Assembly: GCA_003224145.1 (NCBI GenBank)
Contig: QHYN01000224.1
Coordinates: 1-49,528, forward strand
Reading direction: 5' to 3'
DNA: 49,528 bases
From: Acidobacteriota bacterium
GTDB lineage: Bacteria > Acidobacteriota > Terriglobia > Acidiferrales > UBA7541
In this document: piece after piece, positions 1-49,528 of the stretch
How positions within the stretch are numbered: the first letter of the stretch is position 1
Layout: each line of letters opens with the position of its first letter
The notes under the pieces: generated by a model
Seen by the model: only the letters and a program-made list of their open reading frames with translations
Told to the model about the DNA's origin: nothing
The model's database searches: none
Made by a program: the position numbers and the translations under genes

Positions 1-1
1 C

Positions 2-2203
2 GCCGTGATTGTGCGCAGCCCGCACGCCGCGGCTCGCATCCGCTCGATCGACACCAAGCAGGCAGCCGCGGCCCCGGGGGTCGTATGCGTCTTCACCGGC
101 AAGGACACCAAGGGTGTGGGAACGATTCCCTGCGGCGTTGCCATGCCCGACCTGCGCGTGCCGCAGCATCACATCCTCGCCACTGACCGTGTGTACTTTG
201 TTGGACACCCGGTCGCCGTAGTGGTGGCCAGGGATCGCTACCTCGCGCGTGACGCCGCCGATCTGATCGAAGTGAATTACGAAGTCTTGCCAGCTGTGGC
301 CGATCCCGAGAAAGCGCTCGCGAAAGGCGCGCCTGCCGTGCATCCGCAGTGGCCCGACAACACCGCGTTCACCTATGACCAGGAAGGCGGTGATGTGGAC
401 AAGGCGTTCGCTGGAGCCGACGTGGTGGTCAAGCAGCGCATCGTCAGCCAGCGGCTTGTGCCCATGGCCATGGAGACGCGCGGCGTGGTGGCCGAGTGGC
501 GCAGCGCCGATCGCCAGCTCAATCTGTACACATCGACGCAAATTCCGCACCTGGTGCGCACGCTGGTCGCGGGCATGCTGGGCCTGGAAGAAAACCGTAT
601 GCGCGTGATCGCGCCCGAAGTGGGTGGTGGATTCGGCAGCAAGCTGAACGTCTACGCCGAAGAAGCGCTGATGGGTTTCGTTTCGATGAAAATCCAGAAG
701 GCCGTCAAGTGGATTGAATCGCGCCGCGAGAATTTCACCTGCACCATCCACGGCCGCGGCCACGTGGATTACTACGAAGTTGCCGCCAAGCGCGATGGCA
801 CCATTCTCGGCATCAAGCTCAAACTCATTCAGGACGTCGGCGCCTATCATCAGTTGCTGACGCCGTTGATTCCCCAGCTAAGCGTTCTGATGATGCCCGG
901 GCTCTACAAAACCAAAAACATCCGCGCCGATATCGTCGGCGTGTTCACCAACTGCGTTCCCACCGACGCCTATCGCGGCGCAGGGCGGCCCGAGGCCACG
1001 CATGGCATCGAGCGCATGGTCGACATTCTTGCATCCGAACTAAAAATGGATCCCGTCGAGATTCGTCTCAAGAATTTCGTTTCCAAGGAGCAGTTCCCGT
1101 TCGCCACCGCAACGGGTCTCATGTATGACTCCGGCGATTACGCCGCCCCGTTCAAGAAAGCTCTCGACCTCGTCGGCTATCACAAACTCCGCCAGGAGCA
1201 AGCCGAAGCGCGCAAGCAAGGCAAGTGGATGGGTATCGGGATTTCGACCTATGGCGAAATCTGCGCCATTGGTCCTTCTCCCGCGACGCCCGCTGGCGGG
1301 TGGGAAAGCGCCACGGTGAAGATCGAGCCATCGGGCAAAGTCACCATCCTGACCGGCACTTGTCCCCACGGCCAAGGCGAGGAAACCACTTTTGCGCAAA
1401 TTGCCGCCGACGAACTCGGCGTCGGTCTTGACGACATACTGGTGCTCCGCGGCGATACCGCTATCGTGCAGTACGGTATCGGAACTTTCGGCAGCCGCGC
1501 CACCGCTGTGGGCGGCTCGGCGCTCTATTACGCCCTCCAGGATCTGAAAGCCAAGATCAAGAAATTCGGCGCCATGTTGCTCGAATCCGAAGACGTTACG
1601 CTCGCCGGCGGGCGCGTCATCTGCAACAAGACCGGCAATTCAAAATCGTTCCAGGAGGTTGCTGCCGCCAGTTACCGCGCGCTCAAGCTACCTCCCAACA
1701 CGGAACCCGGCCTCATCGCCACGCGCTTCTGGGAGCCGTCCAATTTCACGTTTCCGTTTGGCGCGCACATCGTGATTACCGACATCGACGGCGAAACCGG
1801 CCAAGTCAAGATTCGCCGCTACGTCGCCGTAGACGATTGTGGCAACATCTTGAACCCCCTGATCGTCGATGGCCAGGTGCAGGGCGGCGTGGCCCAAGGC
1901 CTCGGCCAGGCCTTGTGGGAGCAGGCCGTCTACGACGACAGCGGCCAGCTCATCACCGGCGAGCTGATGGACTACGCCGTTCCGCGATCTCACATGATGC
2001 CGTGGATTGAAAACCACCACACCGTCACGCCCTCGCCCGTGAATCCACTCGGCGTCAAAGGCGTCGGCGAGGCCGGCACGATTGGCTGTTCACCGGCGGT
2101 CGTCAATTCTGTTGTGGACGCGCTCTCTCCGCTCGGAGTTCGTCACATCGACATGCCGCTGACACCGGAAAAAATCTGGAAATTGCTTTCGGCGAAGAAC
2201 TGA
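2..2203 (+). CDS. coxL: Molybdopterin-binding large subunit, CoxL-like (form II), 5' partial
   Basis: Catalytic subunit of a xanthine dehydrogenase/aerobic CO dehydrogenase family molybdenum hydroxylase. The reading frame is open at the left edge and the first visible residues (IVRSPHAAARI) match the usual region some tens of residues inside CoxL, so the start lies outside the window. Counting the GTG at 5 as residue 1, the active-site loop AYRGAGR is at 322-328. This is the form II (BMS-type) signature, not the AYxCSFR loop of form I enzymes that demonstrably oxidise CO. The molybdenum-proximal glutamate is in GVGEAGTIG (E689), and GGGFGSK near 205 is a typical cofactor-contact glycine motif. 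A CoxM-like gene follows 14 bp later, so the order is L-M-G with the iron-sulfur subunit presumably just upstream (S-L-M, usual for form II). Family assignment is firm; CO as substrate is not established. Confidence 0.95.
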   Translation, partial: AVIVRSPHAAARIRSIDTKQAAAAPGVVCVFTGKDTKGVGTIPCGVAMPDLRVPQHHILATDRVYFVGHPVAVVVARDRYLARDAADLIEVNYEVLPAVADPEKALAKGAPAVHPQWPDNTAFTYDQEGGDVDKAFAGADVVVKQRIVSQRLVPMAMETRGVVAEWRSADRQLNLYTSTQIPHLVRTLVAGMLGLEENRMRVIAPEVGGGFGSKLNVYAEEALMGFVSMKIQKAVKWIESRRENFTCTIHGRGHVDYYEVAAKRDGTILGIKLKLIQDVGAYHQLLTPLIPQLSVLMMPGLYKTKNIRADIVGVFTNCVPTDAYRGAGRPEATHGIERMVDILASELKMDPVEIRLKNFVSKEQFPFATATGLMYDSGDYAAPFKKALDLVGYHKLRQEQAEARKQGKWMGIGISTYGEICAIGPSPATPAGGWESATVKIEPSGKVTILTGTCPHGQGEETTFAQIAADELGVGLDDILVLRGDTAIVQYGIGTFGSRATAVGGSALYYALQDLKAKIKKFGAMLLESEDVTLAGGRVICNKTGNSKSFQEVAAASYRALKLPPNTEPGLIATRFWEPSNFTFPFGAHIVITDIDGETGQVKIRRYVAVDDCGNILNPLIVDGQVQGGVAQGLGQALWEQAVYDDSGQLITGELMDYAVPRSHMMPWIENHHTVTPSPVNPLGVKGVGEAGTIGCSPAVVNSVVDALSPLGVRHIDMPLTPEKIWKLLSAKN

Positions 2204-2217
2204 GAGGAGCAACGGAC

Positions 2218-3072
2218 ATGATCGCGCAAAAATTTGAATACACCGCGCCGCAATCGCTCAACGAAGCGCTGCACTTGCTGGCCACCGGAGCCAAGCCCCT
2301 CGCGGGAGGGATGAGCCTGATCCCCATGATGAAGCTGCGCCTTGCCGCGCCCGAACATCTGGTGGATCTGTGCACGCTCAAGGACCTGAACTACATTCGC
2401 GAAGCCGCTGGCGAACTGCACATCGGCGCCACGGCCTCGCATTATGAAGTCGAGAGCTCTCCGCTCCTCCGCCAGAAGTGTCCCTTGCTAGCCGAGACCG
2501 CGGCCGCGATTGGCGACGTGCAAGTGCGCAACATGGGCACCATCGGCGGCAGCGTGGCTCATGCCGATCCCGCGGCAGATTATCCCGCCGCACTTCAGGC
2601 GCTGGAGGCCAAGCTCGTTCTTAACGGCGCAAAATCAGAGCGCACCGTGAGCGCGGCCGACTTCTTCATTGACGCTTTCACCACTGCGCTCGAACCCGGC
2701 GAAATCATCCGCGAAGTGATCGTGCCCATCGACGATGCCCGCACCGGCACGAGCTACCAGAAAATGCCTCAGCCTGCCAGCGGATTCGCGATTGTCGGCG
2801 TCGCCGCGCGTGTGCGACAGAGCGCCGGCAAAATCTCGTTTGTGCGCATCGGCGTCACCGGGCTCTCGAACCGCGCCTATCGTGCCACCGCTTCGGAGAA
2901 AGCCCTCGAAGGCAAGTCCGAATCGCCCGTTGAGATTTCAAGCGCCGCCGAGCTCGTCGCGCAGGGCATCGACGCGAACTCTGACCTCCACGCCTCTGCC
3001 GACTATCGCCGGCATCTCGCCGCGGTCCACGCAGCGCGCGCACTCAAGACCGCAATCTCGAGAATTGCGTGA
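2218..3072 (+). CDS. coxM: FAD-binding medium subunit, CoxM-like
   Basis: FAD subunit of the molybdenum hydroxylase encoded by the preceding gene; it passes electrons from the iron-sulfur subunit to the acceptor. The 284-aa length is normal for CoxM. Both FAD signatures are visible: KPLAGGMSLIPMM at about 27-39 and TIGGSVAHADPAAD at about 108-121. The C-terminal part (from about 175) matches the CO dehydrogenase flavoprotein C-terminal domain. The ATG at 2218 is preceded by a GAGAGGAG Shine-Dalgarno run directly after the coxL stop. Translation of the next gene starts 20 bp after this stop. Substrate of the holoenzyme cannot be told from this subunit. Confidence 0.95.
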   Translation: MIAQKFEYTAPQSLNEALHLLATGAKPLAGGMSLIPMMKLRLAAPEHLVDLCTLKDLNYIREAAGELHIGATASHYEVESSPLLRQKCPLLAETAAAIGDVQVRNMGTIGGSVAHADPAADYPAALQALEAKLVLNGAKSERTVSAADFFIDAFTTALEPGEIIREVIVPIDDARTGTSYQKMPQPASGFAIVGVAARVRQSAGKISFVRIGVTGLSNRAYRATASEKALEGKSESPVEISSAAELVAQGIDANSDLHASADYRRHLAAVHAARALKTAISRIA

Positions 3073-3091
3073 ACATTGTGGTGAGCAATAC

Positions 3092-3526
3092 GTGAAAGTG
3101 TCCGGCACGTACACTCTGCCGGTTGCGCCCGAACGCGCCTACCAAATCCTCCAGGATCCTGCGGTTCTCGCGCAGGCCATGCCCGGCTGCGAAAGCCTAG
3201 AAAAAATCGGCCCCGACGAATACCGCATGAAGATGAAGGTGATTCTCGCGGGCCTTTCTGGCGCGTTTGAAGGCAAAGTGCGCATCACCGATCAAGTCTC
3301 TCCCTCGAGCTTCCGCCTCATCGTCGAGGGCTCCGGCCGCGTCGGCTTCCTCAAGGGCGATGGGCTCTTAAAGCTCTCGCCCCGTGATGACAACACGGAA
3401 GTTTCCTACGAGGGTGACGCCCAAGTCGGAGGCACCATGGCCGCCGTGGGTCAGCGCCTCATCGACGGCACCGCCAAAATGATGATCAAGAAATTTTTCG
3501 ACAAGCTTGCCGCCCTCGCTCGTTAA
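3092..3526 (+). CDS. coxG: CoxG-like SRPBCC-fold protein
   Basis: 144-aa protein of the CO dehydrogenase subunit G family (SRPBCC/START-like fold). CoxG proteins have been linked to recruitment of CO dehydrogenase to the membrane and its electron acceptors. The N-terminal SGTYTLPVAPERAYQIL and the following LAQAMPGCESLEKIG are characteristic: the AMPGC segment is the conserved core. The frame stays open far upstream within coxM, but homology begins at the GTG at 3092, which has a GGTGAG ribosome-binding site, so that start is chosen. The protein ends shortly after the core domain, without the long hydrophobic C-terminal anchor of some CoxG proteins. Third gene of the L-M-G operon. Confidence 0.88.
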   Translation: MKVSGTYTLPVAPERAYQILQDPAVLAQAMPGCESLEKIGPDEYRMKMKVILAGLSGAFEGKVRITDQVSPSSFRLIVEGSGRVGFLKGDGLLKLSPRDDNTEVSYEGDAQVGGTMAAVGQRLIDGTAKMMIKKFFDKLAALAR

Positions 3527-3568
3527 ACCCTTCCCGCCCCGGTCATCCCTGCGATACTATGGCAGCCT

Positions 3569-4384
3569 ATGACTCCTCAGCCGCCCAATGAAGTGCTGAA
3601 GGAATTGCGCTCGCGCTTGGGCATAACCACCCGGGATGTCGCCGAATTAAGCGAGAAAATTGCAGAATCCGAGGGGAATCCTGAATTCCAGATTTCCAAC
3701 GCCTGGTTGACGCAGATTGAGAATTCAGATTCGGTGCCGAGTATTTTCAAGCTCTACAGCTTGAGCGCGATCTATCGCTTGAAGTTCACCGAACTCCTGC
3801 GCCTTTACGGACTCGACCTGCAAAAGCTGGGCCTGCACCAACTCGCCGCACCTTTGCCGCACACGCACTTGGCTACGCTGGATGTGTACGACGCCGATCG
3901 CACCATTTCTTTTCCCGTTCGATTCGACAGGTCCTTTGACCTGGACAACACCAATCTTCTTTCGCGCATCGTGGAACTCTGGGGCGAAGTGCCCATCGCT
4001 TTGATTCAGCATCTGGACATTCGCCATGGCCAGTACGGGTATGTCGGCCTGCAGGATTTCACCCTCTATCCCCTGCTCCGCCCTGGTTCGTTTGTGCAGA
4101 TAGATTCACGCGCCCGGAGGGTCCAGCCGCTTCGCTGGCGGACCGAATTTGACCGCCCCATCTATTTTGTTGAGTTGCGCGACGGCTATGCTTGTTCCTG
4201 GTGCGACTTGCTGGACGACCAGCTCCTGCTGCTTCCCCATCCCCTATCTCCCTGCAGCGCGCGGAAATTCAAATATCGGATCGACGCCGAAATCGTCGGC
4301 CAGGTGACTGGCGTGGCGATGAGACTCACCGACGCGAGTGACTCGGCTCCTGGCGGAAATGCAAGATTGCCACGGCGAGTCTGA
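3569..4384 (+). CDS. XRE-family helix-turn-helix regulator with S24-like C-terminal domain
   Basis: 271-aa DNA-binding protein. Residues 5-75 form a Cro/CI-type helix-turn-helix (LKELRSRLGITTRDVAELS, then NAWLTQIENS as recognition helix region). The C-terminal half (about 165-255) has the layout of a LexA/S24-like beta domain: LLRPGSFVQID, then RPIYFVELRDGYACSWCDL, then a GQVTGVAMRL end. No obvious Ser-Lys self-cleavage dyad could be assigned, so autoproteolysis is doubtful. The gene is 42 bp after coxG on the same strand, so it could be co-transcribed, but nothing ties it to Mo-hydroxylase control. Its 3' end overlaps the convergent gene at 4326-4775 by 59 bp. Confidence 0.8.
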   Translation: MTPQPPNEVLKELRSRLGITTRDVAELSEKIAESEGNPEFQISNAWLTQIENSDSVPSIFKLYSLSAIYRLKFTELLRLYGLDLQKLGLHQLAAPLPHTHLATLDVYDADRTISFPVRFDRSFDLDNTNLLSRIVELWGEVPIALIQHLDIRHGQYGYVGLQDFTLYPLLRPGSFVQIDSRARRVQPLRWRTEFDRPIYFVELRDGYACSWCDLLDDQLLLLPHPLSPCSARKFKYRIDAEIVGQVTGVAMRLTDASDSAPGGNARLPRRV

Positions 4385-4775
4385 GGTTGGACGTGAAGAG
4401 CCGCGCCACCGTGACGTTCACGTCGGTCGGCATCGCGATTCGGTACGGCTCCAGCTTCTGCCATGCGCGCAGGCACTCCTGAGGATTCTCCTTTGTGGAT
4501 CGGAGATAGGTTTCCAGCTCGCTCACCAAATCTTGCAGAGAAAACGAGGAAACTTTATAGAAAGCCTGCCGGTGTGCTATTTCCAGCGCTTTGCGCGCCA
4601 CCTCTGGGCCGAAGCGGCTGGCCAGCCCCTCGTGGTGATAGTTCCCGGTGTTGTACTCACGAGTTGAAGCCAGATAGATCAGCCGCCCCAGGTCGCAGGA
4701 AATCCTCGAAAGTGTGCGGTTCACCAGGTCGTCGTAGACCTCCTGGACCGGCACGAGTTTAACCTCGGCACTCAT
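4326..4775 (-). CDS. Hypothetical protein (149 aa)
   Basis: Not recognised. It is a soluble, mostly helical 149-aa protein without a signal peptide. A conserved-looking core runs from VYDDLVNRTLSRISCDLGR to YHHEGLASRFG, with two adjacent histidines that might bind metal. The ATG at 4775 is preferred over a GTG two codons upstream because AGGTGA sits five bases before it. Codon use and amino-acid composition look like a real gene. It converges with and overlaps the XRE regulator gene by 59 bp, so one of the two tails may be longer than functionally needed. No operon partner is evident: the next minus-strand gene upstream ends at 4814 after a gap of 39 bp before this start. Confidence 0.65.
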   Translation of the reverse strand: MSAEVKLVPVQEVYDDLVNRTLSRISCDLGRLIYLASTREYNTGNYHHEGLASRFGPEVARKALEIAHRQAFYKVSSFSLQDLVSELETYLRSTKENPQECLRAWQKLEPYRIAMPTDVNVTVARLFTSNLRLAVAILHFRQEPSHSRR

Positions 4776-4813
4776 ATTCACCTGGTTCGATTAGCTTCAG
4801 ACCGTGTGCGGCG

Positions 4814-5368
4814 CTAGTACGGCCCTGCACCGCTGATTTCGCGCGCGCGAGCTCCAGATTCGAATTCCCTCAAGACTCCGCCAATGCGCTGAGTGAGTCT
4901 GTGCGCATACAACGCCATCCCGCGCAACCTTTGCGGGCCCGCCAGTCCAACGAGAAGAAAAAGCCCTCCACAAATTACCCTTAGCTGCGCATATTGGAGG
5001 AAAACCCTAACCTCCACCGCGAATTCCAGATCTTGACTCGTCCGGCTCGCCTCCAGATGTCGCCGCATGATTCGGCGAACGGCCGCCGAAGTTTGCTGCA
5101 CCCACAGGAGCGCCACGGCATGGCGCTCCCGCCGGAACTGACTTTTCAGCTCCGGCGAGTCCAGCCGCCAAACGAATGCCAGGTCATCCCCGGAGAAGAT
5201 TCGTGAAACAAATTCCGGCAGGCACGCTTCCGCGTCCTCGCCCCCGCCAGGCAGCCACTCATCGGGAGCCAAGGGCAGCTCCCGAGAGGTCGCGTCCGCC
5301 CTAATCCATATCCATATCAGCAGGAGCAATCCCACCGCCGCGATGAGCGCGCTACCGGGGCCGATCAC
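4814..5368 (-). CDS. Hypothetical protein with N-terminal membrane segment
   Basis: Unrecognised 184-aa protein. The GTG at 5368 overlaps the stop of the upstream gene in a GTGA (5365-5368), which points to translational coupling and fixes this start over a longer in-frame extension that would run inside the upstream gene. A hydrophobic segment at about residues 6-22 (LIAAVGLLLLIWIWI) is followed by a Pro/Gly/acidic stretch, a helical arginine-rich middle part and a second moderately hydrophobic segment at about 133-148 (VICGGLFLLVGLAG). It is probably membrane-anchored and works with the upstream multi-pass protein, but no family can be named. Confidence 0.6.
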   Translation of the reverse strand: MIGPGSALIAAVGLLLLIWIWIRADATSRELPLAPDEWLPGGGEDAEACLPEFVSRIFSGDDLAFVWRLDSPELKSQFRRERHAVALLWVQQTSAAVRRIMRRHLEASRTSQDLEFAVEVRVFLQYAQLRVICGGLFLLVGLAGPQRLRGMALYAHRLTQRIGGVLREFESGARAREISGAGPY

Positions 5369-6129
5369 GGACGCACTGCCCTTGCCAAGTAGCCACGCAC
5401 TTCTTGCAAACGCCGGTTCGTCGCCGCCGCGATTCTTTCGTATTGCTCTTCGAAGCGCACCACTCCTCGTGGCTGGGGATTCGGGACATAGGACCACAGA
5501 TGCACGGCCCAGACGCTAAGAACGACAAAATAAAAACCCGGGTGTATGTGGGACCAGAATGCTCGAAACTTTTCTCCGCCCCAGGATACAAACGCTAGCC
5601 AAACGATGCTTTCGCCGATGAACAAAGCATAGCCTTGCAACATGCCCCGGAGATTCCTTCCAAAGGGTATCGAATAAAACAGAAACAAAACTACCAGTGC
5701 CACCAGGGCGAGTGCCTGCACCACCCGCAGAGCAAGTTCCAGATCCATTGTCGTCGCTGTGGACCACCACTGGGGATTGTTGCCCGTTTCGATGACCGCT
5801 TTCGCGAACGCCAATACGAAAACGAATGCCAGCAGATTTCGCGCCAATCGCGCCGTCCCAGGGTACGCGGAAAGTCCCACGCGGTAGATCTCAAAGACCA
5901 CGCCGCAGCCAATCAAAATGCCCATCCATTCTGTGATCCAGTAAATCTTTCCGTAGAGTTGCGGGCGCGAGTGGTAAACAGAAAAACGGAGGAGAGACTG
6001 CGAGCAGACGAAAAACAAATAAGCGTAAAAAACTGGATAACGAGCCAAGAGCCTGCCTTGGAACCCCCGCACCAGCAGCAGACCCTCAAGTGCAATGCAC
6101 GCCCACCAAATGGCTTGGCCGATGAGCAT
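5365..6129 (-). CDS. Multi-pass membrane protein of unknown function
   Basis: 254-aa integral membrane protein with about six hydrophobic segments, for example IGQAIWWACIALEGLLLV near the N-terminus, the ARNLLAFVFVLAFAKAV region, ALALVALVVLFLFYSI and FYFVVLSVWAVHLWSYV. The C-terminal about 35 residues are charged and cytoplasmic-looking. ATG at 6129 has a GGGAG ribosome-binding site. The gene is coupled to the following one by a GTGA overlap. I do not recognise a named family; proteins of this type (short tryptophan-rich membrane proteins) occur as orphans in Acidobacteriota, which is a recollection and not something the sequence proves. Confidence 0.7.
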   Translation of the reverse strand: MLIGQAIWWACIALEGLLLVRGFQGRLLARYPVFYAYLFFVCSQSLLRFSVYHSRPQLYGKIYWITEWMGILIGCGVVFEIYRVGLSAYPGTARLARNLLAFVFVLAFAKAVIETGNNPQWWSTATTMDLELALRVVQALALVALVVLFLFYSIPFGRNLRGMLQGYALFIGESIVWLAFVSWGGEKFRAFWSHIHPGFYFVVLSVWAVHLWSYVPNPQPRGVVRFEEQYERIAAATNRRLQEVRGYLARAVRP

Positions 6130-6183
6130 TTTCTCCCGCTACATACGCAAGTCGATTGCTCACCGCCAATCCTAGCATGGGCA

Positions 6184-6211
6184 AGGGGAAGAGCGCAGGG
6201 CATCTTCCCCT
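6184..6211 (-). terminator. Hairpin after the small peptide gene
   Basis: Perfect 9-bp inverted repeat AGGGGAAGA/TCTTCCCCT with a 10-base loop, starting 15 bp after the stop of the minus-strand gene at 6226-6438 and ending before the next minus-strand gene. There is no long U-run on the minus-strand transcript (it continues TTGCCC), so it is a poor intrinsic terminator and may instead be an RNA-stabilising hairpin. Confidence 0.4.
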
Positions 6212-6225
6212 CTCCTCAAGGCCTC

Positions 6226-6438
6226 TTACGCGGCCTTCTTAGGCCATGGCAGTGGCGAGGGTGGCGGGACAGGATCGCCGCCATCGGCAATCAGAATGCC
6301 CGCGCCCTTGGACTGACTCGCAGGCAGACTCTGCCTTTCGACGTTCCGCGAGCGAACCTGCACCACGCTCGAGAAAACGGCCACAGCAATGAACAAAACG
6401 AACACAGAGAGTACTCCCCGGATTTCTAGTTTCGACAT
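6226..6438 (-). CDS. Small membrane or secreted peptide, proline-rich tail (70 aa)
   Basis: Unrecognised 70-aa protein. Start ATG at 6438 is chosen because AAGGAG lies seven bases upstream; an in-frame ATG 18 codons further upstream lacks one. Residues 1-8 are polar and basic, residues 9-26 (VLSVFVLFIAVAVFSSVV) form one hydrophobic segment, and the remainder is a short hydrophilic tail ending in ADGGDPVPPPSPLPWPKK. The layout (basic n-region, hydrophobic core, short proline-rich tail) fits a signal-anchored small protein or a precursor of an exported peptide. Stands alone between two hairpin/palindrome-containing spacers. Confidence 0.6.
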   Translation of the reverse strand: MSKLEIRGVLSVFVLFIAVAVFSSVVQVRSRNVERQSLPASQSKGAGILIADGGDPVPPPSPLPWPKKAA

Positions 6439-6550
6439 TTTTTTCTCCTTGAGAAAATTAGGCGGATGGATGCTTGGATCGTGACGCACCATTCGCGACC
6501 CCGGGCTAGCCTATGAGAGAAATGAAAGAGGCGGATTCCTGACCGTTTTC

Positions 6551-6568
6551 TGGTTGGTATACCAACCA
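6551..6568. promoter_or_regulatory. 18-bp perfect palindrome, candidate operator
   Basis: TGGTTGGTATACCAACCA is a perfect palindrome lying 113 bp upstream of the small peptide gene start (minus strand). The core TTGGTATACCAA resembles operators bound by dimeric GntR/FadR- or TetR-type repressors. No such regulator is encoded in the window, so the partner is unknown. The rest of 6439-6701 contains no gene that I can support. Confidence 0.45.
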
Positions 6569-6701
6569 AATGCGATGCCCAGCCACTTACTGGACTGCGT
6601 AGTACCCACGATAGAAAAAGAAATAGCGAGCAGCCCGGCAAGTCGAAATGAAGTCGGAACGGCTACCTGCATCATACGTTCCTATTAAGGAAATTATTTG
6701 T

Positions 6702-6926
6702 TTATCTGAGGATCTGCCGCAACGCCCGCCCGGATTCGGCGTTGGGCCGCTTTGCTGCGAATTTCGAGCGATAATCGTCGCTCGCCCCGTCTCCCGGACC
6801 TGCGCGGCTTGCAACTTCCCGCAATGCTTCGAAAGCCTTGCGCCCATCCTGGGGCTCTCGCCACTCTCTATACCGAACCAGCAACTCCAACTTGCCTCTC
6901 GCTGCTGGCTCCTCTGTGGTTGCCAT
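6702..6926 (-). CDS. Possible small hypothetical protein (74 aa)
   Basis: Weakly supported. The frame encodes a charged, helix-prone protein (MATTEEPAARGKLELLVR at the start, then an AFEALREVASRAG-like segment) whose composition is more protein-like than the other frames over this stretch. The ATG at 6926 and a GTG three codons upstream are possible starts; neither has a clear ribosome-binding site. Could equally be an unused frame in a spacer. Confidence 0.3.
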   Translation of the reverse strand: MATTEEPAARGKLELLVRYREWREPQDGRKAFEALREVASRAGPGDGASDDYRSKFAAKRPNAESGRALRQILR

Positions 6927-7125
6927 GCCAAGCACAACTCATTTTCTTGGGACTCCAAACTCCTCGCGAACAAAATACTGGACTATGGATGCGACTAGCC
7001 GTGCACATCAAGGATTCGCGCATCCGACGCCCTCCCTGCTGTTTGGTTTCAATTCATGGTTCCCGCTGAGCACAGAATGTCTCGCAGAAATGCGACTCGC
7101 TATTCACAAAGGAGGTCGAACCATT

Positions 7126-7383
7126 ATGGAAATCCGAAAGGGTGAGCGGTGGCGTTGCCTGAATCCCGCATGTCAGAGCGAAATCTTGGTGATCGCGTCA
7201 AGCAAAGTGGTAAACGGCAGAAACCCGCGGTGTTCCTGCGGAAGTCCTATGAAGAAGCCCTATGTTCCCCCGGAAATGAAAATGATTCCATCGACGGAGG
7301 AGATGAGGCATGGTTTTGGGCCCCATATCACCCTGTGTCTTGATCTGTACCCCGCCAGGCGTGCTCCGCAGGGCAGCAGCTAG
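7126..7383 (+). CDS. Small zinc-ribbon protein (85 aa)
   Basis: 85-aa protein with cysteine pairs CLNPAC at about residues 11-16 and CSC at about 38-40, the pattern of a small zinc ribbon. The start is unusually clear: AAAGGAGGT at 7108-7116 lies nine bases before ATG 7126, so a longer upstream in-frame reading is rejected. The second half (PPEMKMIPSTEE) has no recognisable domain. First of three short co-directional genes (7126-7857). Function unknown; nucleic-acid or protein binding are possibilities for a zinc ribbon. Confidence 0.65.
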   Translation: MEIRKGERWRCLNPACQSEILVIASSKVVNGRNPRCSCGSPMKKPYVPPEMKMIPSTEEMRHGFGPHITLCLDLYPARRAPQGSS

Positions 7384-7417
7384 TCGCCTCGGCCCGCGGG
7401 AAAGGGTCTTTCTCGAT

Positions 7418-7603
7418 ATGAGAGTATTCAGAGGGCTCGCGATTCTTCTGGCGCTTGTATCGATTGCATTTGGCGTTTTTATCCCCTACGACTCCCTAGC
7501 CCGGCAGGTAGCTGCAACTCCCGGCCAAACAATCGCGGGTGCCCTGTTCTGTTTACGGGCCATTGCGTTGCTCTGCTTCGTATCCCGGCCGGCCCTCCAA
7601 TGA
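7418..7603 (+). CDS. Small two-helix membrane protein (61 aa)
   Basis: 61 aa with two hydrophobic segments: about 6-20 (LAILLALVSIAFGVF) and about 38-54 (IAGALFCLRAIALLCFV). The stop overlaps the ATG of the next gene (ATGA at 7600-7603), which supports both as real. Only a distant AAAGGG precedes the ATG at 7418. No family recognised. Confidence 0.5.
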   Translation: MRVFRGLAILLALVSIAFGVFIPYDSLARQVAATPGQTIAGALFCLRAIALLCFVSRPALQ

Positions 7604-7857
7604 GTCCCTCAAACCAATCACCGCAAGCTGTCTCGAAGGATGCCTCTTTCCCTCAGAACTGCCGGGCCGAGCTCCTCTTCTACGCGCAGACACGGACGGA
7701 TCCGTTCGAGCCTACAAAAGTCCTCGGCGAGTATCCTTGCGATTACACAAGGGAGGACTGGGAACGCCGCTGGACCGAGTGGAATTCCCATCGTAATCCC
7801 TACGTCCATCTCTTCCTGTGCAGAGAACATGCCAGAAAAGTGGGACTCATCCAGTAA
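7600..7857 (+). CDS. Hypothetical protein with Cys/His residues (85 aa)
   Basis: 85-aa soluble protein translated from an ATG inside the ATGA overlap with the preceding membrane peptide. It carries three cysteines (in NCRAELL, YPCDYT and FLCREH) and a histidine next to the last, so it may bind a metal. The C-terminal NPYVHLFLCREHARKVGL is reminiscent of a short zinc-knuckle, but no named family is assigned. Last gene of the 7126-7857 mini-cluster and only 42 bp from the REP-flanked remnant. Confidence 0.55.
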   Translation: MSPSNQSPQAVSKDASFPQNCRAELLFYAQTRTDPFEPTKVLGEYPCDYTREDWERRWTEWNSHRNPYVHLFLCREHARKVGLIQ

Positions 7858-7899
7858 CGGGGTGCGCGGCTTGGCGAGGAATTGCGGGCTGCCGCTTTT

Positions 7900-7932
7900 G
7901 TGGGTGCCCCACGTGTCGGGTTTACACGTGGG
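7900..7932 (+). repeat. REP-like hairpin, left arm
   Basis: 33-bp arm identical to the reverse complement of 8179-8211. Contains a 10-bp stem (7907-7916 with 7924-7933) and the loop CGGGTTT. The remnant transposase stop codon lies 14 bp inside this arm. Confidence 0.85.
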
Positions 7933-7946
7933 GGGGGCTTCCATGT

Positions 7947-8169
7947 TCATTTCTCTAACTCTCTTCTAATCCACGGATCAACGGGCACTAATCCGCCTTC
8001 CCGCTTCTCATAGAACAGATAGCTGCTCCAAATCCACGCGCCCGGATTTCTCACCAGTCCGCGCGTTCCGCGCACGAATGGTTCCCAACAGCGGAAGCCG
8101 CCGGTAACAACTGAACGTCATGAAGTGGAGATGACCGCGCCCATAGTACCGCTTCAGATTCTTCGGCAT
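7947..8169 (-). pseudogene. REP-associated tyrosine transposase (RAYT) remnant
   Basis: N-terminus starting at ATG 8169 reads MPKNLKRYYGRGHLHFMTFS and continues CYRRLPLLGTIRARN, the typical opening of IS200-like Y1 transposases of the REP-associated family. After about 36 codons the frame changes and a second frame gives WIWSSYLFYEKREGG followed by LVPVDPWIRREL and a natural stop at 7947-7949, resembling the family C-terminus. The central part with the HUH motif and catalytic tyrosine is missing, so this is an internal deletion plus frameshift. Total 223 bp against roughly 500-700 bp for intact relatives. Not functional. Confidence 0.8.
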
Positions 8170-8178
8170 AGACAAACT

Positions 8179-8211
8179 CCCACGTGTAAACCCGACACGT
8201 GGGGCACCCAC
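8179..8211 (-). repeat. REP-like hairpin, right arm
   Basis: Exact inverted copy of 7900-7932. It sits immediately upstream of the remnant transposase start (9 bp), so on the minus strand the arm would also lie in the 5' leader of the gene. Confidence 0.85.
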
Positions 8212-8517
8212 GCATTCTAACTCCCCGGTGTAGTATGAAGGTGGTATTTTTATATCGTGTTAGCGGGTGCCGGACGTAAAGTGCGGAAATGAATTCGCCC
8301 CACTGTCCGGATCTCCTGCCTTATAATCCTGGTTTTCAACCTCGAACTCCGGTTTCTGGAGTCCGCTTGGTGGTGCCGAAGTTCTGGGATTCCGGCTTGC
8401 CGAAAACTCCATCGGAGTCCCGATATCGCAGATCCCGGTTGGTTCTCCGGGACCGGACCTCTACCCATCCAACCTCTAAACTGCCCCGTAACCTCAAGAA
8501 TCCACACGATATTTACA

Positions 8518-8545
8518 TTGACAAGTAATAACAACATAGTATACT
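8518..8545 (+). promoter_or_regulatory. Sigma70-like promoter (TTGACA-N16-TATACT)
   Basis: Perfect -35 TTGACA at 8518-8523 and TATACT at 8540-8545 with a 16-base spacer. Expected transcription start near 8552. No coding gene follows on the plus strand, and the next gene (cheX) is on the opposite strand, so the product would be an RNA, a leader, or antisense to cheX. Confidence 0.55.
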
Positions 8546-8850
8546 TATTTGCTCATTGGAAACGGTTGTCTATACATTATTTACTATATACACTTTTTGG
8601 ATACAGTTTGTGTTACCGGGGCGTTCCCAGACAAAATTTTCCGCTACCACTCTAATCTGTCATTCTCCTCACTTCGCTCGCTCCTCCAAAGTTCCGTATA
8701 CTCTTCCAAGTTCGCAACTCTTTTCTTTTCAAGCGATCCCGCACTCTTTGCGCAAAACACCCGGGGGTGAGGGGTACCTGTGGCACTCCTAAAGAGGAAC
8801 TTTAAGTCGGTTGGAGTCTCTGGGGAAATAAACGCAATTCGGTTCCAGTT

Positions 8851-8869
8851 CCTACACAGACGCTGTAGG
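8851..8869. terminator. Small hairpin beyond the che operon 1 end
   Basis: CCTACA/TGTAGG, 6-bp stem with a 7-base loop, 55 bp downstream of the cheX stop on the minus strand. No U-run follows, so termination is only a possibility. Confidence 0.25.
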
Positions 8870-8890
8870 CATATCCTGCGCAGTTACTGG

Positions 8891-8918
8891 ACACGGGTCA
8901 CGGAACACGGATCACGGT
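8891..8918. repeat. Four tandem heptamers, consensus WCACGGR
   Basis: ACACGGG, TCACGGA, ACACGGA, TCACGGT in direct tandem, just after the cheX stop. Similar to the short tandem heptanucleotide arrays found between genes in cyanobacteria and some other bacteria. Confidence 0.75.
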
Positions 8919-8923
8919 TTTTT

Positions 8924-9427
8924 TCAATCCAACGCGGGAACCGCGTTCCGTTCCTGCCGCCGCCGATGCAGGTACCGCATCGCGATGTTCAGAAAGATGT
9001 CGCCGCACGAGGTCTCAATGCAAATCACCAGCGCTTCGGTGTCCGCGCTCCCCGCCAGACCCGCTTCATTCATGTGCACTTCCGGCGGAGACACTTTGAA
9101 ATGAAAGCCTTTGTCGTTCAGCAGTGTCACCGAATTGCCGATGACCATGTTCGCCAGCTCACAAACCGTTTCGCGCACTACTTGCTCGCTTGCTTCCATT
9201 TCCACTCCGGCGAGCTGGCTAGCCACTTTCACCGCCACTTCCGGCGACAAATCTAGAATCACGCGCCCCTCAATGTCTCCCTTGATCGTAATCAGCGCCG
9301 CCACGCCTTTCCGCCGGTACGTGTTCTCGTCCATCTCAAGGTCCACGATTTTCGTCGGCCCCTGCAACGACTCGGCGAAAACCGCATCCGCAGCATTGAT
9401 AAACGGCTGGATCAGTTCCATTCTCAT
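8924..9427 (-). CDS. cheX: CheX-type CheY-P phosphatase
   Basis: 167-aa member of the CheC/CheX/FliY phosphatase family, which removes phosphate from CheY and so resets the chemotaxis output. The catalytic ExxN motif is visible in ETVCELANMVIGN (E90 and N93). Only one ExxN is present, as in CheX, whereas CheC usually has two. Start ATG at 9427 overlaps the stop of cheY in an ATGA, and the two products are the expected enzyme/substrate pair. Last gene of the minus-strand operon 17028-8924. A plain assignment to CheX rather than a CheC variant is likely from the length and single motif. Confidence 0.88.
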   Translation of the reverse strand: MRMELIQPFINAADAVFAESLQGPTKIVDLEMDENTYRRKGVAALITIKGDIEGRVILDLSPEVAVKVASQLAGVEMEASEQVVRETVCELANMVIGNSVTLLNDKGFHFKVSPPEVHMNEAGLAGSADTEALVICIETSCGDIFLNIAMRYLHRRRQERNAVPALD

Positions 9428-9876
9428 GAGCGATGCTCCCCTGCCAGCGCTACCGGGGCGCCTGCGGCGGCCGGATCGTCACTCAACACGTACCGGAGAA
9501 TTTCGTACAACACTTCCGGCTTCACCGGCTTCTGCACGAAGTGTTTTGCGCCCTTCTGCAGCGCCGCCAGAATATTTTCCTGGTATCCCACCGACGACAC
9601 CATCACGATCCGCGCGTCCGCATGCTGGCGCACGATGCGCTCCACCGCCTCGATGCCTTCCATCTGCGGCATTGTGATGTCCATGAGCACGATGTCCGGC
9701 TTGCTGCGGTTGTATTCCGCGATGGCGGTCAGGCCGTCGCCGGCTTCCCCGGCCACTTCGCCGCCGAACATCTCGATCATTTTGATGAGGTTCTTGCGCG
9801 CGAAGACGGAGTCGTCCACCACGAGGTAGCGAACCGGCTGATTATCTTTTCTGAGCAGAGCGGCGAATTGTTTCAT
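9424..9876 (-). CDS. cheY: CheY-like single-domain response regulator
   Basis: 150-aa receiver domain. Acidic pocket D21-D22 (VVDDS), phospho-acceptor D66 (LMDITMP), conserved Ser at 94 and Lys116 (VQKPV) are all in place. The domain is flanked by about 15 extra residues at each end. A strong AAGGAG six bases before ATG 9876 supports the start. It lies between cheB and cheX, so it is the likely diffusible output of CheA of this cluster. The G-Y-Q-E-N-I loop and long alpha4 region resemble CheY of CheX/CheC-containing systems. Confidence 0.92.
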   Translation of the reverse strand: MKQFAALLRKDNQPVRYLVVDDSVFARKNLIKMIEMFGGEVAGEAGDGLTAIAEYNRSKPDIVLMDITMPQMEGIEAVERIVRQHADARIVMVSSVGYQENILAALQKGAKHFVQKPVKPEVLYEILRYVLSDDPAAAGAPVALAGEHRS

Positions 9877-9904
9877 GGCCTTCTCCTTGTCCCCGCGCGC
9901 GCTT

Positions 9905-11053
9905 TCACGAGCGCTGGGATGATACGGGAATCCTTTCGTACTTTTCGTTCTTTTCCGTTTTCTCGGTCTTTCCGTCTTTCACGAACTTCTCCGCGGGATC
10001 TTTCGCCGCGCCATACTGACTCACGAAATACGAGCCGAGTCCATCGAGCGGAATAATCTTGTGCGCATATCCTTTCAGGATGGCCGCCCGCGGCATCCCG
10101 CTGACCACGCAAGTGTCTTCACTCTGCGCGATGGTCATGCCGCCGGCAGCTTTGATTGCGCCGAGTCCTTCCGCGCCGTCATCGCCCATCCCGGTCATCA
10201 GAACGCCGACGGCGGTGAGGCCAAATTCCTGCGCCACGGAGTGAAAAAGCACATCCGCGGAGGGACGGTGACCGTTCACGGGAGGTCCATCCGAAAGAAC
10301 GGCCATGTCTCCACGCGGCATCCTTCGAACCATCATGTGGCGATTGCCGGGGCAGATGAGAACGCGCCCGGCAAGAAGCAGATCGCCGGAGCGCGCTTCG
10401 TGAACCTCAAGCGCGCTACATTCGTCGAGACGCTTCGCAAACATTTCCGTGAAGCCTTCCGGCATATGCTGCACCACCACAATGGTGGAATGAAAATCTT
10501 CCGGTACTTGCGACAAGACATATTGCAGGGCGTTGGGACCGCCAGTGGAAATGCCAATGGCGATCACGCGGCGCGGCGGCAGCGGGACACGTTTCCCTTT
10601 TTTCGCCGGGACGGGATCCTCGCGAACAATGGCTGGAGGAAGTTTGCGTCCAGCGCGCTTCGCGACTTTAATTTTTGCAATAAGCTGATCGGCAATTTCT
10701 TCGAGGTGTCCGGCGGCGGCGTCTTTTGGCTTGGCAAGAAAATCGACGGCGCCAAGAGCAAGAGCCTTGAATGTGGCATAGCCGCCTTCTTTCGAATGAG
10801 TGCTGAACAAAACGACGGGAAGAGGCGCACGCCGCATGATGAGACGTAGCGTTTCCATACCATCCATGCGCGGCATTTCGAGGTCCAGGGTGACCACGTC
10901 GGGCTGAAGTTCCTCAATCTTTTTCAGCGCGAAAGCACCATCCATGGCGGTGCCGACAACCTCGATGGTCGAGTCGCGCGCAAGGATTGCGGGAATCAGT
11001 TTCCGCATGAGCGCGGAATCGTCAACGACGAGGACTCGGATGCGCTCGCTCAT
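9905..11053 (-). CDS. cheB: CheB protein-glutamate methylesterase/deamidase
   Basis: 382 aa. N-terminal receiver (phospho-Asp D57 in LDLEMPRMDG, K109) joined by a lysine/proline-rich linker (about 135-160) to the methylesterase domain with the catalytic triad S169 (GISTGGP), H196 (VQHMP) and D292 (TGMGDDG). It demethylates MCP glutamates for adaptation and opposes CheR. The start overlaps the cheA stop (ATGA, 11050-11053). Odd: after the domain ends near residue 345 there is a charged tail with repeated EK units (KTEKTEKNEKYE), which is not typical of CheB and looks like slippage-generated low complexity. Confidence 0.95.
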   Translation of the reverse strand: MSERIRVLVVDDSALMRKLIPAILARDSTIEVVGTAMDGAFALKKIEELQPDVVTLDLEMPRMDGMETLRLIMRRAPLPVVLFSTHSKEGGYATFKALALGAVDFLAKPKDAAAGHLEEIADQLIAKIKVAKRAGRKLPPAIVREDPVPAKKGKRVPLPPRRVIAIGISTGGPNALQYVLSQVPEDFHSTIVVVQHMPEGFTEMFAKRLDECSALEVHEARSGDLLLAGRVLICPGNRHMMVRRMPRGDMAVLSDGPPVNGHRPSADVLFHSVAQEFGLTAVGVLMTGMGDDGAEGLGAIKAAGGMTIAQSEDTCVVSGMPRAAILKGYAHKIIPLDGLGSYFVSQYGAAKDPAEKFVKDGKTEKTEKNEKYERIPVSSQRS

Positions 11054-13146
11054 GCGATTGCTCCCAGCGGGATGGCGCGAGCGAGGCGCGACAGAATAGC
11101 GGGAACATTCAAGATAAGAACGACGGTGCCGTCACCGAGAATGGAAGCGCCGCTCACGAGGTCAGTCGAGACGATTTCACCCGGCAACGCCTTGATGACC
11201 AGTTCTTCCTCTCCAACCAAGCTATCGACAACCATGCCGAAGCGCTTTTCGGCAGCGCCAATGACGATCACAAAATTCTTTTTCTTCGCGGGCTGCGACT
11301 CGATGCTGCGCAGGCGGCTGAGATGATTCAAACGGACGAGCGTGAGGATCTGCTCGCGCAGACGCAGCACCTCCCGCTGATCTACCTTATGAATCTCAAC
11401 TTCAGTGATGCGTGTAATTTCGACGACAGAAGAAAGAGGCACGGCAAAGAGACGTCCGCCGACGCGGAAGAGCAAGGTTTGAATGCTGGCGAGGGTGAGT
11501 GGCGCGCGAAGCTGAAAAGTAGCGCCGCGGCCCTTTTGCGAGCTGACCTGGACAGTTCCCTTGAGGCGGTCCATGACGGTTCGAACGACGTCCATGCCAA
11601 TACCGCGGCCGGACACTTCAGTGATTTCGGAGGCGGTGGTAAAGCCCGATTCGAAAATCAAATTCAAGGCGTCCTGGTCGCTGAGACGCTGCGCTTCGTC
11701 GGCTTTGAGAATTCCTTTTTCAACAGCGCGCGTGCGGACGAGGGCCAGATCTATACCGCGTCCATCATCGCGGACTTCGATCACGACCTGCGTGCCCTGG
11801 TGATAGGCATTGAGATAGACGGTGCCGCGGGCAGGTTTTCCCACCGTCAGACGCGCATCGGCGGGTTCGATACCGTGATCGACGGCGTTTCGAACGAGGT
11901 GCATCAGAGGCTCGGCAAGGGAATCCAAGATGCTCTTGTCGAGGTCGGTATTCTGTCCGGAGACTTCGAGGGCGACGTCCTTTCCGCATTGCTTGGCGAC
12001 ATCACGGACGACGCGGGGAAAACGGCGAAAGAGCTGCTCGACGGGCACCATGCGAATCTTCAAAACGCACTTGTGCAATTCATCGAGAATGCGGGCTTGA
12101 AAGGCCATGGCGTCGGCGAGCTTGGCCCGCACGGGATCCCGGGCGTGTTTCTGATCGAATTCGGTGAGAGTGCGGTTGAGCATGGACTTGCCGATGATCA
12201 ATTCACCCACGAGGTTCATGACCGTGTCGATGCGCGCGGCGTCCACGCGGAGAGTGCTCTCGGCGACGGCCGCCGCGGCCGAGCGGGGATTTGCAGGTTT
12301 GGCGGCACCGACGATTTCGGCACCACCGGCGGCACTGACTGCAAGATCAGCAGCCTGAGCCTCGAGCAAGTCGCCAAGCAATTCATGCTCCGGCATTTGT
12401 GCCGCAGAGACTCTTTCGATGCGCACATCAGAAACAATCGAGGGGATGCGGCAGTGGTGAAGGAGTTTTTCTTCCGCCTGTCCGCTCGCGAGAGCAGCTT
12501 CGACGATGTCGACGGTGGCCGCCGCCACGTTGTCTTCGGGGCGCAAAGCGATGACCGTGCCGCTCCCATGGAGAACGTTGCGGATCAGCTGGAAGGCCGC
12601 CGCGCGCATCAAGCTGTTCGGATCGATGCGAAGAGCAATGTTATAAACCGGCTCGCCACGGTGTACAGCCTCGGAGATCATGAGCTGTTCGTATTCCGTC
12701 CAGGCGAACCGGGCGGGCAAGTGGGCGGTGTCCTCCGCGGGGCTTGCGACAGCCCCCGGCTCTTCCCGCAGGCGCCGGATCATGGCACGAAGAGCATCCA
12801 GGGAAGGCAGTTTGGCATTCCGCTGATAAGCGGTCAGCATGGCACCAAAACAATCGGCGGCAGCGAGCACGAGCTCGACAAGATCCGCTCCGCGAGCCTG
12901 GGCAACCTGAGGAGAGAGCACGTCTTCGAGTTCGTGGGCGAGTTCACTGAGCTTGTGGAATCCGCAGGCTGCGGAATCGCCCTTCAGAGTGTGCACGGCG
13001 CGGCGTAGGCGGCGAATCACTTCCTCGTCGGCGGGGCGGGCTTCGAGCTCGAGGCCGGCTTCGTTGAGTGATTGCAGCAGCTCGCCGGCACTCTCAAAGA
13101 AGAGCGCGCGCAACTCACTGCTGCGGTCGTCAGGAGGGCGGCTCAC
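11050..13146 (-). CDS. cheA: CheA histidine kinase
   Basis: 698-aa core kinase of chemosensory operon 1. HPt domain with phosphorylatable H52 (AVHTLKGDSAACGF), a P2-like response-regulator docking part at about 150-245, an Ala-rich linker, dimerisation domain at about 295-370, HATPase with N-box HLVRNAVDHGIE (N420) and G1 box DDGRGID (460-466), G2 GRGIGMDVV, and a C-terminal CheW-like domain from about 540. It phosphorylates CheY and CheB. Both ends overlap neighbours by ATGA (cheR upstream, cheB downstream), a tight translational chain. Confidence 0.96.
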   Translation of the reverse strand: MSRPPDDRSSELRALFFESAGELLQSLNEAGLELEARPADEEVIRRLRRAVHTLKGDSAACGFHKLSELAHELEDVLSPQVAQARGADLVELVLAAADCFGAMLTAYQRNAKLPSLDALRAMIRRLREEPGAVASPAEDTAHLPARFAWTEYEQLMISEAVHRGEPVYNIALRIDPNSLMRAAAFQLIRNVLHGSGTVIALRPEDNVAAATVDIVEAALASGQAEEKLLHHCRIPSIVSDVRIERVSAAQMPEHELLGDLLEAQAADLAVSAAGGAEIVGAAKPANPRSAAAAVAESTLRVDAARIDTVMNLVGELIIGKSMLNRTLTEFDQKHARDPVRAKLADAMAFQARILDELHKCVLKIRMVPVEQLFRRFPRVVRDVAKQCGKDVALEVSGQNTDLDKSILDSLAEPLMHLVRNAVDHGIEPADARLTVGKPARGTVYLNAYHQGTQVVIEVRDDGRGIDLALVRTRAVEKGILKADEAQRLSDQDALNLIFESGFTTASEITEVSGRGIGMDVVRTVMDRLKGTVQVSSQKGRGATFQLRAPLTLASIQTLLFRVGGRLFAVPLSSVVEITRITEVEIHKVDQREVLRLREQILTLVRLNHLSRLRSIESQPAKKKNFVIVIGAAEKRFGMVVDSLVGEEELVIKALPGEIVSTDLVSGASILGDGTVVLILNVPAILSRLARAIPLGAIA

Positions 13147-14048
13147 GTGTTGGCCTCGATGCGCTGGTAAGCAGTCCCGTTGTTTTCATGAACCATGCGG
13201 AATTTCTGCGTCAGCCCGAATAAGCTCTCCGCATGGCCGACGAAGAGATAGCCCGCAGGATTCAAGCAGTGCCAGAACTTTTCAATCAGGCGCTTTTGTT
13301 CGGCTTCGTCGAAATAGATCATGACGTTGCGGCAGAGAATGATGTCGTTGCGGCGGGGCAGGAATTCCGTTTTGAGATTGTGAAAGTCGAATTGCACCAG
13401 TTCTTTCAGTTGGGACTTAACGGCGTACTTGTCGCCAGATTTTTCGAAGTAGCGCAGGCGGCAGGTGTAGTCCACTGGCTCCATCTGCTGTTCGTTATAG
13501 AGGCCTTCCTGCCCGACCCGGAGGCTGGCATAGCTGATGTCCGAACCCACAATTTCGACTTTCCACGGCGGGGGAATGAGAGGTTTTGGAGAAGGCATAT
13601 CAAAAGGCAGAGGATTCCGCAGATAGTAGTAGGCCAGCGCGTCGCAGATCAGAATGGCAACGGTATAGGGTTCCTGGCCGGAAGAGCAACCGGCGCTCCA
13701 AAGGCGCAGTGTGTAGTCGCGGCGCTCCTGCTTGCGGCGGAGGATATCTTCGAGCACCGATTTCTGGAAAAGCTCAAGCTGTGGTTTATTGCGGAAAAAA
13801 CTGGTTTCGTTAACGGTGAGGTTCTCAAGCAGAAGCGCCAGTTCGGCGCGCCCTTCTCTGCTGGTCAACAGGCGATAGTAGGCGTAAAAGGAATCGAGCT
13901 GACAGACTTTGAGGCGCCGTTGCAGGCGGTCTTTCAGGAAGTGCGAGCGGCGCTCATCGAAAAACATGCCGCATTCCTGGTAAACGAGAGTCTGCAGGAG
14001 CTTCAATTCTGCTTCGGTGAGCTGAACCTGGGCGGTAATCGTTCCCAT
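13143..14048 (-). CDS. cheR: CheR chemoreceptor glutamate methyltransferase
   Basis: 301-aa SAM-dependent methyltransferase that methylates MCPs. Motifs: NETSFFRN at about 80-87, SAM-binding LWSAGCSSGQEPY at 116-128, and NVMIYFD / GYLFVGHAES in the C-terminal half. Start uncertain: ATG 14048 leaves a 43-bp gap to cheW but has no good ribosome-binding site; an in-frame TTG at 14120 would overlap cheW by 29 bp and has GAGGAGG directly adjacent, too close to be useful. Homology begins after ATG 14048, so it is preferred. Its stop overlaps the start of cheA. Confidence 0.92.
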   Translation of the reverse strand: MGTITAQVQLTEAELKLLQTLVYQECGMFFDERRSHFLKDRLQRRLKVCQLDSFYAYYRLLTSREGRAELALLLENLTVNETSFFRNKPQLELFQKSVLEDILRRKQERRDYTLRLWSAGCSSGQEPYTVAILICDALAYYYLRNPLPFDMPSPKPLIPPPWKVEIVGSDISYASLRVGQEGLYNEQQMEPVDYTCRLRYFEKSGDKYAVKSQLKELVQFDFHNLKTEFLPRRNDIILCRNVMIYFDEAEQKRLIEKFWHCLNPAGYLFVGHAESLFGLTQKFRMVHENNGTAYQRIEANT

Positions 14049-14091
14049 AGCGTGTGCGTGCGACGGACCGTCAGCAGAAACGGAAAGAGAA

Positions 14092-14568
14092 TTACCTGAC
14101 GGTAGCGACGGGGTCCGCAACCTCCTCGAGCCGTTTCAACTCCGGACGGTGCAGGAGTTTGGAGATATCCAAGAGGATGATGAGCCGGCCCTTGAGCTTG
14201 CCGACACCGGTAACGTAACCGGAATCGCCTTCGGCAAAAACGGAGCCCGGGGCTTCGATTTCCGAGGGAGGGATTTTCAGCACTTCGGAAGCGGCATTCA
14301 CGATGAGACCAATCAATTTGTTCTCCAGCTCGACGACAAGAATGCGGTTCTTTTTGTCGGGCTGAATTTCGGTCTGACCAAAGCGTTTGCGGAGATCCAT
14401 CACCGGGATGATTTTGCCGCGCAAGTTAATCACGCCTTCGATCAGGTCCGGGGCGCTGGGGACGGCGGTGATTTCCGGAACGCGAACAATCTCGCGTACG
14501 GAAGCAATGCGCACGCCGTACGTTTCATTGCCGATCCGGAAACCAACAACTTGCAGGTCCTTTTCCAT
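14092..14568 (-). CDS. cheW: CheW coupling protein
   Basis: 158-aa adaptor linking MCP hairpins to CheA. Single CheW domain: VGFRIGNETYGVRIASVREI at about 8-27, then the signature GVINLRGKIIPVMDLRKRFG at about 45-64. About 15 extra residues follow the domain. ATG 14568 has CGGAGA eight bases upstream. It lies directly between its two partners' genes in the transcript (mcp upstream, then cheR and cheA). Confidence 0.95.
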   Translation of the reverse strand: MEKDLQVVGFRIGNETYGVRIASVREIVRVPEITAVPSAPDLIEGVINLRGKIIPVMDLRKRFGQTEIQPDKKNRILVVELENKLIGLIVNAASEVLKIPPSEIEAPGSVFAEGDSGYVTGVGKLKGRLIILLDISKLLHRPELKRLEEVADPVATVR

Positions 14569-14586
14569 CAGAAAGTCTCCGGTTTT

Positions 14587-16599
14587 TCAGGAACGCGCCA
14601 ATTCGGCATATTCGGGTTCCTGCTCACGGTCCCCTTGCGAGCCACGACGCTTGCCGTAAACATCTCCCCGGCGGGAATGCGGCTGGTTGGAACGGTCGAG
14701 AATGAAGCGGTCCATGCTGTCGAGCAGATGGCGCGAGAGTTTCAACATCTGCTCGGCGGCAGCAGAAAGCTCTGTGGAACTGGAAGCGGACTGCTGAACC
14801 AGTTCGCGCATCTTGTCCATGGCGCGCACGACGGCTTGTGCGCCAGAGGCCTGTTCTTCGACGGCGGAGTTGATCTCCTGGGTGATTTCGGTCAAGCGGC
14901 TAGTGGCCTTGGCGATCTGTGCCGATCCAATGGACTGTTCGTTGGTGGCGGCGCCGATTTCCTGGGAGAACTTATAGACTTCGGTGACGACGTTGGAAAT
15001 CTTGTGGAGGGCGGAGCCGAGATCGTTGCCCAGGTTCAAGCCTTCCTCGACGATGCGGGTGCTGCGCTCCATATTCTCAACGGCCTGGCGCGCTTCGCGC
15101 TGGATGCTCTGGATGAGGTCGGCGATTTCCTTGGTGGATTGCGTGGACTTTTCCGCCAGTTTGCGGACTTCGTCGGCGACCACGGCGAAACCCAGCCCAT
15201 GCTCGCCGGCGCGGGCCGCTTCGATGGCCGCGTTGAGCGCGAGCAGGTTGGTCTGTTCGGCGAGGTCGTCAATGACTTCAATGATTTTTCCGATGTCATC
15301 GGCGCGGTGGCCGAGGATGTTGATGATTTCCGCAGAGGCCTGAATGGACTGATTGGTCCGGTTCAGGCCGTCGGTGGCCTTCTCCATGGTCTGGATGCCG
15401 GTGACGACTTCTTCGCGGGAACGATTGGCGATATCGAGCAACACCTTGGCGGTATCGGCGACGCGCTGAATGGAGGTGACCATCTGATCGATGGAAGCGG
15501 AAGTTTCCGCCACGCTGGAAGCCTGAACCTGGGTGTTCTTCACCACGTTTTGCACGTTGATGCTCATTTCGTGCATGGTGCTGGAGACTTCTTCGATGGC
15601 GGAAGAAGCCTGGACGCTGACCTTGGCGGATTCATCAGCAGCACCGGCAACCTGATTGGAACCGGCGGAAACCTGGCCGGCGGAATCGCGCGTGGTGCGC
15701 ACAAGTTGCTGGAGACCATGGGACATGCGGAGGAAGGCGTTGCCAAGGGTGTCGCGCTTGGAGCGCGGTGTGACTTCGACGGTCAAGTCGCCTTCCGCGA
15801 CGGCCATCGAAACCGTGGCCATCTCCTTGAGGTACGCCACCATGTTGTTGAACGTGGTGGCGAGAGCGCCGATTTCGTCGGTGCGATGGATATCGATGTT
15901 TTGGTCGAGGTCCCCGGAGTCACCAATCTCACGGGTGACGGTCATGAGGTGGGTCAGGGGTTCGGTAATGGAGCGGGCGGTGTAGAAGGCCACAAATCCG
16001 CCGACCAGGAGGGCAATTAAGGTTCCGCCGACGGTCACGAAGCCACTTACGGCGCCGGCAGTGTTGGCTGATTTGGTGGTCTGCTCCAGAAACTTGGAGA
16101 TGTCCGCGATGCTCTGATCGAGAACGACAGAAGACTTAGTCAACCAGGAGGAGGGATCTTTTTGGAGGTAGAAGATCTGAAGGTCGGAAACAGTGGCGTC
16201 GCCGGAATCAACCTGATGACGCTTGGCCATCAAAGGCTTTGCGAAATTGTCGGCCCAACTGGCTTCGGTACTCTCGACCTGAATGAGGGCGGTACGGACG
16301 GCATCGCTGGAGGTCTGGGATTCGCCGCGCTTGATGAGATCGGAAATGTCGGTGAGGCCCTTGTTGACCTTCTCTTCGTCGCGAGGGTCGCCGCTGAGGA
16401 GAAAGTCATTCATGTTGAGGCGATTCAGCATGATCTGGTAGCGCACGGATTCGACGGTGCTCTTGCTATCGAAAGCAGCACTGGCGTCGGTGCGCGCCGA
16501 CTTGGCCATCCAACCCGCGACGATGTTCACGAAGATCAGGATTAAGAGCAGGCCCAGAATCAGGCCAAAACCCGCGTAAAGCTTTTTTCCGATGGTCAT
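14587..16599 (-). CDS. Methyl-accepting chemotaxis protein (two TM, HAMP)
   Basis: 670 aa. TM1 at about 8-30, a periplasmic helical sensor of about 150 residues (31-182, four-helix-bundle-like), TM2 at about 183-207, HAMP at about 208-262, then the cytoplasmic hairpin. The tip that contacts CheA/CheW is conserved around 440-482 ([20 protein letters not shown]). The C-terminal tail is basic and Arg/Ser-rich without a pentapeptide CheR-tether motif. Ligand unknown. ATG 16599 has GGAGG nine bases upstream. Only receptor of operon 1, so it probably feeds the CheA encoded behind it. Confidence 0.95.
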   Translation of the reverse strand: MTIGKKLYAGFGLILGLLLILIFVNIVAGWMAKSARTDASAAFDSKSTVESVRYQIMLNRLNMNDFLLSGDPRDEEKVNKGLTDISDLIKRGESQTSSDAVRTALIQVESTEASWADNFAKPLMAKRHQVDSGDATVSDLQIFYLQKDPSSWLTKSSVVLDQSIADISKFLEQTTKSANTAGAVSGFVTVGGTLIALLVGGFVAFYTARSITEPLTHLMTVTREIGDSGDLDQNIDIHRTDEIGALATTFNNMVAYLKEMATVSMAVAEGDLTVEVTPRSKRDTLGNAFLRMSHGLQQLVRTTRDSAGQVSAGSNQVAGAADESAKVSVQASSAIEEVSSTMHEMSINVQNVVKNTQVQASSVAETSASIDQMVTSIQRVADTAKVLLDIANRSREEVVTGIQTMEKATDGLNRTNQSIQASAEIINILGHRADDIGKIIEVIDDLAEQTNLLALNAAIEAARAGEHGLGFAVVADEVRKLAEKSTQSTKEIADLIQSIQREARQAVENMERSTRIVEEGLNLGNDLGSALHKISNVVTEVYKFSQEIGAATNEQSIGSAQIAKATSRLTEITQEINSAVEEQASGAQAVVRAMDKMRELVQQSASSSTELSAAAEQMLKLSRHLLDSMDRFILDRSNQPHSRRGDVYGKRRGSQGDREQEPEYAELARS

Positions 16600-16680
16600 T
16601 TCAAAATGCCTCCACTCCCCTCAACAGCGCAGCCTGCATGGGACCGCATCTCTCTAAACGTTCCTTGGTTGTCCGCGCCT

Positions 16681-17028
16681 CTACTCCGTAAGGTGAAACT
16701 CAAATTCAACGATCTGTGTGGTTTCTTCCGGAGCAGGCACAAACTTCCACTCCTTCAGGGCGTCCTGGCATGGCTGAACGAGCAAAGGATGCCCACCAAT
16801 GACTCGCGTGGTCTTAACGTGGCCGTCCGGGGCGATTACGACTTCGATCTTGACTTTGCCTGTGACGTTCATCCGCCTGGCAAGGTCCGGATAGATCGGC
16901 GCGGTCTTGGTCTTGACCTTGCGCTTGGATTCATCAGTGGAACCTGTCTGGGCAAACGCGGAAGCCCCCCAGAGAATGGCAACTGTGCCCACGGCGAGCG
17001 CGACCTTTTTCCAACTGGTGGTTCTCAT
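16681..17028 (-). CDS. Exported TonB C-terminal-domain protein
   Basis: 115 aa with a signal peptide (WKKVALAVGTVAILWGASAFAQ) and one TonB C-terminal-type domain (KTAPIYPDLARRMNVTGKV, VVIAPDGHV, ALKEWKFVP). Unlike true TonB it has no membrane anchor plus Pro-rich spacer, so it is a periplasmic stand-alone domain. ATG 17028 is chosen over a GTG two codons upstream since GAGGG is eight bases before it. It is the first gene of the transcript that continues 81 bp later with the MCP. A role in sensing or in contact with cell wall or outer-membrane receptors is possible but not shown. Confidence 0.8.
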   Translation of the reverse strand: MRTTSWKKVALAVGTVAILWGASAFAQTGSTDESKRKVKTKTAPIYPDLARRMNVTGKVKIEVVIAPDGHVKTTRVIGGHPLLVQPCQDALKEWKFVPAPEETTQIVEFEFHLTE

Positions 17029-17074
17029 CGACACGACCCTCGTTGGGGAATGAAATGACCCCTTCGGAGGAAAG

Positions 17075-17089
17075 GCACGTGGGATGCCA
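17075..17089 (-). promoter_or_regulatory. Candidate sigma54 promoter of chemosensory operon 1
   Basis: On the minus strand TGGCATCCCACGTGC has the invariant GG-N10-GC spacing and 8 of 11 consensus positions of TGGCACG-N4-TTGC. It predicts a start near 17063 and a leader of about 35 bases before the TonB-like gene. GTCTCA/TGAGAC sites lie 120-180 bp upstream. The same DNA read on the plus strand (17073-17087) also matches with correct spacing, so orientation needs testing. Confidence 0.5.
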
Positions 17090-17208
17090 GGCCCGGAGAG
17101 GGAAAAAGCGATCTGGTCGAAGCGTGCAAATGGTCTATAAACAATAGAAAGAAAAAAAGTTAGCTAGGAGCGCGAGGAGAATCTGTGGAAAGCAGGAAGC
17201 CCGCCGAT

Positions 17209-17254
17209 GTCTCAGATGACCGGTGCGGGGAAGGTTGGGGTCTCAGGCTGAGAC
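17209..17254. promoter_or_regulatory. Candidate activator (UAS) sites: GTCTCA and GTCTCA-N3-TGAGAC
   Basis: A half-site GTCTCA at 17209-17214 and a perfect 15-bp dyad GTCTCAGGCTGAGAC at 17240-17254, in the divergent spacer between operon 1 and the kinase/NtrC operon. The same dyad type recurs at 21634 and 24362. Suitable as an enhancer for the minus-strand sigma54-like promoter and for autoregulation. Confidence 0.5.
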
Positions 17255-17326
17255 GGGGGAGACGAGGAGCAAGCCCTCAGCTATAGGCAGTTTCGCAACA
17301 GAGAACTGTTCGAGGATTGACTCAGA

Positions 17327-19759
17327 ATGAGACTCGCGCGTACGTTTAGTGAGTACGATAACTCGCAACTTGAGACGAACGATACTTCCCTCCCACAGAT
17401 GAAAGCATTGAAAACAGCACGGCCGACCGGCCAGACACCCAAGCGCGAGATAACGAAGCCACGGTCCGCCACAGCGAGGACTGCAGAAGAATTGATGGAA
17501 CTGGCCGTCGAGGCCGCACGGTCGCGGCACCTACCGGATTTTCTGGAACAGTTCGCGTTGCGTTCCGCATGCATGCTGGGAGCGAGCTGGGGCGGTGTGG
17601 CCGTTTACCTGGGGCGCGAAACGAAATTTCATGCGATGCGGGGAAGCGGTGGTTCCACTGTTTCTTCGGGAGAAGAGTGGATCCTTTCGAATGCGCGGGA
17701 GTGCCGCAGCGAGATGGAGACGCGCACCCTGCCGAAGGAGATCGCTGCGGCGCTGCCATGCGCGGAAGAACCGGAGGCGGTGATTTTCGTTCGAATCGCG
17801 TCGAGCGACAACGAAAAGCTGGGAACGCTGTGTCTGTTCCGGAAACGGAAAACGCTAGGGGCGGAGGAAAAGCGCCTGCTGCGCGCGCTAGCCAGTCATG
17901 CGGCGCTGTCGCTGGAAAATTTCCGGCGGTTTTCGCAATTGGAGAGGTCCAAGCGGCAGTGGGTGGAAGATATTGATGCCATCAGCGATTACATCGTGGT
18001 GCACGACCGGGCGTGGAAGATTCTGAGGACCAACCGTTCGCTGGCGTCGTATCTGGGAGTTCCGCCGGTGGCGCTGGTGGGCGAGGCGACAAGCAGCTTG
18101 CGATCGATCGCGGAAACGGGAAGCGCGTTGCCCTGTCCATTCTGCCGCGACACAGAGCGCGCACGGGAAGAGTACGTGGCGGGTTCGGCGGAGCGGATTT
18201 TTCTGGTGTCCACGTCGCGCACACCGGGAGTGACCGACGACGACACGCGAACCATCCATGTGCTGAAAGACATTACTGACCGCCGGGAAGCGGAGCGGAG
18301 ATACCGCGAACTGTTTGACAGCATTCAGGAAGGGCTGTTTTTCGCGACGCCGGAGGGGAGATTTTTGGATGTAAATGACGCCATGGTGCGGATGCTGGGG
18401 TATGCGTCGCGCGAAGAGTTGCTGCGCGCGGATGTGAGCCCGCATCTTTATCCGGCGCCGGAAGCACGCGAGAAATTTCTTCGAGCGCTCGCGCAAAGAG
18501 GAGTATTGCGCAATTACGACGAAACGCTGCGGCGGAAGGACGGGACACTGCTGCACACCTTGCAAAACATTACGGCGGTGCGCGACGCGCGAGGGCGCAT
18601 TGTGCAGATTCGCGGACTGATGCTGGACGTGACCGAGCAAAAGACATTTCAATCGCAGTTGCAGCGGGAGCGGGACTTTAATCAGAAAATTCTGAATACG
18701 ACGCAGAGCATGATCCTGGTGCTGGATACGGCAGGACTGATCAGCTATGCGAACCGGCGATGCTACGAAGCGGGTTACCAGGAGAGCGAGCTGATCGGAC
18801 ACCGGCTGGTGGACTGGGTGGAGGCTTCGCACCGCGAGGATTTCGATGCGGCGCTGGAAACCACGGCGAACGGGCATCAGGTGGAGAACCTGGAGTTGCG
18901 CGCAAGGCGAAGCGACGGTTCGATGGGTCATTTTTCGATAAGTTTGAGCCCCATGAGGGACGAACAGAACACGGTGAACAACGTGGTCGTGGTGATGACG
19001 GACATCACCGACGCGGTGCTGCTACAGGCGAAACTGGCGCATAGCGAAAAGATGGCCACGATCGGGCGGCTGGTGTCGGGCGTGGCGCATGAAGTGAACA
19101 ACCCGCTGGCGGCGATTCTCGGATTTACCGACCTGCTGCTCGAGAATCCGGAGGTGCCTGGGTCGGCGCGGGAAGATTTGCAGATCATTTTGCAGGAAAC
19201 CCAGCGGACAAAGGATATCGTGCAGGATCTGCTGAGCTTTGCGAGGCAGCGGCCGGTGCAGCGAGAATTGGTGCGCGTGAATGCTGTACTGCGACAAACG
19301 ATCAAGCTGCGGAGCTATGATTTTGCGAGCCACGGCGTGGAAGTGAAGGAAGAATTCGAAGAGACGCTGCCTTCGGCCTTGGGGGATTCACAGCAATTGC
19401 AGCAGGTTTTCCTGAATATTTTGAATAACGCATACGATGCGGTACAGGAAGCGGGGCAGCGGGGCCAGATCAAGATTCACACGCGGAGGCAAGGGGAAGC
19501 AATTGAAGTGGCCATCACTGACAATGGCAAGGGGATCGCCGACCCGCAGCGGATTTTTGATCCGTTTTATACGACAAAGCAAGCGGGCAAAGGAACAGGG
19601 CTGGGTCTGAGCATTTGTTACGGAATCGTACGCGCGCACGGCGGAGAAATTCAATGCTGGAACAATGAAAACGGGGCGGGAAGCACGTTTGTAGTGCGAA
19701 TTCCGGTGGCCACGGAAGGTGCGCTGTCCGCAGCGGCTGCGAAAGAGGTGGGACGATGA
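17327..19759 (+). CDS. GAF/PAS sensor histidine kinase, NtrB-like
   Basis: 810 aa, no membrane segment. GAF domain at about 52-205, three PAS domains at about 212-318, 325-438 and 450-565, HisKA with H588 (GVAHEVNNPLAAILG), HATPase with N-box FLNILNNAYDAV and G boxes DNGKGIAD and [13 protein letters not shown]. The HEVNNPL phospho-box is of the NtrB/HPK4 type that partners NtrC-like regulators, and its operon ends with one. CPFC at 270-273 in the first PAS could bind a metal or respond to redox. The start is not certain: ATG 17327 has only a distant GAGG; ATG 17399 is an alternative. Stop overlaps the next gene (ATGA). Confidence 0.93.
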   Translation: MRLARTFSEYDNSQLETNDTSLPQMKALKTARPTGQTPKREITKPRSATARTAEELMELAVEAARSRHLPDFLEQFALRSACMLGASWGGVAVYLGRETKFHAMRGSGGSTVSSGEEWILSNARECRSEMETRTLPKEIAAALPCAEEPEAVIFVRIASSDNEKLGTLCLFRKRKTLGAEEKRLLRALASHAALSLENFRRFSQLERSKRQWVEDIDAISDYIVVHDRAWKILRTNRSLASYLGVPPVALVGEATSSLRSIAETGSALPCPFCRDTERAREEYVAGSAERIFLVSTSRTPGVTDDDTRTIHVLKDITDRREAERRYRELFDSIQEGLFFATPEGRFLDVNDAMVRMLGYASREELLRADVSPHLYPAPEAREKFLRALAQRGVLRNYDETLRRKDGTLLHTLQNITAVRDARGRIVQIRGLMLDVTEQKTFQSQLQRERDFNQKILNTTQSMILVLDTAGLISYANRRCYEAGYQESELIGHRLVDWVEASHREDFDAALETTANGHQVENLELRARRSDGSMGHFSISLSPMRDEQNTVNNVVVVMTDITDAVLLQAKLAHSEKMATIGRLVSGVAHEVNNPLAAILGFTDLLLENPEVPGSAREDLQIILQETQRTKDIVQDLLSFARQRPVQRELVRVNAVLRQTIKLRSYDFASHGVEVKEEFEETLPSALGDSQQLQQVFLNILNNAYDAVQEAGQRGQIKIHTRRQGEAIEVAITDNGKGIADPQRIFDPFYTTKQAGKGTGLGLSICYGIVRAHGGEIQCWNNENGAGSTFVVRIPVATEGALSAAAAKEVGR

Positions 19760-20154
19760 GCGCGCAGCCGGCACTGTCGATCAAGGGACCCATCTTGCTG
19801 ATCGAAGATGAGCCTTCGGTCATCGCGTTTCTGCGCGCGGCGCTAGAGCGGCGAGGATACGCGGTGGTGAACGCTTCCTCGGGTGAGGAAGGACTCAAGC
19901 AGCTTTCGAACGGACGGTACGCCGGGGTAATCTCCGACATTCGAATGCCGGGCGCGGTGAATGGGGCGGAAGTACACGATTGGATTCAGAAAAACCGGCC
20001 GGAACTAAAGACCCGAATCATTCTGATCAGCGGAGACACCGCCAACAGTGAAACCCAGGCGTTCCTGGCGCAGAGCGGGACGCCGTGCATTGAGAAGCCC
20101 TTTCGAGTTCAGCAATTGATATCAACAGTGGAAAAAACGTTCGGGAAGCCATGA
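19756..20154 (+). CDS. Stand-alone receiver domain protein
   Basis: 132-aa receiver: acidic E17-D18-E19, phospho-acceptor D61 (SDIRMPG), K114 (EKPFR). There is no output domain. It overlaps both neighbours by ATGA, so it is made in step with the kinase before it and the NtrC-type activator after it. It may be a phosphate sink or an intermediate between the kinase and other targets. Confidence 0.92.
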   Translation: MSAQPALSIKGPILLIEDEPSVIAFLRAALERRGYAVVNASSGEEGLKQLSNGRYAGVISDIRMPGAVNGAEVHDWIQKNRPELKTRIILISGDTANSETQAFLAQSGTPCIEKPFRVQQLISTVEKTFGKP

Positions 20155-21569
20155 GCGAAGAGATGAAAACACGGCTGTTGGTAGTGGATGACGAACAGAG
20201 CATACGCAGGCTGTGCATGACGATCGGCAACACGCTGGGCTACGCGTGCTCGGAGGCGGAGAGCGCCGAGGTTGCGTTGGGGCGGCTCGAATCCGATGCG
20301 CCGGATCTCATTCTCACGGACCTCAAACTACCAGCGATGTCGGGAGTCGAGTTGTTGAAGCAGACCAAGATGCTTCTGCCACACACGGAAGTGGCCATCA
20401 TGACGGGCCATGGGTCGATCGAATCGGCCGTGGATGCGATGAAGCTGGGAGCGTATGACTACATCGAAAAGCCGTTCCGCGTGGAAAAGATGCGCTTGTT
20501 GCTGCAACGCATGGCAGAGAAAGTACACCTAGTCACGGAAAATGAGTTTCTGCGCGAACGGGTGACCGCGGAAGAAAATCTGGACGGCATCATCGGCACG
20601 TCAGCAAACATCCAGGATGTGCTGCGGATGATTTCGCGGCTGAAAGACACGCGGACGCCGGTGCTGATTTCAGGCGAAAGCGGCACAGGGAAAGAGTTGG
20701 TGGCGCGCGCCATTCACTTCCGGGGATTGATGGCCCAAACACCGTTTGTGGCCGTGGACTGTGGCTCGTTGGTTCCAACGCTGATGGAGAGCGAACTTTT
20801 CGGATACGAAAAAGGCGCTTTCACGGGCGCGACGAAATCCAAAGCCGGACTCTTTCAAGCGGCGAATGGCGGCACGATCTTCCTCGACGAGATCGGCGAG
20901 CTTCCCCTGGAGATGCAGGCCAAACTCCTGCGAGTTCTGCAGGAGAAAGAAGTGCGACCGGTGGGAAGCAATGAAAAGGTGAACGTAGATGTGCGGGTGA
21001 TCGCGGCGACGAATCGCGATCTGGAGGCCGCTTATCGAGGGGGAACGTTTCGAAAGGACTTGTATTTTCGATTGAACGTCGTGACGGTGCACCTCCCTGC
21101 CCTGCGGGACCGACGGTCGGATATTCCCGTGCTGGTACATCATTTCCTGGACCGCTACGCCAAAGTTTCGCAAATCCAGGTGACGCCAGCAGCCATGAAG
21201 AGCCTGCTGCAGTATGAATGGCCGGGGAACGTGCGCGAACTGGAAAACTGCATCGCGCGAGCCATAACGCTCGGCGACCGCAAGACCATCGACGTCGTCG
21301 ATCTCCCTCCGGCCATCCGAAGTGAGCAGTCGGAGGCCGGCGCCGTCATCTCACCGGATTCTGCTTCTCTGTCCACAACCGCGCTGGCAGAAATGGAAAG
21401 GATGACGATCTTGCGGGTCTTTGAACAGGCTCGGGGTGATAAGGCGCTGGCGGGAAAGATGCTGGGCATCAGCCGCGCCACGCTCTATCGCAAACTGAAG
21501 CGATATAACATCCCTCTGAAACCAAGTGCGGGGGACAGCAAAGCCGAGGCAGAAACAGCGGTGCAATAG
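20151..21569 (+). CDS. NtrC-family sigma54-dependent response regulator
   Basis: 472-aa three-domain activator. Receiver (D57 in LTDLKLPAMSG, K107), AAA+ domain with Walker A GESGTGKE (175-182), sigma54-contact loop GAFTGA (222-227), Walker B GGTIFLDE (240-247) and R-finger region, then a Fis-type HTH at about 415-455 (AGKMLGISRATLYRKLKRYN). All residues needed for sigma54 activation are present, so it should remodel sigma54-RNA polymerase when phosphorylated, most likely by the kinase two genes upstream. The flanking DNA on both sides contains TGAGAC dyads and GG-N10-GC elements, which makes the two chemosensory operons its probable targets. Confidence 0.95.
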   Translation: MSEEMKTRLLVVDDEQSIRRLCMTIGNTLGYACSEAESAEVALGRLESDAPDLILTDLKLPAMSGVELLKQTKMLLPHTEVAIMTGHGSIESAVDAMKLGAYDYIEKPFRVEKMRLLLQRMAEKVHLVTENEFLRERVTAEENLDGIIGTSANIQDVLRMISRLKDTRTPVLISGESGTGKELVARAIHFRGLMAQTPFVAVDCGSLVPTLMESELFGYEKGAFTGATKSKAGLFQAANGGTIFLDEIGELPLEMQAKLLRVLQEKEVRPVGSNEKVNVDVRVIAATNRDLEAAYRGGTFRKDLYFRLNVVTVHLPALRDRRSDIPVLVHHFLDRYAKVSQIQVTPAAMKSLLQYEWPGNVRELENCIARAITLGDRKTIDVVDLPPAIRSEQSEAGAVISPDSASLSTTALAEMERMTILRVFEQARGDKALAGKMLGISRATLYRKLKRYNIPLKPSAGDSKAEAETAVQ

Positions 21570-21570
21570 C

Positions 21571-21648
21571 TGAGAGAGCGTCTCACCGCACGAAAGCCGA
21601 GTCGGCCCGCGAGTCGGAGGGTGAGACGCCAACGTTTCACGGTGAGAC
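21571..21648. promoter_or_regulatory. Cluster of TGAGAC-type sites upstream of chemosensory operon 2
   Basis: Contains TGAGA-N5-TCTCA (21571-21585), GTGAGAC (21621-21627) and the dyad GTTTCA-CGG-TGAGAC (21634-21648). GCGTCTCACC (21578-21587) and GGTGAGACGC (21620-21629) are also a perfect 10-bp inverted repeat with a 32-base loop. The cluster is 83-160 bp upstream of the sigma54-like element at 21731, the usual enhancer distance. The inverted repeat could instead end the kinase/NtrC transcript, but no U-run follows. Confidence 0.55.
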
Positions 21649-21730
21649 ACTTGAGGCATTCTTGCCCGGCACAGGAATTCTAAGCTCTTCTGTTTCAATA
21701 CCTTCACCAAGGCATACCTTTGGAATTCTT

Positions 21731-21745
21731 TGGCGCGCAGCGTGC
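21731..21745 (+). promoter_or_regulatory. Candidate sigma54 promoter of chemosensory operon 2
   Basis: TGGCGCGCAGCGTGC (followed by A) matches 9 of 11 positions of TGGCACG-N4-TTGC with exact GG-N10-GC spacing. Predicted start near 21757, about 80 bases before the first gene. Best sigma54 match that I found in the window. Confidence 0.6.
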
Positions 21746-21837
21746 AACTTTGCCAGCGGCAGTCTGTGTCTGCTGTGCAAAAAGTGAGTCTCGTTGTAGC
21801 GGCGCTGGTAGGTCGTGAAGAGAAGACGTGAGGCAAC

Positions 21838-22185
21838 GTGGGGAGACCCGGGAACACGGTGCTGGCAAGGACTGAAGAGAGTTGCGTTGAGCAGTTGGCG
21901 CGATTTTTTCCGCTGGCCAGACCGGTAAAAATCCCTGTGCAGGTGACGTCGTCCCGGGGCAGTAGGACGCACTTGCGGGAGGAGACCGTCGTCGAGTTCA
22001 GCAGCGGAGACCACGCCATTTTTCTTTCTGCGCTGCCTTTGGAGTTCGGCGACCGTGTACGGCTCGAGGCGAGGCCGGAAGGCCATCAGGCAGAGGCCAA
22101 GGTTGATGCCGTGCAGTACGACGAAGGATGTAAAGCAGTGGCCGTAAAGTTTTTGCAGGGCCCGTGCGACTGGGTGGTGAGCTAG
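21838..22185 (+). CDS. PilZ-like beta-barrel protein, degenerate
   Basis: 115-aa protein starting at a GTG with GAGG four bases upstream (another GTG lies seven codons later). The FPLARPVKIPVQV opening, the DHAIFLSALPLEFGDRVRLE middle and the AVAVKFL end follow the strand layout of PilZ domains, but the c-di-GMP-binding RxxxR and D/NxSxxG motifs are not intact. It could be a PilZ fold that no longer binds c-di-GMP. First gene of operon 2, two bases from the next gene. Confidence 0.5.
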   Translation: MGRPGNTVLARTEESCVEQLARFFPLARPVKIPVQVTSSRGSRTHLREETVVEFSSGDHAIFLSALPLEFGDRVRLEARPEGHQAEAKVDAVQYDEGCKAVAVKFLQGPCDWVVS

Positions 22186-22187
22186 CG

Positions 22188-23672
22188 GTGAATAAGACGA
22201 CGACAGCGCAGAACATTCCAGCTCCGAACCAAGCGGAAAACCCGCGGCAGGTCCAATGGAAAGAAGCGCGCGCGGTATTTCCGATTTACCTTGCACTCGC
22301 CAAGCAACTGTCTCTCGAAATTCCTTTTTCACAGGCAAAGCGGAATCTCCCCGACAAACCGGACCTCGAACTGTTCAACCAGGTACATGAGTGGTTGGAT
22401 TCCATGGATCTGCGCGTCATGGTGCACCAACTGCGTCATCTCCTGCAGATGACCACGCTGAACGCCAGCGAAGGCGGACTGCGCGCATTGATTCATCGGC
22501 ATCTTCGCAAACCAAAGAAGAACAGCATGGATCGGGACAAGATTGATTTTCTGCTCGTCCAGTATTTCGCGTTGTGCGCGCCAGCCAAAATCTATCACAA
22601 GCAGATCGAGCCTGCGGACGTGGCCCAAGTGATGCAGCCAGTGCTCGGAGACGTGGATCCCACACCGCTATCATGGTGCGCGCCGCTAGAAAAGATGATC
22701 GAAGCGCTGCGGAACTTCCGTAGCCTGCGGGAGATCCTGAAAACGAATTTTATTCAACAGGGGCGAAAGGTAAAAGAAACAGCGGGCGGGATGTTCTACG
22801 ATGCACCAGCGTTGCTGGCTTTCATACGCTTTAATTTCCTGCTCCGCCGCACACTGATTGAGCTGATGCACGCCGATTTGATCGCCATCCGCACCGCCCT
22901 AGCGCAATTACAGGCGGCCGGTGTGCGAACGATCGACTGTCACCACGCGGGGCTACTGACCGGCGAGCCGCTTACCAAGACCCAGAAGATCGCGGATGAA
23001 TGGAAACAGCCGTTCCAAAAAGAATACACGGAACGATCGGTCAGCCAGGCGTTTGAGCAGCTTCTCGGATTGCGCACTGACGTTGAGCAAGCACTCGAAA
23101 AAGCAGCCTTGAGCCCCACCCCCAGCACTTCTCCAACCGCGTCCCTATCGGCAGCGAAGCCGTTTCCCTCAGAGAGAAAGGCGGTTCTGGAACCGAAAGC
23201 TCCCAGTGGCAACGCGAAATCCAAGGAGCCCGGTGGGGTGTCAACCACAAAGGGAACCGGCCCTGTCGCCGCACTTGATTTTGAAACCTGCATGGAACAA
23301 ATCTGGGAACAGTTGATTGCCACACCGCCCTCGCGCGGGAGATCGATGACCACCGTAAAAATCGGCGGAGCTCGGATTCTGATGTCGTCCTGGGAGGTAG
23401 GGGCTTTTGTGAGCGATGACGGACCATCGGCGGAGGATTTGCGGCGCGCCGTAGTAGCACGGGTGCTGGTCACTACCGCGATGGAATCCGCCAAAGAAAC
23501 GGGGAACGCCACGTCGCTCGATGGGGCGATGAACATGGCACGCGTCGAGGTGACACGATTGCAGGAGCGCGTGGACGTGGCCAAGCAGGCGAAAGACACG
23601 GAAGCGGCAGTAAATCTTGGGATTAGCACGAAACGTCTACTGTCGACGCTGGAAGAAGCTGAAAAGCTGTAA
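22188..23672 (+). CDS. Hypothetical protein linked to chemosensory operon (494 aa)
   Basis: Unrecognised soluble 494-aa protein. A helical N-terminal part (to about 290) is followed by a Ser/Pro/Thr/Lys-rich linker of about 60 residues and a C-terminal domain (from about 360) ending in a helical VTRLQERVDVAKQAKDTE segment suggestive of a coiled coil. GTG 22188 is chosen because GGTGAG lies six bases before it and it starts two bases after the preceding stop; an earlier in-frame GTG would overlap that gene. Position between a PilZ-like gene and che genes suggests a system-specific partner or output protein. Confidence 0.7.
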   Translation: MNKTTTAQNIPAPNQAENPRQVQWKEARAVFPIYLALAKQLSLEIPFSQAKRNLPDKPDLELFNQVHEWLDSMDLRVMVHQLRHLLQMTTLNASEGGLRALIHRHLRKPKKNSMDRDKIDFLLVQYFALCAPAKIYHKQIEPADVAQVMQPVLGDVDPTPLSWCAPLEKMIEALRNFRSLREILKTNFIQQGRKVKETAGGMFYDAPALLAFIRFNFLLRRTLIELMHADLIAIRTALAQLQAAGVRTIDCHHAGLLTGEPLTKTQKIADEWKQPFQKEYTERSVSQAFEQLLGLRTDVEQALEKAALSPTPSTSPTASLSAAKPFPSERKAVLEPKAPSGNAKSKEPGGVSTTKGTGPVAALDFETCMEQIWEQLIATPPSRGRSMTTVKIGGARILMSSWEVGAFVSDDGPSAEDLRRAVVARVLVTTAMESAKETGNATSLDGAMNMARVEVTRLQERVDVAKQAKDTEAAVNLGISTKRLLSTLEEAEKL

Positions 23673-23702
23673 CGGATAGCGCAGTGAATCCGGCAGGACA
23701 GG

Positions 23703-24413
23703 ATGAGCACTCCGGGAGGCGGGTTTTCCTTGCGACACGCCAACGTAATCATCCTCACCGACGAAACCGAATTCGCCCGGCTGCTGACGGCCGGCTGGCA
23801 GACTGAGCGCCAGGTTCCCAGAGTTACCGTCCTAACCAGCGATTTGTGGCAGGAACGGGGAGCGCCAGCTCGCGACTTGGTTGTGGTGGGTCCGGTGCGT
23901 GAAGGAGGACTGACCAGCGTTCTCCGGGCGCTTGATCCTTCAACGGCAGTCATTCTGTGCGTTCCAACAGATTCCAAAGAACTCGGGCAATTGAGAGCGA
24001 AGTACCCGAAACTCATCCACGTGCCGCTGCGAGAGGATTGGGCGCAGACTCTGTTGCTCGTGGCTGGTGAATCACTTCGCCGCGTGGAAGCGCTGCGGCT
24101 GGCGCGTCAGGCGGAGCGAGCTGCCGCCAAGAACGAAAATCACGCCACACTGGGCCGATACATGTTGGACATGAAGCACAGCGTGAATAACGCGCTGACC
24201 TCGACGCTGGGAAATGCGGAATTGCTCTTGCTAGAACCTGGGCAGCTCTCTTCGCAATCGCTGGCGCAAATCAAAACCATTCACAGCATGGCATTGCGCA
24301 TCAATGAGATTATGCAGCGTTTCTCATCGCTGGCTTCGGAGATGCAGGAGGCTGAGAATACATCTCAAGCTGAGACGGAAGGAGCCGAGGCGTCGGCTTC
24401 CCAACGCCATTGA
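23703..24413 (+). CDS. Pseudo-receiver plus lone DHp (HisKA-like) domain, no ATPase
   Basis: 236 aa. Residues about 12-125 have a receiver-like Rossmann pattern (NVIILTDETE, DLVVVGPVREGG, AVILCVPTDS, LIHVPLRED) but lack the phospho-acceptor Asp and the conserved Lys. Residues about 132-215 form a histidine-kinase dimerisation/phosphotransfer hairpin with the box MKHSVNNALTSTLGNAELLL, in which H159 and N162-N163 match HExNNPL of NtrB-type kinases. The protein ends after the second helix with an acidic tail, so the HATPase domain is absent. It may accept phosphate from another kinase, or act as a dimerisation or inhibitor module. Fusion partner loss by frameshift is unlikely because no ATPase coding follows. 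Confidence 0.72.
   Translation: MSTPGGGFSLRHANVIILTDETEFARLLTAGWQTERQVPRVTVLTSDLWQERGAPARDLVVVGPVREGGLTSVLRALDPSTAVILCVPTDSKELGQLRAKYPKLIHVPLREDWAQTLLLVAGESLRRVEALRLARQAERAAAKNENHATLGRYMLDMKHSVNNALTSTLGNAELLLLEPGQLSSQSLAQIKTIHSMALRINEIMQRFSSLASEMQEAENTSQAETEGAEASASQRH
24362..24376. promoter_or_regulatory. Candidate activator site inside operon 2 (ATCTCA-N3-TGAGAC)
   Basis: Third copy of the 15-bp dyad, located in the 3' coding part of the preceding gene, with a further TGAGA half-site at 24353-24357. It lies about 120 bp before a GG-N10-GC element at 24494. May be chance because it is in coding DNA. Confidence 0.35.
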
Positions 24414-24493
24414 ACGGGTGGGTCCCACCTGCAACGCATTCAAGACTAAAGACTTAACAACACACGACACAAGTTCAGAGGGAGCGGAGCGGC

Positions 24494-24508
24494 TGGCTGC
24501 TGACGTGC
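24494..24508 (+). promoter_or_regulatory. Weak candidate internal sigma54 promoter
   Basis: TGGCTGCTGACGTGC keeps GG-N10-GC but matches only 7 of 11 consensus positions. It is in the 133-bp gap before the PilH-like gene, the largest gap in operon 2, and 39 bp before its GTG start. Confidence 0.3.
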
Positions 24509-24546
24509 ACCTCTTCTCTCTGGATAAGTATGGGGAGAGCGCGGCT

Positions 24547-24909
24547 GTGCACAAAAAAGTTCTGATCGTTGACGACTCGCCGGCCGAAGTCAAGCTGATA
24601 CACGGCTTGTTGGAGAAAGAGGGTTATTGGCCCGTAGGCCTAAATGACCCCAAGCGGGTGGAAGAGGCCATCGCGCTCGAACACCCCAGCGTCATTTTGC
24701 TGGATATCGTGATGCCAGGTCGCAACGGCTACCAAGTCTGCCGGGATTTGAAAGGCAACGCGGAGTTCAACTCCATTCCGGTGATCATGGTGACCACCAA
24801 GGATTCGGTAAGCGACAAGTTTTGGGGCCAGCAACAAGGCGCCGATGGGTACGTCACCAAGCCGTTCACGCGCGAAGAATTGATTCGCGCGGTCCGACGA
24901 TTTGCATGA
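24547..24909 (+). CDS. PilH/CheY-like response regulator
   Basis: 120-aa receiver: D9-D10, phospho-acceptor D53 (LLDIVMPG), T83, K105 (VTKPF). The segment KFWGQQQGADGYVTKPF is characteristic of PilG/PilH-type regulators of Chp systems. GTG 24547 is taken as start, with GGGGAG nine bases upstream; longer in-frame readings have non-protein-like N-termini. Likely phosphorylated by the hybrid CheA of the same operon. Confidence 0.88.
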   Translation: MHKKVLIVDDSPAEVKLIHGLLEKEGYWPVGLNDPKRVEEAIALEHPSVILLDIVMPGRNGYQVCRDLKGNAEFNSIPVIMVTTKDSVSDKFWGQQQGADGYVTKPFTREELIRAVRRFA

Positions 24910-24934
24910 GCGTTTTGCGGAGAATACGCGGGCA

Positions 24935-25462
24935 ATGAGCGAAGATTTTCATCTTGAGCCGCTCCCGGCAGACGCCGCCACCGGCGAACTGCTGGAAGCG
25001 CTCGGTCCGATCGAAGAGCGGGCGCCGGAATCGCAGTACTGCGTGTTCCGCAGCGGGCGCGAACGCTTCTGCTTGCCGGTCCTGGATGTCGAGGAAGTAC
25101 TGGATTGGCCGTTGCTGACCAAGCTGCCACTGGGCCCCGCGTACCTGGTGGGCATCTTCAATTTGCGCGGCGTGATTGTGCCGCTGATAGACATTGCCAT
25201 TACCGAAGGACGCCGGCCCGGACTGCTTCCCAAACACGTCGTGGTGGCAGCGCTGCGGAGCGAAAGCCGTATCGAGGACGTCAGAGTCGGGATTGCCGCG
25301 GACGAAGTGATCGGAACTTACTCCGTGAAGAACGAGGATTTTCTCGAGCAAGCGCCGGAGAATGTGCCTCATTGCATCGGCATGCTGCGGCACGACGACC
25401 GGCTGGCGTTGGTAATCGATCTGCGCCGGCTGCTCGAGGTATTTCCGGGGCCCAGCATTTGA
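24935..25462 (+). CDS. cheW: CheW-domain coupling protein (PilI-like)
   Basis: 175 aa with an acidic N-terminal extension of about 35 residues, then a CheW domain (YCVFRSGRERFCLPVLDVEE, LVGIFNLRGVIVPLIDIA). The FNLRG signature marks a functional CheW. Start choice: ATG 24935; a TTG at 24902 overlapping the previous gene is possible. Directly precedes the MCP gene, like pilI before pilJ. Confidence 0.9.
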   Translation: MSEDFHLEPLPADAATGELLEALGPIEERAPESQYCVFRSGRERFCLPVLDVEEVLDWPLLTKLPLGPAYLVGIFNLRGVIVPLIDIAITEGRRPGLLPKHVVVAALRSESRIEDVRVGIAADEVIGTYSVKNEDFLEQAPENVPHCIGMLRHDDRLALVIDLRRLLEVFPGPSI

Positions 25463-25523
25463 GCTTTGTGGAGACGATGCCGTTTGACGGCAGGGGCTCC
25501 GCGGAAAAGATTTGGAGGGTGGT

Positions 25524-26951
25524 ATGAAATCGCGACTGAGTTCGACAATCTGGGCGCTGGTCCTGCTGAACGGCCTGGTCTTCCTGGTCGTTCTATGGCT
25601 GGCGTTTGGCGCAGGGAAGAAGGCGGGTGAGGCCTCTTTGTTTGACTTTGGATCACCCGCCGGAGGAAGCATCATCTTCGCGCTGGTGCTGGCGCTCGGC
25701 ACGTCGGTGATTCTTGCCTGGCGTTTCGGAGCTTTGGTGAGGCCCGTGCAGGCTCTCGCGGAATTCTCGGAGCGGCTGGCCGCGGGTGACCCGCGCGCGC
25801 GCGCCGAAGTCAATTCGAACGACGAGCTGGGCTACATTGCGGACAACTTGAACCGCGCCGTGGCCAAGGTCTCCAAGGCGACGAGCAACCAGGATGCGAA
25901 TGACGCCCTGCAGAGGAGCATCACCGAGCTGCTGAGCGTCATCAACCAGGTAGCGCGCGGCGACCTGACGCTGCGCGGCAAGGTCACCAATGACGCGCTG
26001 GGCAATGTCACGGACTCGATCAACTACATGCTCGACAACTTCACTAAGGTCCTGGAGCGCGTGCGCAAGGCGGCCATGGAAGTGACCGCTTGCTCGAACA
26101 ACATTCTTGTGGCCGCCGATGAAATGCAGGCCGGCGCAACCCAGCAGGACCAGGAAATCACCAATACGTCGAGCGCCGTTGAAGAGCTGACAGTATCGAT
26201 GAAGCAGGTCTCCAATAACGCCGAGGCCAGCGCCGAAGCGGCTCGCCGCGCACTCGACGCCGCCGAACAGGGCAACCGCGCAGTGCGCGACACGCTGGAA
26301 GGCATGCAACGCATTCGGGCGTCGGTGCAGGCCACCGCGAAGAAAATCAAATCGCTGGGCGACCGCTCTCTGGAAATTTCGGAGATCATCAACGTGATTA
26401 ACGACATCACGGAGCAGACCAACTTGCTGGCGTTGAACGCCGCGATTGAAGCGGCCCGCGCAGGTGAAGCGGGCCGGGGGTTTGCAGTCGTAGCCGACGA
26501 AGTTCGCAAGCTGGCCGAGCATAGCCGGAGCGCCACGAAAGATATCGCGGCACTCATCAAGGCCATTCAGGCAGAGACGAACGAAGCCGTGGTCGTCATG
26601 GAAGAAGGCACAAAGGAAGTCGAAGGCGGGGCCACGCTCGCCGATCAAGCGGGCCGCGCGCTGGATGCCATTTCGAATGTGGTGCGGCAGTCGGCGGAGC
26701 TCGTCCAGGAAATTTCGCTGGCGTCCAAACAACAGGTGCGCGGAACGGAAGGCGTGGCTCACGCGATGCAGATCATTTCCAGCATTACGCGGCAGACTTC
26801 GCAAGGAACACGCGGAACCGTGGCAACCGTGAGCCAGCTCGTCAAGCTGTCCGATCAACTCAACGAGGCACTGGCGCAATTCCGCGCGTCATCCAAGGCG
26901 GCTGCGAAGGAAGAATCCGAGCGGCCCGTCCCAGCAGGCGCTATCCGTTAA
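25524..26951 (+). CDS. Methyl-accepting chemotaxis protein with minimal outer loop (PilJ-like)
   Basis: 475 aa. TM1 about 8-28 and TM2 about 48-68 leave only about 19 residues outside, so there is no periplasmic ligand domain. Two HAMP-like units follow: about 69-118 ([30 protein letters not shown]) and about 134-180 ([25 protein letters not shown]). The signalling tip is intact at about 290-330 ([20 protein letters not shown]). It probably senses a membrane or cytoplasmic signal or another protein. ATG 25524 with GGAGGG is the start; a TTG four codons earlier is less likely. Confidence 0.94.
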
Positions 26952-27014
26952 GCAAAGACTCTCTTCTTCATGCTGAGAAGGAAGGAAGAGAGCGGCCGAA
27001 CAAACGGGAGAACG

Positions 27015-27899
27015 ATGAGCGAGCGCCATGGATCAGGGCACTGGTTGAGCGAACACGAGTTGAGTGAGATCCGCATGCTAATCGAAGAGCGGACAGGAAT
27101 TTGCTTCGATGAATCGCGCGAGCGGTTTTTTTCGACCCGTGTGCGGGAACACCTGCGCGTCAAGGGAATGGAACGCGGGGCGGACCTGCTGCGCAGCATG
27201 CGCAAATCAAACGTCGAATACGAGTCCTTGCTGGAACGCTTGCTGACACAGGAGACCAGCTTTTTCAGGTATCCCGCCGTATTTGAGGCTTTCGAGAGAC
27301 GCGTTTTGCCTGAGCTGCACGTCAAGAAATTCTGGAAGAATCCGCGAACCCTGCGCATTTGGAGCGCAGGCTGTTCGACAGGCGAGGAGCCTTATTCGAT
27401 TTCCATAACCATCTTGGATTCGCTGTCATTTGCGGACTCCTGGAACGTGGAAATCCTGGCCACCGACGTTGGCCGCCAGGCGCTGAAGCACGCTGAGGGC
27501 GGGATCTACTCGGGCCGCAGTATTTCCAGCGTCAGCGAAAAGCAACTTACAAATCATTTTGCGCCGGTGAACAACGGGCAGCAGGTCAAGCCGAGACTCC
27601 GGAAGATGGTTTCCTTCGCACCAATGAATCTGGCTTCACCGGTTTATGTCGGGCGAATGGACCTGATCTTCTGCATGAACGTACTGATTTATTTTTCCGA
27701 AGAGCGCCGCCACGCCGTGGTGCAGCGTTTCTACGACACCCTCGAACCTGGCGGATATCTTTTCCTCGGGCACTCGGAATCGATTTCGAAAATGCCGGTG
27801 AAGTTTCAGGCCATCGTGCTGAATGATTGCATTCTGTACCGCAAGCCGACCGCGGACGAATTGCTAAAACCTGAACTGGTGGCGGAGGGACGGGCGTGA
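27015..27899 (+). CDS. cheR: CheR methyltransferase (PilK-like)
   Basis: 294 aa. N-terminal helical domain (LSEHELSEIRMLIEERTGIC), TSFFRYP at 81-87, SAM motif IWSAGCSTGEEPYS at 115-128, MNVLIYFS and GYLFLGHSES near the end. Methylates the MCP encoded just before. Start ATG 27015 has GGGAG four bases upstream; an in-frame ATG 15 codons earlier gives a low-quality N-terminus. The stop overlaps the start of the CheA gene (GTGA). Confidence 0.93.
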   Translation: MSERHGSGHWLSEHELSEIRMLIEERTGICFDESRERFFSTRVREHLRVKGMERGADLLRSMRKSNVEYESLLERLLTQETSFFRYPAVFEAFERRVLPELHVKKFWKNPRTLRIWSAGCSTGEEPYSISITILDSLSFADSWNVEILATDVGRQALKHAEGGIYSGRSISSVSEKQLTNHFAPVNNGQQVKPRLRKMVSFAPMNLASPVYVGRMDLIFCMNVLIYFSEERRHAVVQRFYDTLEPGGYLFLGHSESISKMPVKFQAIVLNDCILYRKPTADELLKPELVAEGRA

Positions 27900-30865
27900 G
27901 CGCGCCAGACCGCGAAGCCGTCGAAGTCTTCCTCCAGGAGGCATCGGAGCACCTGCAGTATTTGCGGGAGTACGTCACGGTGCTGCAGGAGGCTGAGCCG
28001 CGGCACGAAGACCTAGAGCGGCTCTTCATCTCGGCGCACACCCTCAGCGGCACGTCGGCGAGCTACGGATTTCCGCGATTCTCGGAAATTGCCGCAAAAC
28101 TGGCGCACGTCTTTCAATACGCATTGAACGCCCCGCTAGGCGAAGACTTGCACGGGCCGTTGACGGAATTTCTTTCCGACGGTATCTCGCTGCTCGAAAC
28201 GGATCTCCTGGAAATCAGCGACACGGGCAAGGAGAGCATCGAGGACATCGCCGTCTTCAAAGAGCGGTATCGCTTCGCGTTCCCAACCGAGCCACCTCCG
28301 CTCAATCTTTCCCAGCCCGAAGCGCATGAACAGGAAAAGCTCGAGGAATCCCCCGCGGCGGTGACCGGTTCTTATTTTGACGTACTGCCGGTCGACGACG
28401 AGGTGCCGGACGAAATCCTGGAATTCTTTCAGCCCGAGGCGGAAGAACACTTTCAGGTTGTTAGCGACTGTCTGATCTCGCTGGAAGGCAACAATAATCC
28501 GGAGGAGATCAACAAGCTGTTCCGCGCGATTCACACCGTGAAGGGCTCGGCAGCGCAGGTGGGGCTGAAGCGGCTGGGTGGGATCGCACACCGGGTCGAA
28601 GATTTGATCGGCCGGTTGCGCGATGGAGTGATTGAGCCATCGCCAGCGGTCGTCGATCTGTGCCTGGAGTCGGTGGATGTTTTGAAAAAGACTCTCCACC
28701 GCCAATGGGGGGATGAAACGGAGATGCGAGCCGGTGTTGATTCCCTGCTGGGACGCATCGCCGAGTTTGCGCCCCTGGAACCGGAAGAGCCGGAAGCGCC
28801 ATCTGCGGCAGCGGAAGCGACGGAACATCAGGAAACCAGAGAGAAGGCCGCCGCGCCGCTGTCCGCTGCCCTGGCGAAAAAGCCTGCGAAGCAAGCTGCC
28901 GGCGGGGCTTCCGCGGTGAAATCTGTTCGAATCGCCCTCGCGCGCCTCGACCGCATGATGAATACCGTCGGTGAATTGGTCATCAACCGAACGCGAATGG
29001 TGGGCCGCGTAGCGGAACTTGAAAAGTTGGTGGACACGCTGAGCTTCTCGAAAGAGCGGCTGCAGGGCAAAGTTGCAGAGTTTCAGGAGAAATACGAATT
29101 CAACCGCATCAGCACGAACTTGACTTCTGCACCGTGGAACGCTCAGCCGACTTCGAAGATGCTCACGAGCGCGGCCGCGGGCGACAAGTCCTTCTGGTCG
29201 GAATTCAGCGAACTGGAATTGGACCGCTACGACGATTTCAACATTTTGTCGCGGTCGATGGCGGAAATTTCTGCGGACGTAAACGAAGTACTTTCCCAGT
29301 TGGAAGGTTTCATCGGGCGCGTCGAAGGCGACATCGACGAGTTCACAAAGCTGGCGCATCATCTGCAAGATGAGATTACCGCCGCGCGAATGGTGCCTAT
29401 CGGAACGCTGTACTCACGGTTGTCGCGCGCGGTGCGCGATGCGGCAAAATCGACGAACAAGCAGGTGGAGCTTGATCTGGCCGGCAGCGAAACGGAACTG
29501 GACAACAACATTATTCAGCAGATTTCCGATCCACTCGTGCATCTGGTGCGTAATTCCGTGGCACACGGTATCGAGCACACCTACGAACGCACAGCCGCCG
29601 GCAAACCGGGCACCGGGAACATCATGCTGCGTGCCTATCACCGCGGCAATCACATCTATATCGAGGTGGAAGACGACGGCCGGGGAATTGACTATGAGCG
29701 CGTGAAGCACAGTGCGATCGAGCGCGGCCTCGTTTCGCCGGAGACGGCAGACCGCCTGACGGAACGCGACTTGCGCGAGATGTTGTTTCACCCGGGATTC
29801 TCCACCGCTCCCGTCAAGACGGAATTGGCCGGGCGTGGCGTGGGCCTCGACGTCGTGCGCGCGAACTTGAATGCTCTAAATGGCGAAATCGACATCCAAA
29901 GTACGAGCGGTCAGGGGACGAAATTCACGCTGAAGGTGCCTTTGACGCTGATCATTTCGCCGGCGCTTTTTGTGCGTTGCGGCACGACGCACTTCGCCCT
30001 GCCCTTGGCGGTCGTCGAAGAAATCCGCCGTCTGCGTGCGGACGAAATCGAAGACGTAGGCGGGAAATTGCTGACCAAGGTGCGGGACGTGGTCACCGAA
30101 GTTGTACGCCTGGATAGTTACCTGGGCTTGCCGCCGCTCGAGCCCATCAACGGATATTTCCGGATGGTCGTGGCCAATGCCGGAAACCAGAAGATTGGCC
30201 TGGTCGTCGAGGAAGTTCTCGGCAAAGATGAGATCGTAATCAAAAATCTCGGCGAATACCTCCGCCGCGTGAAACTGTTCCCCGGAACCACGATTGCGCC
30301 CGATGGCAGCCTGATTCTGCTAATTGATCTGAACCGCATGGTCGCAGGCGAACCAAGCGAACGCCGGCCGCTCCAGGCGAATGCCAGTGCAGCGCGAATT
30401 TTTGCTCCTGGTTCCACAGCCGTGGCGCGCGGAACCATTCCTTCCGAAGCCATCGATCGCGTCGAGCAGGAGCGCGTCATCGTCGTTGCAGACGACTCCA
30501 TCAGCGTGCGCAAATTCGTCGGTCGCATGCTCGAGAAAAATGGCTACCGCGTGCAGCTGGCCGCCGATGGCCTGGAAGCAGCGGAACTCATAGCGCAGCA
30601 TGGCTGCCACATGGTGATCACTGACCTGGAAATGCCGCGAATGACGGGTTACGAATTGATGGCCCAATTGAGGCAAAGTCCGACCACGCGCCGGATTCCG
30701 GTGCTGGTGGTTACTTCGCGCGCCGGAGCCAAGCACCGCGGTCGCGCCATGAAGGAAGGCGCTTCCGCGTTTCTGACCAAGCCGGTGCAGGAAGATCAAC
30801 TGATTGCCGCAGTCGAACAACTCATGGGAACGGAGGCACCGCGCTCGGTCCTGCCGGTGGCGTAG
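27896..30865 (+). CDS. cheA: Hybrid CheA with two HPt domains and C-terminal receiver (PilL/ChpA-like)
   Basis: 989 aa, GTG start in the GTGA overlap. HPt1 (1-120) carries H48 in AHTLSGTSASYGF, where the usual Lys after HTL is Ser. HPt2 (about 172-290) has a canonical H213 in AIHTVKGSAAQVGL. Then an Ala/Glu linker, dimerisation domain interrupted by an insert, HATPase (HLVRNSVAHGIE, DDGRGIDY, GRGVGLDVV), CheW domain, and a receiver with D910 (ITDLEMPRMTG) near the C-terminus. This architecture is that of PilL/ChpA and Frz-like kinases, not of flagellar CheA. Phosphate could pass between kinase, own receiver and the separate receivers of the operon. Confidence 0.96.
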   Translation: MSAPDREAVEVFLQEASEHLQYLREYVTVLQEAEPRHEDLERLFISAHTLSGTSASYGFPRFSEIAAKLAHVFQYALNAPLGEDLHGPLTEFLSDGISLLETDLLEISDTGKESIEDIAVFKERYRFAFPTEPPPLNLSQPEAHEQEKLEESPAAVTGSYFDVLPVDDEVPDEILEFFQPEAEEHFQVVSDCLISLEGNNNPEEINKLFRAIHTVKGSAAQVGLKRLGGIAHRVEDLIGRLRDGVIEPSPAVVDLCLESVDVLKKTLHRQWGDETEMRAGVDSLLGRIAEFAPLEPEEPEAPSAAAEATEHQETREKAAAPLSAALAKKPAKQAAGGASAVKSVRIALARLDRMMNTVGELVINRTRMVGRVAELEKLVDTLSFSKERLQGKVAEFQEKYEFNRISTNLTSAPWNAQPTSKMLTSAAAGDKSFWSEFSELELDRYDDFNILSRSMAEISADVNEVLSQLEGFIGRVEGDIDEFTKLAHHLQDEITAARMVPIGTLYSRLSRAVRDAAKSTNKQVELDLAGSETELDNNIIQQISDPLVHLVRNSVAHGIEHTYERTAAGKPGTGNIMLRAYHRGNHIYIEVEDDGRGIDYERVKHSAIERGLVSPETADRLTERDLREMLFHPGFSTAPVKTELAGRGVGLDVVRANLNALNGEIDIQSTSGQGTKFTLKVPLTLIISPALFVRCGTTHFALPLAVVEEIRRLRADEIEDVGGKLLTKVRDVVTEVVRLDSYLGLPPLEPINGYFRMVVANAGNQKIGLVVEEVLGKDEIVIKNLGEYLRRVKLFPGTTIAPDGSLILLIDLNRMVAGEPSERRPLQANASAARIFAPGSTAVARGTIPSEAIDRVEQERVIVVADDSISVRKFVGRMLEKNGYRVQLAADGLEAAELIAQHGCHMVITDLEMPRMTGYELMAQLRQSPTTRRIPVLVVTSRAGAKHRGRAMKEGASAFLTKPVQEDQLIAAVEQLMGTEAPRSVLPVA

Positions 30866-30872
30866 AAGGACG

Positions 30873-32000
30873 ATGGCGACGCCCAGCAAAAAGATTCGCA
30901 TCCTCGTTGTGGACGATTCTCCCTTCATGTGCAAGGTGCTGGAGAATATTTATAACGGGGACCAGCAGATGCAAGTGGTCGGCAGCGCCAAGGATGGCCG
31001 CCAAGCGGTCTCGATGGCCGAATCCCTGAAGCCCGACGTGATCTCCATGGACATCAATATGCCGCACGTGGACGGCCTGCAAGCGACTGCGGAGATCATG
31101 ACCAGGAATCCAAGGCCAATCGTCATCGTCAGTTCTGAATCGCGGGAAGGCGCGGCCAGCACTCTTCGCGCGCTGGAACTGGGCGCAATCGAATTCGTGG
31201 CAAAACCATCGAGTGGCGTCGATCTGGATATGCAGAGCGTCAAGGAAGACCTTCTGCGGAAGGTACGCATGGCAGCCAAAGTGCGCGTGGTGCGTACGGC
31301 TTCACGCCTCGCATCCACGATTCAGGCTAAGGGCAGCACCAAGCCTGCTGCTCCAGCCGCACCAGTCAGCCCGCGCCCAGCGGCCGGTACGGGACTTGAC
31401 CAGCGTTTCCCGGTTGTCGTTCTGGCTGCGTCCACAGGCGGACCGGCAACCGTTATGCGCATCGCTCCCGGGTTTACGCGCGACTTCCCTGCTGCTGTCA
31501 TCCTTGTGCAGCACATGCCAGCGACTTTTACAACCCAATACGCCGCGCAACTCGCGGAATTCACAGAAATCCGCGTGAAGGAGGCGGAGGCCACTGAATC
31601 TCTCCAGCCCGGCACACTTTACATCTGCCCCGGTGGGCAACATCTTCGAGTAACGCCCACGGGGAGAATCCAACTTGACGGAACATCAGGCCGCATTAAC
31701 GGGTATCTGCCAAACATCGACGTCACCATGGAATCCGTTGCGGCCTACGCCGGGGCACTTAGCATCGGTGCGGTGCTCACAGGCATGGGCAACGACGGAA
31801 CCAACGGTGTAAAAGCCATTAAATCCGCAGGTGGTCTCGTCCTGGCACAGGATGAAGCGACCTGCGTGATTTTTGGCATGCCTGCGGAGGCTATCAAAGC
31901 AGGCGCGGTCGACCAGGTGCTTGGCATCGACGACATCTATCCAGCCATCGAAAAGCGTGTCGTGGGGCTTTGCCGGCCGACCCCGGCGGGAGTTCGGTGA
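30873..32000 (+). CDS. cheB: CheB methylesterase (ChpB-like)
   Basis: 375 aa. Receiver with D15-D16 pocket, phospho-acceptor D60 (SMDINMPHVDG), K111; an Ala/Pro-rich linker at about 150-175; methylesterase with S187 (AASTGGP), H214 (VQHMP) and D308 (TGMGNDG). ATG 30873 with AAGGAC is the start; frames extending into the cheA gene are rejected. The stop TGA shares its A with the ATG of the next gene (TGATG). Completes, with CheR, an adaptation pair for this array. Confidence 0.95.
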   Translation: MATPSKKIRILVVDDSPFMCKVLENIYNGDQQMQVVGSAKDGRQAVSMAESLKPDVISMDINMPHVDGLQATAEIMTRNPRPIVIVSSESREGAASTLRALELGAIEFVAKPSSGVDLDMQSVKEDLLRKVRMAAKVRVVRTASRLASTIQAKGSTKPAAPAAPVSPRPAAGTGLDQRFPVVVLAASTGGPATVMRIAPGFTRDFPAAVILVQHMPATFTTQYAAQLAEFTEIRVKEAEATESLQPGTLYICPGGQHLRVTPTGRIQLDGTSGRINGYLPNIDVTMESVAAYAGALSIGAVLTGMGNDGTNGVKAIKSAGGLVLAQDEATCVIFGMPAEAIKAGAVDQVLGIDDIYPAIEKRVVGLCRPTPAGVR

Positions 32001-32533
32001 TGCGCCTTGCCGTGCCAGTCAAACCCAGATCCGCGCGGTCCGAACAGATCATCCTCTTCCGCATCAGCGATCAGCTATTTGCCGTATCTTCCTCTTCGGT
32101 TCAGGAGGTGCGCAGCACAGATAGCCTCGCCGGGGGCGCCCGCGAAATCGACGCCCCGGGACTTCGCAAGGTTCATCGATTCATGAGGCGTGGCGACAAA
32201 ACCCTTTTTATCGTCAACGGCGCTGCCCATTTCGGATTGCCCCCTTCACGAGGAACGCTGGTGTTTGTGCTGTGCAACACGCGCACGGCCCTGGTGATCG
32301 ATAGCATAGAAAAAATGACTACGATGACCAGGCTGCAGGCGCTGCCGCTCTCCTTCTGTCACGAAGAGCGGCAGTGGTACCGCGGGCTCACGGCACTGGA
32401 TCAAACCGTCGTGCCGGTGGTGCATCCCGAAGGTTTTCTATCCTCCGAGGAGTTGATGTTGCTCGATGCCGCTCTTCCGCCGCCGGAAGACTCCAGTGAG
32501 GAACCAGACGGAGGGACAGAACTGGAGCAATGA
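32000..32533 (+). CDS. Divergent CheW-like protein
   Basis: 177 aa. CheW-type opening ILFRISDQLFAVSSSSVQEV at about 27-46, but the usual NLRG signature is replaced by FMRRGDKTLFIVN, and the surface loop is altered. The C-terminal about 25 residues are acidic. It may couple to CheA weakly or to a different partner than the NLRG-containing CheW at 24935. Translation is coupled on both sides (TGATG upstream, ATGA downstream). Confidence 0.8.
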   Translation: MRLAVPVKPRSARSEQIILFRISDQLFAVSSSSVQEVRSTDSLAGGAREIDAPGLRKVHRFMRRGDKTLFIVNGAAHFGLPPSRGTLVFVLCNTRTALVIDSIEKMTTMTRLQALPLSFCHEERQWYRGLTALDQTVVPVVHPEGFLSSEELMLLDAALPPPEDSSEEPDGGTELEQ

Positions 32534-33009
32534 CCGTCTCCGCCGAACTCGAATTGAAACCTTTTGTCCTGCTACGGCTGGGCGAACGGCGATTTGCAGT
32601 TGCCGCGGACGGGATCGTTGAGCTGGTTCCACCAAGCAGAGTTTTCCGCTTTCCCCACCAGACTCCGCAAATTGAAGGGCTGATTTTGCGTCGAGGAAGA
32701 ATTGTTCCGGTTTGCGACGTTGCCGAGGCACTCATCGGAAAACGCCTCGCGTCGCGGCGATTCTATCTCATCGCCCTGCGCCGCTACGGAGCAAGAACGG
32801 AATGGGTGGCGCTGCCGGTCACCGGGGAATGCGAATTGATCAACGCAGAGCGGATGGCCGTGAGCGAATCGGACGAGCCGCATGTCGCCGGTTGGCTCTC
32901 GCACGGCGGGGACGTCATTGAAGTGCTGAATCTCGACGCGCTGACCCCGGGCCCGGAGGAGCTCCTGGCAAACTCGACTACCGCCGAAGCACTGGAGAAC
33001 CGGCCGTGA
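32530..33009 (+). CDS. CheW-like protein
   Basis: 159 aa with one CheW domain: FVLLRLGERRFAVAADGIVE at about 12-31 and IEGLILRRGRIVPVCDVAE at about 48-66, where LRRG replaces NLRG. Third CheW-type protein of operon 2 and adjacent to the previous one. Such multiplicity occurs in Chp/Pix and Frz-type systems, where CheW variants connect different receptors or build the array edge. Confidence 0.85.
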   Translation: MTVSAELELKPFVLLRLGERRFAVAADGIVELVPPSRVFRFPHQTPQIEGLILRRGRIVPVCDVAEALIGKRLASRRFYLIALRRYGARTEWVALPVTGECELINAERMAVSESDEPHVAGWLSHGGDVIEVLNLDALTPGPEELLANSTTAEALENRP

Positions 33010-33779
33010 TCCCCGCAGCACGCCCTCTCAAGATTCTTCTCATCGACAGCAACGTCTATTTCGCCAAGCGTGTGGGAGACGCGTTGAAACGCGAAGGATT
33101 AGAAGTGGTCACCAACACACAGGCAGCATACGCGCTGACCGCGATTGAGTATGACGCTCCCGCGGCCATCCTTTGTGCCACGAACATGCGGGAAATGGGG
33201 GCACTCGAAATCGCGCGAATCATCCACGCGGATTCGAAGCATGCCAACCTTGTTATCATTGCACTCGGTGACGGAAGCCAGCGTGCGCTGATGGAAGCAT
33301 TCCAGGCGGGCTGCGACGACTACATTGACCGCAACCGTCAGCCCGGAGTCATCGCCTCCCATGTGAAGCAGATTATCATCAGCAAATTGGAAGGCTTTCA
33401 GCCCACGCAGATGCTGGCCCAATCCGATACCAGCTTGAGCGGCAATTTGACGCACCACGACCTGACCGGCGTGATGCAGATGCTGGGCCACGCCCACCAG
33501 ACGGGCGCATTGCACATCAACGCGGGAGAAACAGACGGCGTTCTGTTCTACGACGCAGGGGAGATCACTCACGCCGAATGCGGCAATCTGTTCGGCGACG
33601 AGGCGGTGATTCACATCCTGAAGAGCTGCGTGAACGGCACGCAAGGTGTCTACAAGTTTGTATACGGAACGCCCTCGACCCAGCGCACCGTGCTCCGCTC
33701 AGCTACCGATCTCATGCTCGATGCCATGCGCGAATTTGATGAGGGCTCGCGAGATATGGCGGACAAGGAGGCGCTATGA
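33006..33779 (+). CDS. Degenerate receiver plus PATAN (DUF4388) protein
   Basis: 257 aa, GTG start in a GTGA overlap. Residues 8-125 are receiver-like (ILLIDSN with D14), but the phospho-acceptor is replaced by Ala (A58 in ILCATNMREMG) and the KP motif is missing. Residues about 143-220 form a PATAN/DUF4388 domain (LSGNLTHHDLTGVMQMLGHA, QTGALHINAG, GVLFYDAGEITHA). PATAN regulators in cyanobacteria act on type IV pilus motors. Here the receiver should not be phosphorylated, so the protein may bind a partner constitutively or sense another signal. Confidence 0.85.
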   Translation: MIPAARPLKILLIDSNVYFAKRVGDALKREGLEVVTNTQAAYALTAIEYDAPAAILCATNMREMGALEIARIIHADSKHANLVIIALGDGSQRALMEAFQAGCDDYIDRNRQPGVIASHVKQIIISKLEGFQPTQMLAQSDTSLSGNLTHHDLTGVMQMLGHAHQTGALHINAGETDGVLFYDAGEITHAECGNLFGDEAVIHILKSCVNGTQGVYKFVYGTPSTQRTVLRSATDLMLDAMREFDEGSRDMADKEAL

Positions 33780-34567
33780 GTGAAGCGATGACAATTCCGC
33801 CGCTGGGCGAAGTGCCGGCCAAGCGGATACCTACGGTTTACTTCATCGACGACAGCGCCACCATGCGCGAAGTCATCAAGATCGCTTTTCGCCGCGAGAA
33901 CATCAACGTTATTACGTGTGCGGACGCAGCCACGGCCCTTGCCCAATTCGAACATCACCGGCCGGATGTCGTCATTACGGACGTCATCATGCCGGACCAG
34001 GATGGCTATTCCGTTTGCAGCCAGATCAAACAAAATCCCGAGTTCAGTGAAACCCCCGTAGTGCTGATGTCCGGTGTGGTCAATAAGAGCGTTGCAGACA
34101 AAGCCGTCTCCGTAAAAGCAGATGAATTGATTCGCAAACCTTTTCAGCCTCAGGAATTAATCAGCAGGGTGAAAAGCCTTCTGAAACCAAAAGGTGCAGC
34201 GCCTGCTCCGGCAGCGGAGCACGGACCTTCTGCGAGCGCGCTCACCAGTCTCTTCGCGCCGCCTCCGGCCACGCCGAGGACGATTGCGCCACCCTCCGAG
34301 ATGTCGGCCGCCCCCGAATCGGCCTGGCCTCGAGCTCTGGCCGAAGCCTTCACGCCGCGGCCACCCGCACAGGCATACCGCGACGGCCATCCCCCCGCGG
34401 CAGCACCTCCGCGGCCTGCCCCTTCTGCATCCGACTTGCAAAAACTGCGTGCGGAAATTGCCCACTTGGAACTATTGATCAAAAAATTACAGACCGAACT
34501 GCAGATCGAACGGCAATATAACCAGGCACTCGAAGCCCAGATCCGCGCCCTTACCCAGGTGGAATAA
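33776..34567 (+). CDS. Response regulator with Pro-rich linker and coiled-coil tail
   Basis: 263 aa. Receiver with D25-D26, phospho-acceptor D69 (ITDVIMPDQDG), S99 and K121 (IRKPF). Then a Pro/Ala-rich linker (about 135-215) and a C-terminal coiled coil at about 218-262 (DLQKLRAEIAHLELLIKKLQ). No DNA-binding or enzymatic output. The coiled coil suggests binding to a filament, motor or scaffold, as in cell-polarity regulators. ATGA-coupled to the PATAN gene; last gene of operon 2. Confidence 0.88.
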   Translation: MSEAMTIPPLGEVPAKRIPTVYFIDDSATMREVIKIAFRRENINVITCADAATALAQFEHHRPDVVITDVIMPDQDGYSVCSQIKQNPEFSETPVVLMSGVVNKSVADKAVSVKADELIRKPFQPQELISRVKSLLKPKGAAPAPAAEHGPSASALTSLFAPPPATPRTIAPPSEMSAAPESAWPRALAEAFTPRPPAQAYRDGHPPAAAPPRPAPSASDLQKLRAEIAHLELLIKKLQTELQIERQYNQALEAQIRALTQVE

Positions 34568-34697
34568 TTCGGCGATCGAAAAGGCGAGCTTGCGGGTCTT
34601 CGAAACTGACGCGCACAGTCAGGTTGACGCTGGAACTTGGATTCTGTAGCCTCACTCTGCCTCCCTCGCGAGTAATTCTGATTTTAGAGGACTCTCG

Positions 34698-35117
34698 ATG
34701 AGCACCAAGAATAACTCCGCGATTTCCCGCCGTGAATTTGCGCGGCGGGCGGTATTTGTCTCGGCCGCGGCTTCCCTTTCGCCTGCCGATCTTCTGACGG
34801 CAGAATCTGCTGCGGCAACAGTACCCCCATTGCAAACACCAAGCGCTCCCAAGCTCTCGGCAGAGAGCCAGGCCGAAGCGGAGTCGCGGATTCAGGTGGT
34901 TTTTGCTCAACATGGCAGCCGCCTGAGCGACGCGGAAAAAGCGGACCTGCGGAGGCTGGCGAACGAGGGGCAGGCGGTACTCGATCGTTTGAGAGCCTTC
35001 GCCACGGAAAACGGAGACGGGCCCGGACTCTATCTCAAGCCTTTGATCGAGCGGGAGAAAAAACCTTCGCCGAGGCCCACCCCTTCAAAGCCGGCGAGCA
35101 AACCGAAGAACTCTTGA
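34698..35117 (+). CDS. Small Tat-exported protein (139 aa)
   Basis: 139 aa. Twin-arginine signal SRREFARRAVFVSAAASLS at residues 10-28, followed by an Ala/Ser-rich stretch, a helical central part (about 60-105) and a Lys/Pro-rich C-terminus. No cofactor motif is visible. GAGG seven bases before the ATG. It is 12 bp before the amidase gene and in the same direction, so co-transcription is likely. It resembles the small Tat subunit-like proteins found beside periplasmic enzymes, but no specific family is assigned. The 130-bp spacer before it may hold a TTGACG -35-like element near 34623. Confidence 0.7.
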   Translation: MSTKNNSAISRREFARRAVFVSAAASLSPADLLTAESAAATVPPLQTPSAPKLSAESQAEAESRIQVVFAQHGSRLSDAEKADLRRLANEGQAVLDRLRAFATENGDGPGLYLKPLIEREKKPSPRPTPSKPASKPKNS

Positions 35118-35129
35118 GGAGTCTGCCTG

Positions 35130-36539
35130 ATGCCTGGCGAAGCGATTTTCTATCTCTCTGTGACCGAGCTGGCGAAACGCATTGAGTCGAAGAACCTTTC
35201 TCCCGTCGAATTGACTCAGGCTTATCTTGAGCGAAGCGAAAAACTGGGCCCGCGATTCAATGCTTATGCGCGATTGACTCCGGAAATCGCGCTCCAGCAA
35301 GCCAAGGCTGCCGAGAAAGAAATCAAGCGCGGCCACTACCGGGGCCCTTTGCATGGAATACCCTACGCGGCGAAAGATCTGCTCGCCGTGAAAGGACTGC
35401 CGACCACCTGGGGCGCAAAGCCCTACGCAAACCAGGTATTCGACTTCCACTCGACGGTAATCGAGCACCTGAACAGCGTCGGCGCCGTGATGATCGGCAA
35501 AGCCGCCATGATCGAACTCGCCGGCGGAATGGGCTACCGGTTCGCGTCCGCATCCTTACAGGGCGAAGCCAAGAATCCCTGGGACCCGACCTGTTGGACG
35601 TGTGGTTCTTCCTCGGGCTCGGGAGCAATTGTTGCGGCGGGCCTGGCAGCTTTCGCTATCGGCACGGAAACTTGGGGTTCAATCATCTGTCCCTCGGCGT
35701 TTTGCGGCGTCAGCGGCTTGCGGCCGACCTACGGGCGCGTCAGCCGTTACGGCGCCATGGCGCTCGCTCCTTCCATGGACAAAATCGGACCGATGGCGCG
35801 CAGCGCGGAGGACTGCGCACGTATCTTTGCTGCCATCGCCGGACATGATCTGAAAGACCGCGGCACCCTGCCCATCGACAAAGCTGCTTTCACCTATTCG
35901 CCATCTGCCGAACTGCAATCCCGCCCGCTGCGCATCGGCTGGCTCACCAACGCCTGGAAATCGCTCGAGCCGGCAGTAGCCAAGCCGATCCATGCCGCTT
36001 CAAGAATATTGAAGAAATTCTTTGCCAGCGTGAAGGATGCGGCGCTGCCGGTAGGTCCTTGGGAGGACGCCGGCACCCTCATTGTGGCGGTGGAGTCCGC
36101 AGCTTCTTTCCGCGCCCTGATTCGTTCCGGAAGACTCAGCGAATTGACGGACCCTCTCGGACAAATCGCCGGCTATCTGAACGAACAGTATTCCGCGGCG
36201 GATTACTTGCAGGCCCTCAAAGTGCGAGAAATCATCCAGAAGAAAATGGATGCGCTATTTGAAAACTATGATGTGCTGGTTGCCCCCTCACAGCCGGTTG
36301 CCGCTTCCCCGCTCACTCTTAATTTAGAAACCGGCCTGTCGTTCCCCGACCCCTTGGGCGGTATCGGCAATATTTGCGGGCTCCCCGCACTCTCTGTTCC
36401 CTGCGGATTTACGGAGAAAAATCTTCCCGTCGGGCTTCAATTTGTCGCCCGAGCGGGAGACGACCTTGCCGTAATCCAAGCCGCGCGAACTTTCCAACAA
36501 CATACCGAATGGCACAAGAGCCATCCGAAAATCCAATAG
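35130..36539 (+). CDS. Amidase signature enzyme (GatA-like)
   Basis: 469 aa, complete. Ser-cisSer-Lys hydrolase: catalytic K82 (GIPYAAKDLLA), serine cluster at 160-162 (CGSSSGSGA) supplying the cis-Ser, and nucleophile S184 (GTETWGSIICPS). It hydrolyses an amide. No signal peptide is visible. Without GatB or GatC nearby it is unlikely to be the Asp/Glu-tRNA amidotransferase subunit, and conserved GatA C-terminal features cannot be judged. Substrate unknown. The typical GG before the serine cluster is replaced by CG, a small deviation. Confidence 0.9.
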   Translation: MPGEAIFYLSVTELAKRIESKNLSPVELTQAYLERSEKLGPRFNAYARLTPEIALQQAKAAEKEIKRGHYRGPLHGIPYAAKDLLAVKGLPTTWGAKPYANQVFDFHSTVIEHLNSVGAVMIGKAAMIELAGGMGYRFASASLQGEAKNPWDPTCWTCGSSSGSGAIVAAGLAAFAIGTETWGSIICPSAFCGVSGLRPTYGRVSRYGAMALAPSMDKIGPMARSAEDCARIFAAIAGHDLKDRGTLPIDKAAFTYSPSAELQSRPLRIGWLTNAWKSLEPAVAKPIHAASRILKKFFASVKDAALPVGPWEDAGTLIVAVESAASFRALIRSGRLSELTDPLGQIAGYLNEQYSAADYLQALKVREIIQKKMDALFENYDVLVAPSQPVAASPLTLNLETGLSFPDPLGGIGNICGLPALSVPCGFTEKNLPVGLQFVARAGDDLAVIQAARTFQQHTEWHKSHPKIQ

Positions 36540-36652
36540 GGAGTGCGGACTTCGGCAGACTACAGAGCAAGATAAGCACCTTGCAAATAATTCTTGACCT
36601 CCTCTGCCCGTCTGAGACAATAGTTTTCAAGAAGTAGTGCGGGATCTTAATG

Positions 36653-36680
36653 TGCGGCGGCTGGTCTGCCGCATTTTTTT
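36653..36680 (+). terminator. Rho-independent terminator after the amidase gene
   Basis: TGCGGC/GCCGCA 6-bp stem with a 9-base loop followed by seven T residues, 113 bp after the amidase stop. Good intrinsic terminator for the plus strand. Confidence 0.75.
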
Positions 36681-36880
36681 GGTTCTGAAAGCTGGCCGTC
36701 GCAGGTCAGCCAATTGCCGCCTGTTCTTCTCTTTGGTCCCCAACATCACTTTGTCAGTGTTTCAGAATCAAGGCGCTGCAACCTCTTTGTTCGCTCTTTG
36801 AGCCAAGATGGGTTGTTCTACTCGTTTGCCCGGAGAGCTTGCAAGAGGTGCCCAAATTGCACAATTCTTGTGCAGTCCTA

Positions 36881-36952
36881 AGTCCTTTAGAATCAACACC
36901 TACGCAAGTGTTGATTCTAGGCAACTTAAAGTCCTTTAGAATGAACACTTAC
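36881..36952. repeat. Direct repeat pair and hairpin with TAGAAT motifs
   Basis: Two 23-bp copies of AGTCCTTTAGAATSAACAC followed by YTAC (36881-36903 and 36930-36952), differing at two positions. The first also forms a perfect 12-bp hairpin TAGAATCAACAC/GTGTTGATTCTA (36888-36899 and 36908-36919, 8-base loop). In the convergent spacer between the amidase gene and the hybrid kinase gene. The remainder of 36540-37016 shows no gene. Confidence 0.6.
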
Positions 36953-37016
36953 AAAAAACATAGGGGGGTATGGTGAACTAGAATTTCCTGGAAGAATGTC
37001 TGTGCCCTGGTTAATT

Positions 37017-39413
37017 CTACTTCAGGAGTTCATGGACGACGCGCAACAGCGCGCTTCGGCTGAATGGTTTTGCCAGCAATCGCACGGAAGGGTCGTGCTG
37101 CATCGATTCGGCCGCGGCTCGCTCACTGTACCCGGACATGTATAACATGCGCAGTTCGGGCTGTTTTTCCTTTAAGCGGGCGGCCAGCTCCTGTCCGGTC
37201 ATCCGCGGCATCACCATGTCGGTGATCAGCAAATCGATTGCGCCGCGGTGTGTTTCCGCGAGTCCCAGGGCGTCGGCGCCGTCGCGTGCTTCGATCACCG
37301 TGTAGCCGCCTGATTCGAGGAACTCCCGGGCAACCTCGCGCACGTCCCGCTCGTCTTCGGTGAGCAAAATCGTTTCGGTTCCACGCGGCGCTTCCGACAT
37401 GGAGGGGCTCGGGATGAGCCGATCCACCGGCTGATCCACGCGCGGGAGATAAATCTTGAAAGTGGTACCGCGGCCCAGTTCGCTGTATACCCAGATGAAT
37501 CCGCCGCTCTGCTTCACCACGCCATAAACCGTCGCCAGGCCCAAGCCTGTGCCTTTCCCCTGTGCCTTGGTGGTGAAAAAAGGCTCAAAAATATGGGACT
37601 GCGTCTCCGCGTCCATTCCTGTGCCCGTGTCGGAAACGGCCAAGAGTACGTATTGGCCCTCCCGCACAATCGAATGCTTGGCATTATAGGTGCCATCCAG
37701 ATCGACGTTGGAAGTCTCTATGATCAGCCGGCCACCCTCAGGCATCGCGTCGCGGGCGTTGACCGCAAGATTCATGATGACCTGCTCCATCTGGCTGGCA
37801 TCTACGCGAATGGACCCGAGATCTTCCGAGGCACGGATGACCAACTCAATATCTTCGCCAATCAAACGTGGCAGCAACCGGCCCATATCGCCCACGACGT
37901 CATTCAGATTCATGACGTGGGGTTGGAGGACTTGCAAGCGGCTGAACGCTAGAAGCTGGCGGGTCAGACCGGAAGCGCGATCCGCGGCCCGTTCGATCTG
38001 CTCAATTTTCCTCGAATAATTCTCGCCGGGAGGCAGGCTATTGAGGAGCAGTTCGGTGTGTCCCTTGATCACCATGAGCAGATTGTTGAAATCATGCGCG
38101 ACACCGCCAGCAAGGCGTCCGACAGCCTCCATTTTCTGAGACTGGCGAAGCTGTTGTTCCAGAATATGGCGCTCGCTGATATCTTGGGCCACGACTAGGC
38201 GAACTCGTTTGCCGGAGTATTCCAACTCGTGCACTGTGGTTTCTACATGGATGATTTTGCCGTCTTTCTTACGGTGTTTCCAACTGCCACGATAGAGGCC
38301 GTCGCCACTGCTTTGCTTCAAATAGTCGAGGAACTTGGTCTTTTCCTCTTCCGGGCGAAAGTCGAGGATGGTCATTTTCTTGAACTCGTCCGCCGAATAC
38401 CCGTACACCTGGACAGCCGCCTCATTCACTTCCAGAAAGCGCAGCGTTTCTCGATCGATCACCCACGTCGGAAGCGGGTTGTGGCTGAACAGCAGCCGGA
38501 ACATTTCTTCTTTCTTGCGCAAGGCGTCTTCCGAGCGGCGCCGCTCGATTGCCAGGGCTATGTGGCCCCCAACCGAACTCATGAACTCGAGATCCCGCTG
38601 ATCGTATGCATTCTCATTCTCGTAATGCTGCACGACGAGCACGCCGATCGTTGCCCTTGGTGTCTTGAGTGGAACACCTAACCACGCCGGCGAAGGTGCC
38701 CCGACAAGTTCCACTTCACCTTCCGCCGCTAACCGGTCGAATTCGCTCTGCGGAATCAGCATCGGCCCGCCCTTGCGGAAAACGTAGGCGGTACAACTGC
38801 GCCCTACCCTTTGCGGGAGCGGCGGAACATCGACCTGATCGACGAAAAATGGGAACGTGAAAGTGTCCGCCACAGGATCATGCAGCGCGACAAAACAATT
38901 CTCCGCGTACAGAACCTTTTTCAGGGCTTGATGGATGCCGGCGAGTAATTCATCCAGATTTGCTGTTTGGTTTAATGCCTGCACGATTTCGGAGATAACC
39001 TGACGTTCCGCTTCCATCCGGCGGAGATCGGTGACGTCCTGAAAATGGACTAGAATTCCCTCCACACCAGGCATGCTGGCGCAGTCTCGCACAGTCGTGT
39101 CAAACCACCGCCAGCTCCCGTCTTTGGCCTGGAGCCGGCATCGTTGTTCAAACGTTCCCGCTCCGCTCCCCGGCAGATCAACAAGCCGGCCGCGAAACCA
39201 ATCCGCATCTTGCGAGTGCAACAGCGAAAGGATTGACCTTCCGTTGAGGTTTTCAGTGGGATAGCCGAGCAGGCGTGTAAAACCCGCACTCGCAGACAGA
39301 ATGGTTCCCTGCGAATTCAGGAGGCTGAAGAGTTCCCTGGCGGAATCCAGCAACGTAAAGAGCTGCTCCCGGCCGATTCCAGCGCCTTGCTCGAAAGTTA
39401 GGCGTTCCGCCAT
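37017..39413 (-). CDS. Hybrid sensor histidine kinase (PAS-GAF-PAS-HisKA-HATPase-REC)
   Basis: 798 aa from ATG 39413. PAS at about 20-130, GAF at about 140-290, PAS at about 305-418, HisKA with H440 ([15 protein letters not shown]), HATPase with [21 protein letters not shown] and [13 protein letters not shown], and a C-terminal receiver with D732 ([11 protein letters not shown]) and K782. Soluble, no TM. A TTG at 39524 would add 37 residues of weak coding character, so ATG 39413 is favoured though neither has a good ribosome-binding site. Output partner is not encoded next to it. The 39414-39740 spacer holds only the inverted repeat at 39598 and a probable divergent promoter area. Confidence 0.93.
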
Positions 39414-39597
39414 GTTGTCGCCACTCGGGCAACCAGTCCTCTCACGCACACCGCGGCTGGGGCCGAGCTTATCGTCCTCCGAATGACATGTCCTTGCTGT
39501 TTCGGCCTGGCTGAACTGTTTCAAGAATCTTCTTCTATGTTACGAAAGACCGGTGATCCTGTAATCCACTGTAAGCCCTTGAGTCGCCAAAAAATGA

Positions 39598-39613
39598 CTG
39601 TCCCATAGGACAG
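39598..39613. repeat. Inverted repeat CTGTCC-N4-GGACAG
   Basis: Perfect 6-bp arms with a 4-base centre in the divergent spacer between the hybrid kinase and the YetF-family gene. Could be an operator. No regulator is known for it. Confidence 0.35.
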
Positions 39614-39740
39614 GACTCGCCCTCCGAGGCAGGTCACTTTTCCTGCGTTTGTGTGCGTGTTACGCTCCAACCGTATTTCGACACGAACACTTCAAGTGAT
39701 GATCTGGATCGCACTCATATTTTTAGGAGGCCATTCTGCT

Positions 39741-40328
39741 ATGCACGACATCTGGAAAGATATGTTCGTTTTGGGGCTCCCTCTGCTCGAAAAAATTCTC
39801 CGTCCGGTGATTGTATACGCCTTCCTGGTGATCAGCCTGCGGCTTTCGGGAAAACGCGAGCTCGTCCAGCTCAATCCCTTTGACCTCGTTGTTCTGCTCA
39901 CTCTCTCCAATACCGTGCAGAACGCCATCATCGGCGAGGACAACAGCGTGCTCGGCGGGATTATCGGTGCCACTTCCCTGCTCGTCACCAATTACCTCGT
40001 CGTGCGCTTTCTCTACGATCACCGGAAACTCGACCAGTTGGTCGAAGGCCGGGCGGATGCCCTGATCGAAAACGGCAAGGTACGAACGCAGCATTTGCGG
40101 AAAGAGCTCATCACCATGGCGCAGTTGCAGGCCGCTGCTCACAAACAAGGGTTCAGTTCGCTCTCCGAAGTCGAACAGTGCGTCCTCGAGCCAGGCGGGA
40201 CGCTTACCTTTCTGGGAAAGAAGCCAGGCACCGAAGACGTGCGCCACCAGGAGTTGCTGGGAAGGTTGGAACGACTGGCGCAGGAAATCGCGCTGCTGCG
40301 AAGTTCTCAACCACCCGCGCATGCCTGA
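39741..40328 (+). CDS. YetF/DUF421 family membrane protein
   Basis: 195 aa. Three N-terminal hydrophobic segments (about 14-34, 44-63, 70-92) and a cytoplasmic C-terminal domain. The family signature SGKRELVQLNPFDLVVLLTL and the following SNTVQNAIIG are clear. YetF proteins are poorly understood inner-membrane proteins. ATG 39741 is chosen because AGGAGG is ten bases upstream; a longer in-frame reading from 39651 has no support. Converges with hemL, 22 bp between stops. Confidence 0.88.
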   Translation: MHDIWKDMFVLGLPLLEKILRPVIVYAFLVISLRLSGKRELVQLNPFDLVVLLTLSNTVQNAIIGEDNSVLGGIIGATSLLVTNYLVVRFLYDHRKLDQLVEGRADALIENGKVRTQHLRKELITMAQLQAAAHKQGFSSLSEVEQCVLEPGGTLTFLGKKPGTEDVRHQELLGRLERLAQEIALLRSSQPPAHA

Positions 40329-40350
40329 TTGAGTGGGGCAAGGGCCCGGT

Positions 40351-41679
40351 TTAGGCAGCGGGTTCGGTTGTCATTGCTTGCAAGGACCCGTGGGCCGCTG
40401 CCAAAGTGCGGTCGATATCCGCGGTCGTGTGCGCCGCGGAGAGAAAGGCCGCCTCAAATTGCGAGGGCGCCAGAAAGATTCCGCGATTCAGCATCTCCCG
40501 GAAAAACCGGGCATAGCGCCTGGTGTCCGAGCGCTTGGCATCAGCGTAGTTTCTTACCGACCTTGGCGCGAAGAAGATGGTCAGGAGCGAGCCGATGGCA
40601 TTGATGTGCGCGGGAATTCCTGCATCCTTCAGCTCAGCGCGCAAACCAAAGACCAAGCGCCGGGCCATCTGGGTCATCTCATCGTACAAATCCGGTTTCG
40701 TAAGTTGTTTCAGCGCCGCAATCCCCGCGCGCATCGCCAGCGGATTTCCCGCGAGCGTCCCGGCCTGATACACCGGGCCGAGCGGGGCTACATGATTCAT
40801 CCATTCCGCGCGCCCTCCGTAAGCTGCCACGGGAACTCCTCCGCCAATAATTTTCCCGAGAGTGGTCAGATCCCCTTCAACGCCGAGCAGTTCTTGTGCC
40901 GAGCCATTGCGCAAGCGGAATCCAGTGATCACTTCATCGACGATCAGCAACGCTCCGTTTCTGTGCGTGATTTCCTGCAGGCCCTTCAGGAATCCAGTCT
41001 CCGGCGGTACGACCCCCATGTTCGCGGCAACGGGCTCGACAATCACCGCCGCGATCTTATCTTTGTGTCGTGAGAAGACCTGCTCGACCGCACGCAGGTC
41101 GTTGAACGGCACGTTCAGAGTCAATCCCGCCAGTGCCTGAGGCACCCCGGGACACTCCGCGATTCCGAGCGTCGCTAAACCCGAACCCGCATGCGAAAGA
41201 AAACTATCCGCGTGCCCGTGATAACAGCCTTCGAATTTAACGATGAAATCGCGCTTCGTGATCCCGCGCGCCAAGCGCACCGCGCTCATCGTTGCTTCCG
41301 TGCCGCTCGACACAAAGCGAATCTTTTCGATGAACGGGATGACTCGCGTGATCAGCGTGGCGAGTTCCAGCTCCAGTTCCGTGGTCACGCCAAAACTGGT
41401 GCCGCGACGCGCCTGGTCGGCTATCGCTTCGGCGATCGCCGGGTTGGCGTGCCCCAGGATGATCGCTCCCCACGAGCAGACAAAGTCGAGCAGTTCGTTT
41501 CCGTCCGCATCATAGAGGTATTGACCGCTGCCGCGCTCGATCACCAGCGGTTCCCCGCCCACGGACCGAAACGCCCGCACGGGGCTGCTCACGCCGCCGA
41601 CCAGAACCTGTTCGGCGCGCTCGAAGATTTCACGCGAACGCCGGTGCTCGCGCTTCACCTGGGTTTGCGCTGTACTCAT
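40351..41679 (-). CDS. hemL: Glutamate-1-semialdehyde 2,1-aminomutase
   Basis: 442-aa class III PLP aminotransferase converting glutamate-1-semialdehyde to 5-aminolevulinate. PLP lysine K276 in TLGKIIGGGVP; substrate-side motifs SSGTEATMSAVRLAR (124-138), GCYHGHADSFL and VDEVITGFR are as expected. Together with hemA it shows that this organism uses the C5 pathway to ALA. Last gene of the minus-strand heme arm, 16 bp after hemB. Confidence 0.97.
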   Translation of the reverse strand: MSTAQTQVKREHRRSREIFERAEQVLVGGVSSPVRAFRSVGGEPLVIERGSGQYLYDADGNELLDFVCSWGAIILGHANPAIAEAIADQARRGTSFGVTTELELELATLITRVIPFIEKIRFVSSGTEATMSAVRLARGITKRDFIVKFEGCYHGHADSFLSHAGSGLATLGIAECPGVPQALAGLTLNVPFNDLRAVEQVFSRHKDKIAAVIVEPVAANMGVVPPETGFLKGLQEITHRNGALLIVDEVITGFRLRNGSAQELLGVEGDLTTLGKIIGGGVPVAAYGGRAEWMNHVAPLGPVYQAGTLAGNPLAMRAGIAALKQLTKPDLYDEMTQMARRLVFGLRAELKDAGIPAHINAIGSLLTIFFAPRSVRNYADAKRSDTRRYARFFREMLNRGIFLAPSQFEAAFLSAAHTTADIDRTLAAAHGSLQAMTTEPAA

Positions 41680-41695
41680 CTCTTTCTGGAATAAA

Positions 41696-42673
41696 TTAGC
41701 ACGCCTTCAGCCAGCGTGCGACGTCCTTGGCATGGTAGGTCAGGATGTTGTCCGCACCGGCGCGCTGAATGGCCGTCAGGATTTCCAGTACCACCTGTTT
41801 TTCGTCCAGCCAACCGTTTTGCGCCGCCGCTTTCACCATCGCATACTCGCCGCTCACGTTGTACGCGCCGACGGGAACGTCAAAGGCTTCGCGTACACGG
41901 TGAATGACGTCCAGATACGGTAGCGCGGGCTTGACCATCACCATATCCGCGCCTTCTTCCAGATCCAGGCTCACTTCCCTTAGAGCTTCTCGCGCATTGG
42001 CTGGATCCATCTGGTAGCTACGCCGGTCGCCGAACTGCGGCGCGGATTGCGCGGCCTCGCGGAACGGCCCGTAAAATCCGGAACAATACTTCGCGGCGTA
42101 CGAAAGGATCGCGATATTCTCAAATTTATGTTCATCAAGCATCTCGCGGATCGCGCCCACGCGACCATCCATCATGTCCGAGGGCGCCACAATGTCCGCG
42201 CCCGCCCGCGCATGCGAAAGCGCCTGCTGCGCCAGAATCGCAAGCGTCGGATCATTCGCCACTTCCCCATTTTCGATGACCCCACAGTGGCCGTGATTCG
42301 TGTACTCGCAGAGACAAACGTCGGTAATCACCAGCAACTTCAGGTTGGCTTTCCGGATCCCTTCTATGGCTCGTTGCACCACGCCTTGCGAGCTGAGAGA
42401 ACTCGCGCCTCGCGGATCTTTGGTTTCCGGCAAGCCAAACAGAATGATTCCGGGAATCCCAAGCGACTCCACCTCCCGGCATTCCTCAAGGATCTGGTCA
42501 GCCGACTGTTGATAAATGCCCGGCATCGAACCGACTTCCTGCCGCACCTTCGTTCCCGGACACACGAACATGGGATAAATCAGGCCGGATGTGGTTAGCC
42601 GCGTCTCACGAACGAGGCTGCGCAGCGCTTCGTTCCGCCGCAAACGTCTCGGCCGATGCGTGGGAAAACTCAT
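41696..42673 (-). CDS. hemB: Delta-aminolevulinic acid dehydratase (porphobilinogen synthase)
   Basis: 325 aa. Condenses two ALA to porphobilinogen. Schiff-base lysines K195 (SYAAKYCS) and K248 (MVKPALPY) are present. Cysteines C120, C122 and C130 ([14 protein letters not shown]) indicate the zinc-dependent type. Start ATG overlaps the hemD stop (ATGA, 42670-42673). Full length. Confidence 0.97.
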
Positions 42674-43491
42674 GCTCGTTTGACTCCCGCTACCTTCGGC
42701 GTGTCGCTAAAATAGTGCTCCAGTGCTTCGACGACTGAGGCCACATTCGTATCAAGCGCAACAGCAAAGTGCAGCACGCCTACCTCGCGCAATGCCGTGG
42801 CCGTAACTGGCCCAACTGCCAGAATTGCCAGTTTATCCGGAAGCAATCGCAACTCCTCGGCTCCGACTAGTTCCTTGAAATGTTGCACTGCCGAAGGACT
42901 GAAAAACAAGACCGCGTCCGATTGGCCTCCGGAGATCTTTTTCAATGCGTTCTGATCCACTTCGGCCGGCCGCAGTGTGCAGTAAGCGATTACTTCGGTG
43001 ACTTGCGCGCCATGGCCCTTCAACGCCGCCGGCAAATCCGGGTTGGCACGATCGCTCCGCGGCAGCAACACCTTTGCCCCTTGAACCCTGCTTCCCAGTT
43101 CGTTCGCCAGGGCCACACCATTGTGAGTTGCCGCAACATACTCCACCGGAAGATTCGCCTTCCGCGCTTCTTCCGCGGTAACCGGTCCCACACAAGCAAC
43201 TCGCAACCGGCTGCCCGTTTTTACGATGGGAAGCTGCAAATCCGCAGTCCTTTGGATCACCGCGCGTACGGTTTGCGCGCTGGTCAAGATGAGCCAGTCA
43301 AATTGGTCAATCTGAGCAACGGCTTGATCGAACGGTGCAAAATCTTCTGGCTCCGCGAAGGACACGAGCGGCAGCACCACGGGAATTGCGCCTCGCTCGG
43401 AGAGTTCCCCCACCAGCATCTCGCTCTGCGCCGCGGCACGGGTAAGCACGATGCGCTTTCCCACCAGCGAACTTGGAAGACGTTCAGGCAC
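42670..43491 (-). CDS. hemD: Uroporphyrinogen-III synthase
   Basis: 273 aa, GTG start overlapping the hemC end by 8 bp. HemD is poorly conserved, but the two-domain pattern is visible: [48 protein letters not shown] and later [13 protein letters not shown] and [18 protein letters not shown]. It cyclises hydroxymethylbilane with inversion of ring D. Its place between hemC and hemB supports the call. Confidence 0.93.
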
Positions 43492-44401
43492 GTTGCCGGC
43501 TCACTTCTTCCAGGATCGACTGCGCCCCTGCTTCTATCAGCAATCGTGCCATGTGCTCGCCGAGCGGCGCAGCTTGATCCGGCGGGGCTGTGGCACGCTG
43601 CTTCACGCATTGCGAACCATCCACCGAGCAAACACAAGCATCCATGAGAAGTTCGCCGCGTTCGACGCGCGCCCACGCGCCCATGGGTACTTGACATCCC
43701 CCGTGCAGTGCGGCCAACAGCGCGCGCTCCGCGATGACAGCACTGCGTGTCTCCGCGTCGTCCAAGGGTGCCAATAAATCCCCCGCTTCCGTATCCCTCA
43801 ACCGGCATTCTACCGCAATGGCGCCCTGTCCCACCGCCGGCATACACACTTCAGGAGAAAGAATCTCGGAAATCCGCTGGCTCAGTCCCAGGCGGTCTAA
43901 TCCCGCTTTCGCAACCATGATGGCCTCGTACTCCCCGCTTTCCACTTTGCGCAGTCGCGTGTCCACATTTCCGCGCAAATCGCGCAAATCAAGGTCTGGC
44001 CGGAGGTGCCTCAACTGCGCCTGGCGCCGCAAACTACTCGTTCCCACGCGCGCCCCTTTTCGCAAATTAGCCAGCGTCGAACCCACCAGGCAATCGCGCA
44101 CGTCATCGCGCCGGCAAACCGCAGGGAACATCAACCGCGACGGAACATCCGTCGGAATGTCCTTGACGCTGTGCACGGCGAGGTCAATGGTTTCCTCCAG
44201 CAGCGCCTCTTCCAGCTCTTTGATGAAAATTCCTTTTCCGCCAATCTGCGTGACCGGCGCGTGCTGCATCTTGTCGCCTGCGGTCTTGATGACGATGACT
44301 TCCGGCTCCATCCCCGTCGCGGCAAAAAGCTGTTTGCGAATGAACTCCGCCTGCCACTTGGCCAGCAAGCTCGCGCGCGTGCCGATGCGCAAAGTCCTCA
44401 A
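43484..44401 (-). CDS. hemC: Porphobilinogen deaminase (hydroxymethylbilane synthase)
   Basis: 305 aa. Dipyrromethane-cofactor cysteine C236 (LHGGCQVPMGAW) and catalytic D81 (SVKDIPT) are present; GTSSLRRQAQL and LRGNVDTRLRK line the substrate cleft. It polymerises four porphobilinogens. ATGA overlap with hemA upstream (44398-44401) and 8-bp overlap with hemD downstream. Confidence 0.97.
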   Translation of the reverse strand: MRTLRIGTRASLLAKWQAEFIRKQLFAATGMEPEVIVIKTAGDKMQHAPVTQIGGKGIFIKELEEALLEETIDLAVHSVKDIPTDVPSRLMFPAVCRRDDVRDCLVGSTLANLRKGARVGTSSLRRQAQLRHLRPDLDLRDLRGNVDTRLRKVESGEYEAIMVAKAGLDRLGLSQRISEILSPEVCMPAVGQGAIAVECRLRDTEAGDLLAPLDDAETRSAVIAERALLAALHGGCQVPMGAWARVERGELLMDACVCSVDGSQCVKQRATAPPDQAAPLGEHMARLLIEAGAQSILEEVSRQRA

Positions 44402-45675
44402 GGTTTCTCCCGGTTCGAAAGGAACAGGTCGCGCAGCGCCTCGACGTTTTGAATCTTCCGGCGCAAATCTTTCTCGCCTCGCAGCCGTTGTGCGGGCTCC
44501 AGCAGCAGACTTTCCAGCATTTCATCCATCAATTTTTCCACGTAAGCCCGGTCCTCTTCGGTTAGGTGCCGGATCGACTCCACGCGCGAACGGATAAATT
44601 GAGCGCGTTCCTCGCGCATCTTCGAACGCAGGGCATTGACCAGTCCCACAAGCTCGACGCTTGCCTGCCAAGAAAGAAATTTCCCGACGTGTTCTTCGAC
44701 AATGACTTCGGCCTTGGGAATTTCATTTTCACGCGCATGCCGGTTCTGCTCCACGATGTCGCTGAGGTCATCGATATTGTAGACGTACACGTTGTAGAGC
44801 TTTCCCACGCTGGCATCGATATTCCGCGGCAAGCCCAAGTCCATCAGAAACAATGCGCGATTCCCCCGTCCGTCCATGGCCTGCTCGACGATCTCCCGGC
44901 GCAGAACCAGTTCTTCTGTTGCGACGGACGACACGATGACATCCGGCAATTGCAAAGCGTTCTCCCACTCGCCCCAACCAAGAACTTCTCCCGTGTATTG
45001 TTTCGCCAGGCCGTTCGCACGATCCCGCGAGCGGTTCATCACATACAGATGTGCGATCCCGCGATCCCGCAGTTGGGAAAGAACCTGCTCGCTGATGGTC
45101 CCCGCTCCCAGCACGAGCGCGCTGCGCTCGCTCAGTTTTCCGAAAATGCGTTCCGCTAGCTTGACTCCGGCTGATGCCACGGACATCGGCCGCGCACCGA
45201 GTTCGGTTTCCGAGCGCACTCGCTTGCCAACTTCCAACGCGCCCTGGAACAGCCGGTTCAACACAGGCCCGGTCGCGCCTTGCTGGTGTGCAAAGCGGTA
45301 GGCCTCGCGCACCTGCCCGAGAATCTCTGCCTCGCCCAGCATCATGGAATCCAGACCCGCCGAAACCCGGAAGAGGTGCCGCACCGCTTCCCGGTCGTAG
45401 TGGTGGTACAGCGATTCCCCGAGAACGTCGGGCCGCACGGCGTGAAACTCGCTGAGAAAAGTGGAAAGTCCCGGCGCGCATTCATGGGCCGATTCCGGCG
45501 GAACTCCGTACACTTCGCTGCGATTGCAGGTGGAGAGAACCAGCGTCTCTTCGAGAATTCCCCTGGTGCGAAGTTGTTCCGCGGCTCTCCGGGCTTGCTC
45601 GGCGGTGAATGATACCCTTTCACGCACCTCAACGGGCGCCGTGCGGTGATTCAGTCCGACGAGAACGATCTCCAT
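44398..45675 (-). CDS. hemA: Glutamyl-tRNA reductase
   Basis: 425 aa. Catalytic C50 (STCNRSEVYG), NADPH-binding VLGAGTISEQVL and a C-terminal helical dimerisation domain are all recognisable. It reduces glutamyl-tRNA(Glu) to glutamate-1-semialdehyde, the committed step. Order hemX-hemA-hemC-hemD-hemB-hemL is the common one. No heme-responsive N-terminal degradation tag can be judged. Confidence 0.97.
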   Translation of the reverse strand: MEIVLVGLNHRTAPVEVRERVSFTAEQARRAAEQLRTRGILEETLVLSTCNRSEVYGVPPESAHECAPGLSTFLSEFHAVRPDVLGESLYHHYDREAVRHLFRVSAGLDSMMLGEAEILGQVREAYRFAHQQGATGPVLNRLFQGALEVGKRVRSETELGARPMSVASAGVKLAERIFGKLSERSALVLGAGTISEQVLSQLRDRGIAHLYVMNRSRDRANGLAKQYTGEVLGWGEWENALQLPDVIVSSVATEELVLRREIVEQAMDGRGNRALFLMDLGLPRNIDASVGKLYNVYVYNIDDLSDIVEQNRHARENEIPKAEVIVEEHVGKFLSWQASVELVGLVNALRSKMREERAQFIRSRVESIRHLTEEDRAYVEKLMDEMLESLLLEPAQRLRGEKDLRRKIQNVEALRDLFLSNREKP

Positions 45676-45693
45676 GCCGCGGTCCAGACGCTC

Positions 45694-46533
45694 CTAGAAG
45701 TAGCGGTGACTGTGCGAAAGATACAGATTCACCACCGTAAAGCTAAAAAAGACGACCACAAAATTGAAGACGCATAGTTTGGAAGCACGCGCCCCGCGCC
45801 ATGCGGTTGCGCGCGCCAGCCGGAAATAAACCGCGTAGAGGAGCAGCACCAGCAGCGTGATGGCGTATTTCGGGTCGTAGAACGAATACTTGTCGCTCAG
45901 CCGATCGACCCACAGAAATCCGAAGGCTGTTCCGATGGTGATGGAAACCAAACCCACGAGCACGCTCGACCGGCTCATGCGCTCCAATAATTCGAGCGGC
46001 GGCAGCCGCCAGACGATATCGCCCAGCTTGTGGCTGCGCAGCAGCCGTTCCTCCCCCAGAAAAATCACACTGAGCACAAAGGAAAGCGCAAACGCCGAAT
46101 ACGCCAGAATGCTCAGGGCCACGTGAAAGGCAAACGTTGGGCCGTGGGCGTCAGGCGGCGAGAGCTTATCCGCAGGCGCAAGATGTGCCGCCAGAAAAAA
46201 AACCAAAATAAATGGAAGAACGAGGGCCCCAACTGAGCGCTGCCGGTGATAGAACTCCAGGCTCAGATACGTCAGCGCCAGCAGCCAGCCGAAAAGCGAC
46301 ATCGATCCGTAAAGGTCGTGGTAAGGAACCGTATGTAACCCGCGGGATCTTTCGAGCAACACGAAATAATGCGTCACCAGTCCCGTGGCCAGCAGCAACG
46401 TTCCCAGCCGCCCGCTAAGCACTTTCCCGGTATTCAGGAAAAACAAATACAGCGAGAAACTCAGCGCGTAAGCGACAACCGTCGAAATGAAAAGCGCGTG
46501 ATTCACGGTCTGTATCCGTGGAGATGACCCCAT
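45694..46533 (-). CDS. CcsA/HemX-like cytochrome c assembly membrane protein
   Basis: 279 aa with about eight hydrophobic segments. GLHTVPYHDLYGSMSLFGWL and the later HVALSILAYSAFALSFVLSV are typical of the CcsA/CcmC/HemX family of heme-handling proteins, with conserved histidines in YHD and FHVA. It lies 18 bp before hemA, as hemX does in Bacillus, where it influences HemA levels; a role in heme export for cytochrome c maturation is the alternative. ATG 46533 is favoured; the frame extends upstream into low-quality sequence overlapping hemE. Confidence 0.85.
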   Translation of the reverse strand: MGSSPRIQTVNHALFISTVVAYALSFSLYLFFLNTGKVLSGRLGTLLLATGLVTHYFVLLERSRGLHTVPYHDLYGSMSLFGWLLALTYLSLEFYHRQRSVGALVLPFILVFFLAAHLAPADKLSPPDAHGPTFAFHVALSILAYSAFALSFVLSVIFLGEERLLRSHKLGDIVWRLPPLELLERMSRSSVLVGLVSITIGTAFGFLWVDRLSDKYSFYDPKYAITLLVLLLYAVYFRLARATAWRGARASKLCVFNFVVVFFSFTVVNLYLSHSHRYF

Positions 46534-46593
46534 CTGCCCTGCATCGAACACCCTGCCTACGGAGCAACTAGCCTCGCCCGTTCCGTCACTCCG

Positions 46594-46599
46594 AGTATA
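46594..46599 (-). promoter_or_regulatory. Possible -10 element of the minus-strand heme operon
   Basis: TATACT on the minus strand, about 60 bp before the hemX/ccsA-like start. No good -35 is seen 17 bp upstream, so support is weak. Confidence 0.3.
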
Positions 46600-46670
46600 G
46601 CCTACGGCCATGCGCGCATGCACAGCAGGCTCTCTTGCTCTGACTCCCACCGGCACGAGTGGCGCGGATT

Positions 46671-46679
46671 TGCTATTCT
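46671..46679 (+). promoter_or_regulatory. Possible extended -10 (TGCTATTCT) of the hemE operon
   Basis: TGn-TATTCT lies 18 bp before the hemE ATG and implies a very short leader. Divergent spacer of 164 bp between the two heme arms. Confidence 0.35.
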
Positions 46680-46697
46680 TAATTCGCCGGACAAGAC

Positions 46698-47771
46698 ATG
46701 CCCATCCAAACCGCATCCATCAACCGAAAAGAACTGTTTCTTCGCGCTTGCCGCGGGGAGGCCGTCTCCCGAGTCCCGGTATGGATGATGCGGCAAGCAG
46801 GGCGGTACCTGCCCGAATACCGCGAGATTCGTGCCAAGCACGGGTTTCTGGAAGTTTGCAAGACGCCGCAACTGGCCGTGGAAGTTTCGATTCAGCCTTT
46901 TCGCCGTTTGGGCGTCGATGCCGTCATCGTTTTCTCCGATATTCTGATTCCCGCCGAGGCCATGGGCCTGCCACTCGAACTTGGCGATGGCGGTCCGACT
47001 TTGCCGAGCCCCGTGCGCACCAAAGCAGACGTCGAAAAGCTAAGGATCTTCGATCCGGAAAGTGAAACCGGCTTTCTCCCGGAAGCCATCCGCCGCATCG
47101 GGAAGTCCCTCGGACCCGATGTCCCCGTGTTGGGTTTCGCCGCTGCTCCGTGGACCCTGGCCTGCTATATGGTCGAAGGCAAGGCGGCGGAGGGATTCGT
47201 CACCACCAAGCAATTCCTTTACCACGAGCCGAAAACCTTCCGCGAACTGCTTCATCGCATTGCTCTGGCCACGATTCCTTATCTTAGGGCGCAGATCGCG
47301 GCCGGTGTGGCCGCGATCCAGTTATTCGACACCTGGTGCGGCGAGCTGAATCTGCAGGACTATCAGGAATTTGCTCTTCCCGCCGTGCAAGAAATCGCTT
47401 CGGGAATCTCCGGCTCCGCCCCGGTCATTTACTATACAAAAGGGTCGCAGCACCTGCTCTCAGCCGTGGCGCGTTCGGGGGCAAACGTTCTGAGCGTGGA
47501 TTGGCGCGTGGACTTGGCGGAAATTCGCAGGATGCTTGGCCCGAAAATCGCTTTGCAGGGAAATGTTGATCCTGCTGTACTGCTCGGTCCGCCAGCGAAA
47601 ATCAGGGAAGTTACGCAGGATACGATCAACTCTCTGGCCGGACATGGTCACATTCTCAATCTCGGTCATGGCATACTGCCAAGTACGCCGGTCGAGAATG
47701 CTCAGCTTTTCATTGAAACTGGCCAGCAAGCCTTGCGGCAGGATGTCCGGCCTGCGGCACAATCACGGTAA
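46698..47771 (+). CDS. hemE: Uroporphyrinogen decarboxylase
   Basis: 357 aa. Signature PVWMMRQAGRYLPEYRE (27-43) with R32 and R36, catalytic D81 (VFSDILIP), and GNVDPAVLLG near the C-terminus. It decarboxylates uroporphyrinogen III to coproporphyrinogen III. Starts the plus-strand heme arm; hemN follows 12 bp later. Confidence 0.97.
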   Translation: MPIQTASINRKELFLRACRGEAVSRVPVWMMRQAGRYLPEYREIRAKHGFLEVCKTPQLAVEVSIQPFRRLGVDAVIVFSDILIPAEAMGLPLELGDGGPTLPSPVRTKADVEKLRIFDPESETGFLPEAIRRIGKSLGPDVPVLGFAAAPWTLACYMVEGKAAEGFVTTKQFLYHEPKTFRELLHRIALATIPYLRAQIAAGVAAIQLFDTWCGELNLQDYQEFALPAVQEIASGISGSAPVIYYTKGSQHLLSAVARSGANVLSVDWRVDLAEIRRMLGPKIALQGNVDPAVLLGPPAKIREVTQDTINSLAGHGHILNLGHGILPSTPVENAQLFIETGQQALRQDVRPAAQSR

Positions 47772-47783
47772 GAGGCCGTCGCG

Positions 47784-49196
47784 ATGACGCTCGCCTATCC
47801 CACACTCCAGCAAATGCGCGGCGAATTGCGCGTCGGCGAAGAATTTCTCGCCAAATACAATCGTCCCGGGCCTCGTTACACCAGCTACCCGACCGCGCCC
47901 GTTTGGAACGATACGTTCGGCCCGGGAGATCTGGAAAGAGTTTTCGGAGAGGCGGAGAGCGCGAAGACCCCGGTTTCGCTCTACATGCACATCCCTTTTT
48001 GCGAAAGCCTGTGCCTGTTCTGCGCCTGCAACGTCGTCATCCAGAAAAATAAAAACGTGGCCCCGCCATATCTCGATGTGCTCAAGCGCGAGATGGAACG
48101 CATCAGCCACAGCATTTCAAAGAGCCGCCGCGTCGTCCAATTCCATTGGGGCGGGGGCACGCCTACCTATCTGACCCCGGAGCAGATTGAAGATCTTTTC
48201 GGCTTCACGCGCGAGCATTTCAAGTTTGCTCCCGACAGCGAAATCGGCATTGAAGTCGATCCCCGCGTCACCTCACGCGCGCATCTCGAAGCCATTCGCA
48301 AAATGGGCTTCAACCGCCTGAGCATGGGAATTCAGGATTTCCATCCCGACGTGCAGAAGGCCGTTCATCGCATTCAACCCTTCGAGATGACGCGCGATCT
48401 GCTTTTCGCCGCGCGCGAACTGGGCTTCGAAAGCATCAATGTCGACCTCATCTATGGCCTGCCTTATCAGACGCCCGAAACCTTTGCCCACACCGTGGAG
48501 CAGATCATCAGCCTCAGCCCCGACCGTATCGCGCTCTTCAGCTACGCCCATGTGCCGTGGCTGAAAAAACAGCAAGGCTCGTTCGTTGCCCATCTCCCCG
48601 AAGGCATGGTGAAATTCGAGATCTTTCGCACCGGCCTGCTCCAATTTGTCGAGGCCGGCTACCTGTACATCGGTATGGACCATTTCGCCAAGCCCGGCGA
48701 CGAACTTGCCGTTTCCCAGCAGAACCGCACGCTCCACCGCAATTTTCAAGGCTACACCACCAAGGCTGGCGCTGATCTCTACGGCATGGGCATCACCGCT
48801 ATCAGCGGAATTCAAGCTGCCTACGCGCAAAATCACCGCGACATCCCTTCCTGGCAAAAAGCTGTGGCGGAACGCGGCCTCGCCACCATGCGCGGCTATC
48901 ATCTTTCCGAAGAAGACCTTCTCCGCCGCGCCGTCATCAGCCGGTTGCTCTGCCACACCGTGGTCATCAAGGACGAAATTTCCCGCGAATTTGTGATTGA
49001 CTTCGACGAATGCTTCGCGGAAGAGCTCCGCCGTCTCGAACCGTTCCGCGAGGATGGCCTTATCCTCCTCAACCGGGGTGAAATTCGCGCCACCTGGCTT
49101 GGCCGCATTTTCATCCGTAACCTGGCTATGGTCTTCGATCCCTATCTCGAAAAACAGCAGCTCGCCGCCAAGCAGCTCTTTTCGAAAACTCTCTGA
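47784..49196 (+). CDS. hemN: Oxygen-independent coproporphyrinogen III dehydrogenase (radical SAM)
   Basis: 470 aa. YMHIPFCESLCLFCAC contains the radical SAM cluster motif Cx3Cx2C (C73, C77, C80) plus the extra C82 typical of true HemN; GGGTPTYL and the N-terminal trip-wire region (YNRPGPRYTSYPTA) also mark HemN rather than HemW. It forms protoporphyrinogen IX without oxygen. The long C-terminal domain (from about 350) is complete. Confidence 0.96.
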   Translation: MTLAYPTLQQMRGELRVGEEFLAKYNRPGPRYTSYPTAPVWNDTFGPGDLERVFGEAESAKTPVSLYMHIPFCESLCLFCACNVVIQKNKNVAPPYLDVLKREMERISHSISKSRRVVQFHWGGGTPTYLTPEQIEDLFGFTREHFKFAPDSEIGIEVDPRVTSRAHLEAIRKMGFNRLSMGIQDFHPDVQKAVHRIQPFEMTRDLLFAARELGFESINVDLIYGLPYQTPETFAHTVEQIISLSPDRIALFSYAHVPWLKKQQGSFVAHLPEGMVKFEIFRTGLLQFVEAGYLYIGMDHFAKPGDELAVSQQNRTLHRNFQGYTTKAGADLYGMGITAISGIQAAYAQNHRDIPSWQKAVAERGLATMRGYHLSEEDLLRRAVISRLLCHTVVIKDEISREFVIDFDECFAEELRRLEPFREDGLILLNRGEIRATWLGRIFIRNLAMVFDPYLEKQQLAAKQLFSKTL

Positions 49197-49220
49197 TCGC
49201 ACGAGGATGCGCACTTCTCC

Positions 49221-49528
49221 GTGACTCGTCACGTCCCAGCTCTGGTGGTTGGCGGTGGCATCTCGGGCCTCGTCTGCGCTCATGCTCTCCAGAAAGCCGG
49301 GATCGAAGTTCTTCTCGTCGAAGCTTCTCCGCGCACGGGCGGCGTCATCCACTCGGTCGTCCGCGACGGCTTTTTGCTCGAACTCGGGCCGCAGAGTTTC
49401 GCCGGCACTGCTCAATTGAGGAGCCTGTGCGCGGAGCTTGGCATTGCGGACCAGCTCCTCGAAGCTCCGCCACGCGCTCCACGCTATGTCCTGGTCAATG
49501 GCGCGCTACAGCCCGTGCCCCTGAGCCC
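49221..49528 (+). CDS. hemY: Protoporphyrinogen/coproporphyrinogen oxidase HemY, 3' truncated by window end
   Basis: First about 102 residues are visible. FAD dinucleotide fold VVGGGISGLVCAHAL at about 9-23, VEASPRTGGVIHS and GFLLELGPQSF are typical of the HemY/PPO amine-oxidase family. GTG 49221 is the start because the only nearby ATG (49207) leads to a stop after five codons. Follows hemN by 24 bp. FAD- and oxygen-dependent. Confidence 0.9.
   Translation, partial: MTRHVPALVVGGGISGLVCAHALQKAGIEVLLVEASPRTGGVIHSVVRDGFLLELGPQSFAGTAQLRSLCAELGIADQLLEAPPRAPRYVLVNGALQPVPLS

Follow-up and report, generated by a model that had tools for sequence, protein, structure and literature searches.

The stretch of DNA analysed here, referred to as the window, spans 49,528 nucleotides and forms contig C247 of an Acidobacteriota genome of 4.79 Mb in 359 contigs. 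It carries two chemosensory gene clusters on opposite strands and, between them, genes for a PAS histidine kinase, a single-domain response regulator and an NtrC-type activator (Table 1). The region under study is the gap of 268 bases that separates the stop codon of the activator gene from the first ORF of operon 2 on the same strand. From 21838 to 34567, 13 plus-strand ORFs follow one another with gaps of at most 49 nt, the ORF starts being mechanical calls. This layout is consistent with the 13-gene operon named in a preliminary description made from the sequence, whereas the co-transcription of the ORFs is what we infer from it. Downstream of the first gene, the operon encodes an unknown 502-aa protein, receiver proteins, three CheW-type proteins, an MCP, CheR, a hybrid CheA and CheB, together with an ORF that has a weak HisKA match below the cut-off. 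Operon 1 would likewise be co-transcribed. No Rfam family matched the window at gathering scores.

Table 1. Coordinates of the genes and putative control elements in the window.
Feature	Position	Strand	Evidence or remark
Chemosensory operon 1 (MCP, CheW, CheR, CheA, CheB, receiver protein, CheX)	8924..16599	-	Pfam
TonB_C-domain gene	16681..17034	-	syntenic in 28/28 relatives used
Divergent sigma-54-type promoter (candidate), TGGCATCCCACGTGC, toward TonB_C gene and operon 1	17075..17089	-	
Second TAA-N19-TT, 74 nt before the divergent GG	17139..17162	-	
Perfect UAS palindrome, GTCTCAGGCTGAGAC, upstream of kinase operon	17240..17254	+	conserved in 28 relatives and window
Tentative sigma-70-like promoter of kinase operon (TTGACT, 18 nt, TACGTT)	17317..17346	+	UAS-like site inside
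PAS histidine kinase, likely partner kinase	17327..19759	+	Pfam
Single-domain response regulator	19756..20154	+	Pfam
NtrC-type activator	20151..21569	+	Pfam: receiver, AAA+ sigma-54 interaction (Sigma54_activat), HTH_8; co-occurs with operon 2
Outer TGAGAC half-site	21580..21585	-	frequent, not invariant, in relatives
Putative enhancer (UAS): TGAGAC half-site and GTTTCA-N3-TGAGAC palindrome	21622..21648	+	conserved in genus alignment
TAA-N19-TT, between enhancer and promoter	21681..21704	+	30/32 genus rows, 13/20 other genera
Predicted -24/-12 (sigma-54) promoter of operon 2	21731..21745	+	GG-N10-GC kept in 32/32 genus and 20/20 other-genus loci
First gene of operon 2, predicted PilZ-like fold	21838..22185	+	structure model and Foldseek
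Remainder of operon 2	22164..34567	+	Pfam; ORF gaps

All the domains of an NtrC-type regulator are present in the activator, namely a receiver, a sigma-54-interaction AAA+ domain and a Fis-type HTH, and what we take to be the GAFTGA loop is visible in its translation. RpoN is present once in the genome, as a 480-aa ORF with an RRTVAKYRE box. Gene order suggests that the kinase is the partner of the activator, while the stand-alone receiver encoded between the two leaves other phosphate routes open. In most relatives the kinase alignments begin only at residue 9-26, and the true start of the kinase probably lies downstream of the mechanical one. No Pfam family matches the first gene of operon 2. 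Its predicted model (pLDDT 86) finds PilZ-domain proteins as top Foldseek matches, three of them at E 0.001 or better with TM of about 0.5-0.6, which points to a PilZ-like fold; the residues that we take to be the canonical PilZ c-di-GMP motif were not seen by eye. The 502-aa second protein (22164-23672) is a conserved member of the operon, with 63-80% identity across the 18 relatives aligned. It has no match in Pfam, and its model (pLDDT 77.5, pTM 0.54) has none in Foldseek at E 0.001 or better.

A sigma-54-like promoter had been proposed in the preliminary description on the basis of TGGCGCGCAGCGTGC, and its sequence, its coordinates, the match at 9 of 11 consensus positions and the exact spacing were all found as described. 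In particular, GG at 21732-21733 is followed by ten bases and by GC at 21744-21745, with two mismatches to the consensus TGGCACGNNNNTTGC (TGGCAC-N5-TTGC). A single match of this quality is not above chance: the window holds 28 matches with up to two mismatches, against a mean of 22.5 in shuffled sequences, 19 of 100 of which reach 28, and 173 with up to three mismatches, against 190. These counts would suit a fortuitous match, but GG-N10-GC is invariant in 52 of 52 loci; chance is excluded because the element is conserved in relatives, and we give it a negligible probability.

This conservation was followed in two sets of loci. For the genus, 32 distinct gap sequences were used out of 59 extracted; L062, in which the activator aligned only partly, was trimmed to its final 620 bases ahead of the alignment, and L058, L063, L074 and L075, with no activator match, were left out. 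For the other genera, loci were fetched from 20 of the 28 genomes of the family that have the operon. The genomes of the relatives derive from metagenomes. The genus sequences are diverged, with a mean pairwise identity of 52%, a minimum of 35% and 11% of columns invariant. Apart from a TAA and two isolated T, these invariant columns form two principal blocks, TGAGAC-N5-cGT.tCA-N3-TGAGAC and TTTGG-N7-CgTGC. All 32 sequences retain GG-N10-GC at 21732, whereas the runner-up among all places on both strands reaches 8 of 32, and TTTGG-N8-K-TGC is found in all 20 loci examined from other genera. Thus, the GG and GC positions, whose loss in close relatives would have spoken against the promoter, are retained throughout. 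The -12 box reads GTGC in 46 of the 52 loci and TTGC, the consensus form, in 6, and the relatives' promoters match the consensus at 6-9 of 11 positions. The prevalence of GTGC and the modest matches could indicate that the TTTGG-N10-GC block is bound by a different protein or by a sigma factor other than sigma-54. Against this stand the strict ten-base spacing, which recurs at three unrelated promoters, the exchange between GTGC and TTGC, and the sigma-54-interaction activator encoded next door, so that such an origin appears very unlikely. Taken with RpoN and the domains of the adjoining activator, the conserved spacing and the box exchange support the promoter as proposed.

By what we take to be the usual -12 rule, transcription of operon 2 is predicted to start near 21757, around 81 nt before the GTG at 21838. 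Conserved blocks lie just past this predicted start, at 21757-21795, and read GGAAGTCTGYGTCT (GGGACACTGTGTCCC in one relative) and then GTGTGTC; no RNA structure emerged when 32 leaders of this 5' region were folded to a consensus. The -24/-12 promoter could also be real and additive, most transcription of operon 2 then coming from a sigma-70 promoter or reading through from the kinase-regulator-activator operon. Operon 2 indeed starts 268 nt past the activator stop on the same strand, and the only terminator-like stem of the gap, at 21707-21723, is weak and, by eye, apparently unconserved in the alignment. However, the scan of the gap reported no sigma-70-like promoter, and in genus g27 (G076, G077), where the activator lies on another contig and is absent from the 7-10 kb of sequence retrieved ahead of operon 2, the promoter and the UAS before operon 2 are intact. 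We therefore regard a main role of read-through or of a sigma-70 promoter as unlikely.

Upstream of the promoter, the enhancer of operon 2 has the form TGAGAC-N6-GTTTCA-N3-TGAGAC. The TGAGAC cluster noted earlier is present, with half-sites at 21580-21585 (minus strand), 21622-21627 and 21643-21648, the last of which ends 83 nt before GG. A pattern match identifies the enhancer in 51 of 52 loci, the exception (L125) having a related sequence with TGATAC. Its distance to GG is nearly constant, at 83 nt in 36 loci, 82 in 10, 84 in 4 and 81 in 1. Such a steady spacing between enhancer and promoter exceeds what enhancer action usually needs. With its conserved enhancer and promoter and the domains of the activator, the gap is a well-supported candidate for the complete NtrC-type control region that had been proposed directly 3' of the activator gene: the stretch 21571-21838 very probably holds a genuine sigma-54 promoter together with its enhancer, and the pair is retained with little change across dozens of uncultured Acidobacteria from soil.

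By itself, TGAGAC shows no enrichment in the window (19 against 22 expected), whereas the full palindrome GTCTCANNNTGAGAC (GTCTCA-N3-TGAGAC) occurs there seven times with up to two mismatches, against 1.7 expected, and none of 100 shuffles reaches seven. In parallel, GTYTCA-N3-TGAGAC is found in all 36 genomes of the genus, with 177 strand-hits against 11 for the reversed control, a perfect palindrome being scored twice, once per strand; in 25 genomes outside the genus the count is 8 against 5, near background. The composite TGAGAC-N65-95-TTTGG-N10-GC was rejected as a regulon finder: it gave 130 hits in the 36 genus genomes and 130 in the reversed control. Since it is no commoner than its control, the motif alone does not define the regulon. 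By position, the operon 2 site is among the composite hits in 35 of the 36 genomes; in the exception, G011, only a fragment of the 502-aa gene was found, at a contig start. The composite pattern is also present in G001:C216 and G021:C433, which are equated by position with the omitted L058 and L063. A UAS-like palindrome with one mismatch, ATCTCAAGCTGAGAC, lies inside operon 2 at 24362-24376.

The link between this enhancer and the neighbouring activator was followed across 95 genomes of the order. With activator orthologues counted at E <=1e-160 and four weak order-level protein matches taken as absent, the activator and the 502-aa protein are both present in 62 genomes, both absent in 30 and found singly in 3. 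The activator stands alone in one (G110) and the 502-aa protein in two, namely G021, which has a partial activator at a contig end, and G091, which is 55% complete. Many related activators are encoded (all 26 that were scored among 81 first-look candidates match), and the enhancer could be bound by one of these, with the neighbouring regulator controlling something else. The co-occurrence of orthologue and operon in 62 of 95 genomes with three exceptions, a palindrome count near background in genomes without the orthologue, and several UAS-like sites at the activator's own operon all argue against a different activator, which we consider decidedly unlikely.

The enhancer motif also occurs at places that the earlier reading had omitted: a divergent promoter facing operon 1, the operon of the activator itself and an unlinked GGDEF gene. 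The first two of these places lie upstream of the kinase gene, in a region that was aligned for 28 relatives and the window, with other genera represented by the 16 of 20 family loci that have both flanking genes. The palindrome at 17240-17254 and GTCTCA at 17209-17214 are common to all 28 relatives and the window, and in the same set TTGACTcA.a.TGAGA is conserved, with tA...t after it. The sigma-70-like promoter tentatively assigned to the kinase operon has a weak -10 box and is not reported by a strict scan; the position of the UAS-like site inside it suggests autorepression of the activator operon. Shortly past this promoter, at 17362-17376, there is a conserved TTGAGAC half-site.

On the minus strand, TGGC-N6-CgTGC is found, judged by alignment column, in 29 of 29 genus rows and, judged by pattern, in 16 of 16 other-genus loci. 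The candidate promoter faces the TonB_C gene, and 81 nt beyond this gene lies the MCP that is the first gene of operon 1; both genes hold that place in all 28 relatives used, and the scan reported no terminator between them. The block at 17073-17089 is nearly palindromic, so that a plus-strand reading, AGGCACGTGGGATGC, is possible; it has 2 mismatches in the window, against 3 for the minus strand, and is kept in 27 of 29 rows. The minus strand is preferred for its retention in 29 of 29 rows, its invariant TGGC and the enhancer that lies upstream of it, and the plus-strand reading is the less favoured one.

At the third place, C85:11866-11880 in the window's genome (L002, G000), a perfect palindrome lies upstream of a GGDEF-domain gene. 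Thirty loci of the genus (L145-L174) were compared, and 19 of other genera and one of the genus were added. The upstream region keeps GG-N10-GC in 30 of 30 genus loci (next best place 11/30); the boxes match 5-7 of 11 consensus positions, the mismatches falling mainly in -12. The palindrome is matched at 12 of 12 positions in 25 loci and at 11 of 12 in the other 5, and ends 187-211 nt before GG. All 19 GGDEF loci of other genera have a GG-N8-K-TGC box in a comparable position, inside a span of some 80 nt (1.0 expected after shuffling); this position is approximate because it was counted from the end of the fetched stretch. Their best palindrome match does not exceed 9 of 12, also in genera with the activator. 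The simplest reading is that the genus added an enhancer to a pre-existing sigma-54 promoter of the GGDEF gene, the direction of change probably being one of gain.

A further element, TAA-N19-TT, recurs at the three sigma-54-type promoters. In the genus it stands 51 nt before GG at operon 2 in 28 of 32 rows (30/32 at any offset, 1.5 expected by shuffling), 50-51 nt before GG at the GGDEF gene in 25 of 30 (28/30, 2.3 expected) and 74 nt before GG at the divergent promoter in 16 of 29 (20/29, 1.5 expected). In other genera it is found at operon 2 in 13 of 20 loci (0.8 expected) and at the divergent promoter in 5 of 16 (0.9 expected). The pattern was picked after the alignments had been viewed, and the rows are not independent counts because they are related. 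IHF was considered as its ligand, using at least 8 of 9 positions of the E. coli consensus. This identity is unsupported at operon 2 in the genus (2/32, against 2.8 expected), while the consensus is approached more closely at operon 2 in other genera (6/20, 1.1 expected) and at the GGDEF promoter (23/30, 3.8 expected). The genome encodes three HU/IHF-family proteins. For an IHF-type role the position of the element fits; the E. coli consensus at operon 2 does not.

The observed sequence, conservation, spacing, co-occurrence and domains are explained, with a probability that we put at roughly 0.88, by a sigma-54-dependent promoter with its own enhancer, through which the neighbouring NtrC-type regulator acts on operon 2 and on other targets. 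The kinase encoded at 17327 would phosphorylate the regulator encoded at 20151, which would then bind the TGAGAC/GTTTCA-N3-TGAGAC enhancer and form a ring. This ring would loop over about 83 bp and open the RNA polymerase-RpoN complex held at TTTGGCGCGCAGCGTGC, so that transcription would begin near the predicted start and run through the 13-gene chemosensory operon. From the palindrome at 17240-17254, the regulator would switch on the divergent sigma-54 promoter that faces TonB_C and operon 1, and from the site inside the sigma-70-like promoter it would hold down its own operon. It would also activate the unlinked GGDEF (diguanylate cyclase) gene. The same activator therefore appears, from its predicted sites, to control the operon 1 set and a c-di-GMP gene. 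Given the PilZ-like fold predicted for the first gene and the remote GGDEF target, it is probable that the circuit couples the expression of chemosensory genes to c-di-GMP. A more far-reaching proposal is that one NtrC-type activator of this uncultured lineage couples two chemosensory operons, the TonB_C gene and c-di-GMP synthesis via a promoter grammar of three parts at near-fixed spacing (the palindrome, the TAA-N19-TT site for a DNA-bending or co-regulating protein, and the -24/-12 box), the GGDEF gene of the genus having joined by gain of the palindrome before a sigma-54 promoter present in other genera; we hold this to be about evenly poised between right and wrong.

Enhancer-promoter pairs served by NtrC and RpoN have their type case in glnA. 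The locus resembles such pairs in its palindromic enhancer, which in them lies about 80-200 nt upstream, in the GG-N10-GC promoter, in the receiver-AAA+-HTH activator and in the UAS-like site within the activator's own sigma-70-like promoter. It differs in that the targets are chemosensory and GGDEF genes, in the near-fixed 81-84 nt at operon 2 and in the extra TAA-N19-TT. In Myxococcus xanthus, one report describes CheA3 and CrdS as acting on the level of phosphorylated CrdA, a histidine kinase, an NtrC-type regulator and a chemosensory system being associated there as they are here (PMC3510030). In the present case the evidence is for a regulator that acts on the che genes, and the likeness to the CrdS-CrdA-Che3 system is drawn at the level of the parts that act together. 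For Geobacter, sigma-54 sites were predicted by sequence scoring upstream of chemotaxis-like clusters; the part of that report available names no activator or enhancer (PMC2577667), whereas enhancer, activator and cross-genus conservation are joined here. Thus, with these predictions and the Myxococcus precedent, the parts of the circuit are of known kinds. IHF is described, in the accessible part of a further source, as commonly binding between enhancer and promoter at sigma-54 promoters (PMC7962754), and TAA-N19-TT shares this position; unlike at such promoters, in the genus the element before operon 2 misfits the E. coli consensus for IHF. Among the top-ranked matches in the open-licence PMC literature, judged by titles and abstract openings, no description was found of sigma-54 control of acidobacterial chemosensory genes, nor, among top-ranked matches there, of this regulon, its lineage or the apparent recruitment of the GGDEF gene.

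Collectively, these results give good support to a regulatory region that began as a weak motif match, and they outline a small regulon, amenable to testing, in one lineage of Acidobacteria from soil. In this lineage the expression of chemosensory genes would be linked with c-di-GMP synthesis under one switch, and the GGDEF gene may represent a natural case in which a target seemingly entered a sigma-54 regulon through the gain of an enhancer.
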